Position numbers and translations under genes: made by a program. Shown here piece after piece: positions 1-64,000 of a stretch of 64,000 nucleotides of DNA. A model generated the notes under the pieces. It was not told the DNA's origin, did not search any database, and worked only from the letters and a program-made list of their open reading frames with translations. The number at the start of each line of letters is the position of its first letter. Positions within the stretch are counted from its first letter, which is position 1. The stretch is from contig JAPYXD010000250.1 of assembly GCA_030998225.1 (NCBI GenBank), positions 2,914,001 through 2,978,000 on the forward strand. The letters run 5' to 3'. Source of the stretch: Diplolepis rosae (Eukaryota > Arthropoda > Insecta > Hymenoptera > Diplolepididae).

Positions 1-79
1 TGCTCATAGTTTTTACTTTGCATTTAATTTTCTTATTGATTAGTTGAATAAAAAAAGTGAGTAATTTTGATAAAGTCAA

Positions 80-1792
80 ATGAGTGATTCTGAAGAAGAA
101 TATGAAGGAGACGAGATTCCATCAGACAACGAATCTGTCGATGGGAATGACATTAGCGATGATGAAGATTGTGACATGAATGTAGGCATTGGAAGGCATT
201 CTGCTAATTATTCTTGTAGGTTCGAAGACACTCAAAATTTGTCAGATGAAACTTGGTCAAATCAGTCTTTGCCTTACAATGAGTTACCTTTCACACAGAA
301 TGTTGGACCAAGGAATATTCCAGATACTGTCAAAACACCTGGAGATATTTTCTTGATGCTCTTATCAACAGAAAATATCAGAGCTTATGGTTCAAAAAAC
401 AAATCTGTATTATCAACAGAATAAAAATAAGAATGATGTTCTCGTAACTGCAGAGAAGATGAAGAAATTTATTGAAGTGAACATAATGATGGGTATCAAA
501 TCCTCAGTTGAATGATGCTTACATAAGTTCGTCAATGCTGGTCAAGAGATTCTCTTTCTTGCTCAGTAATCTACATTTGAATGATCAGACTGAAGAACCT
601 AAAACAGGAGACGCTAATTTCGACAAATTGTACAAAATAAGGCCATTCATTGTAAAAATTTATTATGATCCAACTAGAGAGTAATCCATAGATGAGAGCA
701 TGGTAAACTTCAAAGGTAGAAGTACTATGAAACAACACATGCCTCAGAAACCCATAAAACGAGGATATTAGGTATGGGTAAGATCAGACATGAATAGCTA
801 TGTATGCGAATTCCAAATTTACACAGGGAAAATTGCGAATGTTGCTGAGAAAATTTAGGGGAGAGAGTTATCAAGGGATTATCTCAAACTTTGAAAAATT
901 AAAATTACCATTTCTAGTTTGACGATTACTTCACAAGTAACAATTTGATGATTACTTTATTGAAAGATGGAATTTCAGACCGTGGAACAATTGGGAAGGA
1001 CAGAAAAGGTCTTCCTAAAAATCAAGAAAAATAAAAAGACATGAAGATGGGAGACAGCGAATACCGTACGTCATATGAGGGGATCGGATGGTTGAAATCA
1101 GGGGGTTGCAACTCCGGCGAAATCATGCTCGAGTTTCTTCTCCCCGCTTCTCTCTACCTCTCCCGCACGCCCCTTACAGCGAGCCCATATTGCTCCAAGT
1201 TTCTCCTCTTTGACGCGAGAAAGTGGGGGCAAGTAGGGACCGGCAGCGAAGTATATTAACTTTTAACTTTGACCTTAAATGCTAATACTAAAGTAACATT
1301 AAAATTTAAAATGCATCGAAATCATTAATTTTCGAGTGCCGGCTCCGATGTTCTCGCTGAGTGAACGACACTTTCGCTTACCCCAATATACTCTATCTTG
1401 CTTTATGTACATATCCAAGCTCGGCGTGTATGCGCTCTCTTTTCAACGTATTCCTTTCGGTATTTGCTCCCACCACTCGGGAGTGGAATTGAGTGGAATA
1501 AGGTGCAGTGCGGTGGTGGGACGGTGGAGTAAGTCAGAGTAGCTAGTTCATCGGGAGGGCGCCACTAAAATTTCATGTTACACGGAGTCTTATGAGAGTT
1601 GGAACCCCCTGGTTGAAATGGGTAGACGAAAAACCAGTTCGATTTTTATCAAATTTCCATGATCCATCTGCTTTGTCTGAGGTATAGAGAGGCCAAAAAG
1701 ATGGTTCACTAAAGACTATAGCTTGCCCTCAATTGGCGAAGGATTATAATGGTTATATGGGATGGGTTGACTGCGTAGTACTAAAACCAATC
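80..1792 (+). pseudogene. piggyBac-like transposase, broken
   Basis: Remnant of a piggyBac-family (DDE_Tnp_1_7) transposase, which moves TTAA-flanked elements by cut and paste. An acidic N-terminal region (DSEEEYEGDE) is open from 80 to 424. Downstream pieces in shifted frames carry the three regions that hold the catalytic aspartates: SIDESMVNFKGR near 690-720, FDDYFTSNNL near 920-955, and DYNGYMGWVD near 1740-1770. GIGWLK just before 1099 and WVDEKPVRFL just after 1611 join across an inserted hAT-type element, so the gene was continuous before that insertion. Many stops and frameshifts make it non-functional. The flanking TTAA sites and terminal repeats of the parent element were not located; the 5' part may lie outside the window. 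Confidence 0.88.
1099..1611. mobile_element. hAT-type non-autonomous element, 513 bp
   Basis: The ends are imperfect inverted repeats, CAGGGGGTTGCAACTC and GAGTTGGAACCCCCTG. Perfect 8-bp duplications GTTGAAAT flank it at 1091-1098 and 1612-1619. CAGGG termini with 8-bp duplications are the hAT hallmark. It interrupts the piggyBac pseudogene, and removing it with one duplication restores that reading frame. The interior is more GC-rich than the surroundings and holds no transposase frame, so it would depend on an element elsewhere. Confidence 0.9.
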
Positions 1793-2014
1793 GAGTTTGA
1801 TCATAATTTTATTGCACAACATGCAATGTAACTTTATGCACCAATGCTAATAAAACTGCTTTGTTGAATACCATAAATAAAAAATTATCGCAATCTACAT
1901 GGCGATAAACGCTAAATTCATATTAAGTAAAACTAAAATTAGATAAAAATATGGCTCAAATATTCTGTTGGTAGAATTTTCAAAACTTTCATTTCCTACT
2001 TAGATTCATAATCT
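1793..2014. other. AT-rich, nothing recognised
   Basis: Follows the piggyBac remnant. No open frame, repeat or RNA gene is visible. Confidence 0.4.
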
Positions 2015-2525
2015 TTACTTTGGAAATTTGAGACCAGATCTGTGATAAGTAACTCTACAATTCCCGTTTATTTGCTAATTTTAAATGTTTTAAGTGTCAT
2101 ATTGAATACGACACTTTGAAATTCAAAAATCTGACATCAGATTCGTAATCAGCGCCCTAAAAACCCATATATACAAATTATAACGTTTATACACAAATTA
2201 TTTTAAATTTTGTCCGCCATATTAAATCTGCCTTTTTGAATTTTGGAAATATAAATTCAGATTCGTAATCAGCACCCTAAAAACCCATATATACAAATTA
2301 TAACGTTTATACACAAATTATTTTAAATTTTGTCCGCCATATTGAATCTGCCTTTTTGAATTTTGAAAATATGAATTCAGATTCATAATAAGCAAACCCA
2401 AAAACCTAAATATACAAATTATAACGTGTATACGCTAATTTTTTCAAATTTTGTGCGCCATATTGAATTGGCCATTTTGAATTTTGATAATCTAACTTCA
2501 GATTCGTAATCAGCGACCCCAAAAA
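2015..2525. repeat. ~120-bp tandem repeat, four units
   Basis: The box CAGATTCGTAATCAGC recurs at about 2138, 2258, 2378 (mutated) and 2499, giving a regular 120-121-bp period. A degenerate unit lies before it from about 2015. Each unit also has a CCATATTGAAT box and a TTTTTGAATTTT box. Units two and three are almost identical, so the array expanded recently relative to its edges. No coding frame is seen. Confidence 0.85.
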
Positions 2526-2689
2526 CCCTTATAGACACTTTCATGGCTAGAGTAGGTGCAGCAGAAAAATGTGCCCCTGAAAGGGTTAAAATGGGTCACC
2601 GTATATATTTAACAATTTAATATTTTTAACCAACTCACCAAAGTTAATGCCACACCATAAAACTCTACAACTGAACAAAGATATAATAA

Positions 2690-2830
2690 TTTGAATTTTG
2701 GAAATTTAAATAAACTTTATGTGTCACCAGCGCGCAAACTCGTTTTTTCGCTACAGTTAACAGTAGCGCAATGTAGTATATTGCGCTACAGAGGAATGAA
2801 ATGTAAAAATTGAACTGCGCATGCGCCTAT
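2690..2830 (-). repeat. dispersed repeat, inverted copy of 45525-45655
   Basis: Contains ACTTTATGTG, AACTCGTTTTTT, a GCGCTACAGAGGAATGA-like block and AATTGAACTGCGCATGCGC. The same order occurs on the opposite strand at 45525-45655, where one edge coincides with the edge of the palindrome. Probably a short interspersed or MITE-type element; its ends are not well defined. Confidence 0.7.
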
Positions 2831-2851
2831 AGCCATGCAAGAAAGCACAAT

Positions 2852-2883
2852 ATTCTTCTTATTCTTCTTCTTCTTCTTCTTCG
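2852..2883 (+). repeat. (TTC)n microsatellite
   Basis: A run of TTC triplets with one TTA interruption. Nothing else in the segment up to about 3470 is recognised; it is AT-rich and non-coding. Confidence 0.85.
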
Positions 2884-3470
2884 TACAGCGTTGGCACCGT
2901 ACTGGCAAAGCCTTGTACGTACGTGCCAATGCACAAATTCGGGAAATTATGAGACTCGCGACAACCCTTATTGTGCGCCTAGGCACGTAATATACTATTA
3001 CACAATAAAACTCTGTACAATAAAAGAGAAAACTCTACTGAACATAATCTCATTAATAATTTTTTAAGCACAATGAAATTGTACTCCTTACAACTGTATG
3101 CTAAATTTTAGAAATTTAATTTTGTACATTTAAATGAAATCTATTAAAATGTACGAGAAAATATTCTGCACCCGATTAAATGCTTTTTTACTAGTCTTAT
3201 TTCAAGGCCATGGCGCACTTACCCATTTCCTACCTCACTTTTTTAAACCAACTTTCGGCCACTCGAAATAAGATATCAATTTGAAGTTTTGAGAACTTAA
3301 ATGTAAGGCACAAGGAATTTTTATCTACTCGAAAATTTTTATAATTAAAAAATGATTTTTTTACTAAAATTTTTATCTAAACTTTTTTTGTAATTGTAAA
3401 AATTTAGAAGGAAAAAAAGTCCCTCAGTGACTTTTATTTAAGAGCCCGAAATTTCAGCTCGATATCTTAT

Positions 3471-3733
3471 TTAGAGGTGTGCAACAAGATTCGATTCTAC
3501 TTTAGTCCGATATTGGCCTCCGTTGAATGTCGAATATTCGACATCTGAAGCGCGCTTCTTCGGATGTCGGATTTTCGACATTCGATTGGCCGTACGTCGA
3601 ATATTCGACATCCGAAGCGCGGCCATCGGATGTCGGATTTTTAACATTCGATCGTCCATCAGTTAAATATCGAATATCGGACATCCGAGAAGCGCGCTTC
3701 GGATTAAAATCGAATCTTTTTGCACACTTCTAA
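3471..3733. mobile_element. foldback MITE, 263 bp
   Basis: The termini TTAGAGGTGTGCA and TGCACACTTCTAA are inverted, and the match continues inward for about 38 bp with the GATTCGAT box. TAT lies on both sides (3468-3470, 3734-3736), a possible 3-bp target duplication of the PIF/Harbinger kind. The interior is built of repeated palindromic blocks based on CGAATATTCGACATC and GAAGCGCGCTTC, so the single strand would fold extensively. Confidence 0.75.
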
Positions 3734-3736
3734 TAT

Positions 3737-4690
3737 CAATCCATAATTACCCTTATACAATTCTATAAATGCTTGATTCATATTATTACATTTTTTAGAA
3801 TATACAGTTACAGGTCATTAATGTAAACAATAAAAATTAACACGTGAATATCTATATGAATCCACATGACTCTACGTTTTGGATTGTATAAATTCTGTTT
3901 CGAAAATTTACTTATCGCTCTGTGAATTGATATGCGCATGTATATGCATGCGTTTTTGTGAACAGTATATGAGTGTGTGTAGACATGCATCTGGATTCGA
4001 ACAATTGGTGTGATAGTTTTATATACGAGTGACATGTCGCATTATCGTAGAATTTTTTCAGATCTCGCATCTCCAAAAACATTCAAAATAAATCTAGAAT
4101 TAGGAATATAAGAATGGGAATTGTTAAAATAGTCAAAAGTTATGAATTAACGCAAATTCTTCGATATTTGATACATGTTGCTCCCAAACAAATGCAAACT
4201 ATGAGAAAATATTATAATCACATCTTCTCGTGCGCCTATCCTTGCCTAGATGCTTTAGTCAGCTGATCTTCCGCAACAAAAGCGACGTGCTTTTTGTAAC
4301 AAAGCCTAAGACTTATCTGAATACTTAAATGATTATGTTAAAGCTTTTAATCCATATAATGATTATAAGCCTAGACTGATTAAATATATTTTAACTTACT
4401 CTTAAATATATTGGAAACTAAAATTGTTTCTACAATTTGATGACCATGAATCAAACATTAAAAATCGATGAGCACATTTCCTTTCTCACGATAAATGCAA
4501 AAAGAGGGGATAAGTATTTGACACCTGAAAATCAGCAAATTGTGCAATAATAGAATCAGCACGGTACAAAGTCCATCCACATTCCTAAGTCCTCTCTGCC
4601 ATTATTACCTTTGTCCAATCATAAATTCATACGTAATAACTTTCAAAAAAAAATTGCTGATTTTTTTTTAATATGTTCATTTTTTCAAAA
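3737..4690. other. AT-rich intergenic stretch
   Basis: No gene, long repeat or RNA gene recognised. Short frames here have no coding character. Confidence 0.4.
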
Positions 4691-4692
4691 TA

Positions 4693-4943
4693 TGTGGCGT
4701 AGAACGAAGAAACCCGGCTAGCAACACCAAAGACGAAATTTGAGTTTATCGATGATTTTAAGAGACAGAAGCATGCTCTATCAAATGGGCCTATGCACAA
4801 AGCTGTGCGATCAAAAGTGACCAAAATCCAACGAATTTTATATCGCATTTATTTTTATTTCGAACGGACCCGTCTCAGAGAAACGCGATTTTCTGGAAAA
4901 GTTAAAAGGTTCTGTTAGCCGGGTTTCTTCATTCCACGCCACA
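4693..4943. mobile_element. TA-flanked MITE, 251 bp
   Basis: Imperfect inverted termini TGTGGCGTAGAACGAAG and CTTCATTCCACGCCACA, extending inward through the AACCCGGCTA box, are flanked by TA on both sides. A TA target is typical of the Tc1/mariner group. No transposase frame is present. Confidence 0.75.
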
Positions 4944-5448
4944 TATAATAATAATAATCTATATAATCTGAGAAGAAGACAAGTAAAGAGCGAAATTGAA
5001 GGAAAAGAGTGAAAAAGCTGTGTTGTAAAATTCTGGCGACAGGCTAGGCTTTAAGTGATGTGAAAAACATTTTTAATCATAATTCAAAATTGCTGGAGAC
5101 TCAAATAATTAAAGTAAGGAAATTCTGTCATTTATTTTTTATTGAATAAATTCCATTGATTAAATTAAGACAGATGATTTACAGGAATTAGTTTGCAATT
5201 CAATTTTTTTAAATCCAAAGAAAAAGATTGATGTATTCGTACAAATAATATTGTTCTTTCATGTCATGATTCTGTACACCTGAAAACTAATTCAAGATTT
5301 TATTGATCCTCTGTAAAAATCCTTTCATAATCCCTACACTTTGCACCTGCAGGTACTTGGATCTGAGATCTATAATCTGAAGGGATGACGGTCGTCGAGA
5401 TGGTTCTTTATAATAACGATACTGCTTTACAGAAACTTTTAAACTGTA

Positions 5449-5636
5449 CACTGAGAAAAAAATGCTATTGAATCAATAGCATTTCTTTCCAAAAGGATGT
5501 ATATCACGGATTCAAATCAATATGCTATAGAATTAGTAACATATTTATTGGTTCTTGTAGTTTATTTTTATGAATTCATAGTATACATGCTTTTGGAAAG
5601 AAATGCTTTTGATTCAATAGCATTTTGTTCTCAGTG
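5449..5636. mobile_element. TA-flanked MITE, 188 bp
   Basis: Inverted ends CACTGAGAAAAAAATGC and GCATTTTGTTCTCAGTG, with the match continuing through TTGAATCAA and the TTTCTTTCCAAAAG block for about 50 bp, flanked by TA on both sides. It looks like a Tc1/mariner-related non-autonomous element. A truncated relative lies at 6028-6116. Confidence 0.8.
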
Positions 5637-5638
5637 TA

Positions 5639-6027
5639 AAGTAGTGGTATAGGAGCCCTTTTGCCTATCTTACTGTCAAGGTCCATAAAATAACTTCAGA
5701 TCTGAGGCTGGTCATTTACATCCTCTAATAAATTATTATATATTAGGTACGATAATTTATTTCAATTTTAATTTCTCTGAGAATTTTAAATTTCTTTCAT
5801 AAATCAGGCCGTTACTCGGACCGTATCAGCCCCTTATTTATTTTAAAATTGAATAATCTGTGATTCTGGACCATACACGGAGAAAAATAGTTGAAGTGAT
5901 TTTACACAACTCTGTCGATTAAACTTGGGACATAAGGACATTTGAAAATTTATTAAATCCTAGTCGGGTAAAATGAATTTAATGAATACCTAATTCACCC
6001 AAAGTGAATAGCAATAGGCGTTACATA
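5639..6027. other. AT-rich, no gene
   Basis: Contains ACACGGAGAAAAATAG at about 5875, which resembles the end of the neighbouring CACTGAG-type elements, but no partner end was found. Confidence 0.35.
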
Positions 6028-6116
6028 CACTGAGAAAAAATGCTATTGAACCAAAAGCATTTCTTCCCAAAAGCATGTATATCATGGATTCAAATCAATA
6101 TGCTATAGAATTAGCA
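6028..6116. mobile_element. truncated copy of the 5449-5636 MITE
   Basis: Starts TA-CACTGAGAAAAAATGC and follows the left half of the 5449-5636 element closely up to ATGCTATAGAATTAG. It then breaks off into unrelated AT-rich sequence. Confidence 0.75.
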
Positions 6117-6786
6117 AGGGTTATTCAAAACTTGTGGACCTGTGACGTGACTAGAGTTCTTGAGCCTTATGCAAGTAAAAATAAATCAACTTTTCTCATA
6201 AATTATTCATAAAATATTTTTAAAAATTAATATAATTTATCAATTATTATAACTATGATTATTGCCATATATAATATAATTTCTAAATTATATTTAGTAT
6301 ACATTTTTATTTTAACTACGTATGAAGTTTAATGAAACTAAATTTTCAAATGTATACTAAAAAATTGCATTATCAAAAAGTATCTTGTGTAAAAACATTT
6401 AAAAGAAGGTTCTTTTATTTTTTGTGTTGTAATATTTAAATTAGGATGATCATAAAATTTAAGCAGTGAAAAGGCTGAATTCAAAAGCATTCAGTACTTT
6501 TCTGATTGAAAGTCAACTGTTATTTTCTCTGGTCAAAACTAAAATAATAAGTGGTAAATCCAGAGGAAGGGCATGTGAGCGAGTGAATCGCGTAAAGACA
6601 AGAGTGATTCCTTTTTGGGACCACGCGACATCAAATCGAATTTGACCCGGATTACTCAGATCTTCAGCAACTAGAGCGTATTCTCTGCCTTGCCTTTTTT
6701 TCGAATTATAACATCTTTAGGAAATTCAAACCTGAACTTGAACCCGTATCACTACTAACTCGAATTCTTCCCAACGTCCAAACAAA

Positions 6787-7019
6787 AGTATTGTTAAAAA
6801 TTTCAAGAATTCGAAACCACTAGAATACTCAAAATACAGAAAACATAATCAAATTTGGTTTTGGAAGGTTGCCTTCTTTTTTCTTTCCTCCTTTTTGGTT
6901 TGTTTTCTCATAGTTGTTTGTTGAAATGTGGTGATTTTGGTCCGAATTTGGTCGTGTTTTTTGTATTTTGAGGATTCGAGCGGTTTCGAATTCTTGAAAG
7001 TTTTAATAATCTGTAGGAA
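6787..7019. repeat. foldback inverted repeat
   Basis: AATTTCAAGAATTCGAAACC near 6797 is mirrored by GGTTTCGAATTCTTGAAAG near 6990. The arms stay complementary for about 60 bp (ACTCAAAATAC against GTATTTTGAG) around a T-rich loop. Probably a small foldback element. The flanks (6117-6786 and 7020-7739) hold no recognised gene. Confidence 0.65.
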
Positions 7020-7739
7020 AGTTTTATAAACCTTACGGTACATGCCGAGATGTGTAAGACTGCTATAATATGATTTCCAATATTTCTTTTGCAGCATCTT
7101 TTCAAACAAAACATAATGTTTTCAAAATACTAACATTTATTTCGGGAAACTGTAACTCGATGAGCTGTTGCGCTGTGGTTTTTGATTAATGTTTTGAAAG
7201 TTCGTAAGTACTTAAAAATGTCATTGAATATATTGAGACTCTTCCTAATTTACTTGAAATATAAATTCATGACAAATAAAAAAAATCAATTTGACAAAAG
7301 ATTGGTAAAATATTTTTCTTTGAACACATCGACAGATTCCAGATAAACAGAAGAAGAAGAAATTAAAGGTAATCATATTTTCTAGTTGAAATATTCCATA
7401 TAGCACAGTGTATGCCAGGAATATAAAAAATATGCCTTGAATGTTCTGCTTATCCCTGACACATGAAAAGCATATCTTTAGTTAAGTTGAGCTGCATGGG
7501 ATGTATTCCAAGCTTCAAAAAGTCAACACATTATAGAGGTTGCAGACTATTGACGTGAAATTTCAAAAATCTGGTGATAAATTTGAATACTTGTATTTGT
7601 TTAGAGAATATTCAAGAAATTCTTCCTTCGCTGCAAATATTCAGGAAATAAATGGTCAACTTGGTCTCTAAAGGACAAAAATAACGGTTTATACATTTTA
7701 TGTGAAAAATGACTTTTGAAATTTTTATCGAATCTTTAC

Positions 7740-8645
7740 GTTTTGAGACCCCCTGAGTCAGAAAAAACGGTTTTTACGAAAGTGTCTGTCTGTCTGTCTG
7801 TCTGTAGGTCGTGTGCGGCATAACTCTCGATAGAATCATCAGATTGAATTGAGCTTTGGTACACTTTATCGGAGCCGAAAAAGTAAGGACAAGTTCGTTA
7901 ACCAGCCACATCCAATCAAAATTGAGGGATTGAGCACTACTTTTGTGTTTTTGAAAATAACTTTTTGAAAAAATCAAAAATTTCAACACTGGTTTTTGAT
8001 AGTGCTCATAAATCTCTACAAATTATCCTCATAACATTTTTTGATCAAATCAAAATTTGAAATGTTACAGCATATTCAAATTCGAAAAAAGTCAATATCA
8101 ATATTCCATTTTCCAGTTAAATTATACAAGATACGAAAAAGCGCTATAATACAATATTATTTTCTACATAAAGGCCTACAAATTTGAATTGCAACATTTT
8201 TTCATAAGATGCATATTTTTCTTTTTAATTAAAAAAAAAAAACTATTGAAAATCCAAAATTCAATTTTTTAACGATAATATGTAAAATACGAAAAAAACG
8301 TAAGAATACAAAGTTGTTCGTTCCAAAAAGATCTACAAATTTTGTCTGAAGCAGTTTCTGGTAAAACATATATTTTTCGTTTTAATTCCAAAAAATACGT
8401 TTAAAATTCAAAAATTCGATTATTTAGACAAAATATGTGAGATACAAAAAAAACGTTGGAAAATTGTTTGCCTAAATGAGGTTTACAAATTCTCATTAAG
8501 ACATTTCGGGACAGGATGTATATTTTATGTTTTGATTTTTAATATTTAAATAATTCGATTTTTTTCACCAAAATATGTGAGATACGAAATAAGCGTTGTT
8601 CTATAAAATCGTTTCCTTAAATAAGTTCTACGATTGTTTTTTCTT
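7740..8645. repeat. TCTG microsatellite and degenerate ~150-bp tandem array
   Basis: A TGTC/TCTG run at 7783-7805 is followed by four degenerate units of about 140-175 bp beginning near 8117, 8290, 8442 and 8584. Each unit has a GATACGAAAAA-like box, a YCTACAAATTT-like box and an AT-rich tail with GCATATTTTT. It looks like an aged dispersed repeat; no coding frame was found. Confidence 0.6.
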
Positions 8646-8912
8646 TTTGAGAGATTTGGAAGAAAATAAATTATTTTAATCATGTAATTTATTAAAAAGT
8701 GACTGAAATGCATACAGAAAATCGAGCGCAAGCGTCATGATGAGAGTGTGTTCCTTGAGGCTGATAGAGCCTTAAGTAAATTGAATTTCCTGTTTCACTT
8801 AAATTCAAAAAGAAATTGAGTGACTTTGAGAAAATGTGTAATTCACATCATCTGTAATATAATTATAAAATTAGTTTGAGCTTCAGTATCAAATTATAAG
8901 AAATAAACTTAA

Positions 8913-11035
8913 ATGTATGCGGAGAGCACAAGACCGAGCGCGAAGTTAATAACAGTTATAACACGTAGTCAAGTTAAACAAGATAGTCAGCTTGCAGAAA
9001 TAGTAGATTTGAATCAAAAGGGTAATTTAAAAATAAAACCAATTAGAAATAGAGAATATTTAACGGATAATAAGTGCCAAAATATCTTTGATCCAATCCC
9101 TACAGAACAAGAATTAGATAACACTCTTAAGTTAGATGATTAAGTTTAGACAAGACTAATTAATAATCAAAGTATATCAAGTGAAAATTCAGAAAAAACT
9201 AGCGGATTCCATTCAAGTTTCTGTCCAGACTTAAGCATTGTAACAGGATCTAGTAATCAAGATCAATCTCTAACGAACGAATTATCTTATTTTGACGAAT
9301 TCAATTTGCTAAGGTCAACAGTAATAACAATAGACAATAAAACTTTAAAATAAAAATTGGAAACCTCATTGGCACGTGAAGCTATAATTAGTACCAGTTA
9401 CAGGGAGAATTAGGTAACACATTTATGTGGGAAAGAGAAAATGTCCTTTCCTATGCCGCCAGAATTAAAGAAATTGCTGACAGAATAGAAGATGCTCACA
9501 GACTCAATAATGGCGGTCAGGTAGATAATGCTTTTAAACTAAATTTACAAATACAGTAAAACCCCGTTTATCGCAACACCTTCCAATCAAATGCCTCCCG
9601 TTTATCGCAAAAACGGAGGGGTTCCCACTTCTTCGCCACCAGCTTGAACATCTGATTATCAGCACATGCGCCTAAACGAATAGTTTCACGCGCTTTCGCT
9701 GTTTATCATTGTTTACAGTCGTGTTTCAATAACCTCGAATGCGTTTTTTTATTGTCATTATATGTGCAATTATAAATGAGTGAAAACGTGGAATCGAACG
9801 ATGGTACGTAAACGACTAGTACAAACAATAAATTTTAATTACTTTAAAGCTTACATATTTCTCTCATAATTTTCGAATGCATGATTGAATTTTTTTCAGT
9901 AGAAATATTCCCGCATTTTATAAAACAATTGATTCGCAATTGGTAAAGCGATTGCTGTACTAGGCACAATTCATGCTATAATTTGTCATAATAATATACA
10001 TTGAAATGTGAAAAATTTATATATTTTTCTGTTACATATAAAACACAAATATGTAGCAATATATACATAAACGATTGTTTGGAAAGAACTGCTAAATAAA
10101 GAATTTCAAAAACAATTATGCATTTCATGAGAAAAAAATGTACCTCTCAAAATAAGTACGGATTCCAAAGACGCTTAAAAAAATGTAATAAAATCATTTT
10201 AATAAATTAATGGCTACAAATAATTTCATATCTCCCTAATATACGAAAATTCATGTAAATATATGCATCACAAATTTAAAAGTGAGGGGTATTCCCGCCT
10301 ATCCTTAAGAATCACGTGACCACTCCTTCTACTAATAAAAGGGCGGGAAAAATGATAAGGTTTATTGCGATAAACGGGAGAGACAAGTTGCAATAAACAG
10401 GAGTTGCGATAAACGGGTGTTGCGATAAACGGGGTTTTACTCTAGATGTAATACAATGTTTTATACGCGGCTTGCGTCCCGAGTTAGAAATTCGTGTAGA
10501 AGAAAAGGATACTTTTAGGGAAGTCATTAACGACAGTATTGGTATTGAACGAAGATTAGCTGCAAATTCCGCACTACGAAGAAATAAAAATATGGATTAT
10601 TAAAAATGTGACGAGCCGACTAATAACAAAAATAATAAAGTTACTCGGTTTAATGTAGCACGCGGAGATAAATTTATTTGTTTAATTTGTAAGAAGCCAG
10701 GTCATGCAACTGAAAAATGTTTTCATTTAACTAAAGCCTAAGAGGCAGTTCTTAATAATAAACAAAATTTTTCGTATCCTAACCAACAAAGATATAATAA
10801 TTTAAATGGTCAAAGAAGAAATAATAATAATTTTTCAAGAAACAATTACAATAATTTTCCGAATAACAATTTTTTAAGAAATAAAAATTATAATTTTAAT
10901 AACAATAAAAATAATAATTTGCAAAATAGAAATAATAATTATAGAAACAATAATAGTAATTTTTTACAATAAAGATACAATAACAATAAATTTTCTAGAA
11001 ATTTGTACAATAATAATGATAATAAAAGACAATGG
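8913..11035 (+). pseudogene. element B gag, broken
   Basis: Gag of a Ty3/gypsy-type retroelement, which packages the RNA genome. The N-terminal part is open from 8913 to 9142, then stops and frame changes appear. After an inserted pogo-like element (9554-10442) the gag helix region resumes with FIRGLRPELEIRVEE. A zinc knuckle CLICKKPGHATEKC (CX2CX4HX4C) lies near 10680-10720, followed by a long Asn-rich tail (repeated NNN/YNN) and WNPGQ at 11040. The 3' part is cut by the R1-type insertion at 11050. Beyond that insertion the frame runs a few codons and then jumps near 17027 to RNase H, so protease and most of reverse transcriptase were deleted. No 5' LTR is recognisable upstream. Confidence 0.82.
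9554..10442. mobile_element. pogo/Tigger-like non-autonomous element, 889 bp
   Basis: Starts CAGTAAAACCCCGTTTATCG and ends CGATAAACGGGGTTTTACTC, with TA at 9552-9553 and 10443-10444. The pattern matches pogo-group ends. The box GCGATAAACGGG or its complement recurs several times just inside both ends, as expected for transposase binding sites. No transposase frame is present. It splits the element B gag. Confidence 0.85.
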
Positions 11036-11049
11036 AATCCAGGACAGTA

Positions 11050-11941
11050 AACTTCGCTATTGCCAGTCCCAAGCCCGGATGAGAAAGGAGGAGGGGACAC
11101 ACGGACAGCAACATGAACTACATACTTACAGCGTCACTGAACGCAACACACCCAACACCCCAAAGGGCGTTTCGCGGGAGGGCAGCGTCTCGCCCAGAGA
11201 AATGCGTGAGGTCACGCACGGAGCAGACGCGTCCTGCAGCCCACCAACGGTAGTAGCCGAAAGGACTCTGCCAGCAGCTGGGCTGTCGCCGTCAGGATGG
11301 CCGTCAAGGGAGCCCTATAAACAGGCTTTCCCTAGCGGTGGGCCTGCCGGGCGCACGCATTGGAATGGTTTCTCCGAACCTTCAAGCGCGTGAGGACGCG
11401 GTGTGGAGCAAAAGCATCAGGGGACCTTAAACAGGTTCTTTGATGCCGTATGAATGAAAACAGTGTGAATGCGGGGGGCCTCTTAATAGGGGTATGGCCC
11501 CAAATGCGCATGCGGCAGTGACGCTGTACTTCCCTCGTGCCTTCTCGTGGCCACATCACAACTACATGCACGATACTGACACTCACACATACAAGAACGA
11601 ATGCACCGCTGAGTGAATGGGCTGCGGCCGGCGCCTGGTGGATATTCCCGACAGACTAGCCAAGGGAGGAGTAGTAGCCTCCCCACCAGGGTAGGACGCG
11701 ATGTCAGTACCTTACCTCTGTGGAAGTAATATGGGTAAATGTAAGTCCCTCCGGTGTTCGACGGCGAAGGGCAAAGATCCCGTGAAACCACATGTTAAAT
11801 TGGGAAAACCGCTCACGTTTCTAACGTCTGGAGCCAATTTCGGGGTTGAAATCATGGATGCCCGGGCGCAGGAATAAAGAATTACCTGGTCAGTATTTCC
11901 TTATATCCGACGCTGCGTAGGATAAATCGCACACCGTCTAG
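11050..11941 (+). other. 5' UTR of the R1-type element
   Basis: GC-rich leader starting AACTTCGCTATTGCC. Short open frames here have no family resemblance. The N-terminal part of ORF1 expected for R1-clade elements is not seen, so part of the leader/ORF1 boundary may have been lost. Confidence 0.55.
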
Positions 11942-12580
11942 CCTGAAGAACGGGTCAGGTGTCGGGGCGGACCCGGCACCGCTCGAAGAACCAGGAGGGA
12001 GGAGATCCTTCTGGTCCTGAAGAATGGTGGCGACGTTTCAGCCTTCGAGAAGGCGCTCGATCAGGCGGTCGGAGAGAAGGTCAACGTTCAGTCTTTGGTC
12101 TCGAAGAGGACCCTCGAAGTTAGGGACCGCGACGAGACCGTCACAAGGGAAGAGCTTGTTGCCGCGCTGTGCATCGTGCTGGGCATGCCAGACCTCGGTG
12201 ACCAGTGCAGGCTGTACAAGGGTTTCGGCGGTGTGCAGACTGCGGTGGTCCGTTTAACCGAGGCGAAAGCTCGGAGCTTGCTCGGGCTCGGTAAGCTAAG
12301 TGTGGGGTGGGTAAACTGCCGCATCCGAGAGCATGTCGAGGTTGCCCGGTGCTTCAGATGCCAGGGATACGGCCATGTGTCGCGTGGCTGCACGCTTCTA
12401 GGCAGGAAGGATGCCTGCTGGAGGTGTAGGGACGCGTCACACGTGGACAAGGAGTGCAAGGCTCCCCGTCGGTGCCTGACTTGTACTGACAGGGGCCAAA
12501 AAGATGTGGCCCATGCTTCGGGGAGCGGTTCCTGCCCAATATTCAGGGCAAAACTCCAGAGGTTGAGGGGTGGTAAGTGA
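11942..12580 (+). pseudogene. R1-type ORF1 (nucleocapsid-like), N-terminally incomplete
   Basis: RNA-binding protein of the retrotransposon particle. The frame opens after a stop at 11939 and runs through EEILLVLKNGG to the end. The C-terminal part has three zinc knuckles: CFRCQGYGHVSRGC, CWRCRDASHVDKEC, and a Cys-rich CLTC segment with following His/Cys. It is shorter than usual R1-clade ORF1 proteins, so the N-terminal half is missing. The stop codon overlaps the start of ORF2 in GTGA, an arrangement compatible with the overlapping ORFs of this group. Confidence 0.8.
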
Positions 12581-13495
12581 AGTTTCTACAGCTCAACCTC
12601 GGAAGAGGGAAGGAAGCCCAGAACCTTCCGATGCAGACTGCCAAGGAGAAGGGGGTCGATGTGTTGCTCAATAGTGAGCAACACAAATGGTCTGAAAACT
12701 CTGCTTGGTACCAGGATGCATTACGGAGGGCTGGGATCCTTGTTTGTAGCCCTGATTTGAACATCGGGGATTTCCTGGAGACCGACGCGGGGTTCGTTTG
12801 GGTGGAGGTGGCGGGGGTACGTGTGTACAGCTGCTACTTCTCCCCCAGCGATCCTTTCGAGATCTTTGAGACCCAGATCCTCCTCCTTGAGGAAAGCCTC
12901 AAAGAGGCTAGTGGGCAGGAGGGGAATATTGGTCGGTGAGATGGTCGCCAGGAATGACCTGATTGTATTGAAACGGGGCAGGGATCTTAAGGTCAGACGA
13001 GGAGCGGGGGGGTCGATTATCGACCTCACGATTGCCGCGCCCCGTCTTGCCTCAAGGATAGGCGACTGGTTCGTCTTTGATGTAATAACATTGAGTGACC
13101 ATCAGTGCATTGAGTTTAGCATCCAGGAACGGAGTCACCCAGTGAATACGGGAAGGGGCGGCAAGGTAGGGAGCCCCTCCTGGAACACAAAACGACTCAG
13201 CAAAGACAAGCTTTGCGAACATCTCGAAGATACCAGGCTCATAGATGAGCTTGGTTGGGCAAGGTCTGCTGAGACGTTGGAGGACACTGTGCGAGCGGCG
13301 AAGCGGAATGTGGTCGCAGCATGTGATCACTCCATGCCTCGCCGCGGGCACAGGCGTACCGGGGACTCGATGTACTGGTGGAACGACCAGTTGTCCGTCC
13401 TGCGTCGAAAGTGCCTTACAGCGCGGCGGAGTTTCACCCGCTTCAAAGGTGATCCTCTGCTGCGCGAGGCATGGAAAAAGCAATATCAGCTCTGA
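12577..13495 (+). pseudogene. R1-type ORF2, endonuclease domain, broken
   Basis: Apurinic-type endonuclease that nicks the target. The first half (12577-12939) begins with FLQLNLGRGKEA, the usual start of this domain. The second half is in another frame and contains GGSIIDLTIAAPRL and the terminal LSDHQCI (S-D-H) motif near 13090. The segment with the central catalytic residues is missing between EGNIGR and RRGIL, so a deletion plus frameshift has inactivated it. It leads into reverse transcriptase after another frame change near 13480. Confidence 0.8.
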
Positions 13496-15363
13496 GGCAA
13501 GGCATAAAGAACAGCCGACTTCAGTGTTGGAAAGACTTGATCGGAGAAGTCGAGAAGGATCCATGGGGTCTCGCCTTCAAAATATTCACTAAGAGATTGG
13601 TGACTAGAAGAAAGACCCCGGGCCTGGATAATGCCGATCGAGTCAAGTACATCGTGCGAAGCTTGTTCCCGCATGTAGAGCCGTTCCAAAGACAGGACCG
13701 AAGTTCCTGCGTGGTCCGGAGCGAAGAACTCCTCACTCTCGAAGAACTAAAGAGAGCGGGTGGAAGGCTCAAGGCAAACACAGCGCCGGGGATCGACGGG
13801 TTGCCGAACGAGACCCTTAAAGAGGTGATCGGGGTATATCCGGAAATCATCCTAGAAGTCTTTAACTCCTGTCTTAGGGAGGGGAGGTTCTTCGCAGACT
13901 GGAAGAAGCAGAGGTTGGTCCTGCTGAGGAAGGGCAACAAACCTCTAGGGGATGCCTCATCGTATAGATCAGTATGTTTATTGGATACGATGGGGAAACT
14001 TCTGGAGGAAATGATCCTACAAAGACTACAGGGTCACATGGTCGGCGAGAACGGTCTCTCGGAAAACCAGTTCGGCTTTCGGAAAGGCAGGTCCACAGTT
14101 GACGCCATCCAGGCAGTGGTGGACATCGCCACTAAAGCAAGAAGAGGAACCGGTAAGCGTAAGAGATTCTGCGCGTTGATCAGCATTGACATACGCAATG
14201 CGTTCAATATCGCGAAGTGGGACATCTGCATCGAGGCGATGGTGCGGAAAAAGGTTCCAGACTACCTGTTGCGAATGATAGATGACTATCTGAGCGACAG
14301 GTGGGTGATATACGAGGGCGACAAATGGTCTCTCAAGGAAGAGATGATATGTGGCGCCCCTCAAGGGTCGCGGGTAGGTCCACTCGTTTGGAACGTCATG
14401 TACGACGATTTCCTGCGCATGGACCTGCCTTCTGGAACGAGCATCATCGGCTTCGCGGATGACGCACTTGTCATGTGCGCCGCTGACGACGTCAAAATCC
14501 TGGAGCTGATGATCAATGATAGTCTGTGGCGGGCAAAGCGTTGGTTGGATAGCAGATGACTGAAGATGGCCCCTGAAAAGACCGAGGCTTTACTGGTCAC
14601 AGACAGGAGATCCTTCAAATACCCAAAGATCGTTTTCGGGGAACATTAAATCGAGTGGAAAAAGAGCATTAAGTACCTGGCAGTGCAGTTGGATCGAAGG
14701 CTTAGCTTCGGCGAACACCTGAAGATCGCGACTGCCAAAGCCATCCAATGTGGGGCCGCCCTGACTCGGCTCATGCCCAACATTGGTGGGTCCTAGGGAA
14801 GCTAAGAGAAGGCTGGTGGCGAGCGTGGTGCACTCAAAGCTGATTTACGCAGCTCTGGTCTGTTCAAGTGCCCTTAACAACCATGCTATCAAGAAAAAGC
14901 TGTTCTCGGCACAGAGAGGATATACTCTGAGCATACCGAACTATGTAGACGAGATGGCATGACGAACAGACCGGGAGATGAACATACTGTGTAATCCCGG
15001 AGATCGCCACCTGGATTTTACCTGGCGCAAGCGCTTTCGGGACATGGCTGTTTCAATGCATACCGAAAGCGCTCTAAGAAGAGAGACGATGATTCGTGTC
15101 GCTACTGCAGTTTCCCTGTAGATGATGCAGAGCACACACTGTTTGTCTGCCAAGTTGGGTGTGGCAAGGGAGGCCGTTGGTTCGGCGGTAAATGCTGAGC
15201 TCACTCCTGACACACTGGCTCCTCTCACGCTACAGTCTGAGGATGTCTGGAAGCACATCAAGTCATTCATGACATTAGTGATGAGGACGAAGGATCTCGA
15301 TGGGCGTAGGGAGCGCAGCAACGGGGAGGGCTAGAAAAATCGCATTGGGGCCTGCACCCGCGG
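13471..15363 (+). pseudogene. R1-type ORF2, reverse transcriptase and first 3' end
   Basis: Reverse transcriptase for target-primed replication. 13471-14559 is one frame with FGFRKGRSTVDAI, the D-containing SIDIRNAFN, APQGSRVGP and the catalytic GFADDALVM box. A TGA at 14557 interrupts WLDSR/LKMAPEKTEALLV in frame. More stops follow, and from about 14790 the copy is degraded by frameshifts and an internal deletion near 14940-14990. The C-terminal CCHC region (CRYC...EHTLFVC) is still readable near 15100-15150. From about 15364 it no longer matches the second 3' copy. Confidence 0.88.
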
Positions 15364-15423
15364 ACGAGAGAAATTTTTATGTTCTTCTAGCTGCCGCCGT
15401 GCCCCGGTTCACTGAACGGGTAA

Positions 15424-15757
15424 AGGTTACAGCAAAGTCTACGTAGGAAAAACGAATAGGAGATTAAAAAGAAGAGTTGCTGAACATATAAGAGTCTGTG
15501 GTTTAATCAAGTTTGTATTATATTTAAATAAATTTAGTTTTGGAAAGATATTTTTATTTATAATTAATCGTAGGTTTTATTTTTAATTTCTACTTCTAAA
15601 TGTAATTGTTATTATCATTAGATTTTATAACTTGAAAATGTAACTTTAATTCACTATTTACATTGAGCTTAATTTTACATCGAGCGATAATTTCCTGAGA
15701 AAGGTTCGCAATGTGTAGCCGAAACCATATATATACATATATATACATATATATACC
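15424..15757 (+). mobile_element. Penelope-like element fragment (GIY-YIG end)
   Basis: 15432-15495 encodes KVYVGKTNRRLKRRVAEH, which matches the GIY-YIG endonuclease pattern (Y-x-G, an Arg, then E-H) found at the C-terminus of Penelope-like elements. Downstream, TTCCTGAGAAAGGTTCGCA followed by GCCGAAACC near 15690-15726 resembles the 3' end of such elements. An (ATATAC)n stretch at 15727-15757 closes it. No reverse transcriptase is present, so it is 5' truncated. It lies between the two R1-type 3' ends. Confidence 0.6.
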
Positions 15758-15821
15758 AGGGGTGTTAGTTGAAATTTGCCGGTTTTACTCATAGATGTCG
15801 CTAGACATATGTATACATTTC

Positions 15822-16599
15822 TATGATTGGTGGGTCCTAGGGAAGCTAAGAGAAGGCTGGTGGCGAGCGTGGTAAATTCGAAGCTGCTCTATGCAGCTCC
15901 GATCTGGACGAGTGCCCTTAACAACCATGCTATCCTGAAGAAGCTGTTCTCGGCACAAAGAGGTGTGATGATGAGAATTGTCTCAGCATACCGAACTGTG
16001 TCGACGAGTGCTGTGCTGGTCCTGGCGAGCATCCCGCCAATAGATTTATTGGCGGAGGAAAGGCAGGAGACCTTTCAGCTTCGCAAGGAGCTTACCTGCG
16101 CCGACCTGCAGGAAATCTCTCGCGCGAAGGAGGCCATCCGCAAGAATGGAAGGCGCAGACCCGTCGAGAAATGGCAGACGAGATGGCATGGTGACCAAAC
16201 CGGGAGATGGACACACCGTCTGATCCCGGAGCTAGCCACCTGGCTGGATAGAAAGCACGGTCAAGTGGGCTTTTACCTGGCGCAAGCGCTTTCGGGCCAT
16301 GGTTGCTTTAATGCGTACCTGAAGCGCATCAAGAAAAGAGACGATGAGTCGTGCCGCTACTGCGGTTCCCTTGTGGAAAATGCAGAGCACACACTCTTTG
16401 TCTGCGCCAGGTGGGGCGCGGAAAGGGAGGCTGTCGGTTGGGCAGTGGGTGCACAACTCACTCCTGACACGATGGTCTCTCTCATGCTCCAGTCTGAACA
16501 GATATGGATACTTATCGAGTCATTCGTCACCCTGGTGATAAAGACGAGGGAGCTCGATGGGCGTGCAGAGCGCGGCAACAATGAAGGCCAGTAGAAATC
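15822..16599 (+). pseudogene. second copy of the R1-type ORF2 3' end
   Basis: Starts with ATTGGTGGGTCCTAGGGAAG, the same sequence as at 14783, and is open from 15827 to 16594. It encodes the region after the reverse transcriptase and the C-terminal zinc domain CRYCGSLVENAEHTLFVC (CX2C...HX4C). Compared with the copy at 14783-15363, this one has no internal deletion and an intact frame. Without an upstream polymerase it is only a 5'-truncated part. It flows into the 3' UTR. Confidence 0.85.
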
Positions 16600-16980
16600 G
16601 CATCGGGGCTTACACCCGCGGTCCTGCGTCTTGGGCGGACTTGGCTTTTCGCGTCGACTGGGGGAGGAATCTTCTTATTCCTCTCCTGGCTGGCGCGGCT
16701 AGCCTGCCTGTCTAACGGACGTGTTTCCGCGGATGGGAGTCCCGGGCGAACGGACGACGGAAGAGTCTACGCGACTTTAAGCTGGAACCAACTGCCCGCG
16801 AAGTTTAAAGCCGAAAGGCGGTTCCGCGGGCGGAGTATTGGTTCGTGAGAGGGGGTTTTTTGGTATTAACAGGTATGCCTAGACCTGGCCTAGGAGAGTC
16901 CTGTACAACGTCTATAAAAGATTTCGCCATTTTTCCTCCTCATCAACAAAAAAAAAAATAAAAAAAAAATTAAAAAAAAA
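16600..16980 (+). other. 3' UTR and A-rich tail of the R1-type element
   Basis: GC-rich to about 16900, then a run of A with a few T at 16950-16980, directly followed by the right target duplication. The tail position marks the 3' end of the insertion. Confidence 0.85.
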
Positions 16981-16994
16981 AATCCAGGACAGTA

Positions 16995-17595
16995 TAAAAA
17001 CTTCAACTCAGGACAGTTTCACTTTGAAAATTGAAACTCGCAGAATAGTATTTTGATGTAATTTATAAAGCAGGAAAAATTAATGTAAATGCAGACGCTC
17101 TCTCAAGAAACCCTTTTGATGCTAACAAAGAAAACTCCAAATTCCAAGAAAACTTTCACAAGAGATAAACAAGAAAACTCTAAAAACGAGGTAAGACCTT
17201 CAAAACGAAGAAACTTGAGTCCAGGAATCGTACCAGACGACGTAGATCGTTTTAGCGAAATTTCGGAAGCCCAAATATTGAATATTGACTCAAAAATCCC
17301 AGAATAATTTCAGGAATTTCTTAGTGAAGAATTATTCAGTGAGATTGGTAAAAATATTTTAAAATACACAAATTCATTCAAAAGTATGATTTCAAAACTT
17401 ATTTTTATGACAATATTTTTATTAAGTCCTGTGTTTTCCAAAAAATACGAAAATTTATCATGGAAAACTATTACTACAAGAGCTCGAAAGAGAATAGAGC
17501 AAGAAAAAGTAAAAAATTTGAATCGAAATGAAACTCAAGAAAAATTAGACGAAAATTTTTCTTCTAAACCTCTTGTGAGAAGACCACGAGAGTAA
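16995..17595 (+). pseudogene. element B pol remnant: RNase H end and linker
   Basis: Near 17070-17115 the frame reads NVNADALSRNP, the conserved end of gypsy RNase H. The following linker towards integrase is open in pieces (17089-17307 and 17386-17595). It aligns well with the minus-strand element C linker at 61250-61640: the shared series ILKYT, LLMTI/FMTI, SPV/SPI, KYEN/NYEN and KTITTRARK/KTMTTRGKK is in the same order. The homology stops at 17595 after RRPRE and resumes at 41405, so the 17596-41405 segment is an insertion in element B. Confidence 0.85.
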
Positions 17596-17639
17596 TAGTG
17601 CTATACCAGTCCGGCATCACTTACCGACCGAGTAGGTTC

Positions 17640-18150
17640 TTTTCCATGCTAAGCCCCAACAGATGGAGCTACCGGCGAAATCCTGCTCGGTCGGTAATGT
17701 AGATCGCTGTGTCGGTCATTCCCAGCCCTAACAGATGGAGCTACCACCCAAATCCTGATCGGTAGGTAATGTAGATTGCTGGGCCAGTATTGTGGATTGC
17801 TGGGTCGGTATTGTAGATTACTGGTTTGGTAATGTAGCTCTAACTGTATATGCAAAAAATGCGCAATTGATATATCATAGACCCTACTTACCGATCAAGC
17901 TGAGAGTCTGTGCTGTGGCATGTCTCTTGTGTATATAGTAATTCAAGTTGACGCCTTCAAAATCAAAATTTTGAATTATTTCGAAAACGGTAAGAGATAC
18001 GCAGAAACGGAGAAAATTTTAGGAGTTTTCATAAGGGGGATTTACCTCGAGTAGCTCTAACTGTATATACCAAAAATTATTCTCAATTGATATATCAGAG
18101 ACCCTACTTATCGACCAAGCTGCGAGTCTGTGCTGTGGCATACCCTTCTA
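17640..18150 (+). repeat. left terminal repeat region of the Maverick-like block
   Basis: The outer part (17640-17850) holds duplicated blocks CAACAGATGGAGCTACC / TAACAGATGGAGCTACC and GGTAATGTAGAT. The inner part (17848-18150) contains two copies, about 200 bp apart, of GTAGCTCTAACTGTATAT, CAATTGATATATCA and GAGTCTGTGCTGTGGCAT. This inner part matches 41118-41400 on the opposite strand with high identity. Confidence 0.8.
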
Positions 18151-18223
18151 TGTCGTGCTGTGTCGAACATCCGAGTACGCCCTTCTAGTTCATGCTCCGC
18201 CTAGCGGTACGCCTTCTAAGGCT

Positions 18224-18250
18224 AAGTGGGGCACAGACTACTAAAGTGGT
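18224..18250 (+). promoter_or_regulatory. AGTGGGG boxes before the spliced gene
   Basis: AAGTGGGG at 18224-18231 and AAAGTGG at 18243-18249 lie 35-60 bp before the start codon at 18283. Similar boxes precede the polymerase gene and the right-hand cluster of the same element. Confidence 0.4.
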
Positions 18251-18282
18251 TGCTCCGCTCGGACACTGAATCATTCAACGAG

Positions 18283-18864
18283 ATGGAGCTCGAGATCGAG
18301 GTAAGTTCTCCAAATGTATTTGCTTGCTTGCTTGCATGACTTCTAGCATAGGTTTTATTTTCAAGGCTTGTAGTTGCATAGCTGTTTATTGCATGTCTTT
18401 TAAGTGGATGGCTTGTTATGCATGGCCTTTTAAGTGAATGCCTTTTAATGCATGGTCTTTTAATTTCATCGCTCTCTGCATGGCCTTTAATTGCATTGTT
18501 AATGCATTCGCTTCAACTGTATGGTTATATGAATAAATTTAATTGCATGGTTTACAATTGCATCGCTTTATCCAAGCCTTAAAACAATGCTTAAAATTTT
18601 TAACGTACATTTTAATAAATTTTCTAATTACATATTCAGATTGAGTCTGTCATTCAATGCCGTCTAGTGTTGGGGAATAGAAGTGGCGGTTATGAGTGGC
18701 CGTTACCATCGCCTACACCGATGCCATCGCCTATACCACCATCTGGCGAAGACGACGACGATGTGCAATACCATCAGCGAAAAAAACATAAAAAGCGAAG
18801 AATGAGAAGTCGCAAGCACCGGCACAGGCACCGCCGCTGTTTTAATTTCTTTATATTAAATTAA
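18283..18864 (+). CDS. small spliced basic protein of the Maverick-like block
   Basis: Predicted two-exon gene. Exon 1 (18283-18300) encodes MELEIE and ends at the donor GAG|GTAAGT. The intron is 18301-18639, ending ATATTCAG. Exon 2 (18640-18864) continues in phase to a stop at 18862. The protein is about 80 residues: a Pro-rich middle (PLPSPTPMPSPIPPSG), an acidic EDDDD, then a very basic Lys/Arg/His tail with KKHKKRR and RKHRHRHRR. That composition suggests a nucleic-acid-binding or nuclear-targeted protein, perhaps a virion core or packaging factor. This is inference, as no family is recognised. It sits near the left end of the element, on the strand of the polymerase. Confidence 0.55.
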
Positions 18865-19130
18865 TACATAAGTTATCTCCCGGCATTAAAAAATAATCAA
18901 GTTGATAATTTAATTTTAATTATTTTACAAGCCTGCTTGCTATGTACGCTTTTCTGTCGCTTTATGTATCTAGACTTTCATGTCAAGACCACTATGAATG
19001 CGCACTATGCTACTAGTCTGTATCTTAAACTTGCAAGCACCTATTGCCTTTGTTTCATTTATTACGCATGCGTAGTAAGAAAAAAGATTGATCTGCGCAA
19101 GCGTAGAATTTTAGTGGCATAGATTGAATT
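18865..19130 (+). other. intergenic, 3' flank of the spliced gene
   Basis: AT-rich, with TTACGCATGCGTAG near 19060. No gene recognised. A polyadenylation signal is not obvious, though TTTTAATTTCTTTATATTAAATTAA closes the gene. Confidence 0.35.
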
Positions 19131-19173
19131 AAAGTGGGGTGACTTTGGCAAAGTGGGGACAGCTTCTATAAAA
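19131..19173 (+). promoter_or_regulatory. candidate promoter of the polymerase gene
   Basis: Two AAAGTGGGG boxes (19131-19139 and 19150-19158) stand before TATAAAA at 19167-19173. The polymerase frame opens at 19307, about 130 bp further. The arrangement of repeated GTGGGG boxes and TATAAAA recurs at 26011-26049. Confidence 0.5.
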
Positions 19174-19306
19174 CTGGGGACTGGAACGCTTCGATAGTAT
19201 TCCGTTGCTTCATCGGATGCAGCGTTCATCGAGCAGCTCCGAAAATGACCGACGGGAAAAGTAACAAGATGTCCAGACAACAAGACAATCATCGATTACT
19301 TAAAGG

Positions 19307-22300
19307 GTGTGCGGTCTCATTCCGCATATCGAAAATGCTTCAGCTTTATTATCTAAATTTAGTAATGTAAATCCTGTACACATTAACCGATGGGTAGAAA
19401 ACTGTAATGTAAATCTAAGTACCCTAAATAAGGTATTAAGAACGCCAGGTCTTACGACCCAGCAGAAACAGAGATGTTTAAATATTATTCGACAGATTAC
19501 GTGTCTCAGTACCCGATTTGATGCACTATTGAAACGAGGCAAAGGTGTAGAAAGTAATAATGTAATTAGTAATCGAGTGCGTTGGGGAGAATGTGATGCA
19601 GGATTTAAGCGTCGACTGCAAACTGGCGTTATTATAAACCTTATTCATAAGGATATCGACAATTTTTTAAATGATGCATTCACTCTATTTGCAGAGCGTG
19701 TGATAGATGCATTAAACAGGCATGGAGCGCTAAAAGTGTACGCTGTACTTGTTGTAAAGTTTATTAGAGTATTTAATGGTGAAGAACAGATTGCGTTTAA
19801 ATCTTTCATTGCCAAAACTCATGACATATTCGCTACAACTCTCTTAGGTGATTGGTTTAACGACCATGTTAAACAAGCAATCTTAAGAGATGTTGAAGAG
19901 TTTGAAGAAAACGGCTCTGATTGGAAACTACTTTTGATTGAGCGATTAGAAATTAACATAAATAAATACAATCCCATGCTTGCAAGTTCGTATATCGATT
20001 TGCCGCAGCAAATTAAGAGGAAGCAAGCTTGTGTGAATATAAAAAATCTAGATAATCAATGTTTTAAATGGGCAATATTGTCAGCGTTGCATCCTGTTAA
20101 TAGGAGAGATAACAATTATCGCGTATCTAAGTATAAGAAGTATGAGTCCGAGTTAAATTTCACAGGAATGTCTCACTAGAAAAAAGTGGAAGTTCAACAC
20201 TATTCCTTTACACCTAACATCACAAAAAAGAGAAATACATGTGAATCTTCTACGTGTAGAAGATTATTATATAAATGAATATGATAATCTCGACGATTAT
20301 GACAATGATGAGGGTATTGAACCTTTAAATTTCCATTATATGTGGATAAAAAATTTGTCTCGGCTTGTTAATAATCAATTTTCCAGTGATGGTCACAAAA
20401 AACATATTTGTGATCGGTGCCTACATCATTTTATTAGCGAGATAAAATTGATGAACCACGAAACAGATTGCAAGAAGATGAATCGCTACAAAATTATACT
20501 TCCCGAAGAAGGTAAAAATATCGTCGAATTTAAAAACTATAATGATAAGGAAAAGGTTCCATTTGTCATTTACGCTGACTGCGAATGTTTTCTGAGGTTA
20601 GTAAACGAGTTTCAAGAACGCAACTCTTATACTGAAGTTTTTGAGAAGCATGAGCTTTTTGAAATCGGCTATTATCTGAAGTGTAGCTATGATGAATCAC
20701 TTTCAGAGTATCACTCATGTCCCGATGGTATGGATTCCTCCAAGTGGTTTGCTAAAGAATTAAAGCAACTGGTTGAGGACGCTGAAACTGTCTTCATGTG
20801 CCCTATCCCCATGGATCAGCTGACACATGATCAGAAAACGGCTTATAAACAAGCGACTGAATGTCACATATGCGAGAAGTCTATTTTTCCCGGTCAGATA
20901 AAGGTTAGAGATCATTATCACCTTACCGGCAAGTATCGCGGATCAGCGCACGAAGAGTGTAATCTAATCTATCAAGATTCGCGAACAATACCTGTTGTTT
21001 TTCATTATTTAAGCGGATACGACGCTCATTTTATAATAAGATATATTTGTACTTATTTTGATGGAAAAGTTGATCTTCTCCCATAAAATAAAGAAAAATA
21101 TATTGCTTTGACGAAACATGTTAAAGGGAGTTTGGTTAGCTTTAGATTTATAGATTCGTTTAGATTTATGGTTTCATCTTTAGAAAAGATAGCTTCATAC
21201 TTAGATAATTATGAAATTGTATATTCCGAGTTTTCCAACGTAAGCAGTGGGATTATCAGATTACTGACACGTAAAGGAGTTTTACCTTATGAGTATTTGG
21301 ACTCGAAAGAGAGACTTTTAGAAAAAGAACTGCCATCGAAAGAGCAGTTTTATAGTACATTCAATGATTCCAGTATCTCAGATGATGACTATATGCATGC
21401 TCAGAATGTATTGTCAGCTTTTAACTGTCAAAGTTTTGGTGACTATGTAAAATTATATATGAAAACAGATGTGTTGCTCTTAGCAGATATCTTTGAAAAT
21501 TTCCGAGAGCAGTGTCTAAATGCTTATAAATTAGATCCAGCACATTACTATACTACTCCTGGCTTGACCTCGGACGCTATGTTAAAGTATACTAAAATAA
21601 GATTTGAACTCCTGACTGACGTCGATAAACTCATGTTTGTTGAACGAGGTATTAGAGGCGGCATCAGTCAATGTTGCAACCGCTACGCTAAAGCCAACAA
21701 TCCATATATGGACGTTTACGATGAAAATCAGGATATCAGTTATTTGGTATACTTTGACGCAAACAACTTGTACGGTTTGGCAATGACGCAACCACTCCCT
21801 TACGGTGGTTTCGAGTGGGTGACTAATGTAGATGATTATTTCAATTTTGATATTTATAATCATTCTCCTGTTGGTTACATTCTTGAAGTTGATTTAGACT
21901 ATCCGGAAGAAATTCATGATACACATAGCGACTTACCTTTTCGCTCCGAACACTCTAAACCTTCGGGGTTAATCCAGGAGAAATTGTTAACTACCCTCCT
22001 ACCTAAGCGTAAGTACGTTCTTCATTACCGTGTTTTGAAACAAGCTTTGGTAAATGGTCTGAAATTAAAGAAAATTCACCCTGTACTTAAATTTAAACAA
22101 TCAACCTGGCTTAAACCATACATAGATTACAATACTTTGAGGAGGGCCAATGCTAACAATGAATTTGAAAAAAACTCATGTAAATTAATGAATAATGCAG
22201 TTTATGGAAAAACAATGGAGAATGTACGAAAGCATATTAATATCAAGCTCGTGACAAAGTGGGAGGGAAGGTGTGGTGCCGAAGCTCTCATATCTAAACC

Positions 22301-22843
22301 CAATTTCCATAGCCGGTCGATTTTCAGTGAAAATCTAGTGGCCTTGGAATTGAGAAAAACAGAGGTTTTGTTTAATACTATAGGCCTATCTACGTCGGGC
22401 TGAGTGTGCTGGATATCTCAAAAACTTTAATATATGATTTTCATTACGACTATATGCTTAGAAAATATGCCAATAGCTGTAAACTCATGTATACAGATAC
22501 CGACAGCCTCATTTATCAAGTAAAATGCATGAATATTTATTCTGACATGAAACAAGATATGCACAAGTTTGACACGTCCGATTATCTTCCAAATAATGTC
22601 TTTGGTATTCCACAAGCCAACAAAAAGATTGTGGGTCTTATGAAAGACGAATGTAGCGGTCAAACGCAGTATATGATAAGGTCACGTTTACATAACGTTG
22701 AAACTGTAAAACAGTTCAAAATAGCATTGAGTCCTTATGACGACAAGAGGTTCCTATTATCCCAGAGTACTGATACTTTGGCATGGGGACACTACAAAAT
22801 CCAAGAGATTAAAGATGTAAGAATGGATGTTGATAGAGAATAG
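19307..22843 (+). pseudogene. protein-primed DNA polymerase B (DNA_pol_B_2), Maverick type, broken
   Basis: Replicative polymerase of the element. The N-terminal region (19307-20179) ends with SSYIDLPQQIKRKQACVN, common in these arthropod proteins. After a frame change the next part (20241-21086) has a C2H2-like finger (CDRC...HETDC), the exonuclease motif IYADCECF, and an HNH-like CHIC...DHYH...H..CN segment. An in-frame TAA at 21084 precedes 21108-22403 with polymerase motif A DANNLYGLAM and motif B KLMNNAVYGKT. A frameshift near 22380 leads to 22406-22843 with motif C YTDTDSLI and the C-terminal [10 protein letters not shown]. Part of the domain before the C-terminus seems deleted. All three polymerase motifs remain, but at least two frameshifts and one stop disable it. 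Confidence 0.88.
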
Positions 22844-22956
22844 ATTAAGTGTATATATTGTACATATTGTGACAACAAAAATAGAATTGAGTTAGTTATG
22901 ACAACACTGTAAATGAATATTGTAAATATAGTATTGCTATATTAAATAAACAAAAA

Positions 22957-23043
22957 CAATGATCCAACATTGATTCAACAATGATCCAACATTGATTCAT
23001 CAATGATTCAATATTGGTTCAACAACGATTCAACATTGATTTA
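22957..23043. repeat. 11-12-bp tandem repeat between convergent genes
   Basis: Units of the type AATGATCCAACATTGATTCA repeat through the segment between the 3' ends of the polymerase (plus) and integrase (minus) genes. Each unit contains near-palindromic AATG/CATT pairs. Possibly part of a bidirectional terminator; this is inference. Confidence 0.6.
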
Positions 23044-23202
23044 CATGTCTGACTTTGCTATCCAGCTATTGTGTGAACTATCAAAGCCGAGCCACTTAAC
23101 ATAAATCTTATTGCCACGTTTTTAGAGAACCTTCTCTACAAGGTGAATGTCTGGGAACTTGACTTTGAGAAGTTCCTGTTCATAGAAGCCGCCAGCGATG
23201 GA

Positions 23203-23965
23203 TTAATCCTGGTAGTCCTTGAGTTTGTACGTTACAGGATTGGTTGAAATGACATGGTCCACCGTGAATATCTCTGTTGTCGAATTTGGGGTGTATCCTT
23301 TCTCGAAAACGTTCTTGAACTTACTGACTCGAACTTTATCACCAATTTTGAATTTAGGTCGTCTCGGAATCATTTTTTTTTTGTTTATGAAAACGTTGCA
23401 AGAGTACCTCTTCATCTGTAGCGGTGACATCTTCAGGTTTCATGCCAATGGTTCGGTGCTTAGAATTGTTGTATTCAGAAACTAGAGTGGACAAGATATC
23501 TACCCACTTATAGTTGCCTTGTAAGCTGAATTGTATCCACATTTTGTTCTTGAGTGTGCGATTAAATCTTTCAATGATTGATGCTTTTAGATTACTGTAA
23601 GTTGAGTACAGTTTGATGTTAAACTGTTGCATTAAACTCCTAAACTGCGAGTTGTAATGCTCTTTACCCTTGTCGGTATGCAAGTTATTTGGAATTCGTC
23701 CTTATGTAAGTATGGATTTCATTACGGTAGTAATATCCTTTCCATGTTTGCTTCTTACTGAGACAGCCTAGGCATATTTTGAAAATATATCTATGACTGT
23801 AAGTAAGTACCTGAAACCTTTATTAATTTTGAAATATGGTATGATTTCCACCAAATCAGCCTGCCATGTTTCGTCTATACCACGTATTTGCACACGTCGG
23901 CGAGGGTAATTTTTTCTCACTTGTTTATGTAGCTCTCTGACTACTGTTAACTTTTCGGTGTCCAT
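23203..23965 (-). pseudogene. Maverick-type DDE integrase, broken
   Basis: Retroviral-like (rve) integrase that would insert the element. Reading on the minus strand from 23965: an N-terminal helix and KNYPRRRVQIRG, then the catalytic aspartate in TWQADLVE, the second in HTDKGKEHY near 23670, and the glutamate in SIIERFNRT near 23570. Two in-frame stops lie near 23770 and 23706. A frameshift near the nine-T run at 23370-23378 shifts the C-terminal part, which has FKIGDKVRVSKF and a chromo/SH3-like tail (23430-23203). The usual N-terminal zinc-binding region is absent or lies outside this frame. It overlaps the end of the collagen-like gene by a few bases. Confidence 0.85.
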
Positions 23966-24372
23966 TTCTTTTCAATATCTCTCATTCGAGCATCCAGTTG
24001 TGTTATAATTTCAGAGTTTATAAGTGATAAGTCATGATCTGTTTCAATTTGTAGGTCTTTCAATTGTTCATTTATTGATCCTCCTAGGATTTTAATCAGC
24101 ATATTATTATTATCAATTTCTGATCGCAAAGATGATGTGATCTGGTACACAGTGCGTATTTTGTTCAGAACAATACGCTGTACAAGTCTTAAATCCACTG
24201 CGACGTTTTGATCTATAGCTTTGGTAACGTTGCAGAGTCTCTTGCCTTGTATGTCGTAATTGTCATCTGAAGTGAGCTTGAAACCAGCACCAGGAGTTCC
24301 TGCAGGACCTGGAGGTCCACGATTCGATACAGCTGTTCGATTTAGAGGATGTCCGAACACGTCAATGCTCAT
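23947..24372 (-). CDS. collagen-like protein of the Maverick-like block
   Basis: Intact 141-residue frame. It has a short collagen-type stretch GPPGPAGTPG near residues 20-30, followed by GFKLTSDDNYDIQGKRLCN, a segment I recall in proteins of arthropod Maverick elements. The C-terminal half is helical and may form a coiled coil (heptad-like LIKILGGSINEQLKDLQIE). The design suggests a trimeric fibre or surface protein; that is inference. It lies between integrase and the small ORF at 24406, all on the minus strand, with tight spacing. Confidence 0.65.
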   Translation of the reverse strand: MSIDVFGHPLNRTAVSNRGPPGPAGTPGAGFKLTSDDNYDIQGKRLCNVTKAIDQNVAVDLRLVQRIVLNKIRTVYQITSSLRSEIDNNNMLIKILGGSINEQLKDLQIETDHDLSLINSEIITQLDARMRDIEKKWTPKS

Positions 24373-24405
24373 TGTAATAATGAAGCTGTATTTAATAGTA
24401 CATTC

Positions 24406-24576
24406 CTAATATAAAATTTTAACTTCACGTAATTCTTCAATGATGGACATAATTTCGTTATTATGACTTGGATTGCTTGCTGCTTGTGATGCCATGAGCA
24501 GTCGAAGACGATCAATTAGCTCATTAGGGTCATCCCAATAGATGTAATCTGGCCTTGAATTTTGCTTTGCTATCAT
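24406..24576 (-). CDS. 56-residue conserved-type protein of the Maverick-like block
   Basis: Intact short frame starting at the ATG at 24574-24576 and ending with TAG at 24406. It contains YWDDPNELIDRLRLL and HNNEIMSIIEELRE, a sequence pattern I recall at the C-terminus of small proteins near DUF8207 genes in insect genomes. It is acidic and helical. It starts 34 bp after the DUF8207-like gene ends and precedes the collagen-like gene, so the three form a compact minus-strand cluster. Function unknown. Confidence 0.55.
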   Translation of the reverse strand: MIAKQNSRPDYIYWDDPNELIDRLRLLMASQAASNPSHNNEIMSIIEELREVKILY

Positions 24577-24609
24577 GAAGTGAGGTAGTGAACATGTATT
24601 AGTTCTTTT

Positions 24610-25374
24610 TCATCTTTTCAACGAATTTCCACTGGTTGATTGTCTTTTTAATGATGATTCTCTGCTTGAGACAATTTCTATAATAATATTCTTATACTTG
24701 GAACCTTTATCCGCACGAATGGATTCAGAAGAACTGTATTTCTTTTTGTGTGCATTAGTAGTAACAGGAATTTCTTTATAATGTTCAAGATCATCAGCGC
24801 TGACATAAACTTCATCAGGTCTCTGTTTAAACAGAAGCTCTAACAATCCAGTGCTTATTAGATAACGCTTATCACCAATTTCATTATACTGATCATTAAA
24901 ACTTATAGGAGTATCCCCAATCATAAGTGATTCATTACTAAGTTTCCGCACTCCATAAATCATATCCAAACATTGTTTCCTATTGTGTTTTAACAAACAA
25001 AGATACTTTTTTGTCAATTTTTCATAATTTTCAGCAGATTCAACAGTTTGATCAACCATAATTGTATCATGCTCCCGATTATCCTCATCAGTAGCTGTAA
25101 TAAAAGATATTTCATCATTTTCTTCTTCTTCTTCTTCTTTTTCTTCTTCTTCATTATCTTCTTTATGTTTTTCAAATTTTCTTTCTATTTTATGTTCAAC
25201 AGGTATATCAGACATGTTAACTAATTTTTCTAACGGTGTAACGATAGGCCTGGAAGTTTCACTCAACATATTTTCTGCATCTTCTTTTCCTAATTTGAGC
25301 ATGCGATGTTTACGTCGAATAGCATCACTAGCTTTTGCTATTTTGCGGAGTACTTCTTTCTCTTTGTGGAACAT
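24610..25374 (-). CDS. DUF8207-like protein
   Basis: Intact 254-residue frame. The N-terminal third is basic and helical (KASDAIRRKHRMLKLG), the middle has an acidic run of Glu (EEEEKEEEEEEN) near residues 75-90, and the C-terminal half holds the domain: DMIYGVRKLS, LMIGDTPISF, RYLISTGLLELLF, DDLEHYKEI and KGSKYKNII. These blocks match the DUF8207 pattern found in many insect Maverick-associated proteins (recall, not searched). Function is unknown. Its survival as a full frame beside broken polymerase and integrase genes is notable. Confidence 0.7.
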   Translation of the reverse strand: MFHKEKEVLRKIAKASDAIRRKHRMLKLGKEDAENMLSETSRPIVTPLEKLVNMSDIPVEHKIERKFEKHKEDNEEEEKEEEEEENDEISFITATDEDNREHDTIMVDQTVESAENYEKLTKKYLCLLKHNRKQCLDMIYGVRKLSNESLMIGDTPISFNDQYNEIGDKRYLISTGLLELLFKQRPDEVYVSADDLEHYKEIPVTTNAHKKKYSSSESIRADKGSKYKNIIIEIVSSRESSLKRQSTSGNSLKR

Positions 25375-25558
25375 GTTAATGTTTCAATGTTACACACTAT
25401 ACTAACATTATTCCAACCCAAGCTTTTGTAATTATAATACGAAACAGTGAAGACATAGTCGATCAGGACGGAGACTTAGTGGAATTCATTGCCTGCAAGT
25501 TATTACAGTCAGAATTGCTGGTTGATGCATAACTATCATGCTATAGCATGGACTGCTG

Positions 25559-25924
25559 GTGACATACCCTACGAAGAATTACGATGCATACTTCAAGAGA
25601 CATTGTCAAAGGCATGGAAAAAAAAGCTGGCTTGAAAAGTTTGTCATCAATGTACAAGACATCGAAGAACTTGGCTGCCCCTCACTAAAGAAGATAAAGC
25701 GAGAATCATTATTTCCATGTACCCATCACACTTTACCCATGGATGAAATCAACTGCGCAGCACAGAATGTGATAACTGTTAAGACATGGATTTTGAATCC
25801 ACCACTACATCAACCTACACCAATCAACATTTCTAATGATATAGATGAAGTAGATAATGTAGAGAGAGTAGAAAACAGCACTACATTAAAAGTATTTTAT
25901 AATCAATGTGATTTCTTTGTGTAA
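25559..25924 (+). CDS. hypothetical protein, 121 residues
   Basis: Open frame on the plus strand, divergent from the DUF8207-like gene. It contains YFKRHCQRHGKKSWLEKFV and a Cys/His-containing middle (FPCTHHTLPMDEINCAAQN). No family is recognised. An AATAAA occurs just after the stop near 25950. The upstream sequence to 25400 may contain its promoter. It may be the final exon of a longer gene. Confidence 0.45.
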   Translation: MTYPTKNYDAYFKRHCQRHGKKSWLEKFVINVQDIEELGCPSLKKIKRESLFPCTHHTLPMDEINCAAQNVITVKTWILNPPLHQPTPINISNDIDEVDNVERVENSTTLKVFYNQCDFFV

Positions 25925-26010
25925 AAAGTAGGTTAAGATTTGTTTTTTTAAATAAATTATGTTCGATATAGGAATATATGTTTGATATATGTTTGGTGGA
26001 GGTATATGTT

Positions 26011-26161
26011 TAGTGGGGGTATATTTTTAGTGGGGGTAGGCTTATAAAAGACGTGCAGCGAAGCAAGTTAATCATTCCAATACCTCTCAAGTTGATTGAA
26101 GTTTCACGAGGAGGATGGATCTACAAAAGATCAACGCCATTGGCCGCATAGAGAAAAGATG
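26011..26161 (+). promoter_or_regulatory. promoter-like region with mini-ORF
   Basis: TAGTGGGGG at 26011-26019, TTAGTGGGGG at 26027-26036 and TATAAAA at 26043-26049 resemble the polymerase promoter. About 65 bp downstream an ATG at 26114 starts a 15-codon frame (MDLQKINAIGRIEKR) ending at 26161. This is probably the start of a gene of the element whose body is gone or interrupted. 26162-26388 shows nothing recognisable. Confidence 0.45.
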
Positions 26162-26388
26162 AAGTACCGCAGGCCGTGTTCGCGAGCATAATCGATAGCA
26201 GCCACTATACTTTGATCCTGTTTTGAGCTTACGCCAGATGGCGCCGAAGTATAATTTCTTAAACCTCACCCCGCTGACCACCGCACCGTAGTTGCATCAC
26301 TAAGGGTCATTAAAATGTGCTAAGATGCTAACGGATAGAAACAAACTTGGAGGTTTAATAAAACTATTTAAGTAATTATTATTAAGTA

Positions 26389-28147
26389 AGTGTACTATCA
26401 CTCACTGAAAATGCACAGAAACATACGAAGAATTTAATAAAAAAAATTTTTAAACATGTTATTCAATGCCATAAACAAACAAAAGAGATCAGACTTCAAA
26501 TAATGATATTATTTGAATATTTTAAATTAAATTTTCCCCTTTTTATTCATATTTATCTCGTACAAAAACTATTTTGAAACATTCAGCTGATATTAGAATT
26601 TAAATATTAATATCTCTTTTATTTCCTTTTGGCATTGAATAATAACTTTTTTAAAATTTTTATATTTAATTCTCTACATATCACTGCATTCATATTATTT
26701 TTTTGAGGTAAAATTAAGTTGAAAAATGAAAAAAAAAGAAAAATTATAAACAAGGAACGAAGTTGATGAGAGTTGTAATTAGTCGAAAATTATTATGAAT
26801 AATTAAAGAAAATAGAATATAAAATAAGTTGAATATAATTTTTTTTTAAATAGTTAACTAACATTGATAAAAACAGTATAATAAGAACAATAAAATTTTT
26901 TTTTCATTTTCAAATCCAAAAGTAGTCTATCTACGTCCGTTTTCATCCTCTCTAACATTCACGAAATTTTGGAAACAACATTTTATGTACTTTGAACACA
27001 ACAAGTAGAAACTGGACCAAATTATTCATATAAACTTGCTACTCTTCTCAAGTATCACATGCCCTCAAAGCTCATAATTTTAGTAATAGATCAAATAAAT
27101 TACATTTCTAGAAATCACGTCAGAGGTAATGAAATTTTGCATTTAGTGACCTAAAAACGAAGTGTTTTTATGCAGCATTGACAAAAATAATGAAAAAAAG
27201 TCCAAATTTCATAGTTTTAAACATTTTCAATAACACCTAAAGCAATGAACTTTTCAAAATTTTTGTTCATCTATCACAAAGGTAGATTTACGGAAAATAT
27301 CCGATGTATATGAAAGAAACTGTAATCATTTTTACCTGGATGTTGTGAAAGTTTAAATTTAGGGAAACAAAGTTGTAAAAGTTCAAATTCGTGAAATCAT
27401 TCATAAAAAAAATATAAAAATACTTTTAATGTATTTCTAAGTTAGATATTTTCTATTTTGTTTCTAATAATTAATTTTCACAATTTGTAGGATCCGCTTT
27501 TTAGGTATACAAATACTTTGAATTTTTACAACTGTTTGTTTCGCTAAATTTCAACTTTCACATTTCGTGACTGTTAGAGAGGATGAAAACAAACGTATAG
27601 ATAGACTACTTTTGGTTTTGAAAATGAAAGAAAAATTTAATTGTTCTTATTATACTGTTTTCATTAATGTTAGTTAACTATTTTAAAAATATAAATTAAT
27701 ATTCTCCTTTTTTTATATTCTATTTTCTTTAATTATTCATAATGATTTCCAACTAATTACAACTCTCATCAACTTCGTTCCTTGTTCAGAATTTTTCATT
27801 TTTTTTCCATTTTTCAACTTAATTTTACCTCAAAAAAATAATATAAATGCAGTGATATGTGGACAATTAAATATAAAAATTTTAAAAAAGTTATTATTCA
27901 ATGCCAAAAAGGAATAAAAGAGATATTAATATTTAAATTCTAATATCAGCTGAATGTTTCAAAATAGTTTTTGTACGAGATAAATATGAATAAAAAGGGG
28001 AAAATTTAATTAAAAATATTCCACTAATATTATTATTTAAAGTCTGATCTCTTTTATTTGTTTAAGGCATTGAATAATATATTTAAAAATTTTTTTTATT
28101 AAATTCTTCCTATGTTATTGTTCATTTTCAGGGAGTGATGGTACAGT
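26389..28147. mobile_element. long-TIR TA-flanked element, 1.76 kb
   Basis: The left end AGTGTACTATCACTC is mirrored by GAGTGATGGTACAGT at the right, flanked by TA (26387-26388, 28148-28149). The inverted arms extend about 590 bp each (for example TTCAATGCCATAAACAAAC against GTTTAAGGCATTGAA, and CATCCTCTCTAAC near 26950 against GTTAGAGAGGATG near 27570). The central ~590 bp is AT-rich and has no coding frame. Arm identity is roughly 85-90 percent by eye, so the two arms have diverged. A Tc1/mariner-like target and very long arms suggest a non-autonomous foldback element. Confidence 0.75.
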
Positions 28148-28157
28148 TAGCGCCGCG

Positions 28158-29290
28158 TGTGACGGTTCGGCAAACTAACTTAGGAATTCAACTTAGGACA
28201 CTAACGGGGCGCCATTTTATTTTCTGATGCATTAAGTATGTACACGCTGTGACTAATATGTTACTAAATAATAGAATCTAATTCTATAAAGATCTAAGTT
28301 ATAATATAGAAGATTATCACTAAATAGTACAAAACATCAGGTACGAAAGTACTTCACAAGCAGCAAATCACTTAATTCGCAAAAGTCCCTTCCATGCATA
28401 CACCCACGACGCTAATTTTTACCGATCCTCGCCAGCATTCTTCTTCGATTTCTCGGGCGGACAAGATATCCAGCAGGTCGTGTGGAAAAAGGGACAGGTG
28501 ACTGTTCCCTCGCTCCGTCCGTGTTTCCCATCACGAATCGCGTCGTCAGAGTGACTCCGAAGGCTCCTCAGAGTTCCGCAGCAATTCTAAATTAATCTTA
28601 GCGACAGCCGATGATTATTTTTATTTTTTGTAAAACGAATTGAATTTTCGCCCGTCGACTCTTCTTGTCCGAAGGTCAGGCGGTAGTGTTAAGGTCGTAA
28701 AAATTTTGGTAAATTTAAGTAATAACAGAATTTTTAATACAAACAAATTATGTAATTTTGTGCCGTATTGTAGATTTTTAAGCTTTCTATCGCAATAATT
28801 TTGTGACGTATTGTAGATTTTTTAAAATTTTCTATCGCAATAATTTTGTGCCGTATTATAGATTTTTAAGCTTTCTACCGTAAAATTTTGGTAAATTTTA
28901 ATATTGACAAAAGTATGTTATTTGTGATGCATTACAATTTTTAAGAATTGCCTTTGTCTAAATAACCCCACCACTACTCTGGTGAATAAATTTTGTGTCA
29001 GTTCACGGTAAATTGAAATCTAAAGTTATTTGAAAACCTTAACCCTTAAAAGAAGTCAAGGCTAGGCAGAGCAAGGTATTTCCCCAGGAAATAGAGCTCA
29101 GAGGACGATCACCCACAATAAATAAAATAAACAAAGTGATGTGAATTACATTGACTGTTTGGTTCCTCCGGCGAACAAACTAAGGCAACTACTTCTCATT
29201 TCTTCTCTCGTAACACCTCTTTTCAGGTCTTTGAGTGGGATAGTTGTTTATGAAAATTTTGTTTAAAATCAAAATTGCCCGTTCATAACA
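28158..29290 (+). repeat. element A 5' LTR
   Basis: Starts TGTGACGGTT and ends CCGTTCATAACA, directly followed by the primer-binding site. It shares 28376-28588 and 29030-29290 with the 3' LTR at high identity. The first 210 bp and the block 28589-29029, with repeated GCCGTATTGTAGATTTTTAA units, do not match the 3' LTR. Confidence 0.75.
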
Positions 29291-29296
29291 AACAGT

Positions 29297-29315
29297 TGGT
29301 GGCAGCGGTGGGATT
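29297..29315 (+). other. primer-binding site, tRNA-Leu-like
   Basis: TGGTGGCAGCGGTGGGATT begins 6 bp after the LTR end. It is complementary to the 3' end of insect tRNA-Leu of the CCCACCGCTGCCA type plus CCA (from memory). It fixes the 5' LTR boundary. Confidence 0.7.
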
Positions 29316-29689
29316 TTCCTCTCGAAAGGGTTGAACCTTTTCTTGAGCCCACCTTTGCTCTGCTAAAGTTTTTCTAAATTTATTGTTTACTTTTTTCTTC
29401 TTTTTAGGCTTGGTTTTTTTTTCTTTTTCCCAGTTATATACATCGGAAATTTTTGACAGATAGTCCGTGGCTACCGAAAAAATTACAAACTTTTTGAAAA
29501 ACGTTGTGTGGGGATTCTACTTAAGACAGTATTCTCCTGCGGAGTTCTATTTATTACTTTTCAAAACAAAATAATATTTTGTATTCCGGTTCAAATTTAA
29601 GAATATAAAATTTAGCAGTATGTTTCTCTTCATATGTATATGAATTTCCCTTTCTTTTGTTTTTGTCAAGCGAAAGAAAAGAAAAGAAA

Positions 29690-30150
29690 AAGTGTGTGTC
29701 TTTCTTTGAGCTATTAGTTCGAATTGCAAGGAGACTAGAAAGTGCCTCCGGCCGTCGAAACCTCCTCTAAGGTCCAAGTCAAAACTTGAACGTATCCGAA
29801 TTACCAGTTCAATCTAAGGAATACGTACTTTCTAAAATTGTTGATAAATTATTATAATTGATATTTTTGTAGGAAACTCAAGTTCGGGCTGCAAGAAGAC
29901 TAGAAGGTGCCTCCAGCCGTCGAAACCTTCTCTAAGGCTCGAGTGACAACTCGAGCGCGTTTGAATTTGAAGTTCCAGTAGGAATATTAGTTACAAAAAA
30001 AAGGGGTGTAGGGTTTTCTTTGAATTATTAGTTCGGATTTCAGGGAGACTAGAAAGTGTCCTTGGCCGTCGAAACCGCCTCTAAGGTTCATGTCAAAACT
30101 TAAACGTATCCGAATTACCAATTCAAACTAAGGAATACATTTTTTCTAAG
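29690..30150 (+). repeat. three leader repeats with a conserved hairpin
   Basis: Three copies of a 100-135-bp unit start near 29715, 29882 and 30030. Shared boxes: GACTAGAA.GTG, GGCCGTCGAAAC, TCTAAGG, then a hairpin, then (in copies one and three) CGTATCCGAATTACCA and AAGGAATAC. The hairpin arms differ between copies but mostly stay paired: GGTCCAAGT/ACTTGAAC, GGCTCGAGT/ACTCGAGC, GGTTCATGT/ACTTAAAC. They sit in the leader between the primer-binding site and the first ORF, a place for packaging or translation signals. Confidence 0.7.
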
Positions 30151-30229
30151 TAAATTTTAGTAAGTCACCTTAAGGGATATCCTTTGTTAAAATTCCGAGT
30201 TGGGCACCTCTTGAGCCTACTAATCAAAG

Positions 30230-30856
30230 ATGCCTTTAGATCCGCCAGAGAATACCCGGTCACGTAAACAGTGGAGAAATGTCCGGAAGGAGAAAAGAGA
30301 CGCTTATCTGCAGGCAGCTACGGCAAGTTCGTACCCCAATGGAACTTCCACTCATGAGATCTGTCCCCTGCCTCCACTCTTTGTTGATGCACGGGGCGTC
30401 TCTATTAATACCAGATTCATAAATTCTCCTCGCCCTCTTCCATCCAGAAGACAAGATATTTTTAATAGAGTTATAAACAATAAGGAGTTCCTGGCTTTAT
30501 TCGATAAAATATTGAATGACGTTTCATGGCCCGCCCCTATCCCGAGTCAACCATCCACTGGTAGGCAATCGGTCACCAGCTTTCTTTCTGAGGAATGTCC
30601 ACCACCAAAGCGGGCACGAAAACCTCTGGATTTGGGTGCCCTTGACTTTGATAACGACATTGTATCTAGGAACAAAAAACTTCCAGAGTTGGTTGTCTTT
30701 GACTCTAATGACGACATTTCATCTGGGGACGGAAAACTTCCGGAGTTGGTTGTCCTTGATTCTGATGACGACATTGCACCTGGGAGCAGATCGGTTTCAG
30801 ATATCGAAAACGGTATTTTTGAGGAGATCGCAAGATTAGACTCACTAAACCAATAA
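30230..30856 (+). CDS. element A leader ORF with SUMO-interaction-like repeats
   Basis: Intact 208-residue frame starting at the ATG at 30230, before gag. The N-terminal third is basic (RKQWRNVRKEKRD) and a possible nuclear signal PPPKRARKP lies near residue 125. From residue ~135 come three 20-residue repeats with a 60-bp DNA period (30637-30797). The last two contain LPELVVFDSNDDI and LPELVVLDSDDDI, and the first is a weaker GALDFDNDI. A short hydrophobic core followed by acidic residues is the pattern of a SUMO-interacting motif. No gag, protease or polymerase feature is present. Candidate accessory protein acting in the nucleus; function is inference. Confidence 0.6.
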   Translation: MPLDPPENTRSRKQWRNVRKEKRDAYLQAATASSYPNGTSTHEICPLPPLFVDARGVSINTRFINSPRPLPSRRQDIFNRVINNKEFLALFDKILNDVSWPAPIPSQPSTGRQSVTSFLSEECPPPKRARKPLDLGALDFDNDIVSRNKKLPELVVFDSNDDISSGDGKLPELVVLDSDDDIAPGSRSVSDIENGIFEEIARLDSLNQ

Positions 30857-32172
30857 CGGCTCAATGAGAATGTTGCCCTGAAATATGTCAAAATTTAAGA
30901 CCAGGAATGGAGTCTATGATTAAGAAGGTGATGATGGTCGCATTAAAAGTTCTATGGAATAAGGCAGTCGTATTAGAATATGATTTGAATAGGGAAACTA
31001 TTGCATGCGTTGCTACGTGGCGCGAAGGTTTTTCTTATCTCCAATAGGCGTTGTTTTTTTTATATATATTGCTAGACTAAGGTGGTTTGTAGCAGGTTCT
31101 TTCATTCAGTTGCCGATTTAGCAGTTTAATTTCTCTAATTTCTAATTCATGATCCAATACTTGTTCTCAAATGTCCAGGAATTTGCTGAATATCGATTTC
31201 GACGAATTAAATTAAAATGCTGAACTAAAACTCCCTCTCTAGGGGCTTGGGAATGGTGTTCAGATCGATTCTTATGTGTCGTTTTAAATTGCTGACTCGA
31301 TATCCCCCATCTTACGGCATGAAGAAGGGTACTTCATTTTTTTTTTTTTACGATAACACCTAGGACCTGACGAGAATTTTACCATTGTACAACGCTGAAG
31401 CAAGCAGTACACATCCAAACGAGCTTCCAAGTCAATTGGCCGTTTTATATGCCATTATATTTATATAATTGTTTATATAATTATTTAAATAAATAATTGT
31501 ATTTATATTTTATATATATTGAGACCGATATAGAAGCTAGTGCATAAAATATTTTAAAGCAAAACTGTCTACAAGTGCCCACAAATAACATACTCTAATA
31601 GTAGTAAGAGAGACAGAGATTGAGGGTGGTGTGTTGAGGTTGAACGCTAACAGGCGAAGGATATCATCGACGAATGTAAGTTCCATGCCAGGGCCTGGCT
31701 ATCTCTCCTGGGTAAAAAAGGGGAAAGCTACATCAGTGATCTTCCGAGGGCTTGACGGGTACGCTCACCACCAGTACTTGTGATTATTCTGGACGAATTT
31801 ACACGTACCGACTTTAAAGCAAGGTAGATGACGTTATCATTTATATGTTTTTCGAGTAAACAGTGAGCAGTTACCCTGTACCCAATCGGCCGTTTTTCTT
31901 TTAAGTTTCAAATTTTATTCATTATTTAGTTATCGATCTTAATGAACAACGCTGACAATAATAACAACATTTTCGGAAAGTTCTGCGATTATTCCGGGGT
32001 GGTGAATCCATCATCGGATGAATTTACACCACCTGCTATCAGTTAAGCGATCACTAACGACAATTCATACTAAACTTAGACCTTCACTCTAGTTTGTCCA
32101 TAGAAAACGTAGTTTATTTCTTTTTATTTTATTTTTATATTTTTATATTTTCTTTTTACTAAACCTAACGAT
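30857..32172 (+). other. element A non-coding stretch before gag
   Basis: AT-rich, with a poly-T run near 31340 and an AT-only segment near 31450-31520. CGAATGTAAGTTCC near 31674 could be a splice donor. No coding frame was found. It may hold leader or foreign insert sequence. Confidence 0.4.
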
Positions 32173-34374
32173 ATGCCAAATGACGAAATCGGGGACAAAA
32201 CACCAACTAAAAATCCAGACGCAAGGACATTGCAACAATCGTTCCTTGGCGTAACCCCTAACATTCCGATTTCCTCAAATCAAGCGACACGCGCCATGGA
32301 CATGAGTGCTGCGATGGCTACGGCTCTTGAAGGTATGACCCATCAGCAAAGTACATACCATATACCTACGTTCGATGGTAGGACGCCCGCGCTAAAGGAG
32401 TTTTTATAGGATGTCGCAAACGGTGCTGTATATGTCACCGAATCAACAGAACCCGCGTTCATAAAAATAATTCTCAGCAAATTAAAAGGAACCGCGCGCG
32501 AAAGTGTCCGTGACAAAGAATTTAGGAACTTTCAGGAATTAATCTCTCATCTAAAGAAGCGTTTTGCTCCCACTAAGAAGTACCAATGGTACTTCGAAGC
32601 TATTGTGAATCTGCGTATGAAGCAGACTGAAAGTGTGAGCGATTATTATGACAGGAAGTTCGGTCTTCTTAGCGGAGCAAAGCACTCACTCGAAGAAAAA
32701 TATAGTGGATCAATCGATAATACCGCTAACATGATGAAACCTGTAACAGACTGTGCCCTCGATGCATTTATTCGCGGATTACCGGATGAAATGTTGACGT
32801 TCGTTGACACCAGAAACCCTCGAACGTTGGATGAAGCTTATGAATACGCGCTTCACGTGGAGTAACGACAGAAGTATACCGAAAAGGCTAGGGTCACATC
32901 GGTGTCGACCTACCACGTCGCACGGCAGGATCGAATCCCCGACCGGGCTAGATCACCTAGCCCATATACTAGGCAAATGGAAGATAATGGCAAGCCAACA
33001 AGAGTAGAAAAACCAGCAGCGGACGCTCCATCGCCTACTGTACAGTACCCCTCCCTATCCTACCCATCTTTTCCTAATCAACTCCCAATGTATCCTCACG
33101 CATATCCGCCCCACTTCCAGTATCCCTATACTCCGCATTATGGATATCCATACTCACCACAATACCATAGCGCACCAGCTGACAGGGCCAATAACCCGCC
33201 TTGGTCGCAAACTAACTTGCAGCGTGGTAGTACGGGACCAATCTCATCAAAGCGTACTTTTTTAAACTACTCTCAGGACCGCCGTCAGGACGCCACGACG
33301 AGTCCCATACTGAAGGATCGTCCCAAAACAGTACAGTTTCTGGAGGATCGAAATGGATCTTCAGAACCAGATACTACAAAGAAGACTCTGGGCACTGTAA
33401 TAGTTAAACTGCTTGATGATTCAGTGGAGTTCCATGTCGTGTTTAACGATTTTCCCATCTCGGTTGGCGGAATAATAGGCCGTGCATATCTCCGCCAAGA
33501 GGAAGCGCAGTTGTCATGTCGACACAACTCCCTCGTAATAATATCGAGACCTGTTAACCCTATACCTTTTATTGATCACGAGTCTCAAGCAGCACGAGAG
33601 AAACTGAAGGGAGAAATGAAGCCTCCTTCTCGTACTCTAAAGTTGAAAGCGCGCGCACAACAACTAGTGCCCATTGATGTGGTTAACCAAGGGCTGCCTG
33701 AAGGATATCTGCCACGCGTGGAAGCATCTAATGGCGTTTATATAGGGGAAGGTCTAGTTACAAAAAATCAGGGTACATGCCACACATACGCTTATAACAC
33801 AACCGAGGATGAACTAGAACTTGAGATTCAACCACAGGAAATCATTCCCTTCGAATACTGGGAATTCCCTGGAGTAAATTCTAAGGACTCGGAACCCGAG
33901 GAGGACGGTGGTCATGTGGATCGAATTGAAAAGGTCATCAATAGCTTTCACGTAGCTCACTTAAATACACCAGAAAAAGATTTAGTGCTGGGTTGGGCAA
34001 GGGATTTCTCGGATATATTCCACATTAATGGCGAAATTCTCAGCGCAATTCACAAGGTTCAGCACAAAATTCCGACCACTGACGATATTGTTATTGCGAA
34101 AAAGCAGTATCGCCAGCCGCCGGAAGCACGAGAACAAATATCTCTTCAAATTAAGAAACAATTAAAAAGTGGGATAATTGCTCCATCAAAATCCCCCTAT
34201 AGTTCATCCGTACTGATCGTCCCGAAGAAGCTCGATGCTTCCGGAGAACGAAAATATCGTGTAGTGATTGACTATAGGAGGTTAAATGAAAAAGTTATAG
34301 GGGACGCATATCCTCTGCCCAACATCACAGATATATTGGACAGATTGGGAAAAGCACAGTACTTTTCTGTGTAA
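32173..34374 (+). pseudogene. element A gag, protease remnant and start of reverse transcriptase
   Basis: A single reading frame interrupted by TAG at 32407 and TAA at 32863. Gag proper has the capsid-like helices (YHIPTFDGRTPALKEFL, LISHLKKRFAP, DAFIRGLPDEM). A Pro/Tyr-rich segment (YPYTPHYGYPYSPQYH) lies near 33120-33180. The protease region keeps only GGIIGRAYL and neighbours. Pre-polymerase and the fingers of reverse transcriptase follow: KKQYRQPPEAREQI, VIDYRRLNEKVIGD, YPLPNITDILDRLG. The frame ends at a TAA at 34372 just after YFSV, before the catalytic aspartates. The rest of the polymerase and RNase H are deleted. No gag zinc knuckle was found. Confidence 0.82.
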
Positions 34375-35547
34375 CCAGAAGTTAAGACTCCACTGGAGGA
34401 TGGAACATTCCATAAGGACTCTATCGACGAGCCTAAGGGAACTACGGAAACGGTGATAAACATCAGCCCAAATTGTACCAGCAGCGAGGACAGCGATAGT
34501 CCTGATGAAGAATCGGATGCACCTGAAGCAGTATCCGATACACAGAACGAGGCAACTGGGGTACGCAACGCCCATGCTAGGAGAAGAGAAGTTCAGAAAT
34601 CAGTGGCCGAATTCGAAAAATCCATTGCAGAACACCAATCCTACTGCTGGGATCAGGAAGGTCTGGACCAGTCGAATTCAAACGCATGTCCTAGATTAAA
34701 CATTACTGCGGTCTCCGAAGGAGAAGAAGATCGGGATCTCTTACTTTATTTAGAGAACATGGATCCCTGTGTGGACATCGACGATCCTCTGCCAGAGCAA
34801 GTAAATAAATTTCTAGAAGCATTTCAAAAACACTTAGATCAAGGAAATAGTCAGGAACCACTGACAGGAACTGTACAAATTGAGCGACTCGATCAATATG
34901 AACAACCCCTGACAGAAAGGGAAAACAGGAAGAGCACGGTACGATTCAAGGAAGCCCCAGAATCTATGGATTCTCCCATATTGGGACAGCAACCTTCACG
35001 ACGCTCTCTGTTTCAAACACCGACCATGGCACCTGTACCCTTCGCGCGATCAACTCCAACTCAACTTGCCACTGAACAACCTATTATGCTAATCGGTGAT
35101 GAACAAAAACCCGAGAAGGATTCCACTCCCTTTCAGTCTGAAAAGGACTTTCCTTTGATCCGGTCGCCTATTGACATAAGGTTGCCACCTTTCGATCTTA
35201 CTTCTCCGCTTTCAGAAGAAGAAGTAATGAAAGTACCAGAATACCATAGTAGCCTACCAAAAGCTTTAGAAATCGCTCCATCCATCCGTCACGAATGGAC
35301 CAAACCAATAACCTATCGCTGCGATAGCTATGCCCATTTTATTTCGGAAGATTGTGAACCTGCTAACACTATTTTTAAACTACTAATCGCCACAGACCGT
35401 GTGGACCCACAAGAATTATGGGAGAAACGACCACAAAAGGGGCCAATCCTAGTCACTCCTCTAGGAAAATACAAAACCTACTCAATAGTTATCCAAAAAT
35501 ATCATTTCGACGACACTAATTGGGAAGATAGAGGTACCCCCAGTTGA
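34375..35547 (+). pseudogene. element A linker between RNase H and integrase
   Basis: In the same frame as the upstream gag-pol piece, with a long open part 34453-35547. It is acidic and Pro-rich (SSEDSDSPDEESDAPE near the start, DPLPEQVNKFLEAF further on), with no catalytic motif. By position it corresponds to the linkers of elements B and C before integrase. A one-base shift near 35530 leads to integrase. Confidence 0.6.
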
Positions 35548-35554
35548 AGACCGT

Positions 35555-36582
35555 CTCCAGATTATATTCGAAAATCTCGATAGTCTAATCGGAGGACATA
35601 AGGGTGTAACCAAAACATACCGACGCATACGCGAAAGATACACTTGGCCTGGTTTGCGAAATGACGTACATAATAACATTCGGAACTGTAGAAGCTTTTT
35701 GGAAAACAAGTTGGTGCGGGCGCGTACCCACGAACCTATGGTAATCACTGACACCCCACTGGGAGTGTTTGATAAGGTCTCTCTAGATAACGTTGGGAGA
35801 TTGTCGACCACTCCTAGTGGAAACCGATATATACTCACTATGCAAGACAATTTTTCAAAACTATGCATTGCAGTGCCTATACCAGACTTAAAAACAGAAA
35901 CAGCTGCTCATGCCATCGCGCAACACCTAATTGCTCAATACGGAACTCCCCGTTGTATCCTCACGGACCGAGGGGGAAGTTTCATAAGCAGGCTCATGCG
36001 AAAACTGGGAAAGATATTCGGGGTTAAGCAATTAACCACTTCGGGATATCGGCCTCAGACTAACGGTTCACTTGAGCGTAGCCATATAGTACTCACTGAT
36101 TATATAATACATTATGCAGATGGTTTCGACGACCTGGACCGATTGTTGCCCTTCGTGATGTTTGTCTATAATACATCCGTCCATGAATCAACCAATTTTT
36201 CACCATTCGAATTAGTTTATGGGAGGGTAGCACGTATGTCTAGTTCATTCCCAACCACAGATAAACTAGAAACGTATGGCTCCTATCTCCGAGATCTGAT
36301 TATTCGGCTGAACGAAATTCAAAAAATCGCCGCGAAAAATATGATCGGGCCAAAGAGCAGTCAAAATTACGTTACGACAAAACAGCGCGACCTCTAAACG
36401 CCGCTATTGGTGACAGGGTGATGATCTTTAAGGATGCTCGCTAGAACAAGTTTGATAAACGAGCCGTTGGAACTTGTGCCATAGTGGGTTTCACAGAAAA
36501 CCATAATGTGATTCTTGAAGCCGACGATGGTACAAGATTCACCAAACATGTCGATAAGTTCTCGGTCGTTCACTGTTAACAA
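35555..36582 (+). pseudogene. element A integrase
   Basis: Integrase inserts the DNA copy into the genome. GGHKGVTKTYRRI near 35595 is part of the N-terminal HHCC finger, whose second cysteine pair is incomplete (CRSFLENK). The catalytic core from 35654 has the three acidic residues in VSLDNVG, LTDRGGSF and NGSLERSH. A frameshift near 36395 and a TAG near 36442 separate the C-terminal domain (GDRVMIFKDAR, FTKHVDKFSVVH). The core triad is therefore complete, but the protein is broken. Confidence 0.82.
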
Positions 36583-36681
36583 CAATGTAACTTCAAAGCA
36601 TGTTAGTGGCATTATTTTAAATTCTAATTCATCTATTATTCAGATTTGTTTCCTACTCACGGGTCGAAAAAAAAAAAAAAA

Positions 36682-38724
36682 ATGTATTCTCGTCTTCTCA
36701 CCATGTTGTTTCTCTCCTGCGTCGCCTGGACCAGCACCACAAGAGCAAAAACCCCGTATCAACATCTAAAATTTGAAGCTAGCACTGGGATTTACTATGA
36801 GCACCAGGGACCAGTAAGAAGAAGGATCAGTAACTGGAGAATTAACACATTTCTCCAGGTCGAAAAACTTTATGACTCATTGGCCTACTACCAGCTGAAG
36901 ATGAAAGCTTTAACCAAACACTGCCGTCCCAGGATGGAGGAAGAGTGTCAACGTATAGTTACCGATTACCATCTCCAACCAAAATTGGATGCAGCCAGTC
37001 GACTTCGAGATATAATTCATCAAGAGGTGGAGGATTTGGCATTTCAGTCTGCCAGAAAATTACCGATTAATCTACCAAGTGGTGTGAGGGCAAGAAGAGC
37101 CACACCCATGTTAGGTTTCTTAGGAGGGATAGTCGGTCCAGTTGCAGGATTACTCACCTATGAAGACGGAGTAATGATGGATTCCAAAATTGACGATCTA
37201 AATCAGGCTCAGGCGAACTTCTCACATCTAGTTGGAATACAAACTCATCTAGTTCGTTCCCAACTTGAACAGCTACATCAGACAGTCGAGGAACAGGAAG
37301 GTCAAATGTACGGGCTTAAATCTAAATTACTATCAGCAATGGCTCATGCAAACGAGATAGTAACGTCCGTTGACCATATCATACTTACGCAGACGATCAC
37401 TGCAGTCCTTCATTCCGTTGAGCAAAGAGTAGATGAATACCTGAGGTCAGCCCATCAGCTTATAGACGTCGTATACGCAGCAAGGGACGGAAAATTACAT
37501 CCCTCGCTTCTTACATCCCAACAACTCGAGCCGATATTCCGGGATATTCAAGACCATTCTCTAAAAACATCATTTCCGCTGTCAGGACCAAACATCAGTA
37601 TTGAGAAACTGACACAAATTTCTGAAACGACAATCGTCTGTAAAAATGGAACGCTTCAAGTAATTATTGACATTCCCTTGCTAGATGTAGCCGAATATAT
37701 CTTATACGAAATACACGTTCTACCGGTGCACCAACCTATTTTTGGAAACGGCACAGGCTCCAGAAACCAGACACCAGTTACACATCTCGTCATCGAGGAT
37801 ACTAGACGCACGTATATGCTTCTTACGCGTTCGAATCGCGCACTCTGTAGGGATCTGCAGAACTATATAATGTGCCCAGGACTATTCCCTATCTACGAGA
37901 CGGCAACTTATCCTAGATGTGAGTTGCAACTGCTTTTGGACCCAACGCTCGCATCTTTAAAACTATGCAACATCGAATTATCCTACGAACAGCATCCATA
38001 TTGGCAAACTATTCATTCACTTAACGGCTGGCTCTACTCCACGCCCAAGGAGATCGGCATGGAAATAAAATGTATCACTAAGCAGACAATTAACATCAAG
38101 ATCAATGGATTAGGACTCATCAGAATTACACTAGGCTGTGAGCTGCGATCGAACTTGGCAACTCTACCTGGGCTAGAGCCCATTTCCGGAACTTCTTTGA
38201 TAGTCTATGAACCTAGCATTCATTTGGATTTAACCAAGTTACCTACAAAGTTTGACGACAATTCATCCGTGAGATTACCATTACCTGCTTCTCCACCAAC
38301 TCCACAAGATCGACGGTACCAAGAAGATGACAGGGCACTTGACCAGCTGGAACAGCAGCTCCATGATTTCAGCTTACAACGGCAGGAAAAGGCGGGTCAT
38401 TCCAACCTGATACATGGATCCTATGCAGGGATTGGATTGCTAGCACTACTCTTTCTGGTGTACGCTTGTCATCCTAAAATCTTAATTGTTGCATCAACCT
38501 GCTGGACGTGTTGTCGTAGGAAGAAGTCTCCAACTTTGGGAGAACCGGACTCAGCTACGACACGGACTATCTTAAAAAAATCCGAGACGCCTGCTTCGTC
38601 TCAGGATATTTTAATACCTCCGTCAAATGACAATAAGGAAGCTCCAGGACCCGTCTATTCAGTCGTTACACCAATATCAACACCTCGGATCAGCATTCCT
38701 AAGCAAACGCTTCAACCAGCCTAG
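36682..38724 (+). CDS. element A envelope glycoprotein, baculovirus F-like
   Basis: Intact frame of 680 residues from the ATG at 36682, which follows an A run. It is a class I-type fusion protein of the errantivirus/baculovirus F kind. Visible parts: a hydrophobic signal peptide in the first 20 residues; a furin-type site R-A-R-R near residue 138; directly after it a Gly-rich hydrophobic fusion-peptide-like segment; a long heptad-type region with many Gln/Leu (residues ~175-235); several Asn-X-Ser/Thr sites; a transmembrane segment near residues 580-600; and a cytoplasmic tail of about 90 residues. No internal stop occurs although the same element's polymerase is deleted. It would be made from a spliced RNA. 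Confidence 0.82.
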   Translation: MYSRLLTMLFLSCVAWTSTTRAKTPYQHLKFEASTGIYYEHQGPVRRRISNWRINTFLQVEKLYDSLAYYQLKMKALTKHCRPRMEEECQRIVTDYHLQPKLDAASRLRDIIHQEVEDLAFQSARKLPINLPSGVRARRATPMLGFLGGIVGPVAGLLTYEDGVMMDSKIDDLNQAQANFSHLVGIQTHLVRSQLEQLHQTVEEQEGQMYGLKSKLLSAMAHANEIVTSVDHIILTQTITAVLHSVEQRVDEYLRSAHQLIDVVYAARDGKLHPSLLTSQQLEPIFRDIQDHSLKTSFPLSGPNISIEKLTQISETTIVCKNGTLQVIIDIPLLDVAEYILYEIHVLPVHQPIFGNGTGSRNQTPVTHLVIEDTRRTYMLLTRSNRALCRDLQNYIMCPGLFPIYETATYPRCELQLLLDPTLASLKLCNIELSYEQHPYWQTIHSLNGWLYSTPKEIGMEIKCITKQTINIKINGLGLIRITLGCELRSNLATLPGLEPISGTSLIVYEPSIHLDLTKLPTKFDDNSSVRLPLPASPPTPQDRRYQEDDRALDQLEQQLHDFSLQRQEKAGHSNLIHGSYAGIGLLALLFLVYACHPKILIVASTCWTCCRRKKSPTLGEPDSATTRTILKKSETPASSQDILIPPSNDNKEAPGPVYSVVTPISTPRISIPKQTLQPA

Positions 38725-39060
38725 AGTCAGGAACTACTCTCTTACTACGGCAGGGTCTCGTAGAGATTCTAGTGCCATTTCCAACAAGAAAGGGATCATC
38801 TCCCTGCTTCCAGCAACGTAGTGTCGTGATAGTGATGTGAAGAGAGAATAAAGTCTCTAGAAAGTGTTTGAAAGGAGGGATGAGGAATGTGTCCTAAATT
38901 ACGAAAATGCAGAACAGTTTAAAAACTCTTATGTGTGGAGGTGTGAGATAATATATTTATCATAGTATAATGTTAAAACCTAGTTATAGGATCTGGTGGA
39001 AATGATAGTCTCGGACACTGGCAATGATCAGGGACCACCATTTCTCTTCCAGGGCGGGTT

Positions 39061-40377
39061 TGTTACGGTTGACTCTACGAGACGGGAGTAATCAAATCAA
39101 AGATAAGATACACCCGTGTCCAACGCGTAATTGAATCATGCGTGCCGTGGCCGAGACTCTCTTTTCTTTCTCGTCTGTTCTTTTTCATTCTTCTAGCCGC
39201 CAATCGCACGTGCACTCGCTGCACTACAGCTCATGTGAGGGAGATAGGGAGAGCGCGGGGAAGGGGTGGCGACAACTCTTCTTCATATTTTGGCTCTCTT
39301 AATGCAATAGAGTTCCAGCGCAACTTTAAAATGTTGATAAAAATACGAACTAATAATTTTAGCGACATTCGTAGTATCACCTAATAAAAATAATCGTTAT
39401 AATGATGAATGATTACATAATAATAATTATTGTTATAATGATTAATTATTTGATGATACTTATTATAATAATAATTAACTGTATAATAATTATTATTAAT
39501 GAAACGATAATTCTAATGACGTGAATTAAACGATTGACTTTGATTTGACATTAGTGCACGTGTCCTGCAAAACTGTTTAGCTAGCGCGTTATCAGCATCA
39601 GCATTTTAAGGTCGCGCCACATCCTCCCTTCGTTCTCACAGTAGTCAGCAGGAGTCAAGTTACAAATTCGCAAAAGTCCCTTCCATGCATACACCCACGA
39701 CGCTAATTTTTACCGATCCTCGCCAGCATTCCTCTTCGATTTCTCGGGCGGACAAGATGTCCAGCGGGTCGTGTGGAAAAAGGGACAGGTGACTGTTCTC
39801 TCGCTCCGTCCGTGTTTCCCATCACGAATCGCATCGTGAGAGTGACTCCGAAGGCTCCTCAGAGTCGAAAATTCGAGTACACTAGGGGGTGTTTCGGGAC
39901 GTAAATTGGGTAAACGAATCGCGTAGAAACAAATTTAGAAACAAATTAAGAAACAAATTTAAAAACTGTGTGCAACCGGTCCAGTTTGGTAGTGAAACCA
40001 AGTGTTAACCACTGTGTTTCGAAAGAACAAGAAAGCTGAGAAGCTTGTGCGCGTATAGCCCAGATTTGTAACACCACATCGGTAAAATGGGTGCGATTCG
40101 ACGTATTTGACGTTATTTGAAAACCTTGACGCTTACAGGAAGTCAAGGCTAGGCAGAGCAAGGTATTTCCCCAGGAAATAGAGCTCAGAGGACGATCACC
40201 CACAATAAATAAAATAAACAAAGTGATGTGAATTACTTTGACTGTTTGGTTCCTCCGGCGAACAAACTAAGGCAACTACTTCTCATTTCTTCTTTCGTAA
40301 CACCTCTTTTCAGGTCTTTGAGTGGGATAGTTGTTTTTGAAAATTATGTTTAAAATCAAAATTGCCCGTTCGTAACA
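39061..40377 (+). repeat. element A 3' LTR
   Basis: Starts TGTTACGGTT after a purine-rich GGGCGGG stretch and ends CGTTCGTAACA. It matches the 5' LTR at 39667-39867 and 40112-40377. The U3 part and 39870-40111 do not match it. The core ORF-like sequences inside have no coding character. Confidence 0.78.
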
Positions 40378-41117
40378 CTTCTTTTAGTTGGAGCAACTTA
40401 TTACTCCTGAGAAATTTAAACGTATGATGAAATATGCCAACAAGGTCGAGTAATTCAACATTTTTTAAAACAGAAGGGGATGGAGCTTTTTTCGGTTATT
40501 AAAACCGTTTATGTACAGGTACATAAGGGTTGAATTATGAAACGCGAATTAGTTTATACTAAAAATAGTTATTATATGTGACTATTATTAATAGCTCACG
40601 TTCCGAACGTAAGATAATTTTTACACTACTCCAAGGTACGTTTACTTGTTGAATTCTGTAATCTATATTTGATAAATTTATATTTAATTATAGTTAAGAA
40701 ATAAATACATATGCCTATTTAAATATATACAACATTATATACCATAATAATAAATATTACCGAGTTATATTTTAGTATTATTCAATTAATTTCATTTCAT
40801 TAGTTTAATTATGTATACTATCAATACTAATACCGGTAAAAAAGCATGGATTTCATATTGTTTCATTAATATTTACACTTTTCCCTTTTTACTATATTTG
40901 AATGTACCGCAAAATTCTTTCTAATCAACCAAAGTAAATATGGCGGCTCAGCCTTCAATTGGGCACACGACTTTGCGAACTTTCCCATTGGCATTGTGCA
41001 TCCAGTGTATTATAGATATCAGTGAGCATTACGCGGGCATGGCCTGAAGTACCGGCACAGAAAAAAAACGGCATAGAAAAAGTGTTAAGAGGCGTTGGTC
41101 ATAAAAAATATTATCAG
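40378..41117. other. Maverick-side flank, no gene
   Basis: AT-rich to about 40920, then less so (CGGCTCAGCCTTCAATTGG). No coding frame or RNA gene recognised. Confidence 0.4.
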
Positions 41118-41400
41118 CATAGACTCCCAGCTGGGTCGGTAACTAGGGTCTCTGATATATCAATTGAGAATTTTTTTGGTATATACAGTTAGAGCTACTC
41201 GAGGTAAATCCCCCTTATGATAACCCCTAAAATTTTCTCCGTTTCTGCGATCTCTTACCGTTTTCGAGATATTTCAAAATTTCGATTTGGAAGGGGTCAA
41301 CTTGAATTACTATATACACAAGAGACATGCCACAGCACAGACTTTCAGCATGGTCGGTAAGTAGGGTCTCTGATATATCAATTGAGCATTTTTTGCACAT
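41118..41400 (-). repeat. right terminal repeat region of the Maverick-like block
   Basis: Inverse copy of the inner left repeat (17848-18150): GGGTCTCTGATATATCAATTG occurs twice, around 41150 and 41365, and TACAGTTAGAGCTA lies between them. The sequence immediately after 41405 is element B coding sequence, which marks the right edge of the insertion. Confidence 0.8.
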
Positions 41401-41404
41401 ATAA

Positions 41405-42176
41405 ATATATACAAATATATGAAGATGAATTACCAGAAATAAATATGGAAAAGGGAAGCCGAACAAAAGTAGAATCAGATTCCGAGTCTGATCCTGATTA
41501 TTTAGATTATTTGAAACAAACTCAAGCAAAAAACAAAAAGAAGAATGTCAAGAAGCCGAAAAATATTAATGGATTTGAGAGCGAAGAAAGTGAAAATTAT
41601 TTTCCAACCTCAGAAGATGAAATCAACGACATTGAAACCTCACACGAAGCAAGTCATGGAGAAAATTATGAAGAAAATTTGGAAGAAAATTTTGAAGAAG
41701 ATTTTGAAGGAAATTTCAAAAAGAATTTTGAACAGAATTTTGAAGAAAATTTTGAAGACAATCTTGAGGAAAATTTTGAAGAGCAGTGTGAAGAAAACCA
41801 AGAAGAACAATTGGAAGAAGAATTTGAAGAGCCTTACTTTGAAAAACGTGAAACGTTACCAAAATTTAAAAATTTACAAAAAAGAATAGCAAAAGAGATT
41901 AAAAAAGGAAACTACTACCATTTTACACTTCCCATTGTAGAAGAAACCAAAGAAACTTTATGCGAAACTTTGAATAATATAAAATTATCAATTCACTCAT
42001 TACATGAATTATCTCAAAATCTGAAATTGCGATCAATTAGTATTTCAAAAACTTCCAGAATTAATCATATACCTTGGGAAGAAGTGAAATCAATTTTCGA
42101 TTCAATTTTCTCAAATCTAACTACAAAAATTATAGTTTGCAACGGAATAACGCAATATTTAACAAAAGAACAATGA
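41405..42176 (+). pseudogene. element B linker before integrase
   Basis: Resumes at EDELPEINMEKG, matching element C EDELPEIYTKNP at about 60770. The shared series DYLKQTQAKNKKK, ESENYFPTSEDE, KEIKKGNYYHF, SISKTSRINHI and KIIVCNGITQY follows the same order as in C. One continuous frame of 264 residues ends with TGA at 42174. The middle holds an expanded Glu/Asn/Phe repeat that C lacks. Function of the linker is not known; it includes a segment resembling the N-terminal part of the integrase finger region. Confidence 0.85.
41656..41836 (+). repeat. 12-bp coding minisatellite (EENF repeat)
   Basis: About fourteen degenerate repeats of GAAGAAAATTTT encode E-E-N-F-type units. They are in frame with the element B linker and are absent from the corresponding place of element C. 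Confidence 0.75.
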
Positions 42177-42189
42177 ACTCATTTAATTG

Positions 42190-43272
42190 AAGAAGCTCAT
42201 TCTTCAGCATTAGGAGGCCATAAAGGCGTCACAAAAACTTATAGCCGAGTTAGCCAAAAATTTTTTTGGGAAAATATGAAAGTAGACATTCAAAAATCCT
42301 ATGGTAATCACTGACACACCCACTACTGCTTTTGAAAAAATATCAATGGACGTTGTTGGTCCACTACCTGAGACAAAATCTGGTAACTTATATATTCTAA
42401 CGATACAAGACAATTTTACCAAATATTCTTTAGCAATACCTCTTCCTAATCACCAAGCTAGTACGATAGCAGATGCTTTTGTGAAAAAATTTATTTGCAT
42501 ATTTGGATCACCGAAAGGAGTACTTACTAACCATAGCAGAGATTTTTTAAGTAATTTATTAAAAAGATTGGCAAAACGTTTTAGAATTAAACAATTTCGT
42601 ACCACAGCTTTTCACCCTCAATCAAACGGGTCACTAGAACGTTCACATCATGTTTTAGGAGAATATCTCAAACAATTTGTAGCCAAAAATTCAGAATGGG
42701 ATGATTGGCTTGAACTAGCAATGTCTTCATATAATACTAGTGTACATGAAGGCACAAAATGTACACCCTATGAATTGGTTTTTGGTAAACTAGCTCGTGA
42801 ACCTTCCTGTTAACCTTTATCACAACAAGAAAAATTACAAACATATGACGATTATTTGATTAATTTCGTAACACAACTGCACGAAATGCGAACGCAAGCA
42901 AGAAAGAATCTTAATTCAGCAAAAGAAAAATCGAAATTATATTATGATGAAAAAATAAATCCCTTAGAAGTAAAAATTGGAGATAACGTATTTTTATTCA
43001 AAGGGGGTAAAATTAAAAAACTTGACAGCTATTATACAGGGCCTTATGAGATATTGGAAGTGTCAGGAAAAGGGAATGTAAAAATAAGCTATAAAGGCAA
43101 ACCTACTGTAGTTCACATTAATAGACTAAAACAATTCAGATATAATAGAAGACATTTTTTCAACAATCAAAACAAGAGGACCGGACGCATACAAAAATTT
43201 AATTCTCAGTTTAGGGCTATCAAATCACATTGTCATTGCCGACATGTTGGATATAATGAACTACCAACGTAA
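42190..43272 (+). pseudogene. element B integrase
   Basis: The finger start HSSALGGHKGVTKTYSRV lies near 42198. The following CX2C pair was lost by a short deletion before 42301. The core (42301-42813) has the first aspartate in SMDVVGPLP and the glutamate in NGSLERSH. The second aspartate position reads LTNHSRDF, with Asn replacing Asp, so the triad is incomplete. After a stop at 42811 the C-terminal domain (42856-43272) carries YYTGPYEILEV, the GPY/F motif. Same orientation as gag and envelope. Confidence 0.85.
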
Positions 43273-43383
43273 AATACAAGAAGTAAATCAGTAACTTCAA
43301 AAATATACATATGTAACGATAAAACATTTTTCTATTCTTATATTACAAACCAAGCTGCTAATTGGAACCTCCTTTTTCCAGAG

Positions 43384-45420
43384 ATGGGATTACGAGGATT
43401 CCTTTTTGCACTGTTCACTTGTAAATTCAACTATATAACAACAGTCTACGCCATCATAGGATTCGATTGCGGTTCAAATCAATCAAATATTACGACATTA
43501 TCTTTACTAGAGGTAGGAGAATGTGATCTACCTCGATCTCAAATACATCTTGAAAGAACTTATATACAACTTTTACAATTAACTGGATGTTCAAATACAA
43601 AAGTAATACAATGCAAAATAGAAATTCGACGCGCCATTTCGCATTGTGGCATGCATTCTCACAGTTCCATAGTTGCAAATGGCCACAGTGAATATATACA
43701 TGATGTTACATTATTCATTTAAGTTCATTTAAATTCAATTTCAGTTCATTTAAATTCAAATAAAATTGAATTAGGATCTGGAATAATATGCACACTTTCA
43801 GACACATTCTGTACAGACGTAGAATATGGACAAACATTCTGGGATACATTACCTAATGACGTATGTAATTTTAACAAATATGAAATTATTTATGAAGGAC
43901 CAGCAAATAAAACATTTGACAACACCGCAGACAATTCTGAAACCTTTTATTCTTTAACTACTGAAGATATAACCTTTGTATTGGCTGAAAAAACAAGAAA
44001 ACCCGTTTGTAGTTACGTTTTAATACAAACTGAACATCCAAAATTATTAATTTTTGAAATCAGACCTGGAAATTCATTTCTAGAAAATAAACATTTAGAA
44101 TTTCAAAATCTGGACATTTTTACATACGTTAACTCTAAATTTATATATGTGGAACGACACATACGCACTGAAGTAAATAGACTTTATCACGATGTTCTTA
44201 CTCAACGATGCATACTTGAACAGCAAGTTTTTAGAAATACATTAACCTTAGCATTCCAATCACCAGACGAATTTGCATATTATTTAATGAAAGGCCCAGG
44301 ATATATGTCAGTAATTGCAGGAGAAGTAGTACATGTCGTAAAATGTATACCAGTTGAAGTATTGTAAAATATCCCAAAACTGAAGAATGTTATCTACAAC
44401 TACCAATATTTAGAGGAAATCAATCCTTTTTCCTTTCTCCACGAACTCATATATTAACAAAACCCGGTATCTAAACCAATGTACCTTTTTGGAGAAACCT
44501 GGTACAAATTACTTCCAAATTCTGTCGAATCCATAGCACCAACTATAGTTAAACCTCTCACAGAAGCAATCTGGAAATACACAAATCCTTCATCCTTAGC
44601 AACAAGTGGCATTTATTCTCAATCTGATCTTGATAAACTGCGAGATCATATTATGTTTCTAGCGGAAAAACCACTGATTCTAAATTCTTCAGCTAGAGAA
44701 ATAACAGGACATCCAACTATTAATCAAGGAATATCATTAACGAATTTATTCAATGAAGATGTAATTGATAAAATTGCTGAATCCGCATGGGGTAGATTTT
44801 GGACAATTTTCACAAGTTTTAGAACTACTAGTGCAGGCCTAATTGGATTAATAATAATAATTAGAGGGATTAAATTGATAGCGGATACCATTATTCATGG
44901 ATGTGCGCTACACAGATTATTTGGATGGTCTTTCCATCTACTAGGCGCCTTCTGGGATTCGGTTACTACCCTTTTATTACACTTAGGTACCCATCGATCT
45001 TCTGGACCTCCTGCTGAGAGACATCAAGAACTGCTAACAGCTTCAGCGCCACAAAGCTCGAAAGAGGCACCTAAAAGTTTATCGTATTACGCAAATACTA
45101 CTGCAGGTAAAAATCACAATAATACAAACACAACTCTTTATCTTCACTCTGAACTAAAAGAAAACTTAGTAGAACCCACTACTCAATCCAAATCTAACAT
45201 CTTCAGAATGTCGCATGTTCCTTTTACAACCTTACTAAACAAAATTATTCAACAAAGAGGAGATCCACCCCTCATTTATGAGATACTCATTGAACAAACC
45301 AATAATAACGAATTTCTATTTCACGTTAATTTACAATATAAAAATTATATAATAATGAATAGTGACAAAGATAAAGAAAATGTAAAGCAAAAGGTAGCAC
45401 AAATTTATATAATGCCTTAA
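43384..45420 (+). pseudogene. element B envelope-type glycoprotein, broken
   Basis: Envelope gene in three open parts: 43384-43722, 43981-44367 and 44479-45420. The first has a hydrophobic start and IIGFDCGSNQSNITTLSLLE. The middle has a Cys-containing segment with PGYMSVIAGEVVHVVKC. The last has HIMFLAEKPL, a transmembrane segment near 44840-44885 (GLIGLIIIIRG) and a cytoplasmic tail of about 180 residues. It is unlike the F-type envelope of element A. Its layout recalls the chuvirus-type glycoproteins captured by insect LTR elements, from memory, so the family is tentative. Stops and frameshifts at the joints make it non-functional. Confidence 0.7.
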
Positions 45421-45524
45421 TTAATGAATCAAAGGAAACAAATCAAAATGTCCAACCAAATTCTATTAGTGAAAATTGCAAAAAATTAAACGAAATTTGC
45501 ACTCAAAATAGATTGCGTTCCGCT

Positions 45525-45655
45525 GTAAGACTATAATGCGCATGCGCAGTTCAATTTCTACATTGTATTCCTCTGTAAGGGAATATACAACATTGCTTTA
45601 CTCTCAGCTGTAACGGAAAAACGAGTTTCCGCGGCTGAGGCACATAAAGTTATTA
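45525..45655 (+). repeat. dispersed repeat at the palindrome edge
   Basis: Inverse copy of 2690-2830: GCGCATGCGCAGTTCAATTT, TATTCCTCTGTAAGG, AACGAGTTTCCGCG and CACATAAAGTTA occur in the same order. Its last 12-15 bp are already inside the left palindrome arm. Confidence 0.7.
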
Positions 45656-45748
45656 TTCAACCTCCTTATCAGACCTTAATAAAATAAATCTATTCTGAAA
45701 ATTTGTAGAAAATGATACCAACTCCAACTGAACTTACAAATTTTTTAC

Positions 45749-45874
45749 ATGCGGCAAAGAGCAGATTTATGCGTAACTTGTGCCGAACGTGTAATTCATT
45801 TATGCCAACAAGAAGCATTATATAACGACGTCGATTCCGAAGCATCCACCATTATTTATAATAACAACGAATAA
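45749..45874 (+). CDS. 41-residue Cys/His ORF
   Basis: Short frame starting MRQRADLCVTCAERVIHLC and ending IIYNNNE. The CX2C...HXC spacing could bind a metal ion. It lies inside the left palindrome arm, 330 bp before the dsRNA-binding gene, so it could be an upstream exon. A second copy lies at 52117-52242 on the minus strand. No family recognised; it may be chance. Confidence 0.3.
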   Translation: MRQRADLCVTCAERVIHLCQQEALYNDVDSEASTIIYNNNE

Positions 45875-46202
45875 AAATAATAAATCAAAACATATTTTTT
45901 ATTATTCTTTTTTCTAATTATAAACAATATCTATTAATAACTTTCTTTAAAAAATTTTCCCTTTTTATTTTTATTCGTTGTTTAAAATCATATTGCATAT
46001 ACATCACTACTTTTCCTTTTTTTTGCACAACTTAAAGCAGACTACTGTTCTCTCTGCATGAAATATCTCTTTGGGTTAGCAAACGCGGATAATGAATACA
46101 TCAACAAACACAAAATTATTAACAGAAAAAACTAACTAACTTTAGAATTTTAATAAATTTAATCATCAACTCAAACAGGTAATTCTTTTGCAGATCAAAA
46201 CA

Positions 46203-46652
46203 ATGGCCCTGCAGACAAGAGACCTATCGAAAGGTACTGCTGTACAAGTTTTAAATGAGATAAGCATAGAGTATGATTTCTCTGAACCCTCATATATTGT
46301 AAAATCGCTTGGAAAACACGAAGAACTGCCACCGTTCCAAGCAACTTGCGGAATCTTTAAAAATAAAATAACTTTTTCTTGTATTGGGGAACCAGCCCCT
46401 CAAAAAAAGTCTGCAAAGCAATATGCAGCAACTAAACTCTTCGAAACTCTTTCCACAAGATACGTATTTTTAGAAGAAATGGAAAGAAAAAGCTTAATCC
46501 CGGAATCCAAAATTTTCAAAATAAGTGATGAAATCAGTAAGGAAACCCTGCAAAAATGGACCAACTCTTGTGAAAGGTGTTTTCAAAGAGGACATTTAGC
46601 TCATAACTGCCGCAACCCTTTACGTAATAAAAAATATAAAAGTAACTCCTAA
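46203..46652 (+). CDS. dsRNA-binding domain plus zinc knuckle protein (left arm copy)
   Basis: Intact 149-residue frame. Residues ~10-80 show a double-stranded RNA-binding domain: the helix TAVQVLNEISIEYDF, the loop GKHEELPPF, strands around ITFSCIGE and the lysine-rich helix QKKSAKQYAATKLFETL with the KKxAK motif. The C-terminal part carries a single CCHC knuckle, CERCFQRGHLAHNC (CX2CX4HX4C), and a basic tail. TTTTGCAG at 46186-46193, just before the ATG, is a plausible splice acceptor. It lies between the element B envelope and a polypurine tract plus LTR, so it appears to be an accessory gene of that retroelement. A dsRNA-binding accessory protein could interfere with small-RNA defence; this is inference. 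Confidence 0.8.
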   Translation: MALQTRDLSKGTAVQVLNEISIEYDFSEPSYIVKSLGKHEELPPFQATCGIFKNKITFSCIGEPAPQKKSAKQYAATKLFETLSTRYVFLEEMERKSLIPESKIFKISDEISKETLQKWTNSCERCFQRGHLAHNCRNPLRNKKYKSNS

Positions 46653-47082
46653 AAATTTTCACTAATCTACGACATTATAAAATTAAGTTTTATATTACAG
46701 CATGCTATTTATAATTTACGAATATGAAATAAGAAATTATTGATGTATTTAGTTATATAACAAAAAATCATATGTAACCTTATGTTAAGTCCATACTATT
46801 TCAAAAAAACTATGTAATTATTTATAACAAAAAAATTAAAATATTACTATAATATAAATTTTTATGACATCCAAAAAAAATGTTCGATATTGGAATGTAT
46901 CAAATAGTAAAATGCAAAGAATACAAATTGTAAAACAGACGCCGAAATGAACGTTGTATTTATCATTCACATTTTGTTACTATATCAGAAAAAGAATTTG
47001 AATGTATCACTTCAAAAACATTAATGAATGTATTCTTCTTCCGAAGATTCGTTCACGGATGCTTCACCCCCGCGCTCGAACT
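46653..47082 (+). other. non-coding end of element B
   Basis: AT-rich, no frame. It ends in a GC-rich stretch CTTCACCCCCGCGCTCG directly before the polypurine tract. Confidence 0.45.
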
Positions 47083-47083
47083 A

Positions 47084-47099
47084 GGGGGGGGGGGGGGGG
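47084..47099 (+). other. polypurine tract (G16)
   Basis: A run of 16 G after AACTA directly precedes the LTR start TGTCACG. Such tracts prime plus-strand synthesis in LTR elements, so the internal region lies to the left. The other arm has 13 bases here. Confidence 0.7.
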
Positions 47100-47435
47100 T
47101 GTCACGTCCCGCAACGTATTTGAATGTACTATAGGCACAGGCTAGGTCTAAAGAAAAATCTGATGAAATCACTAAAAGAGAGGTATAACTACGTCACACG
47201 CAGCGGGAGACGTCACCAAAAAAATATAATATAAAAAGGACACGCCACCAAGGGAAAACTAGTCTTGTTAATTTATAATTAAATTAAATTATAATTAAAA
47301 TAAACTTGAATTGTCTTACTTTATAATCATTGTGTCTTTTCATTGACTTATCCTCATCCCTAAGCGAGGATCATCCGATCCTAACTTAAAACGAGGAATC
47401 TTCGATCAAAGTATTTACGTACTTGTGACGTAACA
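47100..47435 (+). repeat. LTR, 336 bp, probable element B 3' LTR
   Basis: Starts TGTCACGTCCC and ends TTGTGACGTAACA. TATAATATAAAAAGG near 47230 could be the TATA box and AATAAACTTG near 47301 the polyadenylation signal. It lies right after the polypurine tract. No matching 5' LTR was found before the gag at 8913, so the link to B rests on order and orientation. The second copy at 50559-50894 is inverted. Confidence 0.72.
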
Positions 47436-48410
47436 CAGTAATAACTGAGAAATATGTTTGTTCATATCTAATTTATTACAATAAACATCCTAAGCGTTGA
47501 AGAATACCAACTGCATTCCTATATTACCAGTCTCCAATACTGAAGATTATTTTTCAGTTATTTGTCCTTTACATTGAAATTATTCACATATAATTTTTAT
47601 TACTACAAACATCCTGAGCAACAGGACGAAATTATAAGAAAAAATCGTAATTGAATTCTTATCTACGAGATTCCAAGTAATATTTGTCTTTCGAAACACT
47701 ATTACGCCCTTATGACTCCAGGAGTAATTGAGCACCTGGATTCTAAAACTCGCCGCGCTCTCGGAAACAGGTAAAAGTATTGTCCACTGGGTCAAAATGA
47801 AGGTTTGAAAAAAATGTTTTTTAATAAAAAAAATAAATATATATTCGAGTAGAGCATGTTCAGCCCCATATTTTTCCTAAGTGAAATTTTTTTATCCGTT
47901 CATTATTTTCTTCAATAAAAAATAAAAACACAAAATTTTTCCTTCGAGAAAAAGTGGTTTTTTAAACATTTAACTCGTCATTTCTCAGCAAAAAATGTAT
48001 GAAATGATTTGAGACTTCCAGGACTTATGTAAAACATACCACTGAAGCCGGTAAGATCCTTTTAATAAATAAAATATGCAATTGTTTATAGATATTTAAT
48101 AACAAATTGATGCGCACCGTATTTCGTGTTTTTCTAACTTCGCCGACAAAAAGTATCTGGGGAAGTTTAACCTACAAAAAAGTTCCAGCGAGAAAGTTGT
48201 TCCCATATGTATAAAGAAATTTTTCTGAAAATTTGAGATTATTCGGATGAAAACTACAGGAGTTCTATGGATTATTATTAAAAACTTCTCGGCAGCCGCA
48301 TCTCGCCTCGGGCATCGAGCACGTGCCAAAGTGCAAGTTACCGGTCGCATCTCCTTTTTTCAATGTTTCTATTTACAGGATCGTTACTTAGCGTGTAATT
48401 TAACAAAACA
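47436..48410. other. outside flank within the palindrome arm
   Basis: AT-rich and mostly non-coding. Short frames at 47580-47795 (minus) and 48096-48350 (minus) have no family features. GGGCATCGAGCACGTGCC near 48310 is a GC-richer patch. Confidence 0.4.
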
Positions 48411-48494
48411 GTAAAACCCGCTTCATAGCCAATTTCGAAAAAGAAAATCTTTTAAAAAAATCCTGGTATCTCTTATCCTTTGCTATGTTAACGA

Positions 48495-48860
48495 TTCACA
48501 ATGGATCTGTTAGGATAGTGGTAGTGCTCCAGCTTTGTAATTATTCGAAGTTGCGTGCTTGATACTCGTTGACTGCATTATTTTTTTTTAAATTTTATTT
48601 ATTAAAATGTTTATTACTTCACTTCTCTGATAAAAGTTTTTAGAATTATGCAAAAATAATACTTTTTAACACTAATTTTTTATTTTAAATTCGCTTTTTC
48701 GACTATTTTATTACCTTTTCGCAAAAAATCTTTTCTCCTACTAAAATTATTCATTCTGTTTTTGTAATATTTTGTAATATTTGTATATCAATAAATATTT
48801 TTAAAAATAAAACAAAAAATAAAATGCAGTCAGCGAGCATCGAGCACGCAACCTTTCACC
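48495..48860. other. pair of inverted tRNA-like fragments
   Basis: TTAGGATAGTGGTAGTGCTC near 48508 resembles a polymerase III A box. About 40 bp on, TTGCGTGCTTGATACTCG and TTGACTGCAT look like a B-box and tail. An inverse relative of the second half, ATGCAGTCAGCGAGCATCGA, lies at 48824. No complete cloverleaf can be drawn, so these may be SINE heads or old tRNA pieces. Confidence 0.35.
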
Positions 48861-49120
48861 TAAAAGGCTTTTTTTAATCGAACCTTGTAAGGGTTATTAA
48901 TAAAGTAACGTTGATTCAAAATTCAACAAGGATTATATATTTATTTCTCGTTTCTACAATAATTTTTTTTGCATTGCTTACTTTCTAAACTGGAATCCGA
49001 ACATTCCTCTTAGTGTATCACTGAAATACTAACACATTTGGCTTTTTTAATACAATATCGTGTACATTATCCTGTATTTTTATTTCTATGTTTTCTTAAC
49101 ACCCTTCTTTGCGCGTTTTT

Positions 49121-49471
49121 TCACGGTTTTTTTACAGATGTCTTTTTTAGTGACGATGTTTGACACTTTTGTTTCACAATAGAGCATTCTGTTTCATTTT
49201 CTTTTTCAACTATACCTGTGTTTTTACTACCTTTTTTGGAAGTTTTTATTGACTTTTCTTTGATTGAGGCATTTTCTATCAAATTTTCAAAAAAAGTTTT
49301 ACCTTCAGGGCTCAAATATCGAAGTAACATTCTCACATCATTCAATTTTTCAGGGCTTATTCCTACTGAGCTCACCTCGTTTTTGGCTTTTTTAATAATA
49401 TTCTTTTTGTAAGAACTTTCATTTCTAGTTCTTTTTTTACCATAAAACTCTTTATCATTTTTATCACACAT
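49121..49471 (-). CDS. basic 116-residue hypothetical protein
   Basis: Frame starting MCDKNDKEFYGKKRTRNE on the minus strand, within the palindrome spacer. A longer frame extends upstream to 49747, into the right arm, but that part looks like chance. The protein is rich in Lys and Ser, with a short helical part (ISPEKLNDVRMLLRYLSPEG) and a Lys-rich C-terminus. No family recognised. It is the only substantial frame in the spacer. Confidence 0.35.
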   Translation of the reverse strand: MCDKNDKEFYGKKRTRNESSYKKNIIKKAKNEVSSVGISPEKLNDVRMLLRYLSPEGKTFFENLIENASIKEKSIKTSKKGSKNTGIVEKENETECSIVKQKCQTSSLKKTSVKKP

Positions 49472-50558
49472 CGTAAATAATTTATAAATAAAACATCTAA
49501 AACAACCGGACAAATGATTGCAAAAATACTGCGAAACGAATACAATTTGTAGGAGCCGAAAAAAACATGAATCTTCAAAATAATGTTTTGTTAAATTACA
49601 CGCTAAGTAACGATCCTGTAAATAGAAACATTGAAAAAAGGAGATGCGACCGGCAACTTGCACTTTGGCACGTGCTCGATGCCCGAGGCGAGATGCGGCT
49701 GCCGAGAAGTTTTTAATAATAATCCATAGAACTCCTGTAGTTTTCATCCGAATAATCTCAAATTTTCAGAAAAATTTCTTTATACATATGGGAACAACTT
49801 TCTCGCTGGAACTTTTTTGTAGGTTAAACTTCCCCAGATACTTTTTGTCGGCGAAGTTAGAAAAACACGAAATACGGTGCGCATCAATTTGTTATTAAAT
49901 ATCTATAAACAATTGCATATTTTATTTATTAAAAGGATCTTACCGGCTTCAGTGGTATGTTTTACATAAGTCCTGGAAGTCTCAAATCATTTCATACATT
50001 TTTTGCTGAGAAATGACGAGTTAAATGTTTAAAAAACCACTTTTTCTCGAAGGAAAAATTTTGTGTTTTTATTTTTTATTGAAGAAAATAATGAACGGAT
50101 AAAAAAATTTCACTTAGGAAAAATATGGGGCTGAACATGCTCTACTCGAATATATATTTATTTTTTTTATTAAAAAACATTTTTTTCAAACCTTCATTTT
50201 GACCCAGTGGACAATACTTTTACCTGTTTCCGAGAGCGCGGCGAGTTTTAGAATCCAGGTGCTCAATTACTCCTGGAGTCATAAGGGCGTAATAGTGTTT
50301 CGAAAGACAAATATTACTTGGAATCTCGTAGATAAGAATTCAATTACGATTTTTTCTTATAATTTCGTCCTGTTGCTCAGGATGTTTGTAGTAATAAAAA
50401 TTATATGTGAATAATTTCAATGTAAAGGACAAATAACTGAAAAATAATCTTCAGTATTGGAGACTGGTAATATAGGAATGCAGTTGGTATTCTTCAACGC
50501 TTAGGATGTTTATTGTAATAAATTAGATATGAACAAACATATTTCTCAGTTATTACTG

Positions 50559-50894
50559 TGTTACGTCACAAGTACGTAAATACTTTGATCGAAGATTCCT
50601 CGTTTTAAGTTAGGATCGGATGATCCTCGCTTAGGGATGAGGATAAGTCAATGAAAAGACACAATGATTATAAAGTAAGACAATTCAAGTTTATTTTAAT
50701 TATAATTTAATTTAATTATAAATTAACAAGACTAGTTTTCCCTTGGTGGCGTGTCCTTTTTATATTATATTTTTTTGGTGACGTCTCCCGCTGCGTGTGA
50801 CGTAGTTATACCTCTCTTTTAGTGATTTCATCAGATTTTTCTTTAGACCTAGCCTGTGCCTATAGTACATTCAAATACGTTGCGGGACGTGACA
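50559..50894 (-). repeat. LTR copy in the right arm
   Basis: Mirror of 47100-47435, same ends in inverse orientation. A run of 13 C at 50895-50907 mirrors the G16 tract. Confidence 0.85.
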
Positions 50895-51338
50895 CCCCCC
50901 CCCCCCCGAGTTCGAGCGCGGGGGTGAAGCATCCGTGAACGAATCTTCGGAAGAAGAATACATTCATTAATGTTTTTGAAGTGATACATTCAAATTCTTT
51001 TTCTGATATAGTAACAAAATGTGAATGATAAATACAACGTTCATTTCGGCGTCTGTTTTACAATTTGTATTCTTTGCATTTTACTATTTGATACATTCCA
51101 ATATCGAACATTTTTTTTGGATGTCATAAAAATTTATATTATAGTAATATTTTAATTTTTTTGTTATAAATAATTACATAGTTTTTTTGAAATAGTATGG
51201 ACTTAACATAAGGTTACATATGATTTTTTGTTATATAACTAAATACATCAATAATTTCTTATTTCATATTCGTAAATTATAAATAGCATGCTGTAATATA
51301 AAACTTAATTTTATAATGTCGTAGATTAGTGAAAATTT

Positions 51339-51788
51339 TTAGGAGTTACTTTTATATTTTTTATTACGTAAAGGGTTGCGGCAGTTATGAGCTAAATGTC
51401 CTCTTTGAAAACACCTTTCACAAGAGTTGGTCCATTTTTGCAGGGTTTCCTTACTGATTTCATCACTTATTTTGAAAATTTTGGATTCCGGGATTAAGCT
51501 TTTTCTTTCCATTTCTTCTAAAAATACGTATCTTGTGGAAAGAGTTTCGAAGAGTTTAGTTGCTGCATATTGCTTTGCAGACTTTTTTTGAGGGGCTGGT
51601 TCCCCAATACAAGAAAAAGTTATTTTATTTTTAAAGATTCCGCAAGTTGCTTGGAACGGTGGCAGTTCTTCGTGTTTTCCAAGCGATTTTACAATATATG
51701 AGGGTTCAGAGAAATCATACTCTATGCTTATCTCATTTAAAACTTGTACAGCAGTACCTTTCGATAGGTCTCTTGTCTGCAGGGCCAT
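51339..51788 (-). CDS. dsRNA-binding domain plus zinc knuckle protein (right arm copy)
   Basis: Encodes the same 149 residues as the left-arm gene, on the minus strand. The dsRNA-binding domain (GKHEELPPF, KKSAKQYAA) and the CX2CX4HX4C knuckle are unchanged. The acceptor-like CTGCAAAAG next to the start is mirrored too. This copy is not next to envelope sequence, so if expressed it depends on sequences within the arm or beyond 52350. The two genes face each other, so read-through from either would give a long hairpin RNA. Confidence 0.78.
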   Translation of the reverse strand: MALQTRDLSKGTAVQVLNEISIEYDFSEPSYIVKSLGKHEELPPFQATCGIFKNKITFSCIGEPAPQKKSAKQYAATKLFETLSTRYVFLEEMERKSLIPESKIFKISDEISKETLQKWTNSCERCFQRGHLAHNCRNPLRNKKYKSNS

Positions 51789-52116
51789 TGTTTTGATCTG
51801 CAAAAGAATTACCTGTTTGAGTTGATGATTAAATTTATTAAAATTCTAAAGTTAGTTAGTTTTTTCTGTTAATAATTTTGTGTTTGTTGATGTATTCATT
51901 ATCCGCGTTTGCTAACCCAAAGAGATATTTCATGCAGAGAGAACAGTAGTCTGCTTTAAGTTGTGCAAAAAAAAGGAAAAGTAGTGATGTATATGCAATA
52001 TGATTTTAAACAACGAATAAAAATAAAAAGGGAAAATTTTTTAAAGAAAGTTATTAATAGATATTGTTTATAATTAGAAAAAAGAATAATAAAAAATATG
52101 TTTTGATTTATTATTT

Positions 52117-52242
52117 TTATTCGTTGTTATTATAAATAATGGTGGATGCTTCGGAATCGACGTCGTTATATAATGCTTCTTGTTGGCATAAATGAATTAC
52201 ACGTTCGGCACAAGTTACGCATAAATCTGCTCTTTGCCGCAT
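52117..52242 (-). CDS. 41-residue Cys/His ORF, right arm copy
   Basis: Mirror of 45749-45874 with the same CX2C...HXC pattern. Function unknown and possibly not translated. Confidence 0.28.
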   Translation of the reverse strand: MRQRADLCVTCAERVIHLCQQEALYNDVDSEASTIIYNNNE

Positions 52243-52525
52243 GTAAAAAATTTGTAAGTTCAGTTGGAGTTGGTATCATTTTCTACAAATTTTCAGAATA
52301 GATTTATTTTATTAAGGTCTGATAAGGAGGTTGAATAATAACTTTATGTGCTACTATAAACGTCCGATAACCGCAGCTTATGCAAAATTTAATTATTGTA
52401 CCTTGATACAAAGATTCGAATATAACGTTATTTATCTATTACTATAAAGCACTTATCCACCCTGCTTCAATTTTTCCTTCAACCTTCATCAAGTTTTTTC
52501 TAGAAACTTCAAAATAAACGTTTAA

Positions 52526-53225
52526 GGGGGTGTTCTCATGGATTGGCCGTATTTCGAAGCGTTTTTTGAAATTTTACTGTGAAAAACTATAATTTATTTT
52601 TTAATGCGGTTTCTTTTGAAAGTTTCACTAACCCTTAGACTACAAAATTCAGAAAACTTGTATGAAAAAATTTGCAGGGTTTGGCCACTGCAGCCTTGCG
52701 AACATAGGCCTTCCAAAAAAAGTTGGTTGATGGTTCCCACCAAATCTCAAAAATGGCTAGTCTGAAACTCAAGACTAAACGTTTTTCTTAATCTATGGTA
52801 GTATAGTTATCGTCTGACGAAGGCTTTTTTTATCATAACGATTTTGAGAATGGCGGGCTATAGAAAAAAAATCGTTTTTTTTCACCTTTTTTCATCTTCC
52901 AAAATTCATTAAACATTTGTTATAAACAATAGGGGAAAAACGTCCGTCAGACGATAGCGAGTACATTTCCATACATTTAAAAAAAAGTTTATCAAAATCC
53001 GTCTACTAGTTTCTTAGAAATCGTGGGAAACAGTTTGGAAAAAGCAGTTTTGAGAAAACGCGTTTAAAGTTTCCAATGAAAAAAGCGACAAATTGAGTTT
53101 AACTTTCTTGACGTTATTTCCATAGTAAAACAAGTCGTACATCTTTGAATCGTTCTTAGATTCCTAATCTTTGCAAAAATGAAAAAAAAATCGATTTTCT
53201 GAAACCGTTCGATGAGAATACCCCC
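52526..53225. mobile_element. TTAA-flanked MITE, 700 bp
   Basis: Inverted ends GGGGGTGTTCTCATGGA and TCGATGAGAATACCCCC are flanked by TTAA at 52522-52525 and 53226-53229. The TTAA target fits the piggyBac superfamily. The interior has no transposase frame. The stretch 52351-52521 before it holds nothing recognised. Confidence 0.8.
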
Positions 53226-53229
53226 TTAA

Positions 53230-55350
53230 CAACAAATTCGTCTTTTAAGGTTTATGACGTTGTCACATTCGAGAACCTTCTTGTCTTCGAGCAATTTCTA
53301 TGATGCAAACAGAACCATTTTTCCAACTAAACATAGCACGGAGCGGAACCATTTCTTCTTGCATGACGTCTAAAGCTGAAGGAAAATACCTATTTTTTCA
53401 TTGTGTGACGTCACAACCTTCTAGAAAAATACCTATTCTTTATTGAGTGACCTGAACTTTTGGAAAATACCTTTCTGACTCAATCACCCATGAGAACCTT
53501 CTAGCAACTAAGGGTCTCGAGTGTCAATAAAGGTCGGTAAAGGTCGGTAACAGGAATCTTTGGTCAGAACTTTCCCTCTATATCAACTTTTGTTGTATCT
53601 TTGCCAAGTAGGCTTCTTGTAATAATCTGTTTTTATCTTATTAGTACCCTCCTGCAAGAAATATCTCTAAAATAGCAAGCAATTCCAATCAGGGTTGGTA
53701 TAAAATCATGCACATTCGACTACGGACTTTTTTTGAAGCCATCTTTGTAGCATATTATATAGAGAAACTTTATGTTCGCCTTTAGACGGTCTGTATACGT
53801 ACATATCTATTACAGAAAAACTATTAAAATCCATAAGAGTCATCTTACATGGCTATGATGTTACAAATCTTCTGATGCGAATGACGAAATTGAAAAAATA
53901 CAAAAGTACGCTGAACGCAGACAGTATCTTGAATACAATCTGTTTGAAACAGCTTATCTAAAAATTCAGCAACGGTCCATTAATTTATGACAGGTGTGCA
54001 TGCTCCTGTCAGCTTTGTGCGCAAGGAGTTTCAGAGGGGTTGAAGTATACAAGTGCATTTATCGTCTTTCTATAACTCATTGCGAAAATCCCCACGTGGC
54101 CTTTAAGTGAAAGACCCTCTGTGACTGACTAATTGGACACATGGCCTACCTGTCTATCATTTAAAAGCACCGTCTGCGATTCTTTTAGCTCATCAAATTA
54201 ACGAGCTACAACGAACGCATCAACAACTTTTGCATCTATATCGCAGATCACCATATACTTTCAAAAAATGATGAAAGTTTCATTACATTATTTAAATCGA
54301 AGAATATTTTTTGGATTCAAAGAAATGGTTAATGCATATAATATGGCCGCAAGAATATTTTGTTTTCGTTTTTTATTTTTTTCATGTTCTTGTTCTAATG
54401 TGGTTTTTACTGGAAATTTTGAAAATTCTTTTCTGAATATGTGACTTCTTACAAATAACAATGAAAAACACATCAGAAAAACAAATTGAAAATAATTAAT
54501 AAAGAAACAAAATCCTGTTTATAAATCTTCATAGCCAAATTTATGAAAAAATCAGAAGCGTTATGAACAAACAGGAAAACAGCATATTTTTTGAAGTATT
54601 AGAATCAAAAGTGGATGAATACATAAAAGTAAGCAAAAATGTACTACCCAAAATGGAACAAAATAGCGCCATTTATAAACTGTCATATCTAGATCGTGTC
54701 AAAACTTATTTTGAACAAAACTAAGACACTTTAAAATACAAAATGTATGAAAAAAGCATGAAAATAGTTTTTTATTGGATAAAAATATCACAGCCTCGCC
54801 AAATAACATAGAGAAAACAATGCAAATAAAGATAGTAACTAATATTAATTTTAATAAAAGATGCTGGTTTACGATCAATGAGGGTCAAATATAAAGAAGA
54901 AAACTCTTTATAGTGTTTTTTGTTGGGATGGCATACAAATACTATGCAGAGAGAATAATGTTTCCAAGATCTGCTAAATTGTTTTGTGTGAGAAAAAGAA
55001 AGCAATTGTAGTCCTAGTCAAATGGTCAACACTGATTCCCTCAATCCTATCAAAGATATGATTTGAAATTGTGTAATTTGATATTTATGAAAAATTTTCA
55101 ACTTTTATACTCAGATTTCTTACCCTTCTCTTTTACGAATTTCTGCACACTGAGAGAAATTATTCGTCGTGGTTACCCATTTTTTACACTATATCATCTA
55201 AACACCTTAGTTCCTACAGACAGATTAACTGAGTAGCAATGATTAAAACTTTTAGTAAAACTAAGATAGCTAAAAATTATGCCAGCTAGAAGTCAAGGTA
55301 GAAGACAATAATGAGGCGGCACTTTGCTAAGTTATGTATACTTTATTAAC
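53230..55350. other. AT-rich stretch without a recognised gene
   Basis: Repeated short boxes near 53380-53480 (GGAAAATACCT and TAGAAAAATACCTATTC) and AAAGGTCGGTA twice near 53535-53555. A short frame near 54563-54723 (MNKQENSIFFEVLESKV) is open for about 50 codons but has no family. No RNA gene seen. Confidence 0.4.
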
Positions 55351-55354
55351 TTAA

Positions 55355-56085
55355 GGGGGGAGCCTGGTTTAGAACGCCGAAAATTGCATGATATTCGGCA
55401 CAGTTTTTTAGGCTGCCTAACTTATGAAATGTTTCAAGTACTGTTGAAGTAGGTCATAGATACACAAATCTTGCAGAACAAATTTATTTTTATTTTATTC
55501 GATAATGTTTAGCAATAAAAATTCGTATTTGTTTGGGGCACTACTCGCTTGAAGATTCTCCACTGCGTACATGATAGCGATCGTCCTTTTTATCTGAAAC
55601 ATCAAAACCAAAATTTTTTTTGCACTTTAGGAGTTTATCTTCTTTTCAAACCTAAGAAATTTATTACAATGTTAAAAATTGCAAATTTTATGAGTGTTTA
55701 AAAAAAATTCGCTTTTTACTGACGAAATTGTGAGATAATTAACAAAAAATAGTTATTAAAAAAAAATTTTATGTGATTTTTTAGGTTCTCATAGAAGCTT
55801 AAACTTTCAGCTCTAAAAAGAGTTATCACTTATAAAAATAAGGCAATTACAACATTCTTAATCGTGTACGCAGTGCAGGAAAAAGCTGTTTCGAGAAAAT
55901 CGCGTTAAAAGTTTTTTCCAAAAGTTATCTGTCTCCTGAGCGTACGGTCTCTCAGAGGCCATATCTGCGAAACGATTTGGAATTTGACTCTGAAATTTTG
56001 GAGACATATTTCTGAATATATTTCTAATCGAATGAGATGACTTTCAAAAAATTGATTTTTTTTACACTCTAAACCAGGTTCCCCC
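55355..56085. mobile_element. TTAA-type MITE, ~731 bp
   Basis: Left end TTAA-GGGGGGAGCCTGGTTTAGA; right end TCTAAACCAGGTTCCCCC followed by TGTAA, a mutated target. The inverted termini match for about 22 bp with few differences. No coding frame. A smaller, more decayed relative of the TTAA-flanked group. Confidence 0.7.
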
Positions 56086-56089
56086 TGTA

Positions 56090-56677
56090 AAGCATTCACG
56101 GCAAGGATCAAACGCGATCACATTGGATGACGAGAGCACGAGCTTGTTACTCGTCCAAGCGAGAAATTGTATCTGAATCTAATGTAAGAAGTAAATAGTG
56201 AAAATGGACACGCTAAGACAAAAATCAGCTGTTGCAGAAGGGGAGGGGATGGATAGGTTCGAAGAGGTACACAGTAGATGGACGAGCTAAGATAAATTCA
56301 GTTGTTACAGGACAAGGGAGGGAAGCAAATAATAGAAGAAACTCCGCATTCTAATTGTCCTGGGTCTTTCGCATAATTCATGAAGGAAGCTGGTAAATGC
56401 AGATTTTTGGAAACCAGTTAAGGCTAGATATACGATCATGGGCAATTAATATAGTTTCACAATAAATTGGAAGGACAAGACGGTTTCAAATTAGGAGGCA
56501 GGCCAAAATCAACAGGTAAAATACAAGTCTCTTACAGCCGTGATTGAGACGTAACATTGCGGCCTCATTTGAACTATCCGCGTTCAAAGCAACGGTGCCA
56601 TCAAGATAAATATATACCGTAAGAATCTGAGGAAACTGAACGCTATAGGAGGATGGGGCAGAGAGGGGACTGGAAAG
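56090..56677. other. flank of the unassigned transposon
   Basis: No gene recognised. A minus-strand frame near 56486-56640 (PQILTVYIYLDGTVALNAD) looks protein-like but has no recognised family. It may be part of an older element cut by the transposon. Confidence 0.35.
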
Positions 56678-59600
56678 TAGGCTGGCGTAAAAAACCAACA
56701 TTGTGCCTCCAGGAAACGCCTGGGTACGGAAAAGTGGCCCAGTCCAATCCGAAACTCAGCGCACTTTGAAATTTGGAAATCGGATAATATATTCAGTCTG
56801 TTCGTTGAGGGTGATATCGATACCGATGCCTTCCAAGGGTGACTTTACGATGAAAAGTCATCAGAGGGTACTTAGAGGTCCGTACCGAGTCGCCAAAGTC
56901 ACCCCATGCCAATCCTCATGGAGGGGTAAATGGCTCGAAATTGCGTATTTTCGAGTAAAACGCTTAAATACTTGTGCGGTCCCTGGGTCATGTCTGTCTA
57001 AGAGCACACGAACGTCTGTGCCACCTCTACACTGAAGCTGGACCCCCCCCCCCAGTCACCGGTCTCCTTCTCCCCTCCCCCTCGCCCTCCCTCTGGTCGA
57101 GCGTTGTCGAGACTTGTCAGAACCTGTCAATGGCTCGTACTGTCGACTCACGCCTAGTGTTCGTTCACTCGCAGGTGCTAGTCGACGTTATCGTTATGAT
57201 TTCTTCTTCTCATTGTCTCATCGTTGTTTATTTTCGTGGTAGAGATTCTGGTTCTGTCTGCACTCCCCTCTTTGGTTTGTGTACCACAGCATGTCGAGAT
57301 TCGCAAAGAGAGACTTTGTGCAGTGCCCTATATTTGGTCCTCCAAAAGATTTTGGTCCGAACGTTTTGCCAACGAAGGCTGGCGTTCTGCGATGTTGTCA
57401 GGAGGTTCGAAGGCAAAAGGGCTGTCTTTCAGAAAAAGAAAAGGAGCCTTCGTTCGGAGACATTGCCGACGAAGTCCGTTCCAAACTAATAGTTATATGG
57501 GAATCTCCTGCTATCCCAACGGTCTCAAAGCAGCGCATTAAGGAATGTCTCACAAATCTTCATAAAAAATACACTACGTTGAAAAATTTATTGAAGAGTG
57601 AAACAACTTCTCAAAGTAATAAGGATGAGAAAATCGCCGCCTTCAAAGAGTACTGCTCTGAATTATTTAACATAGCCGCTTGTAAGTGCGTTGACTTGTC
57701 TGAGTGCTCGTGTCCCAAGGAAAAGAAGGTTCCAGCCGTAGAGCATGCCTTCTATCTTGACCAAAGAGGTAAAAGACTTATGGGAATCGCCAGTGTAGAT
57801 GTCTCTGAAACAAAAAGAATACATAAGAGAGCAGAACGTAATGCAAAAAGAGGCAGACTTAAACAGGGAGGGGGTGGGGAAAGCGTTCCTACTGCAGCGG
57901 CCTCCACATTTTCCTCTACGATTGATATGGATATAGATTTAGATTCCTTCTTCGAGGAAGGTGAAGGTGATAATCCTCCTCCTGAAATTAAGGTAAAGGT
58001 TGATGCTTCTACCGATGATGAAGATTTTCACAGGCTCCAAGTTGAAGGAGGAATCACGCCATGAGGATTCTATTCGTGGCTTATACATTGATAGTCGGAA
58101 AGACGAAACATTGACAGCCTCCGGATTTATTAAGGAGGAACACATATCTTTGGTGGCCGAACCAGGTTCTAAATACGTAGACCATGTCGTCATACCATCA
58201 AGCCATGCCCAAGATGAGTGTGATTCTATTCATAATTACGTAACAACAGAACTGAATGAAGGCTTCGATGCAGTGGTAGTCGTGGGCTGTGACGGTACAA
58301 ATACGAATACGGGCTGGAAGGGAGGAATTATTCGTCTACTAGAGGAACGACTTGATCGTCCCTTGCAATGGGTTGTCTGTCTATTACATTTCAATGAGCT
58401 ACCGTTCAGAAGTCTTTTCGTATTTATTGATGGACCTACCACTGGACCGAACAAATACTCAGGGTCAATAGGGGGACAACTTACAACTTGTGAGACCCTC
58501 GATGTTGTAAAGTTTAAACAAGTTGAGTGTGACTTACCTGAGATTGAGCCCACTGATCTCAGCTCAGATCAAAGGTATCTTTAGGAGATATCAGATGCCA
58601 TACGGTTCGGAGCGTGCTCTCCTGAGCTGGCCTCCCGGAAGATAGAATTCTGAGATTATACATATCAACAAATAAGACCCACAAAGAAACTGCAAGTATT
58701 AGTTGAATACTTACTCACAGTATACGTACGTCAGTGGTTCCACATCAGACGGGATAAGACTATCGCTGATGTGAGTCGGCACCTCTTCCAAGCAATCAAA
58801 TTGTCAAGGTTTCTTCCTCTGAAGTACCGAAATGTGGTAAACACTTCTATTCAGACAAACGGCTTCTCTGCCATGCCAGAAAATATACTTCTTGGAATGG
58901 TAACCGACCCTAGGCTTACCGTTCGCCACGACGCACTCACCAAAATCCTGGAAGCAAAACATAAGCAACAGACAACTGTTAGATACAATATTGTGCCAAA
59001 AATTAATTTTGGAGCTAATGATTACACAGAAATGATTGATTGGGAACAGACAGATGTTTCACTTACCGTACCTCCAGTTTTCATTCCTATAACAGAGGAT
59101 GAACTTACCGCTAAGCTATCTATAGCCGATGGCTTGGTACCAGACTGGGACTTTACATCTTTCCCTTGTCACACAATAGCGGTGGAAAGAGCTGTTAGAC
59201 TGGTAACAGAGGTGTCCAGACAAGGCATCGGTCCCGAGGGTCGGGACCGACAGATACGCGCCACACTTCTTTCTCGAAAGACTGTCAACTTATTTGACAC
59301 TAAGAAAGACTTTGTGGTTGTCATTAATGACTCAGACTTAAATAAGCACGTTCTACATATGGTTGGTTGGTTGGGTAGGGCGTGGGTGGAGCCCGATGTG
59401 CAGCCACCTCCACGTGGTGGGCTCTGGGTCACTCGAAGTAGTAGAACGTAGTGAGCTAGGAGCTGCACAAGTATTTAAGCGTTTTACTCGAAAATACGCA
59501 ATTTTGAGCCATTTCCCCCTCCATGAGGATTGGCATGGGGTGACTTTGGCGACTCGGTACGGACCTCTAAGTACCCTCTGATGACTTTTCATCGTAAACT

Positions 59601-59821
59601 CACCCTTGGAAGGCATCGGTATCGATTTTAAGCCCATTTTTGCAAAACCTTAAATTTTAGTGTTTTTTAGTGAAATTTCGAGATATACCCTCAAAGAACA
59701 GACTGAAGATATTATCCGATTTCAAAATTTCAAAGTGCGCTGAGTTTCGGATTGGACTGGGCCACTTTTCCGCACCCAGGCGTTTCCTGGACGCATAATG
59801 TTGGTTTTTCGCCCCAGCCTA
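56678..59821 (+). mobile_element. DNA transposon of unassigned superfamily, 3.1 kb
   Basis: The inverted termini begin TAGGCTGG and share AAACCAACATT, AGGAAACGCCTGGGT, GGCCCAGTCCAATCCGAAAC and further blocks over about 300-350 bp. The left repeat is 56678-56985 and the right 59470-59821, which has an extra ~45 bp. A transposase-like gene lies between them in the plus orientation. Left flank GGAAAG and right flank ACCTTT do not form a clear target duplication. The right side abuts the element C integrase finger, so the insertion or a later deletion removed the rest of C. Confidence 0.8.
57300..59451 (+). pseudogene. transposase-like gene, unassigned family
   Basis: Three open parts. Part one (from an ATG near 57291 to 58064) has RFAKRDFVQCPIFG, a Cys-rich segment (CKCVDLSECSCPKEK) and an acidic end. 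A frameshift near 58030 leads to part two (to 58584) with VVGCDGTNTNTG, GGIIRLLEERLDRPLQW, HFNELPFRSLF and YSGSIGG. In-frame stops at 58582 and 58651 separate part three (to 59451) with ENILLGMVTDPR, VPKINFGANDYTEMIDW and PCHTIAVERAVRLVTE. I recall similar proteins in many copies in arthropod and cnidarian genomes but cannot name the superfamily. The CDGT aspartate and the ERAV glutamate are candidate catalytic residues. Only the stops and the frameshift disable it. Confidence 0.75.
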
Positions 59822-61640
59822 ACCTTTATGGCCTCCTAATGCTGAGGAGTGAGCTTCCTGAATTAATTGTGATCTTTGTTCTTTTGTTGGATAATGCGTT
59901 ATGCCGTTACAAACTATTATTTTCGTGAGTGGATTTGCAAAAACTAAATCAAAAATTAATTTTATGTCTTCCCAAGCTATATGGTTGATTTTCGAAGTCT
60001 TTGAAATACTAATCGATCGTTGATTCGATTTTTGAGATAATTCTCGTAATGAATAAATTGACAATTTTATATTATTTAAGATTTCTGAAAAATTGTCGTT
60101 TGATTCTTCCTCAGTCGGAAGAGCAAAATGATAGTAGTTTCCCTTTTTAATTTCTTTTGCTGTTCCTTTTTGTAAATTTTGACATTTTGGTAAGATTCTA
60201 CGTTTTTCTAGATTTTTTGATCCATTATCTCGAGGAATTCCATTTGTTGTAACAAAATATACATAATTATCTTTTCGCATTGTTAATTGATCGCGGCATT
60301 CAACGATATTTTTATTCATTCAAATTTGCCTAGTATATTTTGAGTTGGCTGGAGGGGGCCCTGGGGGGTGGACGGCTATCTTCAGATTCTGAATTATTAG
60401 AATTTTCGACATTCTCCCTCGTTTCTGTTCATCATTTTTGGTTTATTTCGGAATTTTGTTTATTAAAAGAGTCTTCAACATTTTCATTTTCAAACATTTC
60501 TCCAATACAAGAGTTTTTAGAGTTTTCAGAGCTTTCTTCATCTTTAGGTTCTTTATCAATTACTTCATCTTCAGAAGTAGAAAAATAATTTTCGCTTTCT
60601 TCATCTTCTGGTATAATGAATTGTTTAGGCTTTTTGCTATTTTTCTTCCCTTTATTTTTTGTTTGGATTTCTTTCAAATAGTCCAAATGTTCAAGATCAG
60701 AGTCAGAGTCAGAATCGAATCCCAATACTATTTGACTTGGATTTTTCGTGTATATTTCCGGAAGTTCATCTTCATTTATTTGTTTTTTTGGTATACCTCT
60801 TTTTCTTTTTTTTGAGATGGGGGTATTTTTAACCCTCCGTTGCCAAACTTAAAAATTGTTACACGGTTACCAAACCCTAGAGGATCTCCCTCTGCGTGTT
60901 AGAAGATCTGCAGTGTTGCCAAATGTGGCGATTACTTGGCTGACAGTGCAACATCAAAATATGGCAACACCGCACTCTATATCTCAAGCTATTTCCATTG
61001 CACGAAAGCCAAACTATGGAGTGATTCCCTCAGAATTCACGTCACCTTTGGTTTTGAAAAGTGATTATTGAATGAGTATTCCACTTGAACATTTTTTATT
61101 GCTACAAAAAGCTTCACGAATAATTCGTGGAAAGATATTCAAACTGACCAGACTGTTTGAAGCGTAAATTAGAAGTTATTTCGAAAAAACTGACCCACTG
61201 AGGGAATCCCTCATATGCCGGGTAAAGGAGGGTTAAAATCTGTAAGTACATTCTTTCTTGATCTACCTCGCGATCTCTTAATGGAAGGTTCAAAAGGTTC
61301 ATTTGGACTTGAATTTTCTAGACTTCTATGTTGATTTGAAATTTTCATCTGTTCTTGTTTTTTCTTTTTACCCCTAGTAGTCATGGTTTTCAATGACGAA
61401 TTTTCATAGTTTTTTCCAAGTATTGGACTTCAAAGTATAATAGTCATAAGCAGAAGCTTCGATGCTAAAAGTTTTAATAATCTTGTATATTTTAGAAAAT
61501 TGTTACAAATGTCGTTAAATAATTCATTATTTGGAGAAACGTTAGAAGTTTCTGAAAACTTAGGATTAATATTTAATATTGGATCTTGTGAGGATTCGCT
61601 AAGGACATCTGTATCATCTTGGGTAAATATCAAATTGAAA
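59822..61640 (-). pseudogene. element C linker and start of integrase finger
   Basis: Reads, on the minus strand, NYENSSLKTMTTRGKKKK (near 61390), then RKNVLTDF. It is interrupted by a 400-bp TTAA-flanked element (60833-61232) and continues in frame with EDELPEIYTKNP, DSDSDSDLEHLDYL, EIKKGNYYHFAL and KIIVCNGITHY. It ends at SSALGGHKG, the start of the HHCC finger. A few stops occur (for example near 61430 and 60430-60330). This is the reference that links the two halves of element B. Confidence 0.85.
60833..61232. mobile_element. piggyBac-type MITE, 400 bp, TTAA-flanked
   Basis: Starts CCCTCCGTTGCCA and ends AAAGGAGGG, with TTAA at 60829-60832 and 61233-61236. It sits in the element C linker, and removing it with one TTAA restores the frame without loss of a base. 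Subterminal inverse boxes GAGGGATTCCCTC near 61200 and GGAGTGATTCCCTC near 61018 could bind a transposase. No coding frame. Confidence 0.85.
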
Positions 61641-62384
61641 TATTTACTTTAGGAATTCTTTCCTTTTTTGATATTATTTCCTTGATTAATTTTGTAAAAA
61701 GTATTCTCAAGATTTATTCTTTCTTGATATGTCATAAAGATATCATCTTCGTGTGGATTTCTTGGTTTTTCTCCATTACCAATAGGGTTTCTTGAAAGAG
61801 CGTCTGCATTGGGATTCATTTTTTCTGCTTTGTATCCTACATCAAAATCATATTCTGCGAGTTACAACCTCCAACATGAAACTCGTGAGAAAGGATCTTT
61901 AGAGTTTTGAAACCAAACTAGTGGTTAATGATAAGTTACTAAGGTAAATTTTCTTCCATATAAATAAGGACGGAATTGAGTAACACAAAATATTATTGCA
62001 AGTGCTTCTTTTTCATATGTGTCGTATTTTTTATTAAGTATGTGCTATTGGCTTATCTTTGTCTATTTTACCTTATGATAATATGCCTCCTATTGCGTAT
62101 CTGGAGGCATCTGTTGTGAGAACAAAGAGTTGAAAAAACTCGTATCGTTGTAAAAGTGGTTCGTCGCATAATTTTTATTTTAAAATATCAAAAGCTATTC
62201 GCTGTTTATCGGTCCATATGAACGGTGTATCCTTTTTCAGAAGTTGATTAAGAGGGTTGGCAATTTTTGAAAATTCTTCGATAAATCTACGATAATATCC
62301 TGCTAATCCGAAAAATTGTTTGACACTCTTTTGTGTTTTTGGAACTGGAAATTCTTTTACGGCTACAATTTTTTTGGGGTCTTG
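61641..62384 (-). pseudogene. element C RNase H region
   Basis: On the minus strand after the polymerase: QFFGLAGYYRRFIEEFS (thumb/connection), LLKKDTPFIW, the RNase H aspartate motif LTTDASRYAIGGILS, and finally NADALSRNP near 61800. Several stops and a frameshift near 61900-62050 break it. It degrades the RNA strand during reverse transcription. Confidence 0.82.
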
Positions 62385-63257
62385 TCAAACTCCATTTTTA
62401 TCAATTATATGACCTAAATATCCTATCTCAGGTCGTGAAAATTCACATTTGTCTGGTTGTGAATGAAGGTTTGCTTTTTGCAGACGTTGTATTAGATTAT
62501 TAAATTTTTTCTCATGTTCTTCTAGTGTATCAGCAAATATGACGATGTCGTCAGGATATACAAAGAGTTCTGTTACTATTAATCCAGTTAAGGTGATATC
62601 CACTAACCTTTGAAATGTTGCAGGAGCGGTTTTTAAACCAAAAGGCATTCTATCAAATTCAAAATGGCCATGAGGTGTAGAAAATGCAGTTTTATAAGAG
62701 TATTTAGGATCTATTTTGATATGGTGAAAAGCAGTAGCTACATCGAATACTGAAAAATATCTGGCAGATCCGAGTGAATCGAGTATATCGTTTATATTAG
62801 GTAAAGGATACGAATCGCCAATTGTTTTCTCATTAAGTTTTCTGAAGTCAAGAACCATTCGCCATTTTATGTTACCTTTAGAGTCTGGTTTTTTAGGAAC
62901 AATCCAAACTCAAGTGTTATACGGTGATTGTGATGGTTTTATTATTTTATTTTTTAATAATTCGTCAACTTGTTTTGTAATTTATTCTTTGTAAACAGGG
63001 GGAAATATATATTGTTTTGAAAAAATTGGAGAATCATCTATAGTTGGAATCGAATGTTGCAAAACGTTAGTAGCTTCAAGTGGTTCTCTTGGGATTTGAA
63101 ATCTGTCTGCACTGTTAATAATTAATCTTTCTACATGTTCGTATTCGTCTTGATTCAAATGATCCAAACGAAGAAGTTTTTTGATACATTTTATTCTTTC
63201 TTCACCTGTTATGTTAAAAAATTTGCATGAATTTTCGAAAAATTTGTCATTTTTCAA
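62385..63257 (-). pseudogene. element C reverse transcriptase
   Basis: 63257-62982 covers the pre-polymerase part (GEERIKCIKKLLRLDHLN, SIPTIDDSPIFSKQY). After a short broken stretch, 62858-62385 is an intact core: VLDFRKLNEKTIGD, SVFDVATAFHHI with the first aspartate, MPFGLKTAPATFQ, and the catalytic box YPDDIVIF, in which Pro stands where most gypsy elements have Leu or Met. IGYLGHIID closes the core. It is the best-preserved polymerase core of the gypsy-type family in the window. Confidence 0.88.
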
Positions 63258-63549
63258 GAAACTATTTAGAATCTTGTTAGATAAATCGTCATCGCTTAAG
63301 TTTTTTAAATTTCTTGATTGTCTAGGTACATTTTGAGAATCGCTTTCTACAAAATCTTCTAAGGTAATAGTCGGTATTGATATCGTTAGTGGTATTTCAT
63401 TTGTATTCGAAAATTTGATTTAAGATTTACCATTGCAATTTTTCACAATTGCGTTTCCGGCATAAATCCCTTCGCCAATATTTAGTCGAGGTATGTAACC
63501 TTCGCTTTTTCCAGTATTTTCAATTGGAATGTAAAATGTCGTTACTGTT

Positions 63550-64000
63550 CTAGCTGGAATTGTTAATTTTTTGTGTTGATTCAAATAGATACAGTTTATT
63601 TTGTATTTCTAGATATTTTGATACATAATTTATATTGACTTCTTTTTCTTGAAAAAATTCCGAAGCTAGAACTCCGTCTTCATCGATTGGAACTTCTTTA
63701 GGAATTATATTCAGTATTCTTGGATATCCTAGAATGTTAATTTGTACTTGTCCCATTGTAAAAAGTGGTCAATTATTTATTCCTGTAAGTTTTAACACTA
63801 TTTTTTCATCTATTGGCAATATAGGGTTTACGACATTTTGTTTAATCAAATTTCGACCACCACCGGCTTCTATCATCATGCGAGCAGGGCTTCGAAGGCC
63901 TTCTGCGCATATCATTATCGATGGAATTGTACTTGGTGTGGAAACGCTTATCTTTATGGCCGGTTGATCGTTAGAAATTGATTTTTCTGGTTCTTGCTTT
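63550..64000 (-). pseudogene. element C protease
   Basis: The minus strand reads PARMMIEAGGGRNLIKQN near 63850-63900 and GILASEFFQ-like DGVLASEFFQEKEVNI near 63650. The placing fits a retroviral aspartic protease, but the active-site tripeptide reads Glu-Ala-Gly rather than Asp-Thr/Ser-Gly. A stop near 63770 separates two parts. Upstream gag is outside the window. Confidence 0.6.

What the first reader, a model, noticed from the sequence alone, without database searches (positions are those of the whole stretch)
46203..46652. A dsRNA-binding plus zinc-knuckle gene at the 3' end of an envelope-bearing retroelement
The frame encodes a dsRNA-binding domain (GKHEELPPF loop, KKSAKQYAA helix) followed by one CCHC knuckle. 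It sits after the envelope of element B, before a G16 polypurine tract and an LTR, with a splice-acceptor-like TTTTGCAG just before the ATG. I know of no insect LTR retroelement described with such an accessory gene. A protein that binds long dsRNA would suit suppression of the host siRNA pathway, as some insect RNA viruses do. The domains are seen directly; the retroelement membership follows from order and orientation; the suppressor role is inference.
Basis: partly seen in the sequence, partly recalled or inferred. Interest (0 to 1): 0.85.

Follow-up and report, generated by a model that had tools for sequence, protein, structure and literature searches.

The report
Giant insect retroelement with dsRNA-binding genes
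The predicted dsRNA-binding gene is real and belongs to a very large (about 17.6 kb), recently active insect retrovirus-like element that carries two unrelated envelope genes and a set of extra genes, several of them predicted to bind double-stranded RNA, which may help it deal with the host's RNA-based defences.

Summary
Observation confirmed. Frame 46203-46652 encodes a dsRBD (KKxAK helix) plus one CX2CX4HX4C knuckle, after an acceptor-like TTCTTTTGCAG and before a G16 tract and LTR. It is not a host gene: 150 places were scored in the same genome, 126 of 150 without internal stop, and dN/dS between diverged copies is 0.13-0.21.

Better-kept relatives show what the decayed window copy conceals. 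Seven of 7 copies tested are Ty3/gypsy elements of 17.6-18.5 kb with LTRs 98.95-100% identical; 6 of 7 have exact 4-bp target-site duplications. Order, read piecewise from several copies: LTR, gag, pol, CARD-like ORF G, env1 (chuvirus-type GP), A (two dsRBDs), E (weak dsRBD plus CCHC), env2 (baculovirus-F type), C and D (Cys-rich), B (this gene), PPT, LTR.

Retroelement membership is established; the gene is one of three dsRBD proteins. RNAi suppression is the best-precedented function but was not tested; RNA export/translation control and packaging stay open. Ten literature searches listed no such element; one key survey was not held. I call it a new variant of a known kind: a "complex" insect endogenous retrovirus.

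The parts
46203..46652 (+). ORF B: 149 aa, dsRBD (res. 14-84) plus CCHC knuckle (res. 123-136); intact in the window
46183..46193 (+). acceptor-like TTCTTTTGCAG before ORF B; AG kept in 30 of 30 loci
47084..47099 (+). G16 tract at the place of the polypurine tract (AGGGGGGGAGG in 6 of 7 and AGGGGGAGG in 1 of 7 young copies)
47100..47435 (+). 3' LTR, internally shortened (336 bp here, 759-762 bp in young copies), TGTCACGT...GTGACGTAACA
45208..45514 (+). remnant of ORF A (two-dsRBD protein, 245 aa when intact); only about the first 100 codons left
45712..45733 (+). remnant of the start of ORF C (Cys-rich, 135 aa when intact)
45736..45874 (+). remnant of the end of ORF D (Cys-rich, 143 aa when intact)
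43129..45205 (+). env1 remnant (ends approximate): Monjiviricetes (chuvirus-type) fusion glycoprotein, broken frames
43129..43261 (+). remnant of ORF G (CARD-like, overlaps the start of env1)
41411..43132 (+). pol 3' part: acidic region and integrase, broken
17015..17594 (+). pol piece collinear with the piece at 41411; probably the same copy split by insertions
10444..11049 (+). gag piece
8954..9543 (+). gag piece; the LTR of one young copy (L047) found no 5' LTR upstream
51339..51788 (-). second copy of ORF B, 100% identical protein, in the inverted duplicate 49581-52351
50559..50894 (-). LTR of the inverted duplicate

Best explanation
ORF B is an accessory gene of a recently active, env-bearing Ty3/gypsy endogenous retrovirus of about 17.6 kb. 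SHOWN: it lies between near-identical LTRs, next to the polypurine tract, last in a 3' gene cassette (A, E, env2, C, D, B) kept in the same order in two diverged subfamilies, and its protein is under purifying selection. INFERRED: the cassette genes are made from spliced subgenomic RNAs (acceptor-like sites before the ATGs). INFERRED: B binds double-stranded RNA through its KKxAK-bearing dsRBD, with the zinc-knuckle tail adding RNA affinity or specificity, and thereby shields the element's own dsRNA from Dicer-2, acting as a suppressor of siRNA silencing like iridovirus 340R. A and E, whose dsRBDs lack KKxAK, may be partners or may contact host dsRBD proteins.
For: Family and motif. Copy number and intactness: 126 of 150 rows without stop; second subfamily with 21 rows of equal score 245.4, no stops. 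Selection: (B dN/dS 0.135, 0.128, 0.173, 0.212, 0.207 in five pairs). Element structure; RT closest to Ty3 in the PDB, E 2.6e-98. Same order in a second subfamily. Acceptors. RNAi leaning: B's only dsRBD matches in the PDB are two chains of Dicer-like DCL1 (E 0.012-0.06) and all five of E's matches are TARBP2 (E 0.013-0.64); all are weak. Precedent: IIV-6 340R has one 70-aa dsRBD plus a needed 73-aa tail, and DCV 1A has one dsRBD; both block Dcr-2 processing (PMC4231766, abstract and passages). An inverted pair of B copies lies in this window, a layout that could make hairpin dsRNA if transcribed.
Against: No test of RNA binding or RNAi was possible. Both AlphaFold2 models are unusable (mean pLDDT 39.3 and 30.4). 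The loop histidine of the canonical dsRBD is not conserved in B. E's dsRBD stays below the Pfam cut-off (20.8 and 19.2 bits against 23) and A has no PDB match at E 0.01. A zinc knuckle also fits packaging or chaperone roles. L075 and L079 end B in the same frameshifted tail while their LTRs are 99.5-100% identical to that of L012, so B-defective copies seem to have spread, perhaps complemented in trans. Expression is unknown. No RGTRWG donor was found in the first 0.9-1.0 kb after the 5' LTR in 7 copies. Known control of insect gypsy elements is largely by piRNA (PMC13172572, passages), which a dsRNA binder need not affect.
Confidence: 0.5

Rival explanations
1. B (with A and E) is a Rev/Tat-like regulator: the dsRBD recognises structured element RNA and governs export, stability or translation of unspliced and partly spliced RNAs of a large genome with many acceptors.
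For: Acceptor-like sites before A, E, env2, C, D and B imply a complex splicing programme that needs control; three dsRBD proteins fit division of labour.
Against: No conserved structured target RNA was looked for; [quoted passage not shown] no transcriptome.
Confidence: 0.22
2. B is a structural or assembly factor: dsRBD plus CCHC acts as a second nucleocapsid-like protein in genome packaging, tRNA annealing or reverse transcription.
For: The CCHC knuckle is of the nucleocapsid kind (weak PDB matches to HIV-1 nucleocapsid, E 0.44-0.48); the dsRBD+CCHC layout recurs in E.
Against: Gag already carries its own CCHC (PF00098, 25.8 bits); frameshifted yet spread copies.
Confidence: 0.15
3. The dsRBD genes act against another arm of host defence or cell death, for instance by binding host dsRBD proteins (R2D2, Loquacious) rather than RNA, together with the CARD-like ORF G as an apoptosis decoy.
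For: A and E lack KKxAK; E resembles TARBP2 most; ORF G weakly matches CARD (15.5 bits, cut-off 23.9).
Against: The CARD match is below cut-off and the PDB gives no CARD match; B itself keeps KKxAK.
Confidence: 0.1
4. The frame is a host gene or a chance ORF next to a decayed element.
For: The window copy alone is decayed and its element is interrupted.
Against: 150 scored places genome-wide, inside LTR pairs with target-site duplications in the copies tested, purifying selection.
Confidence: 0.01

Closest known systems
Errantiviruses / env-bearing Ty3/gypsy elements of insects (Metaviridae)
   Same: LTRs starting TG and ending CA, 4-bp target-site duplication, PPT, gag-pol-env order, Ty3-type RT, F-type envelope (env2)
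   Different: About 17.6 kb; a second, chuvirus-type envelope; a spliced-looking cassette with three dsRBD proteins, two Cys-rich proteins and a CARD-like ORF. Errantiviruses are usually about 7-8 kb with three ORFs (recalled)
Anakin (BEL/Pao element with chuvirus glycoprotein, mosquitoes; Dezordi 2020, PMC7642597, passages read)
   Same: LTR element that captured a chuvirus-type glycoprotein
   Different: Backbone here is Ty3/gypsy, not BEL/Pao; extra accessory genes. A search of that paper's main text for 'dsRNA-binding', 'accessory' and 'zinc' found 0
Jingchuvirales-glycoprotein EVEs of Hymenoptera next to Gypsy fragments (Dezordi 2023, PMC10084718, abstract, Results and Discussion read; Flynn and Moreau 2019, PMC6540820, passages)
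   Same: Same kind of glycoprotein in ants and bees; Gypsy fragments nearby (Dezordi 2023)
   Different: Dezordi 2023 found no clear capture by Gypsy; here the glycoprotein sits in elements with complete LTR pairs
Insect viral suppressors of RNAi with a dsRBD: IIV-6 340R and DCV 1A (PMC4231766, abstract and passages)
   Same: Small protein with one dsRBD; 340R also has a needed C-terminal tail, as B has a 65-residue tail
   Different: No sequence relation tested; B's tail is a CCHC knuckle; B belongs to a retroelement
Complex vertebrate retroviruses (lentiviruses, spumaviruses; recalled)
   Same: Accessory genes 3' of pol, probably made from spliced RNAs
   Different: Different domains and a Ty3/gypsy backbone

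Membership tests
Metaviridae (Ty3/gypsy) env-bearing element | Ty3-type RT/RNase H then integrase | tested here: met
   PF00078, PF17917; PDB best match Ty3 Gag-Pol E 2.6e-98; IN downstream
Metaviridae (Ty3/gypsy) env-bearing element | Paired LTRs with TG...CA ends and short target-site duplication | tested here: met
   7 of 7 copies paired, 98.95-100% identical; 6 of 7 exact 4-bp duplications, 1 of 7 three of four bases. 10 five-prime pieces were fetched; for 3 no 3' LTR piece was held
Metaviridae (Ty3/gypsy) env-bearing element | Polypurine tract before the 3' LTR | tested here: met
   AGGGGG(GG)AGG directly before TGTCACG in 7 of 7 copies
Metaviridae (Ty3/gypsy) env-bearing element | tRNA primer-binding site | not tested
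   Sequence after the 5' LTR is constant in 7 of 7 copies but no tRNA match was made
Errantivirus-type envelope | F-type (Baculo_F) Env | tested here: met
   env2 PF12259 E 5.9e-23, 81.7 bits
Anakin / BEL-Pao with chuvirus glycoprotein | BEL/Pao RT | tested here: not met
   RT/RNase H matches Ty3 at 333 bits in the PDB; limit: no BEL/Pao reference was compared
Anakin / BEL-Pao with chuvirus glycoprotein | Chuvirus-type glycoprotein | tested here: met
   env1 PF24664 (Monjiviricetes fusion), 824 bits; the family is wider than chuviruses and no tree was built
dsRBD protein family (ORF B) | Pfam dsrm above cut-off 23 | tested here: met
   Window copy 19.5, below; 4 of 4 relatives 26.3-29.9; L012 29.9
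dsRBD protein family (ORF E) | Pfam dsrm above cut-off 23 | tested here: not met
   20.8 bits and 19.2 bits in the second subfamily; TARBP2 is its best PDB match, E 0.013
dsRBD protein family | alpha-beta-beta-beta-alpha fold | tested here: inconclusive
   AlphaFold2 models too poor
Viral suppressor of RNAi (340R/1A type) | Binds dsRNA and blocks Dicer-2 processing | not testable with these tools
   Needs bench assay
CARD protein (ORF G) | Pfam CARD above cut-off 23.9 | tested here: not met
   15.2 and 15.5 bits

The most novel reading that the evidence does not exclude
This is a complex retrovirus of insects: a recently mobile Ty3/gypsy virus with two envelope proteins of different families and a dedicated, spliced 3' cassette of host-manipulation genes (a trio of dsRBD proteins against RNAi, a CARD-like decoy against cell death or signalling, and paired zinc-binding regulators), the insect counterpart of the accessory-gene sets of lentiviruses.
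Probability: 0.4. Interest if true: 0.93.

Novelty: new variant of a known kind. Interest (0 to 1): 0.84.

Why it matters
Insect endogenous retroviruses are described as gag-pol-env elements controlled largely by piRNAs (PMC12992720 and PMC13172572, passages). An element more than twice the usual size (usual size recalled), with near-identical LTRs, at least 150 scored places for this gene, two envelope families and three dsRBD proteins suggests that insect retroviruses can be as gene-rich as lentiviruses, and it makes the question whether they suppress the siRNA pathway directly testable with small single proteins. It also gives complete Gypsy elements bearing a chuvirus-type glycoprotein, which the 2023 arthropod survey looked for and did not find.

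Tried and rejected
Host gene or chance ORF: rejected. Fusion of env with a dsRBD, suggested by the open frame 44479-45420: rejected as decay, because in the L074 copy env1 closes before the ATG of A and A is a separate 243-245 aa frame. Spliced retrocopies as proof of splicing: none seen in 30 loci; L005 diverges 29 nt upstream of the ATG, not at the AG, and its A-B distance fits an insertion. Structure prediction: two jobs, both unusable, so no fold search was run. Relatives of B in viral contigs: 48 pattern matches, none a relative. PDB relatives of C and D (E up to 5) and A (E up to 0.01): none. env1 in the PDB: two weak matches to a glutathione transferase, taken as irrelevant. CARD in ORF G: below cut-off, kept only as 'CARD-like'. 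Whether the 39%-identical A relative P0184 comes from this genome: unanswered, machine busy. Chary and Hayashi 2025: not held. PMC7264820 (plant extra ORFs) was seen in the search listing only; PMC12440569 (Troyka) as abstract and outline only.

Full report
OBSERVATION. The frame at 46203-46652 is as described: MALQTRDLSK..., 149 aa, with GKHEELPPF, KKSAKQYAA and one CERCFQRGHLAHNC knuckle. Pfam scores of the window copy are weak (dsrm 19.5 bits, zf-CCHC_3 20.6, both below cut-off), but all four relatives of this gene scanned pass dsrm at 26.3-29.9 bits; their knuckle scores stay below cut-off or are not listed. Upstream is ...GGTAATTCTTTTGCAGATCAAAACAATG; downstream, G16 (47084-47099) and a terminal repeat from 47100 to 47435.

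IT IS A REPEATED, CONSERVED GENE. A protein search found 69 homologues, all from unnamed ENA contigs. In the window's own genome (757.7 Mb, 428 contigs) 150 places were scored of 2088 first-look candidates; 126 of 150 have no internal stop (best-scoring places only). Twenty-six rows share one score (302.2 bits); of 29 loci with the full 447 nt, 15 are identical in DNA. A query with P0021 (59% identical to the window protein) showed a second subfamily, 73% identical to that query, with 21 rows of equal score and no stop. Between the subfamilies (L012 and L059) B aligns over all 149 codons without gap, dS 1.09, dN 0.147, dN/dS 0.135; four other pairs, two of them over 147 codons, give 0.128-0.212. 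Differences by codon position are 26/20/53 (chi-square P = 9e-5). In a simple simulation 2 of 2000 neutral copies keep the frame free of stops at 35% substitution.

THE ELEMENT. I read pieces of several copies apart and joined none. Going 3' to 5' from the LTR: B; D (143 aa) and C (135 aa), both Cys-rich, no Pfam family, sharing C-x2-C-x13-C-x2-C in both subfamilies and so probably paralogues; env2 (593 aa, Baculo_F, E 5.9e-23); E (194 aa, dsrm 20.8 bits, below the cut-off of 23, plus CRFCNTQMHATKEC); A (245 aa, two dsRBDs, dsrm 28.2-50.1 bits in five relatives); env1 (766 aa, Monjiviricetes fusion glycoprotein, 824 bits); ORF G (93 aa from its ATG, CARD 15.5 bits, below the cut-off 23.9); integrase, RNase H and RT (RT nearest to Ty3 in the PDB, E 2.6e-98); gag (621 aa with CCHC). 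Not every copy has every frame open: among the 8 copies of the middle region (L035-L042), E has 194 codons in 3 of 8, and env2 is open from its start to its usual end or beyond in 6 of 8 (568-651 aa).

ENDS. Ten 5' pieces were fetched; 7 could be paired with a 3' LTR piece already held. In 7 of 7 the two LTRs (759-762 bp) are 98.95-100% identical, mean divergence 0.43%; 6 of 7 show exact 4-bp target-site duplications and the seventh 3 of 4 bases; total length is 17,587-18,517 bp. A polypurine tract AGGGGG(GG)AGG precedes the 3' LTR in 7 of 7. So these copies moved recently.

IS B A CONSTANT PART? The 7 copies were found through B, so I also started from gene A. Of 100 A places (of the 150), 71 have B on the same strand 3.8-8.4 kb from the start of A, 48 of the 71 within 4841-4888 nt. 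The other 29 lacked B in the list, which holds only the best-scoring B places; I fetched 6 of these 29: 4 carry B with a frameshift, 1 a 3' remnant, 1 none (there D and most of the LTR are missing too). L075 and L079 end B in the same frameshifted tail, so a B-defective lineage seems to have spread. Among the copies looked at I found none that appears never to have had B; the other 23 of the 29 were not looked at.

THE SECOND SUBFAMILY keeps the order A, E, env2, C, D, with B directly downstream by coordinates. dN/dS: A 0.287, E (115 codons) 0.081, env2 0.136, C 0.151, last 181 codons of env1 0.164; D is saturated. dS is 0.27-0.38 for env1 and A but 1.1-1.7 for E, env2, C and B, which suggests mosaic subfamilies with a break near A/E. 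E is split there: both copies read end its first frame in the same tail and go on in an overlapping frame.

EXPRESSION. Acceptor-like sequences stand before the ATGs: TTCTTTTTCAG (env2, in both subfamilies), TTTGTAG/TTTATAG (C), CCCCAACAG/TGTTATAG (D), CATCTTCAG/CATCTTAAAG (A), GATTCAG (E, in 3 of the 4 copies shown and in L074; L041 has GATTAAGG), and TTCTTTTGCAG, or TTTTACAG in one, in 30 of 30 loci (B). No RGTRWG donor was found in the first 0.9-1.0 kb after the 5' LTR in 7 copies, and no spliced retrocopies in 30 loci. Splicing is therefore inferred.

THE WINDOW COPY looks like one decayed member of the family: gag pieces at 8954-9543 and 10444-11049, pol at 17015-17594 and 41411-43132, env1, the start of A, scraps of C and D, intact B, and a shortened LTR ending at 47435, all in order and on one strand. 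Large stretches of other sequence separate the pieces. The tail from 45640 is duplicated in inverted orientation at 49581-52351 (99.8%), so B occurs twice in the window.

FUNCTION. The RNA-contact motif KKxAK (motif recalled) is kept in 14 of 16 near-full-length B proteins and CX2CX4HX4C in 13 of 16. It is absent from P0124 (A) and from E of L035. The only dsRBD matches of B in the PDB are plant Dicer-like 1, those of E TARBP2, all weak. The closest functional precedents are insect viral proteins: 340R, one 70-aa dsRBD with a needed 73-aa tail, and DCV 1A; both stop Dicer-2 processing of dsRNA (PMC4231766, abstract and passages). I put RNAi suppression first (about one in two), RNA export or translation control second, packaging third. 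None was tested.

LITERATURE. Ten searches of the held library listed no paper that I recognised, from titles and abstract openings, as describing an insect LTR element with a dsRBD gene. Dezordi 2023 (PMC10084718, Results and Discussion) reports Gypsy next to chuvirus-type glycoproteins in Hymenoptera but no clear capture by Gypsy. Chary et al. 2026 (PMC13172572, passages) mention type III fusion glycoproteins in gypsy elements, so that part is probably already known from Chary and Hayashi 2025, which was not held.

Noticed in passing
window 45640-48413 and 49581-52351: A 2.77-kb inverted duplication (99.8% identical, about 1.2 kb apart) holding ORF B and the LTR; recent duplication or assembly artefact, not decided.
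   Followed up: partly
window about 28374-40377: A second LTR element with Baculo_F envelope (36646-38724): direct repeats 28374-28574/39665-39865 (97%) and 29025-29290/40112-40377 (96.6%) look like its LTR pair.
   Followed up: no
window 59823-63880, minus strand: Pol fragments of a related element, 80-84% identical to the family's pol.
   Followed up: no
window 17847-18135 and 41115-41401: Inverted repeat pair (92.7%) near the two borders of the large insertion that splits the pol gene.
   Followed up: no
L044:2419-2715; window 43129-43261: ORF G, CARD-like by a weak Pfam match and by its KTRGPDAYKNLILSL motif (likeness recalled); overlaps the start of env1.
   Followed up: partly
L073, L074 against L012, L034, L035, L042, L044: Synonymous divergence jumps from 0.27-0.38 (env1, A) to 1.1-1.7 (E, env2, C, B): mosaic subfamilies, probably recombination near A/E.
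   Followed up: partly
P0184: A 259-aa relative of ORF A at 39% identity with the same dsRBD layout and a KCxKCG tail; its source organism is unknown.
   Followed up: partly
L035:2876-3851: ORFs C and D: two Cys-rich proteins, probably paralogues (shared C-x2-C-x13-C-x2-C), with no Pfam or PDB relative.
   Followed up: partly
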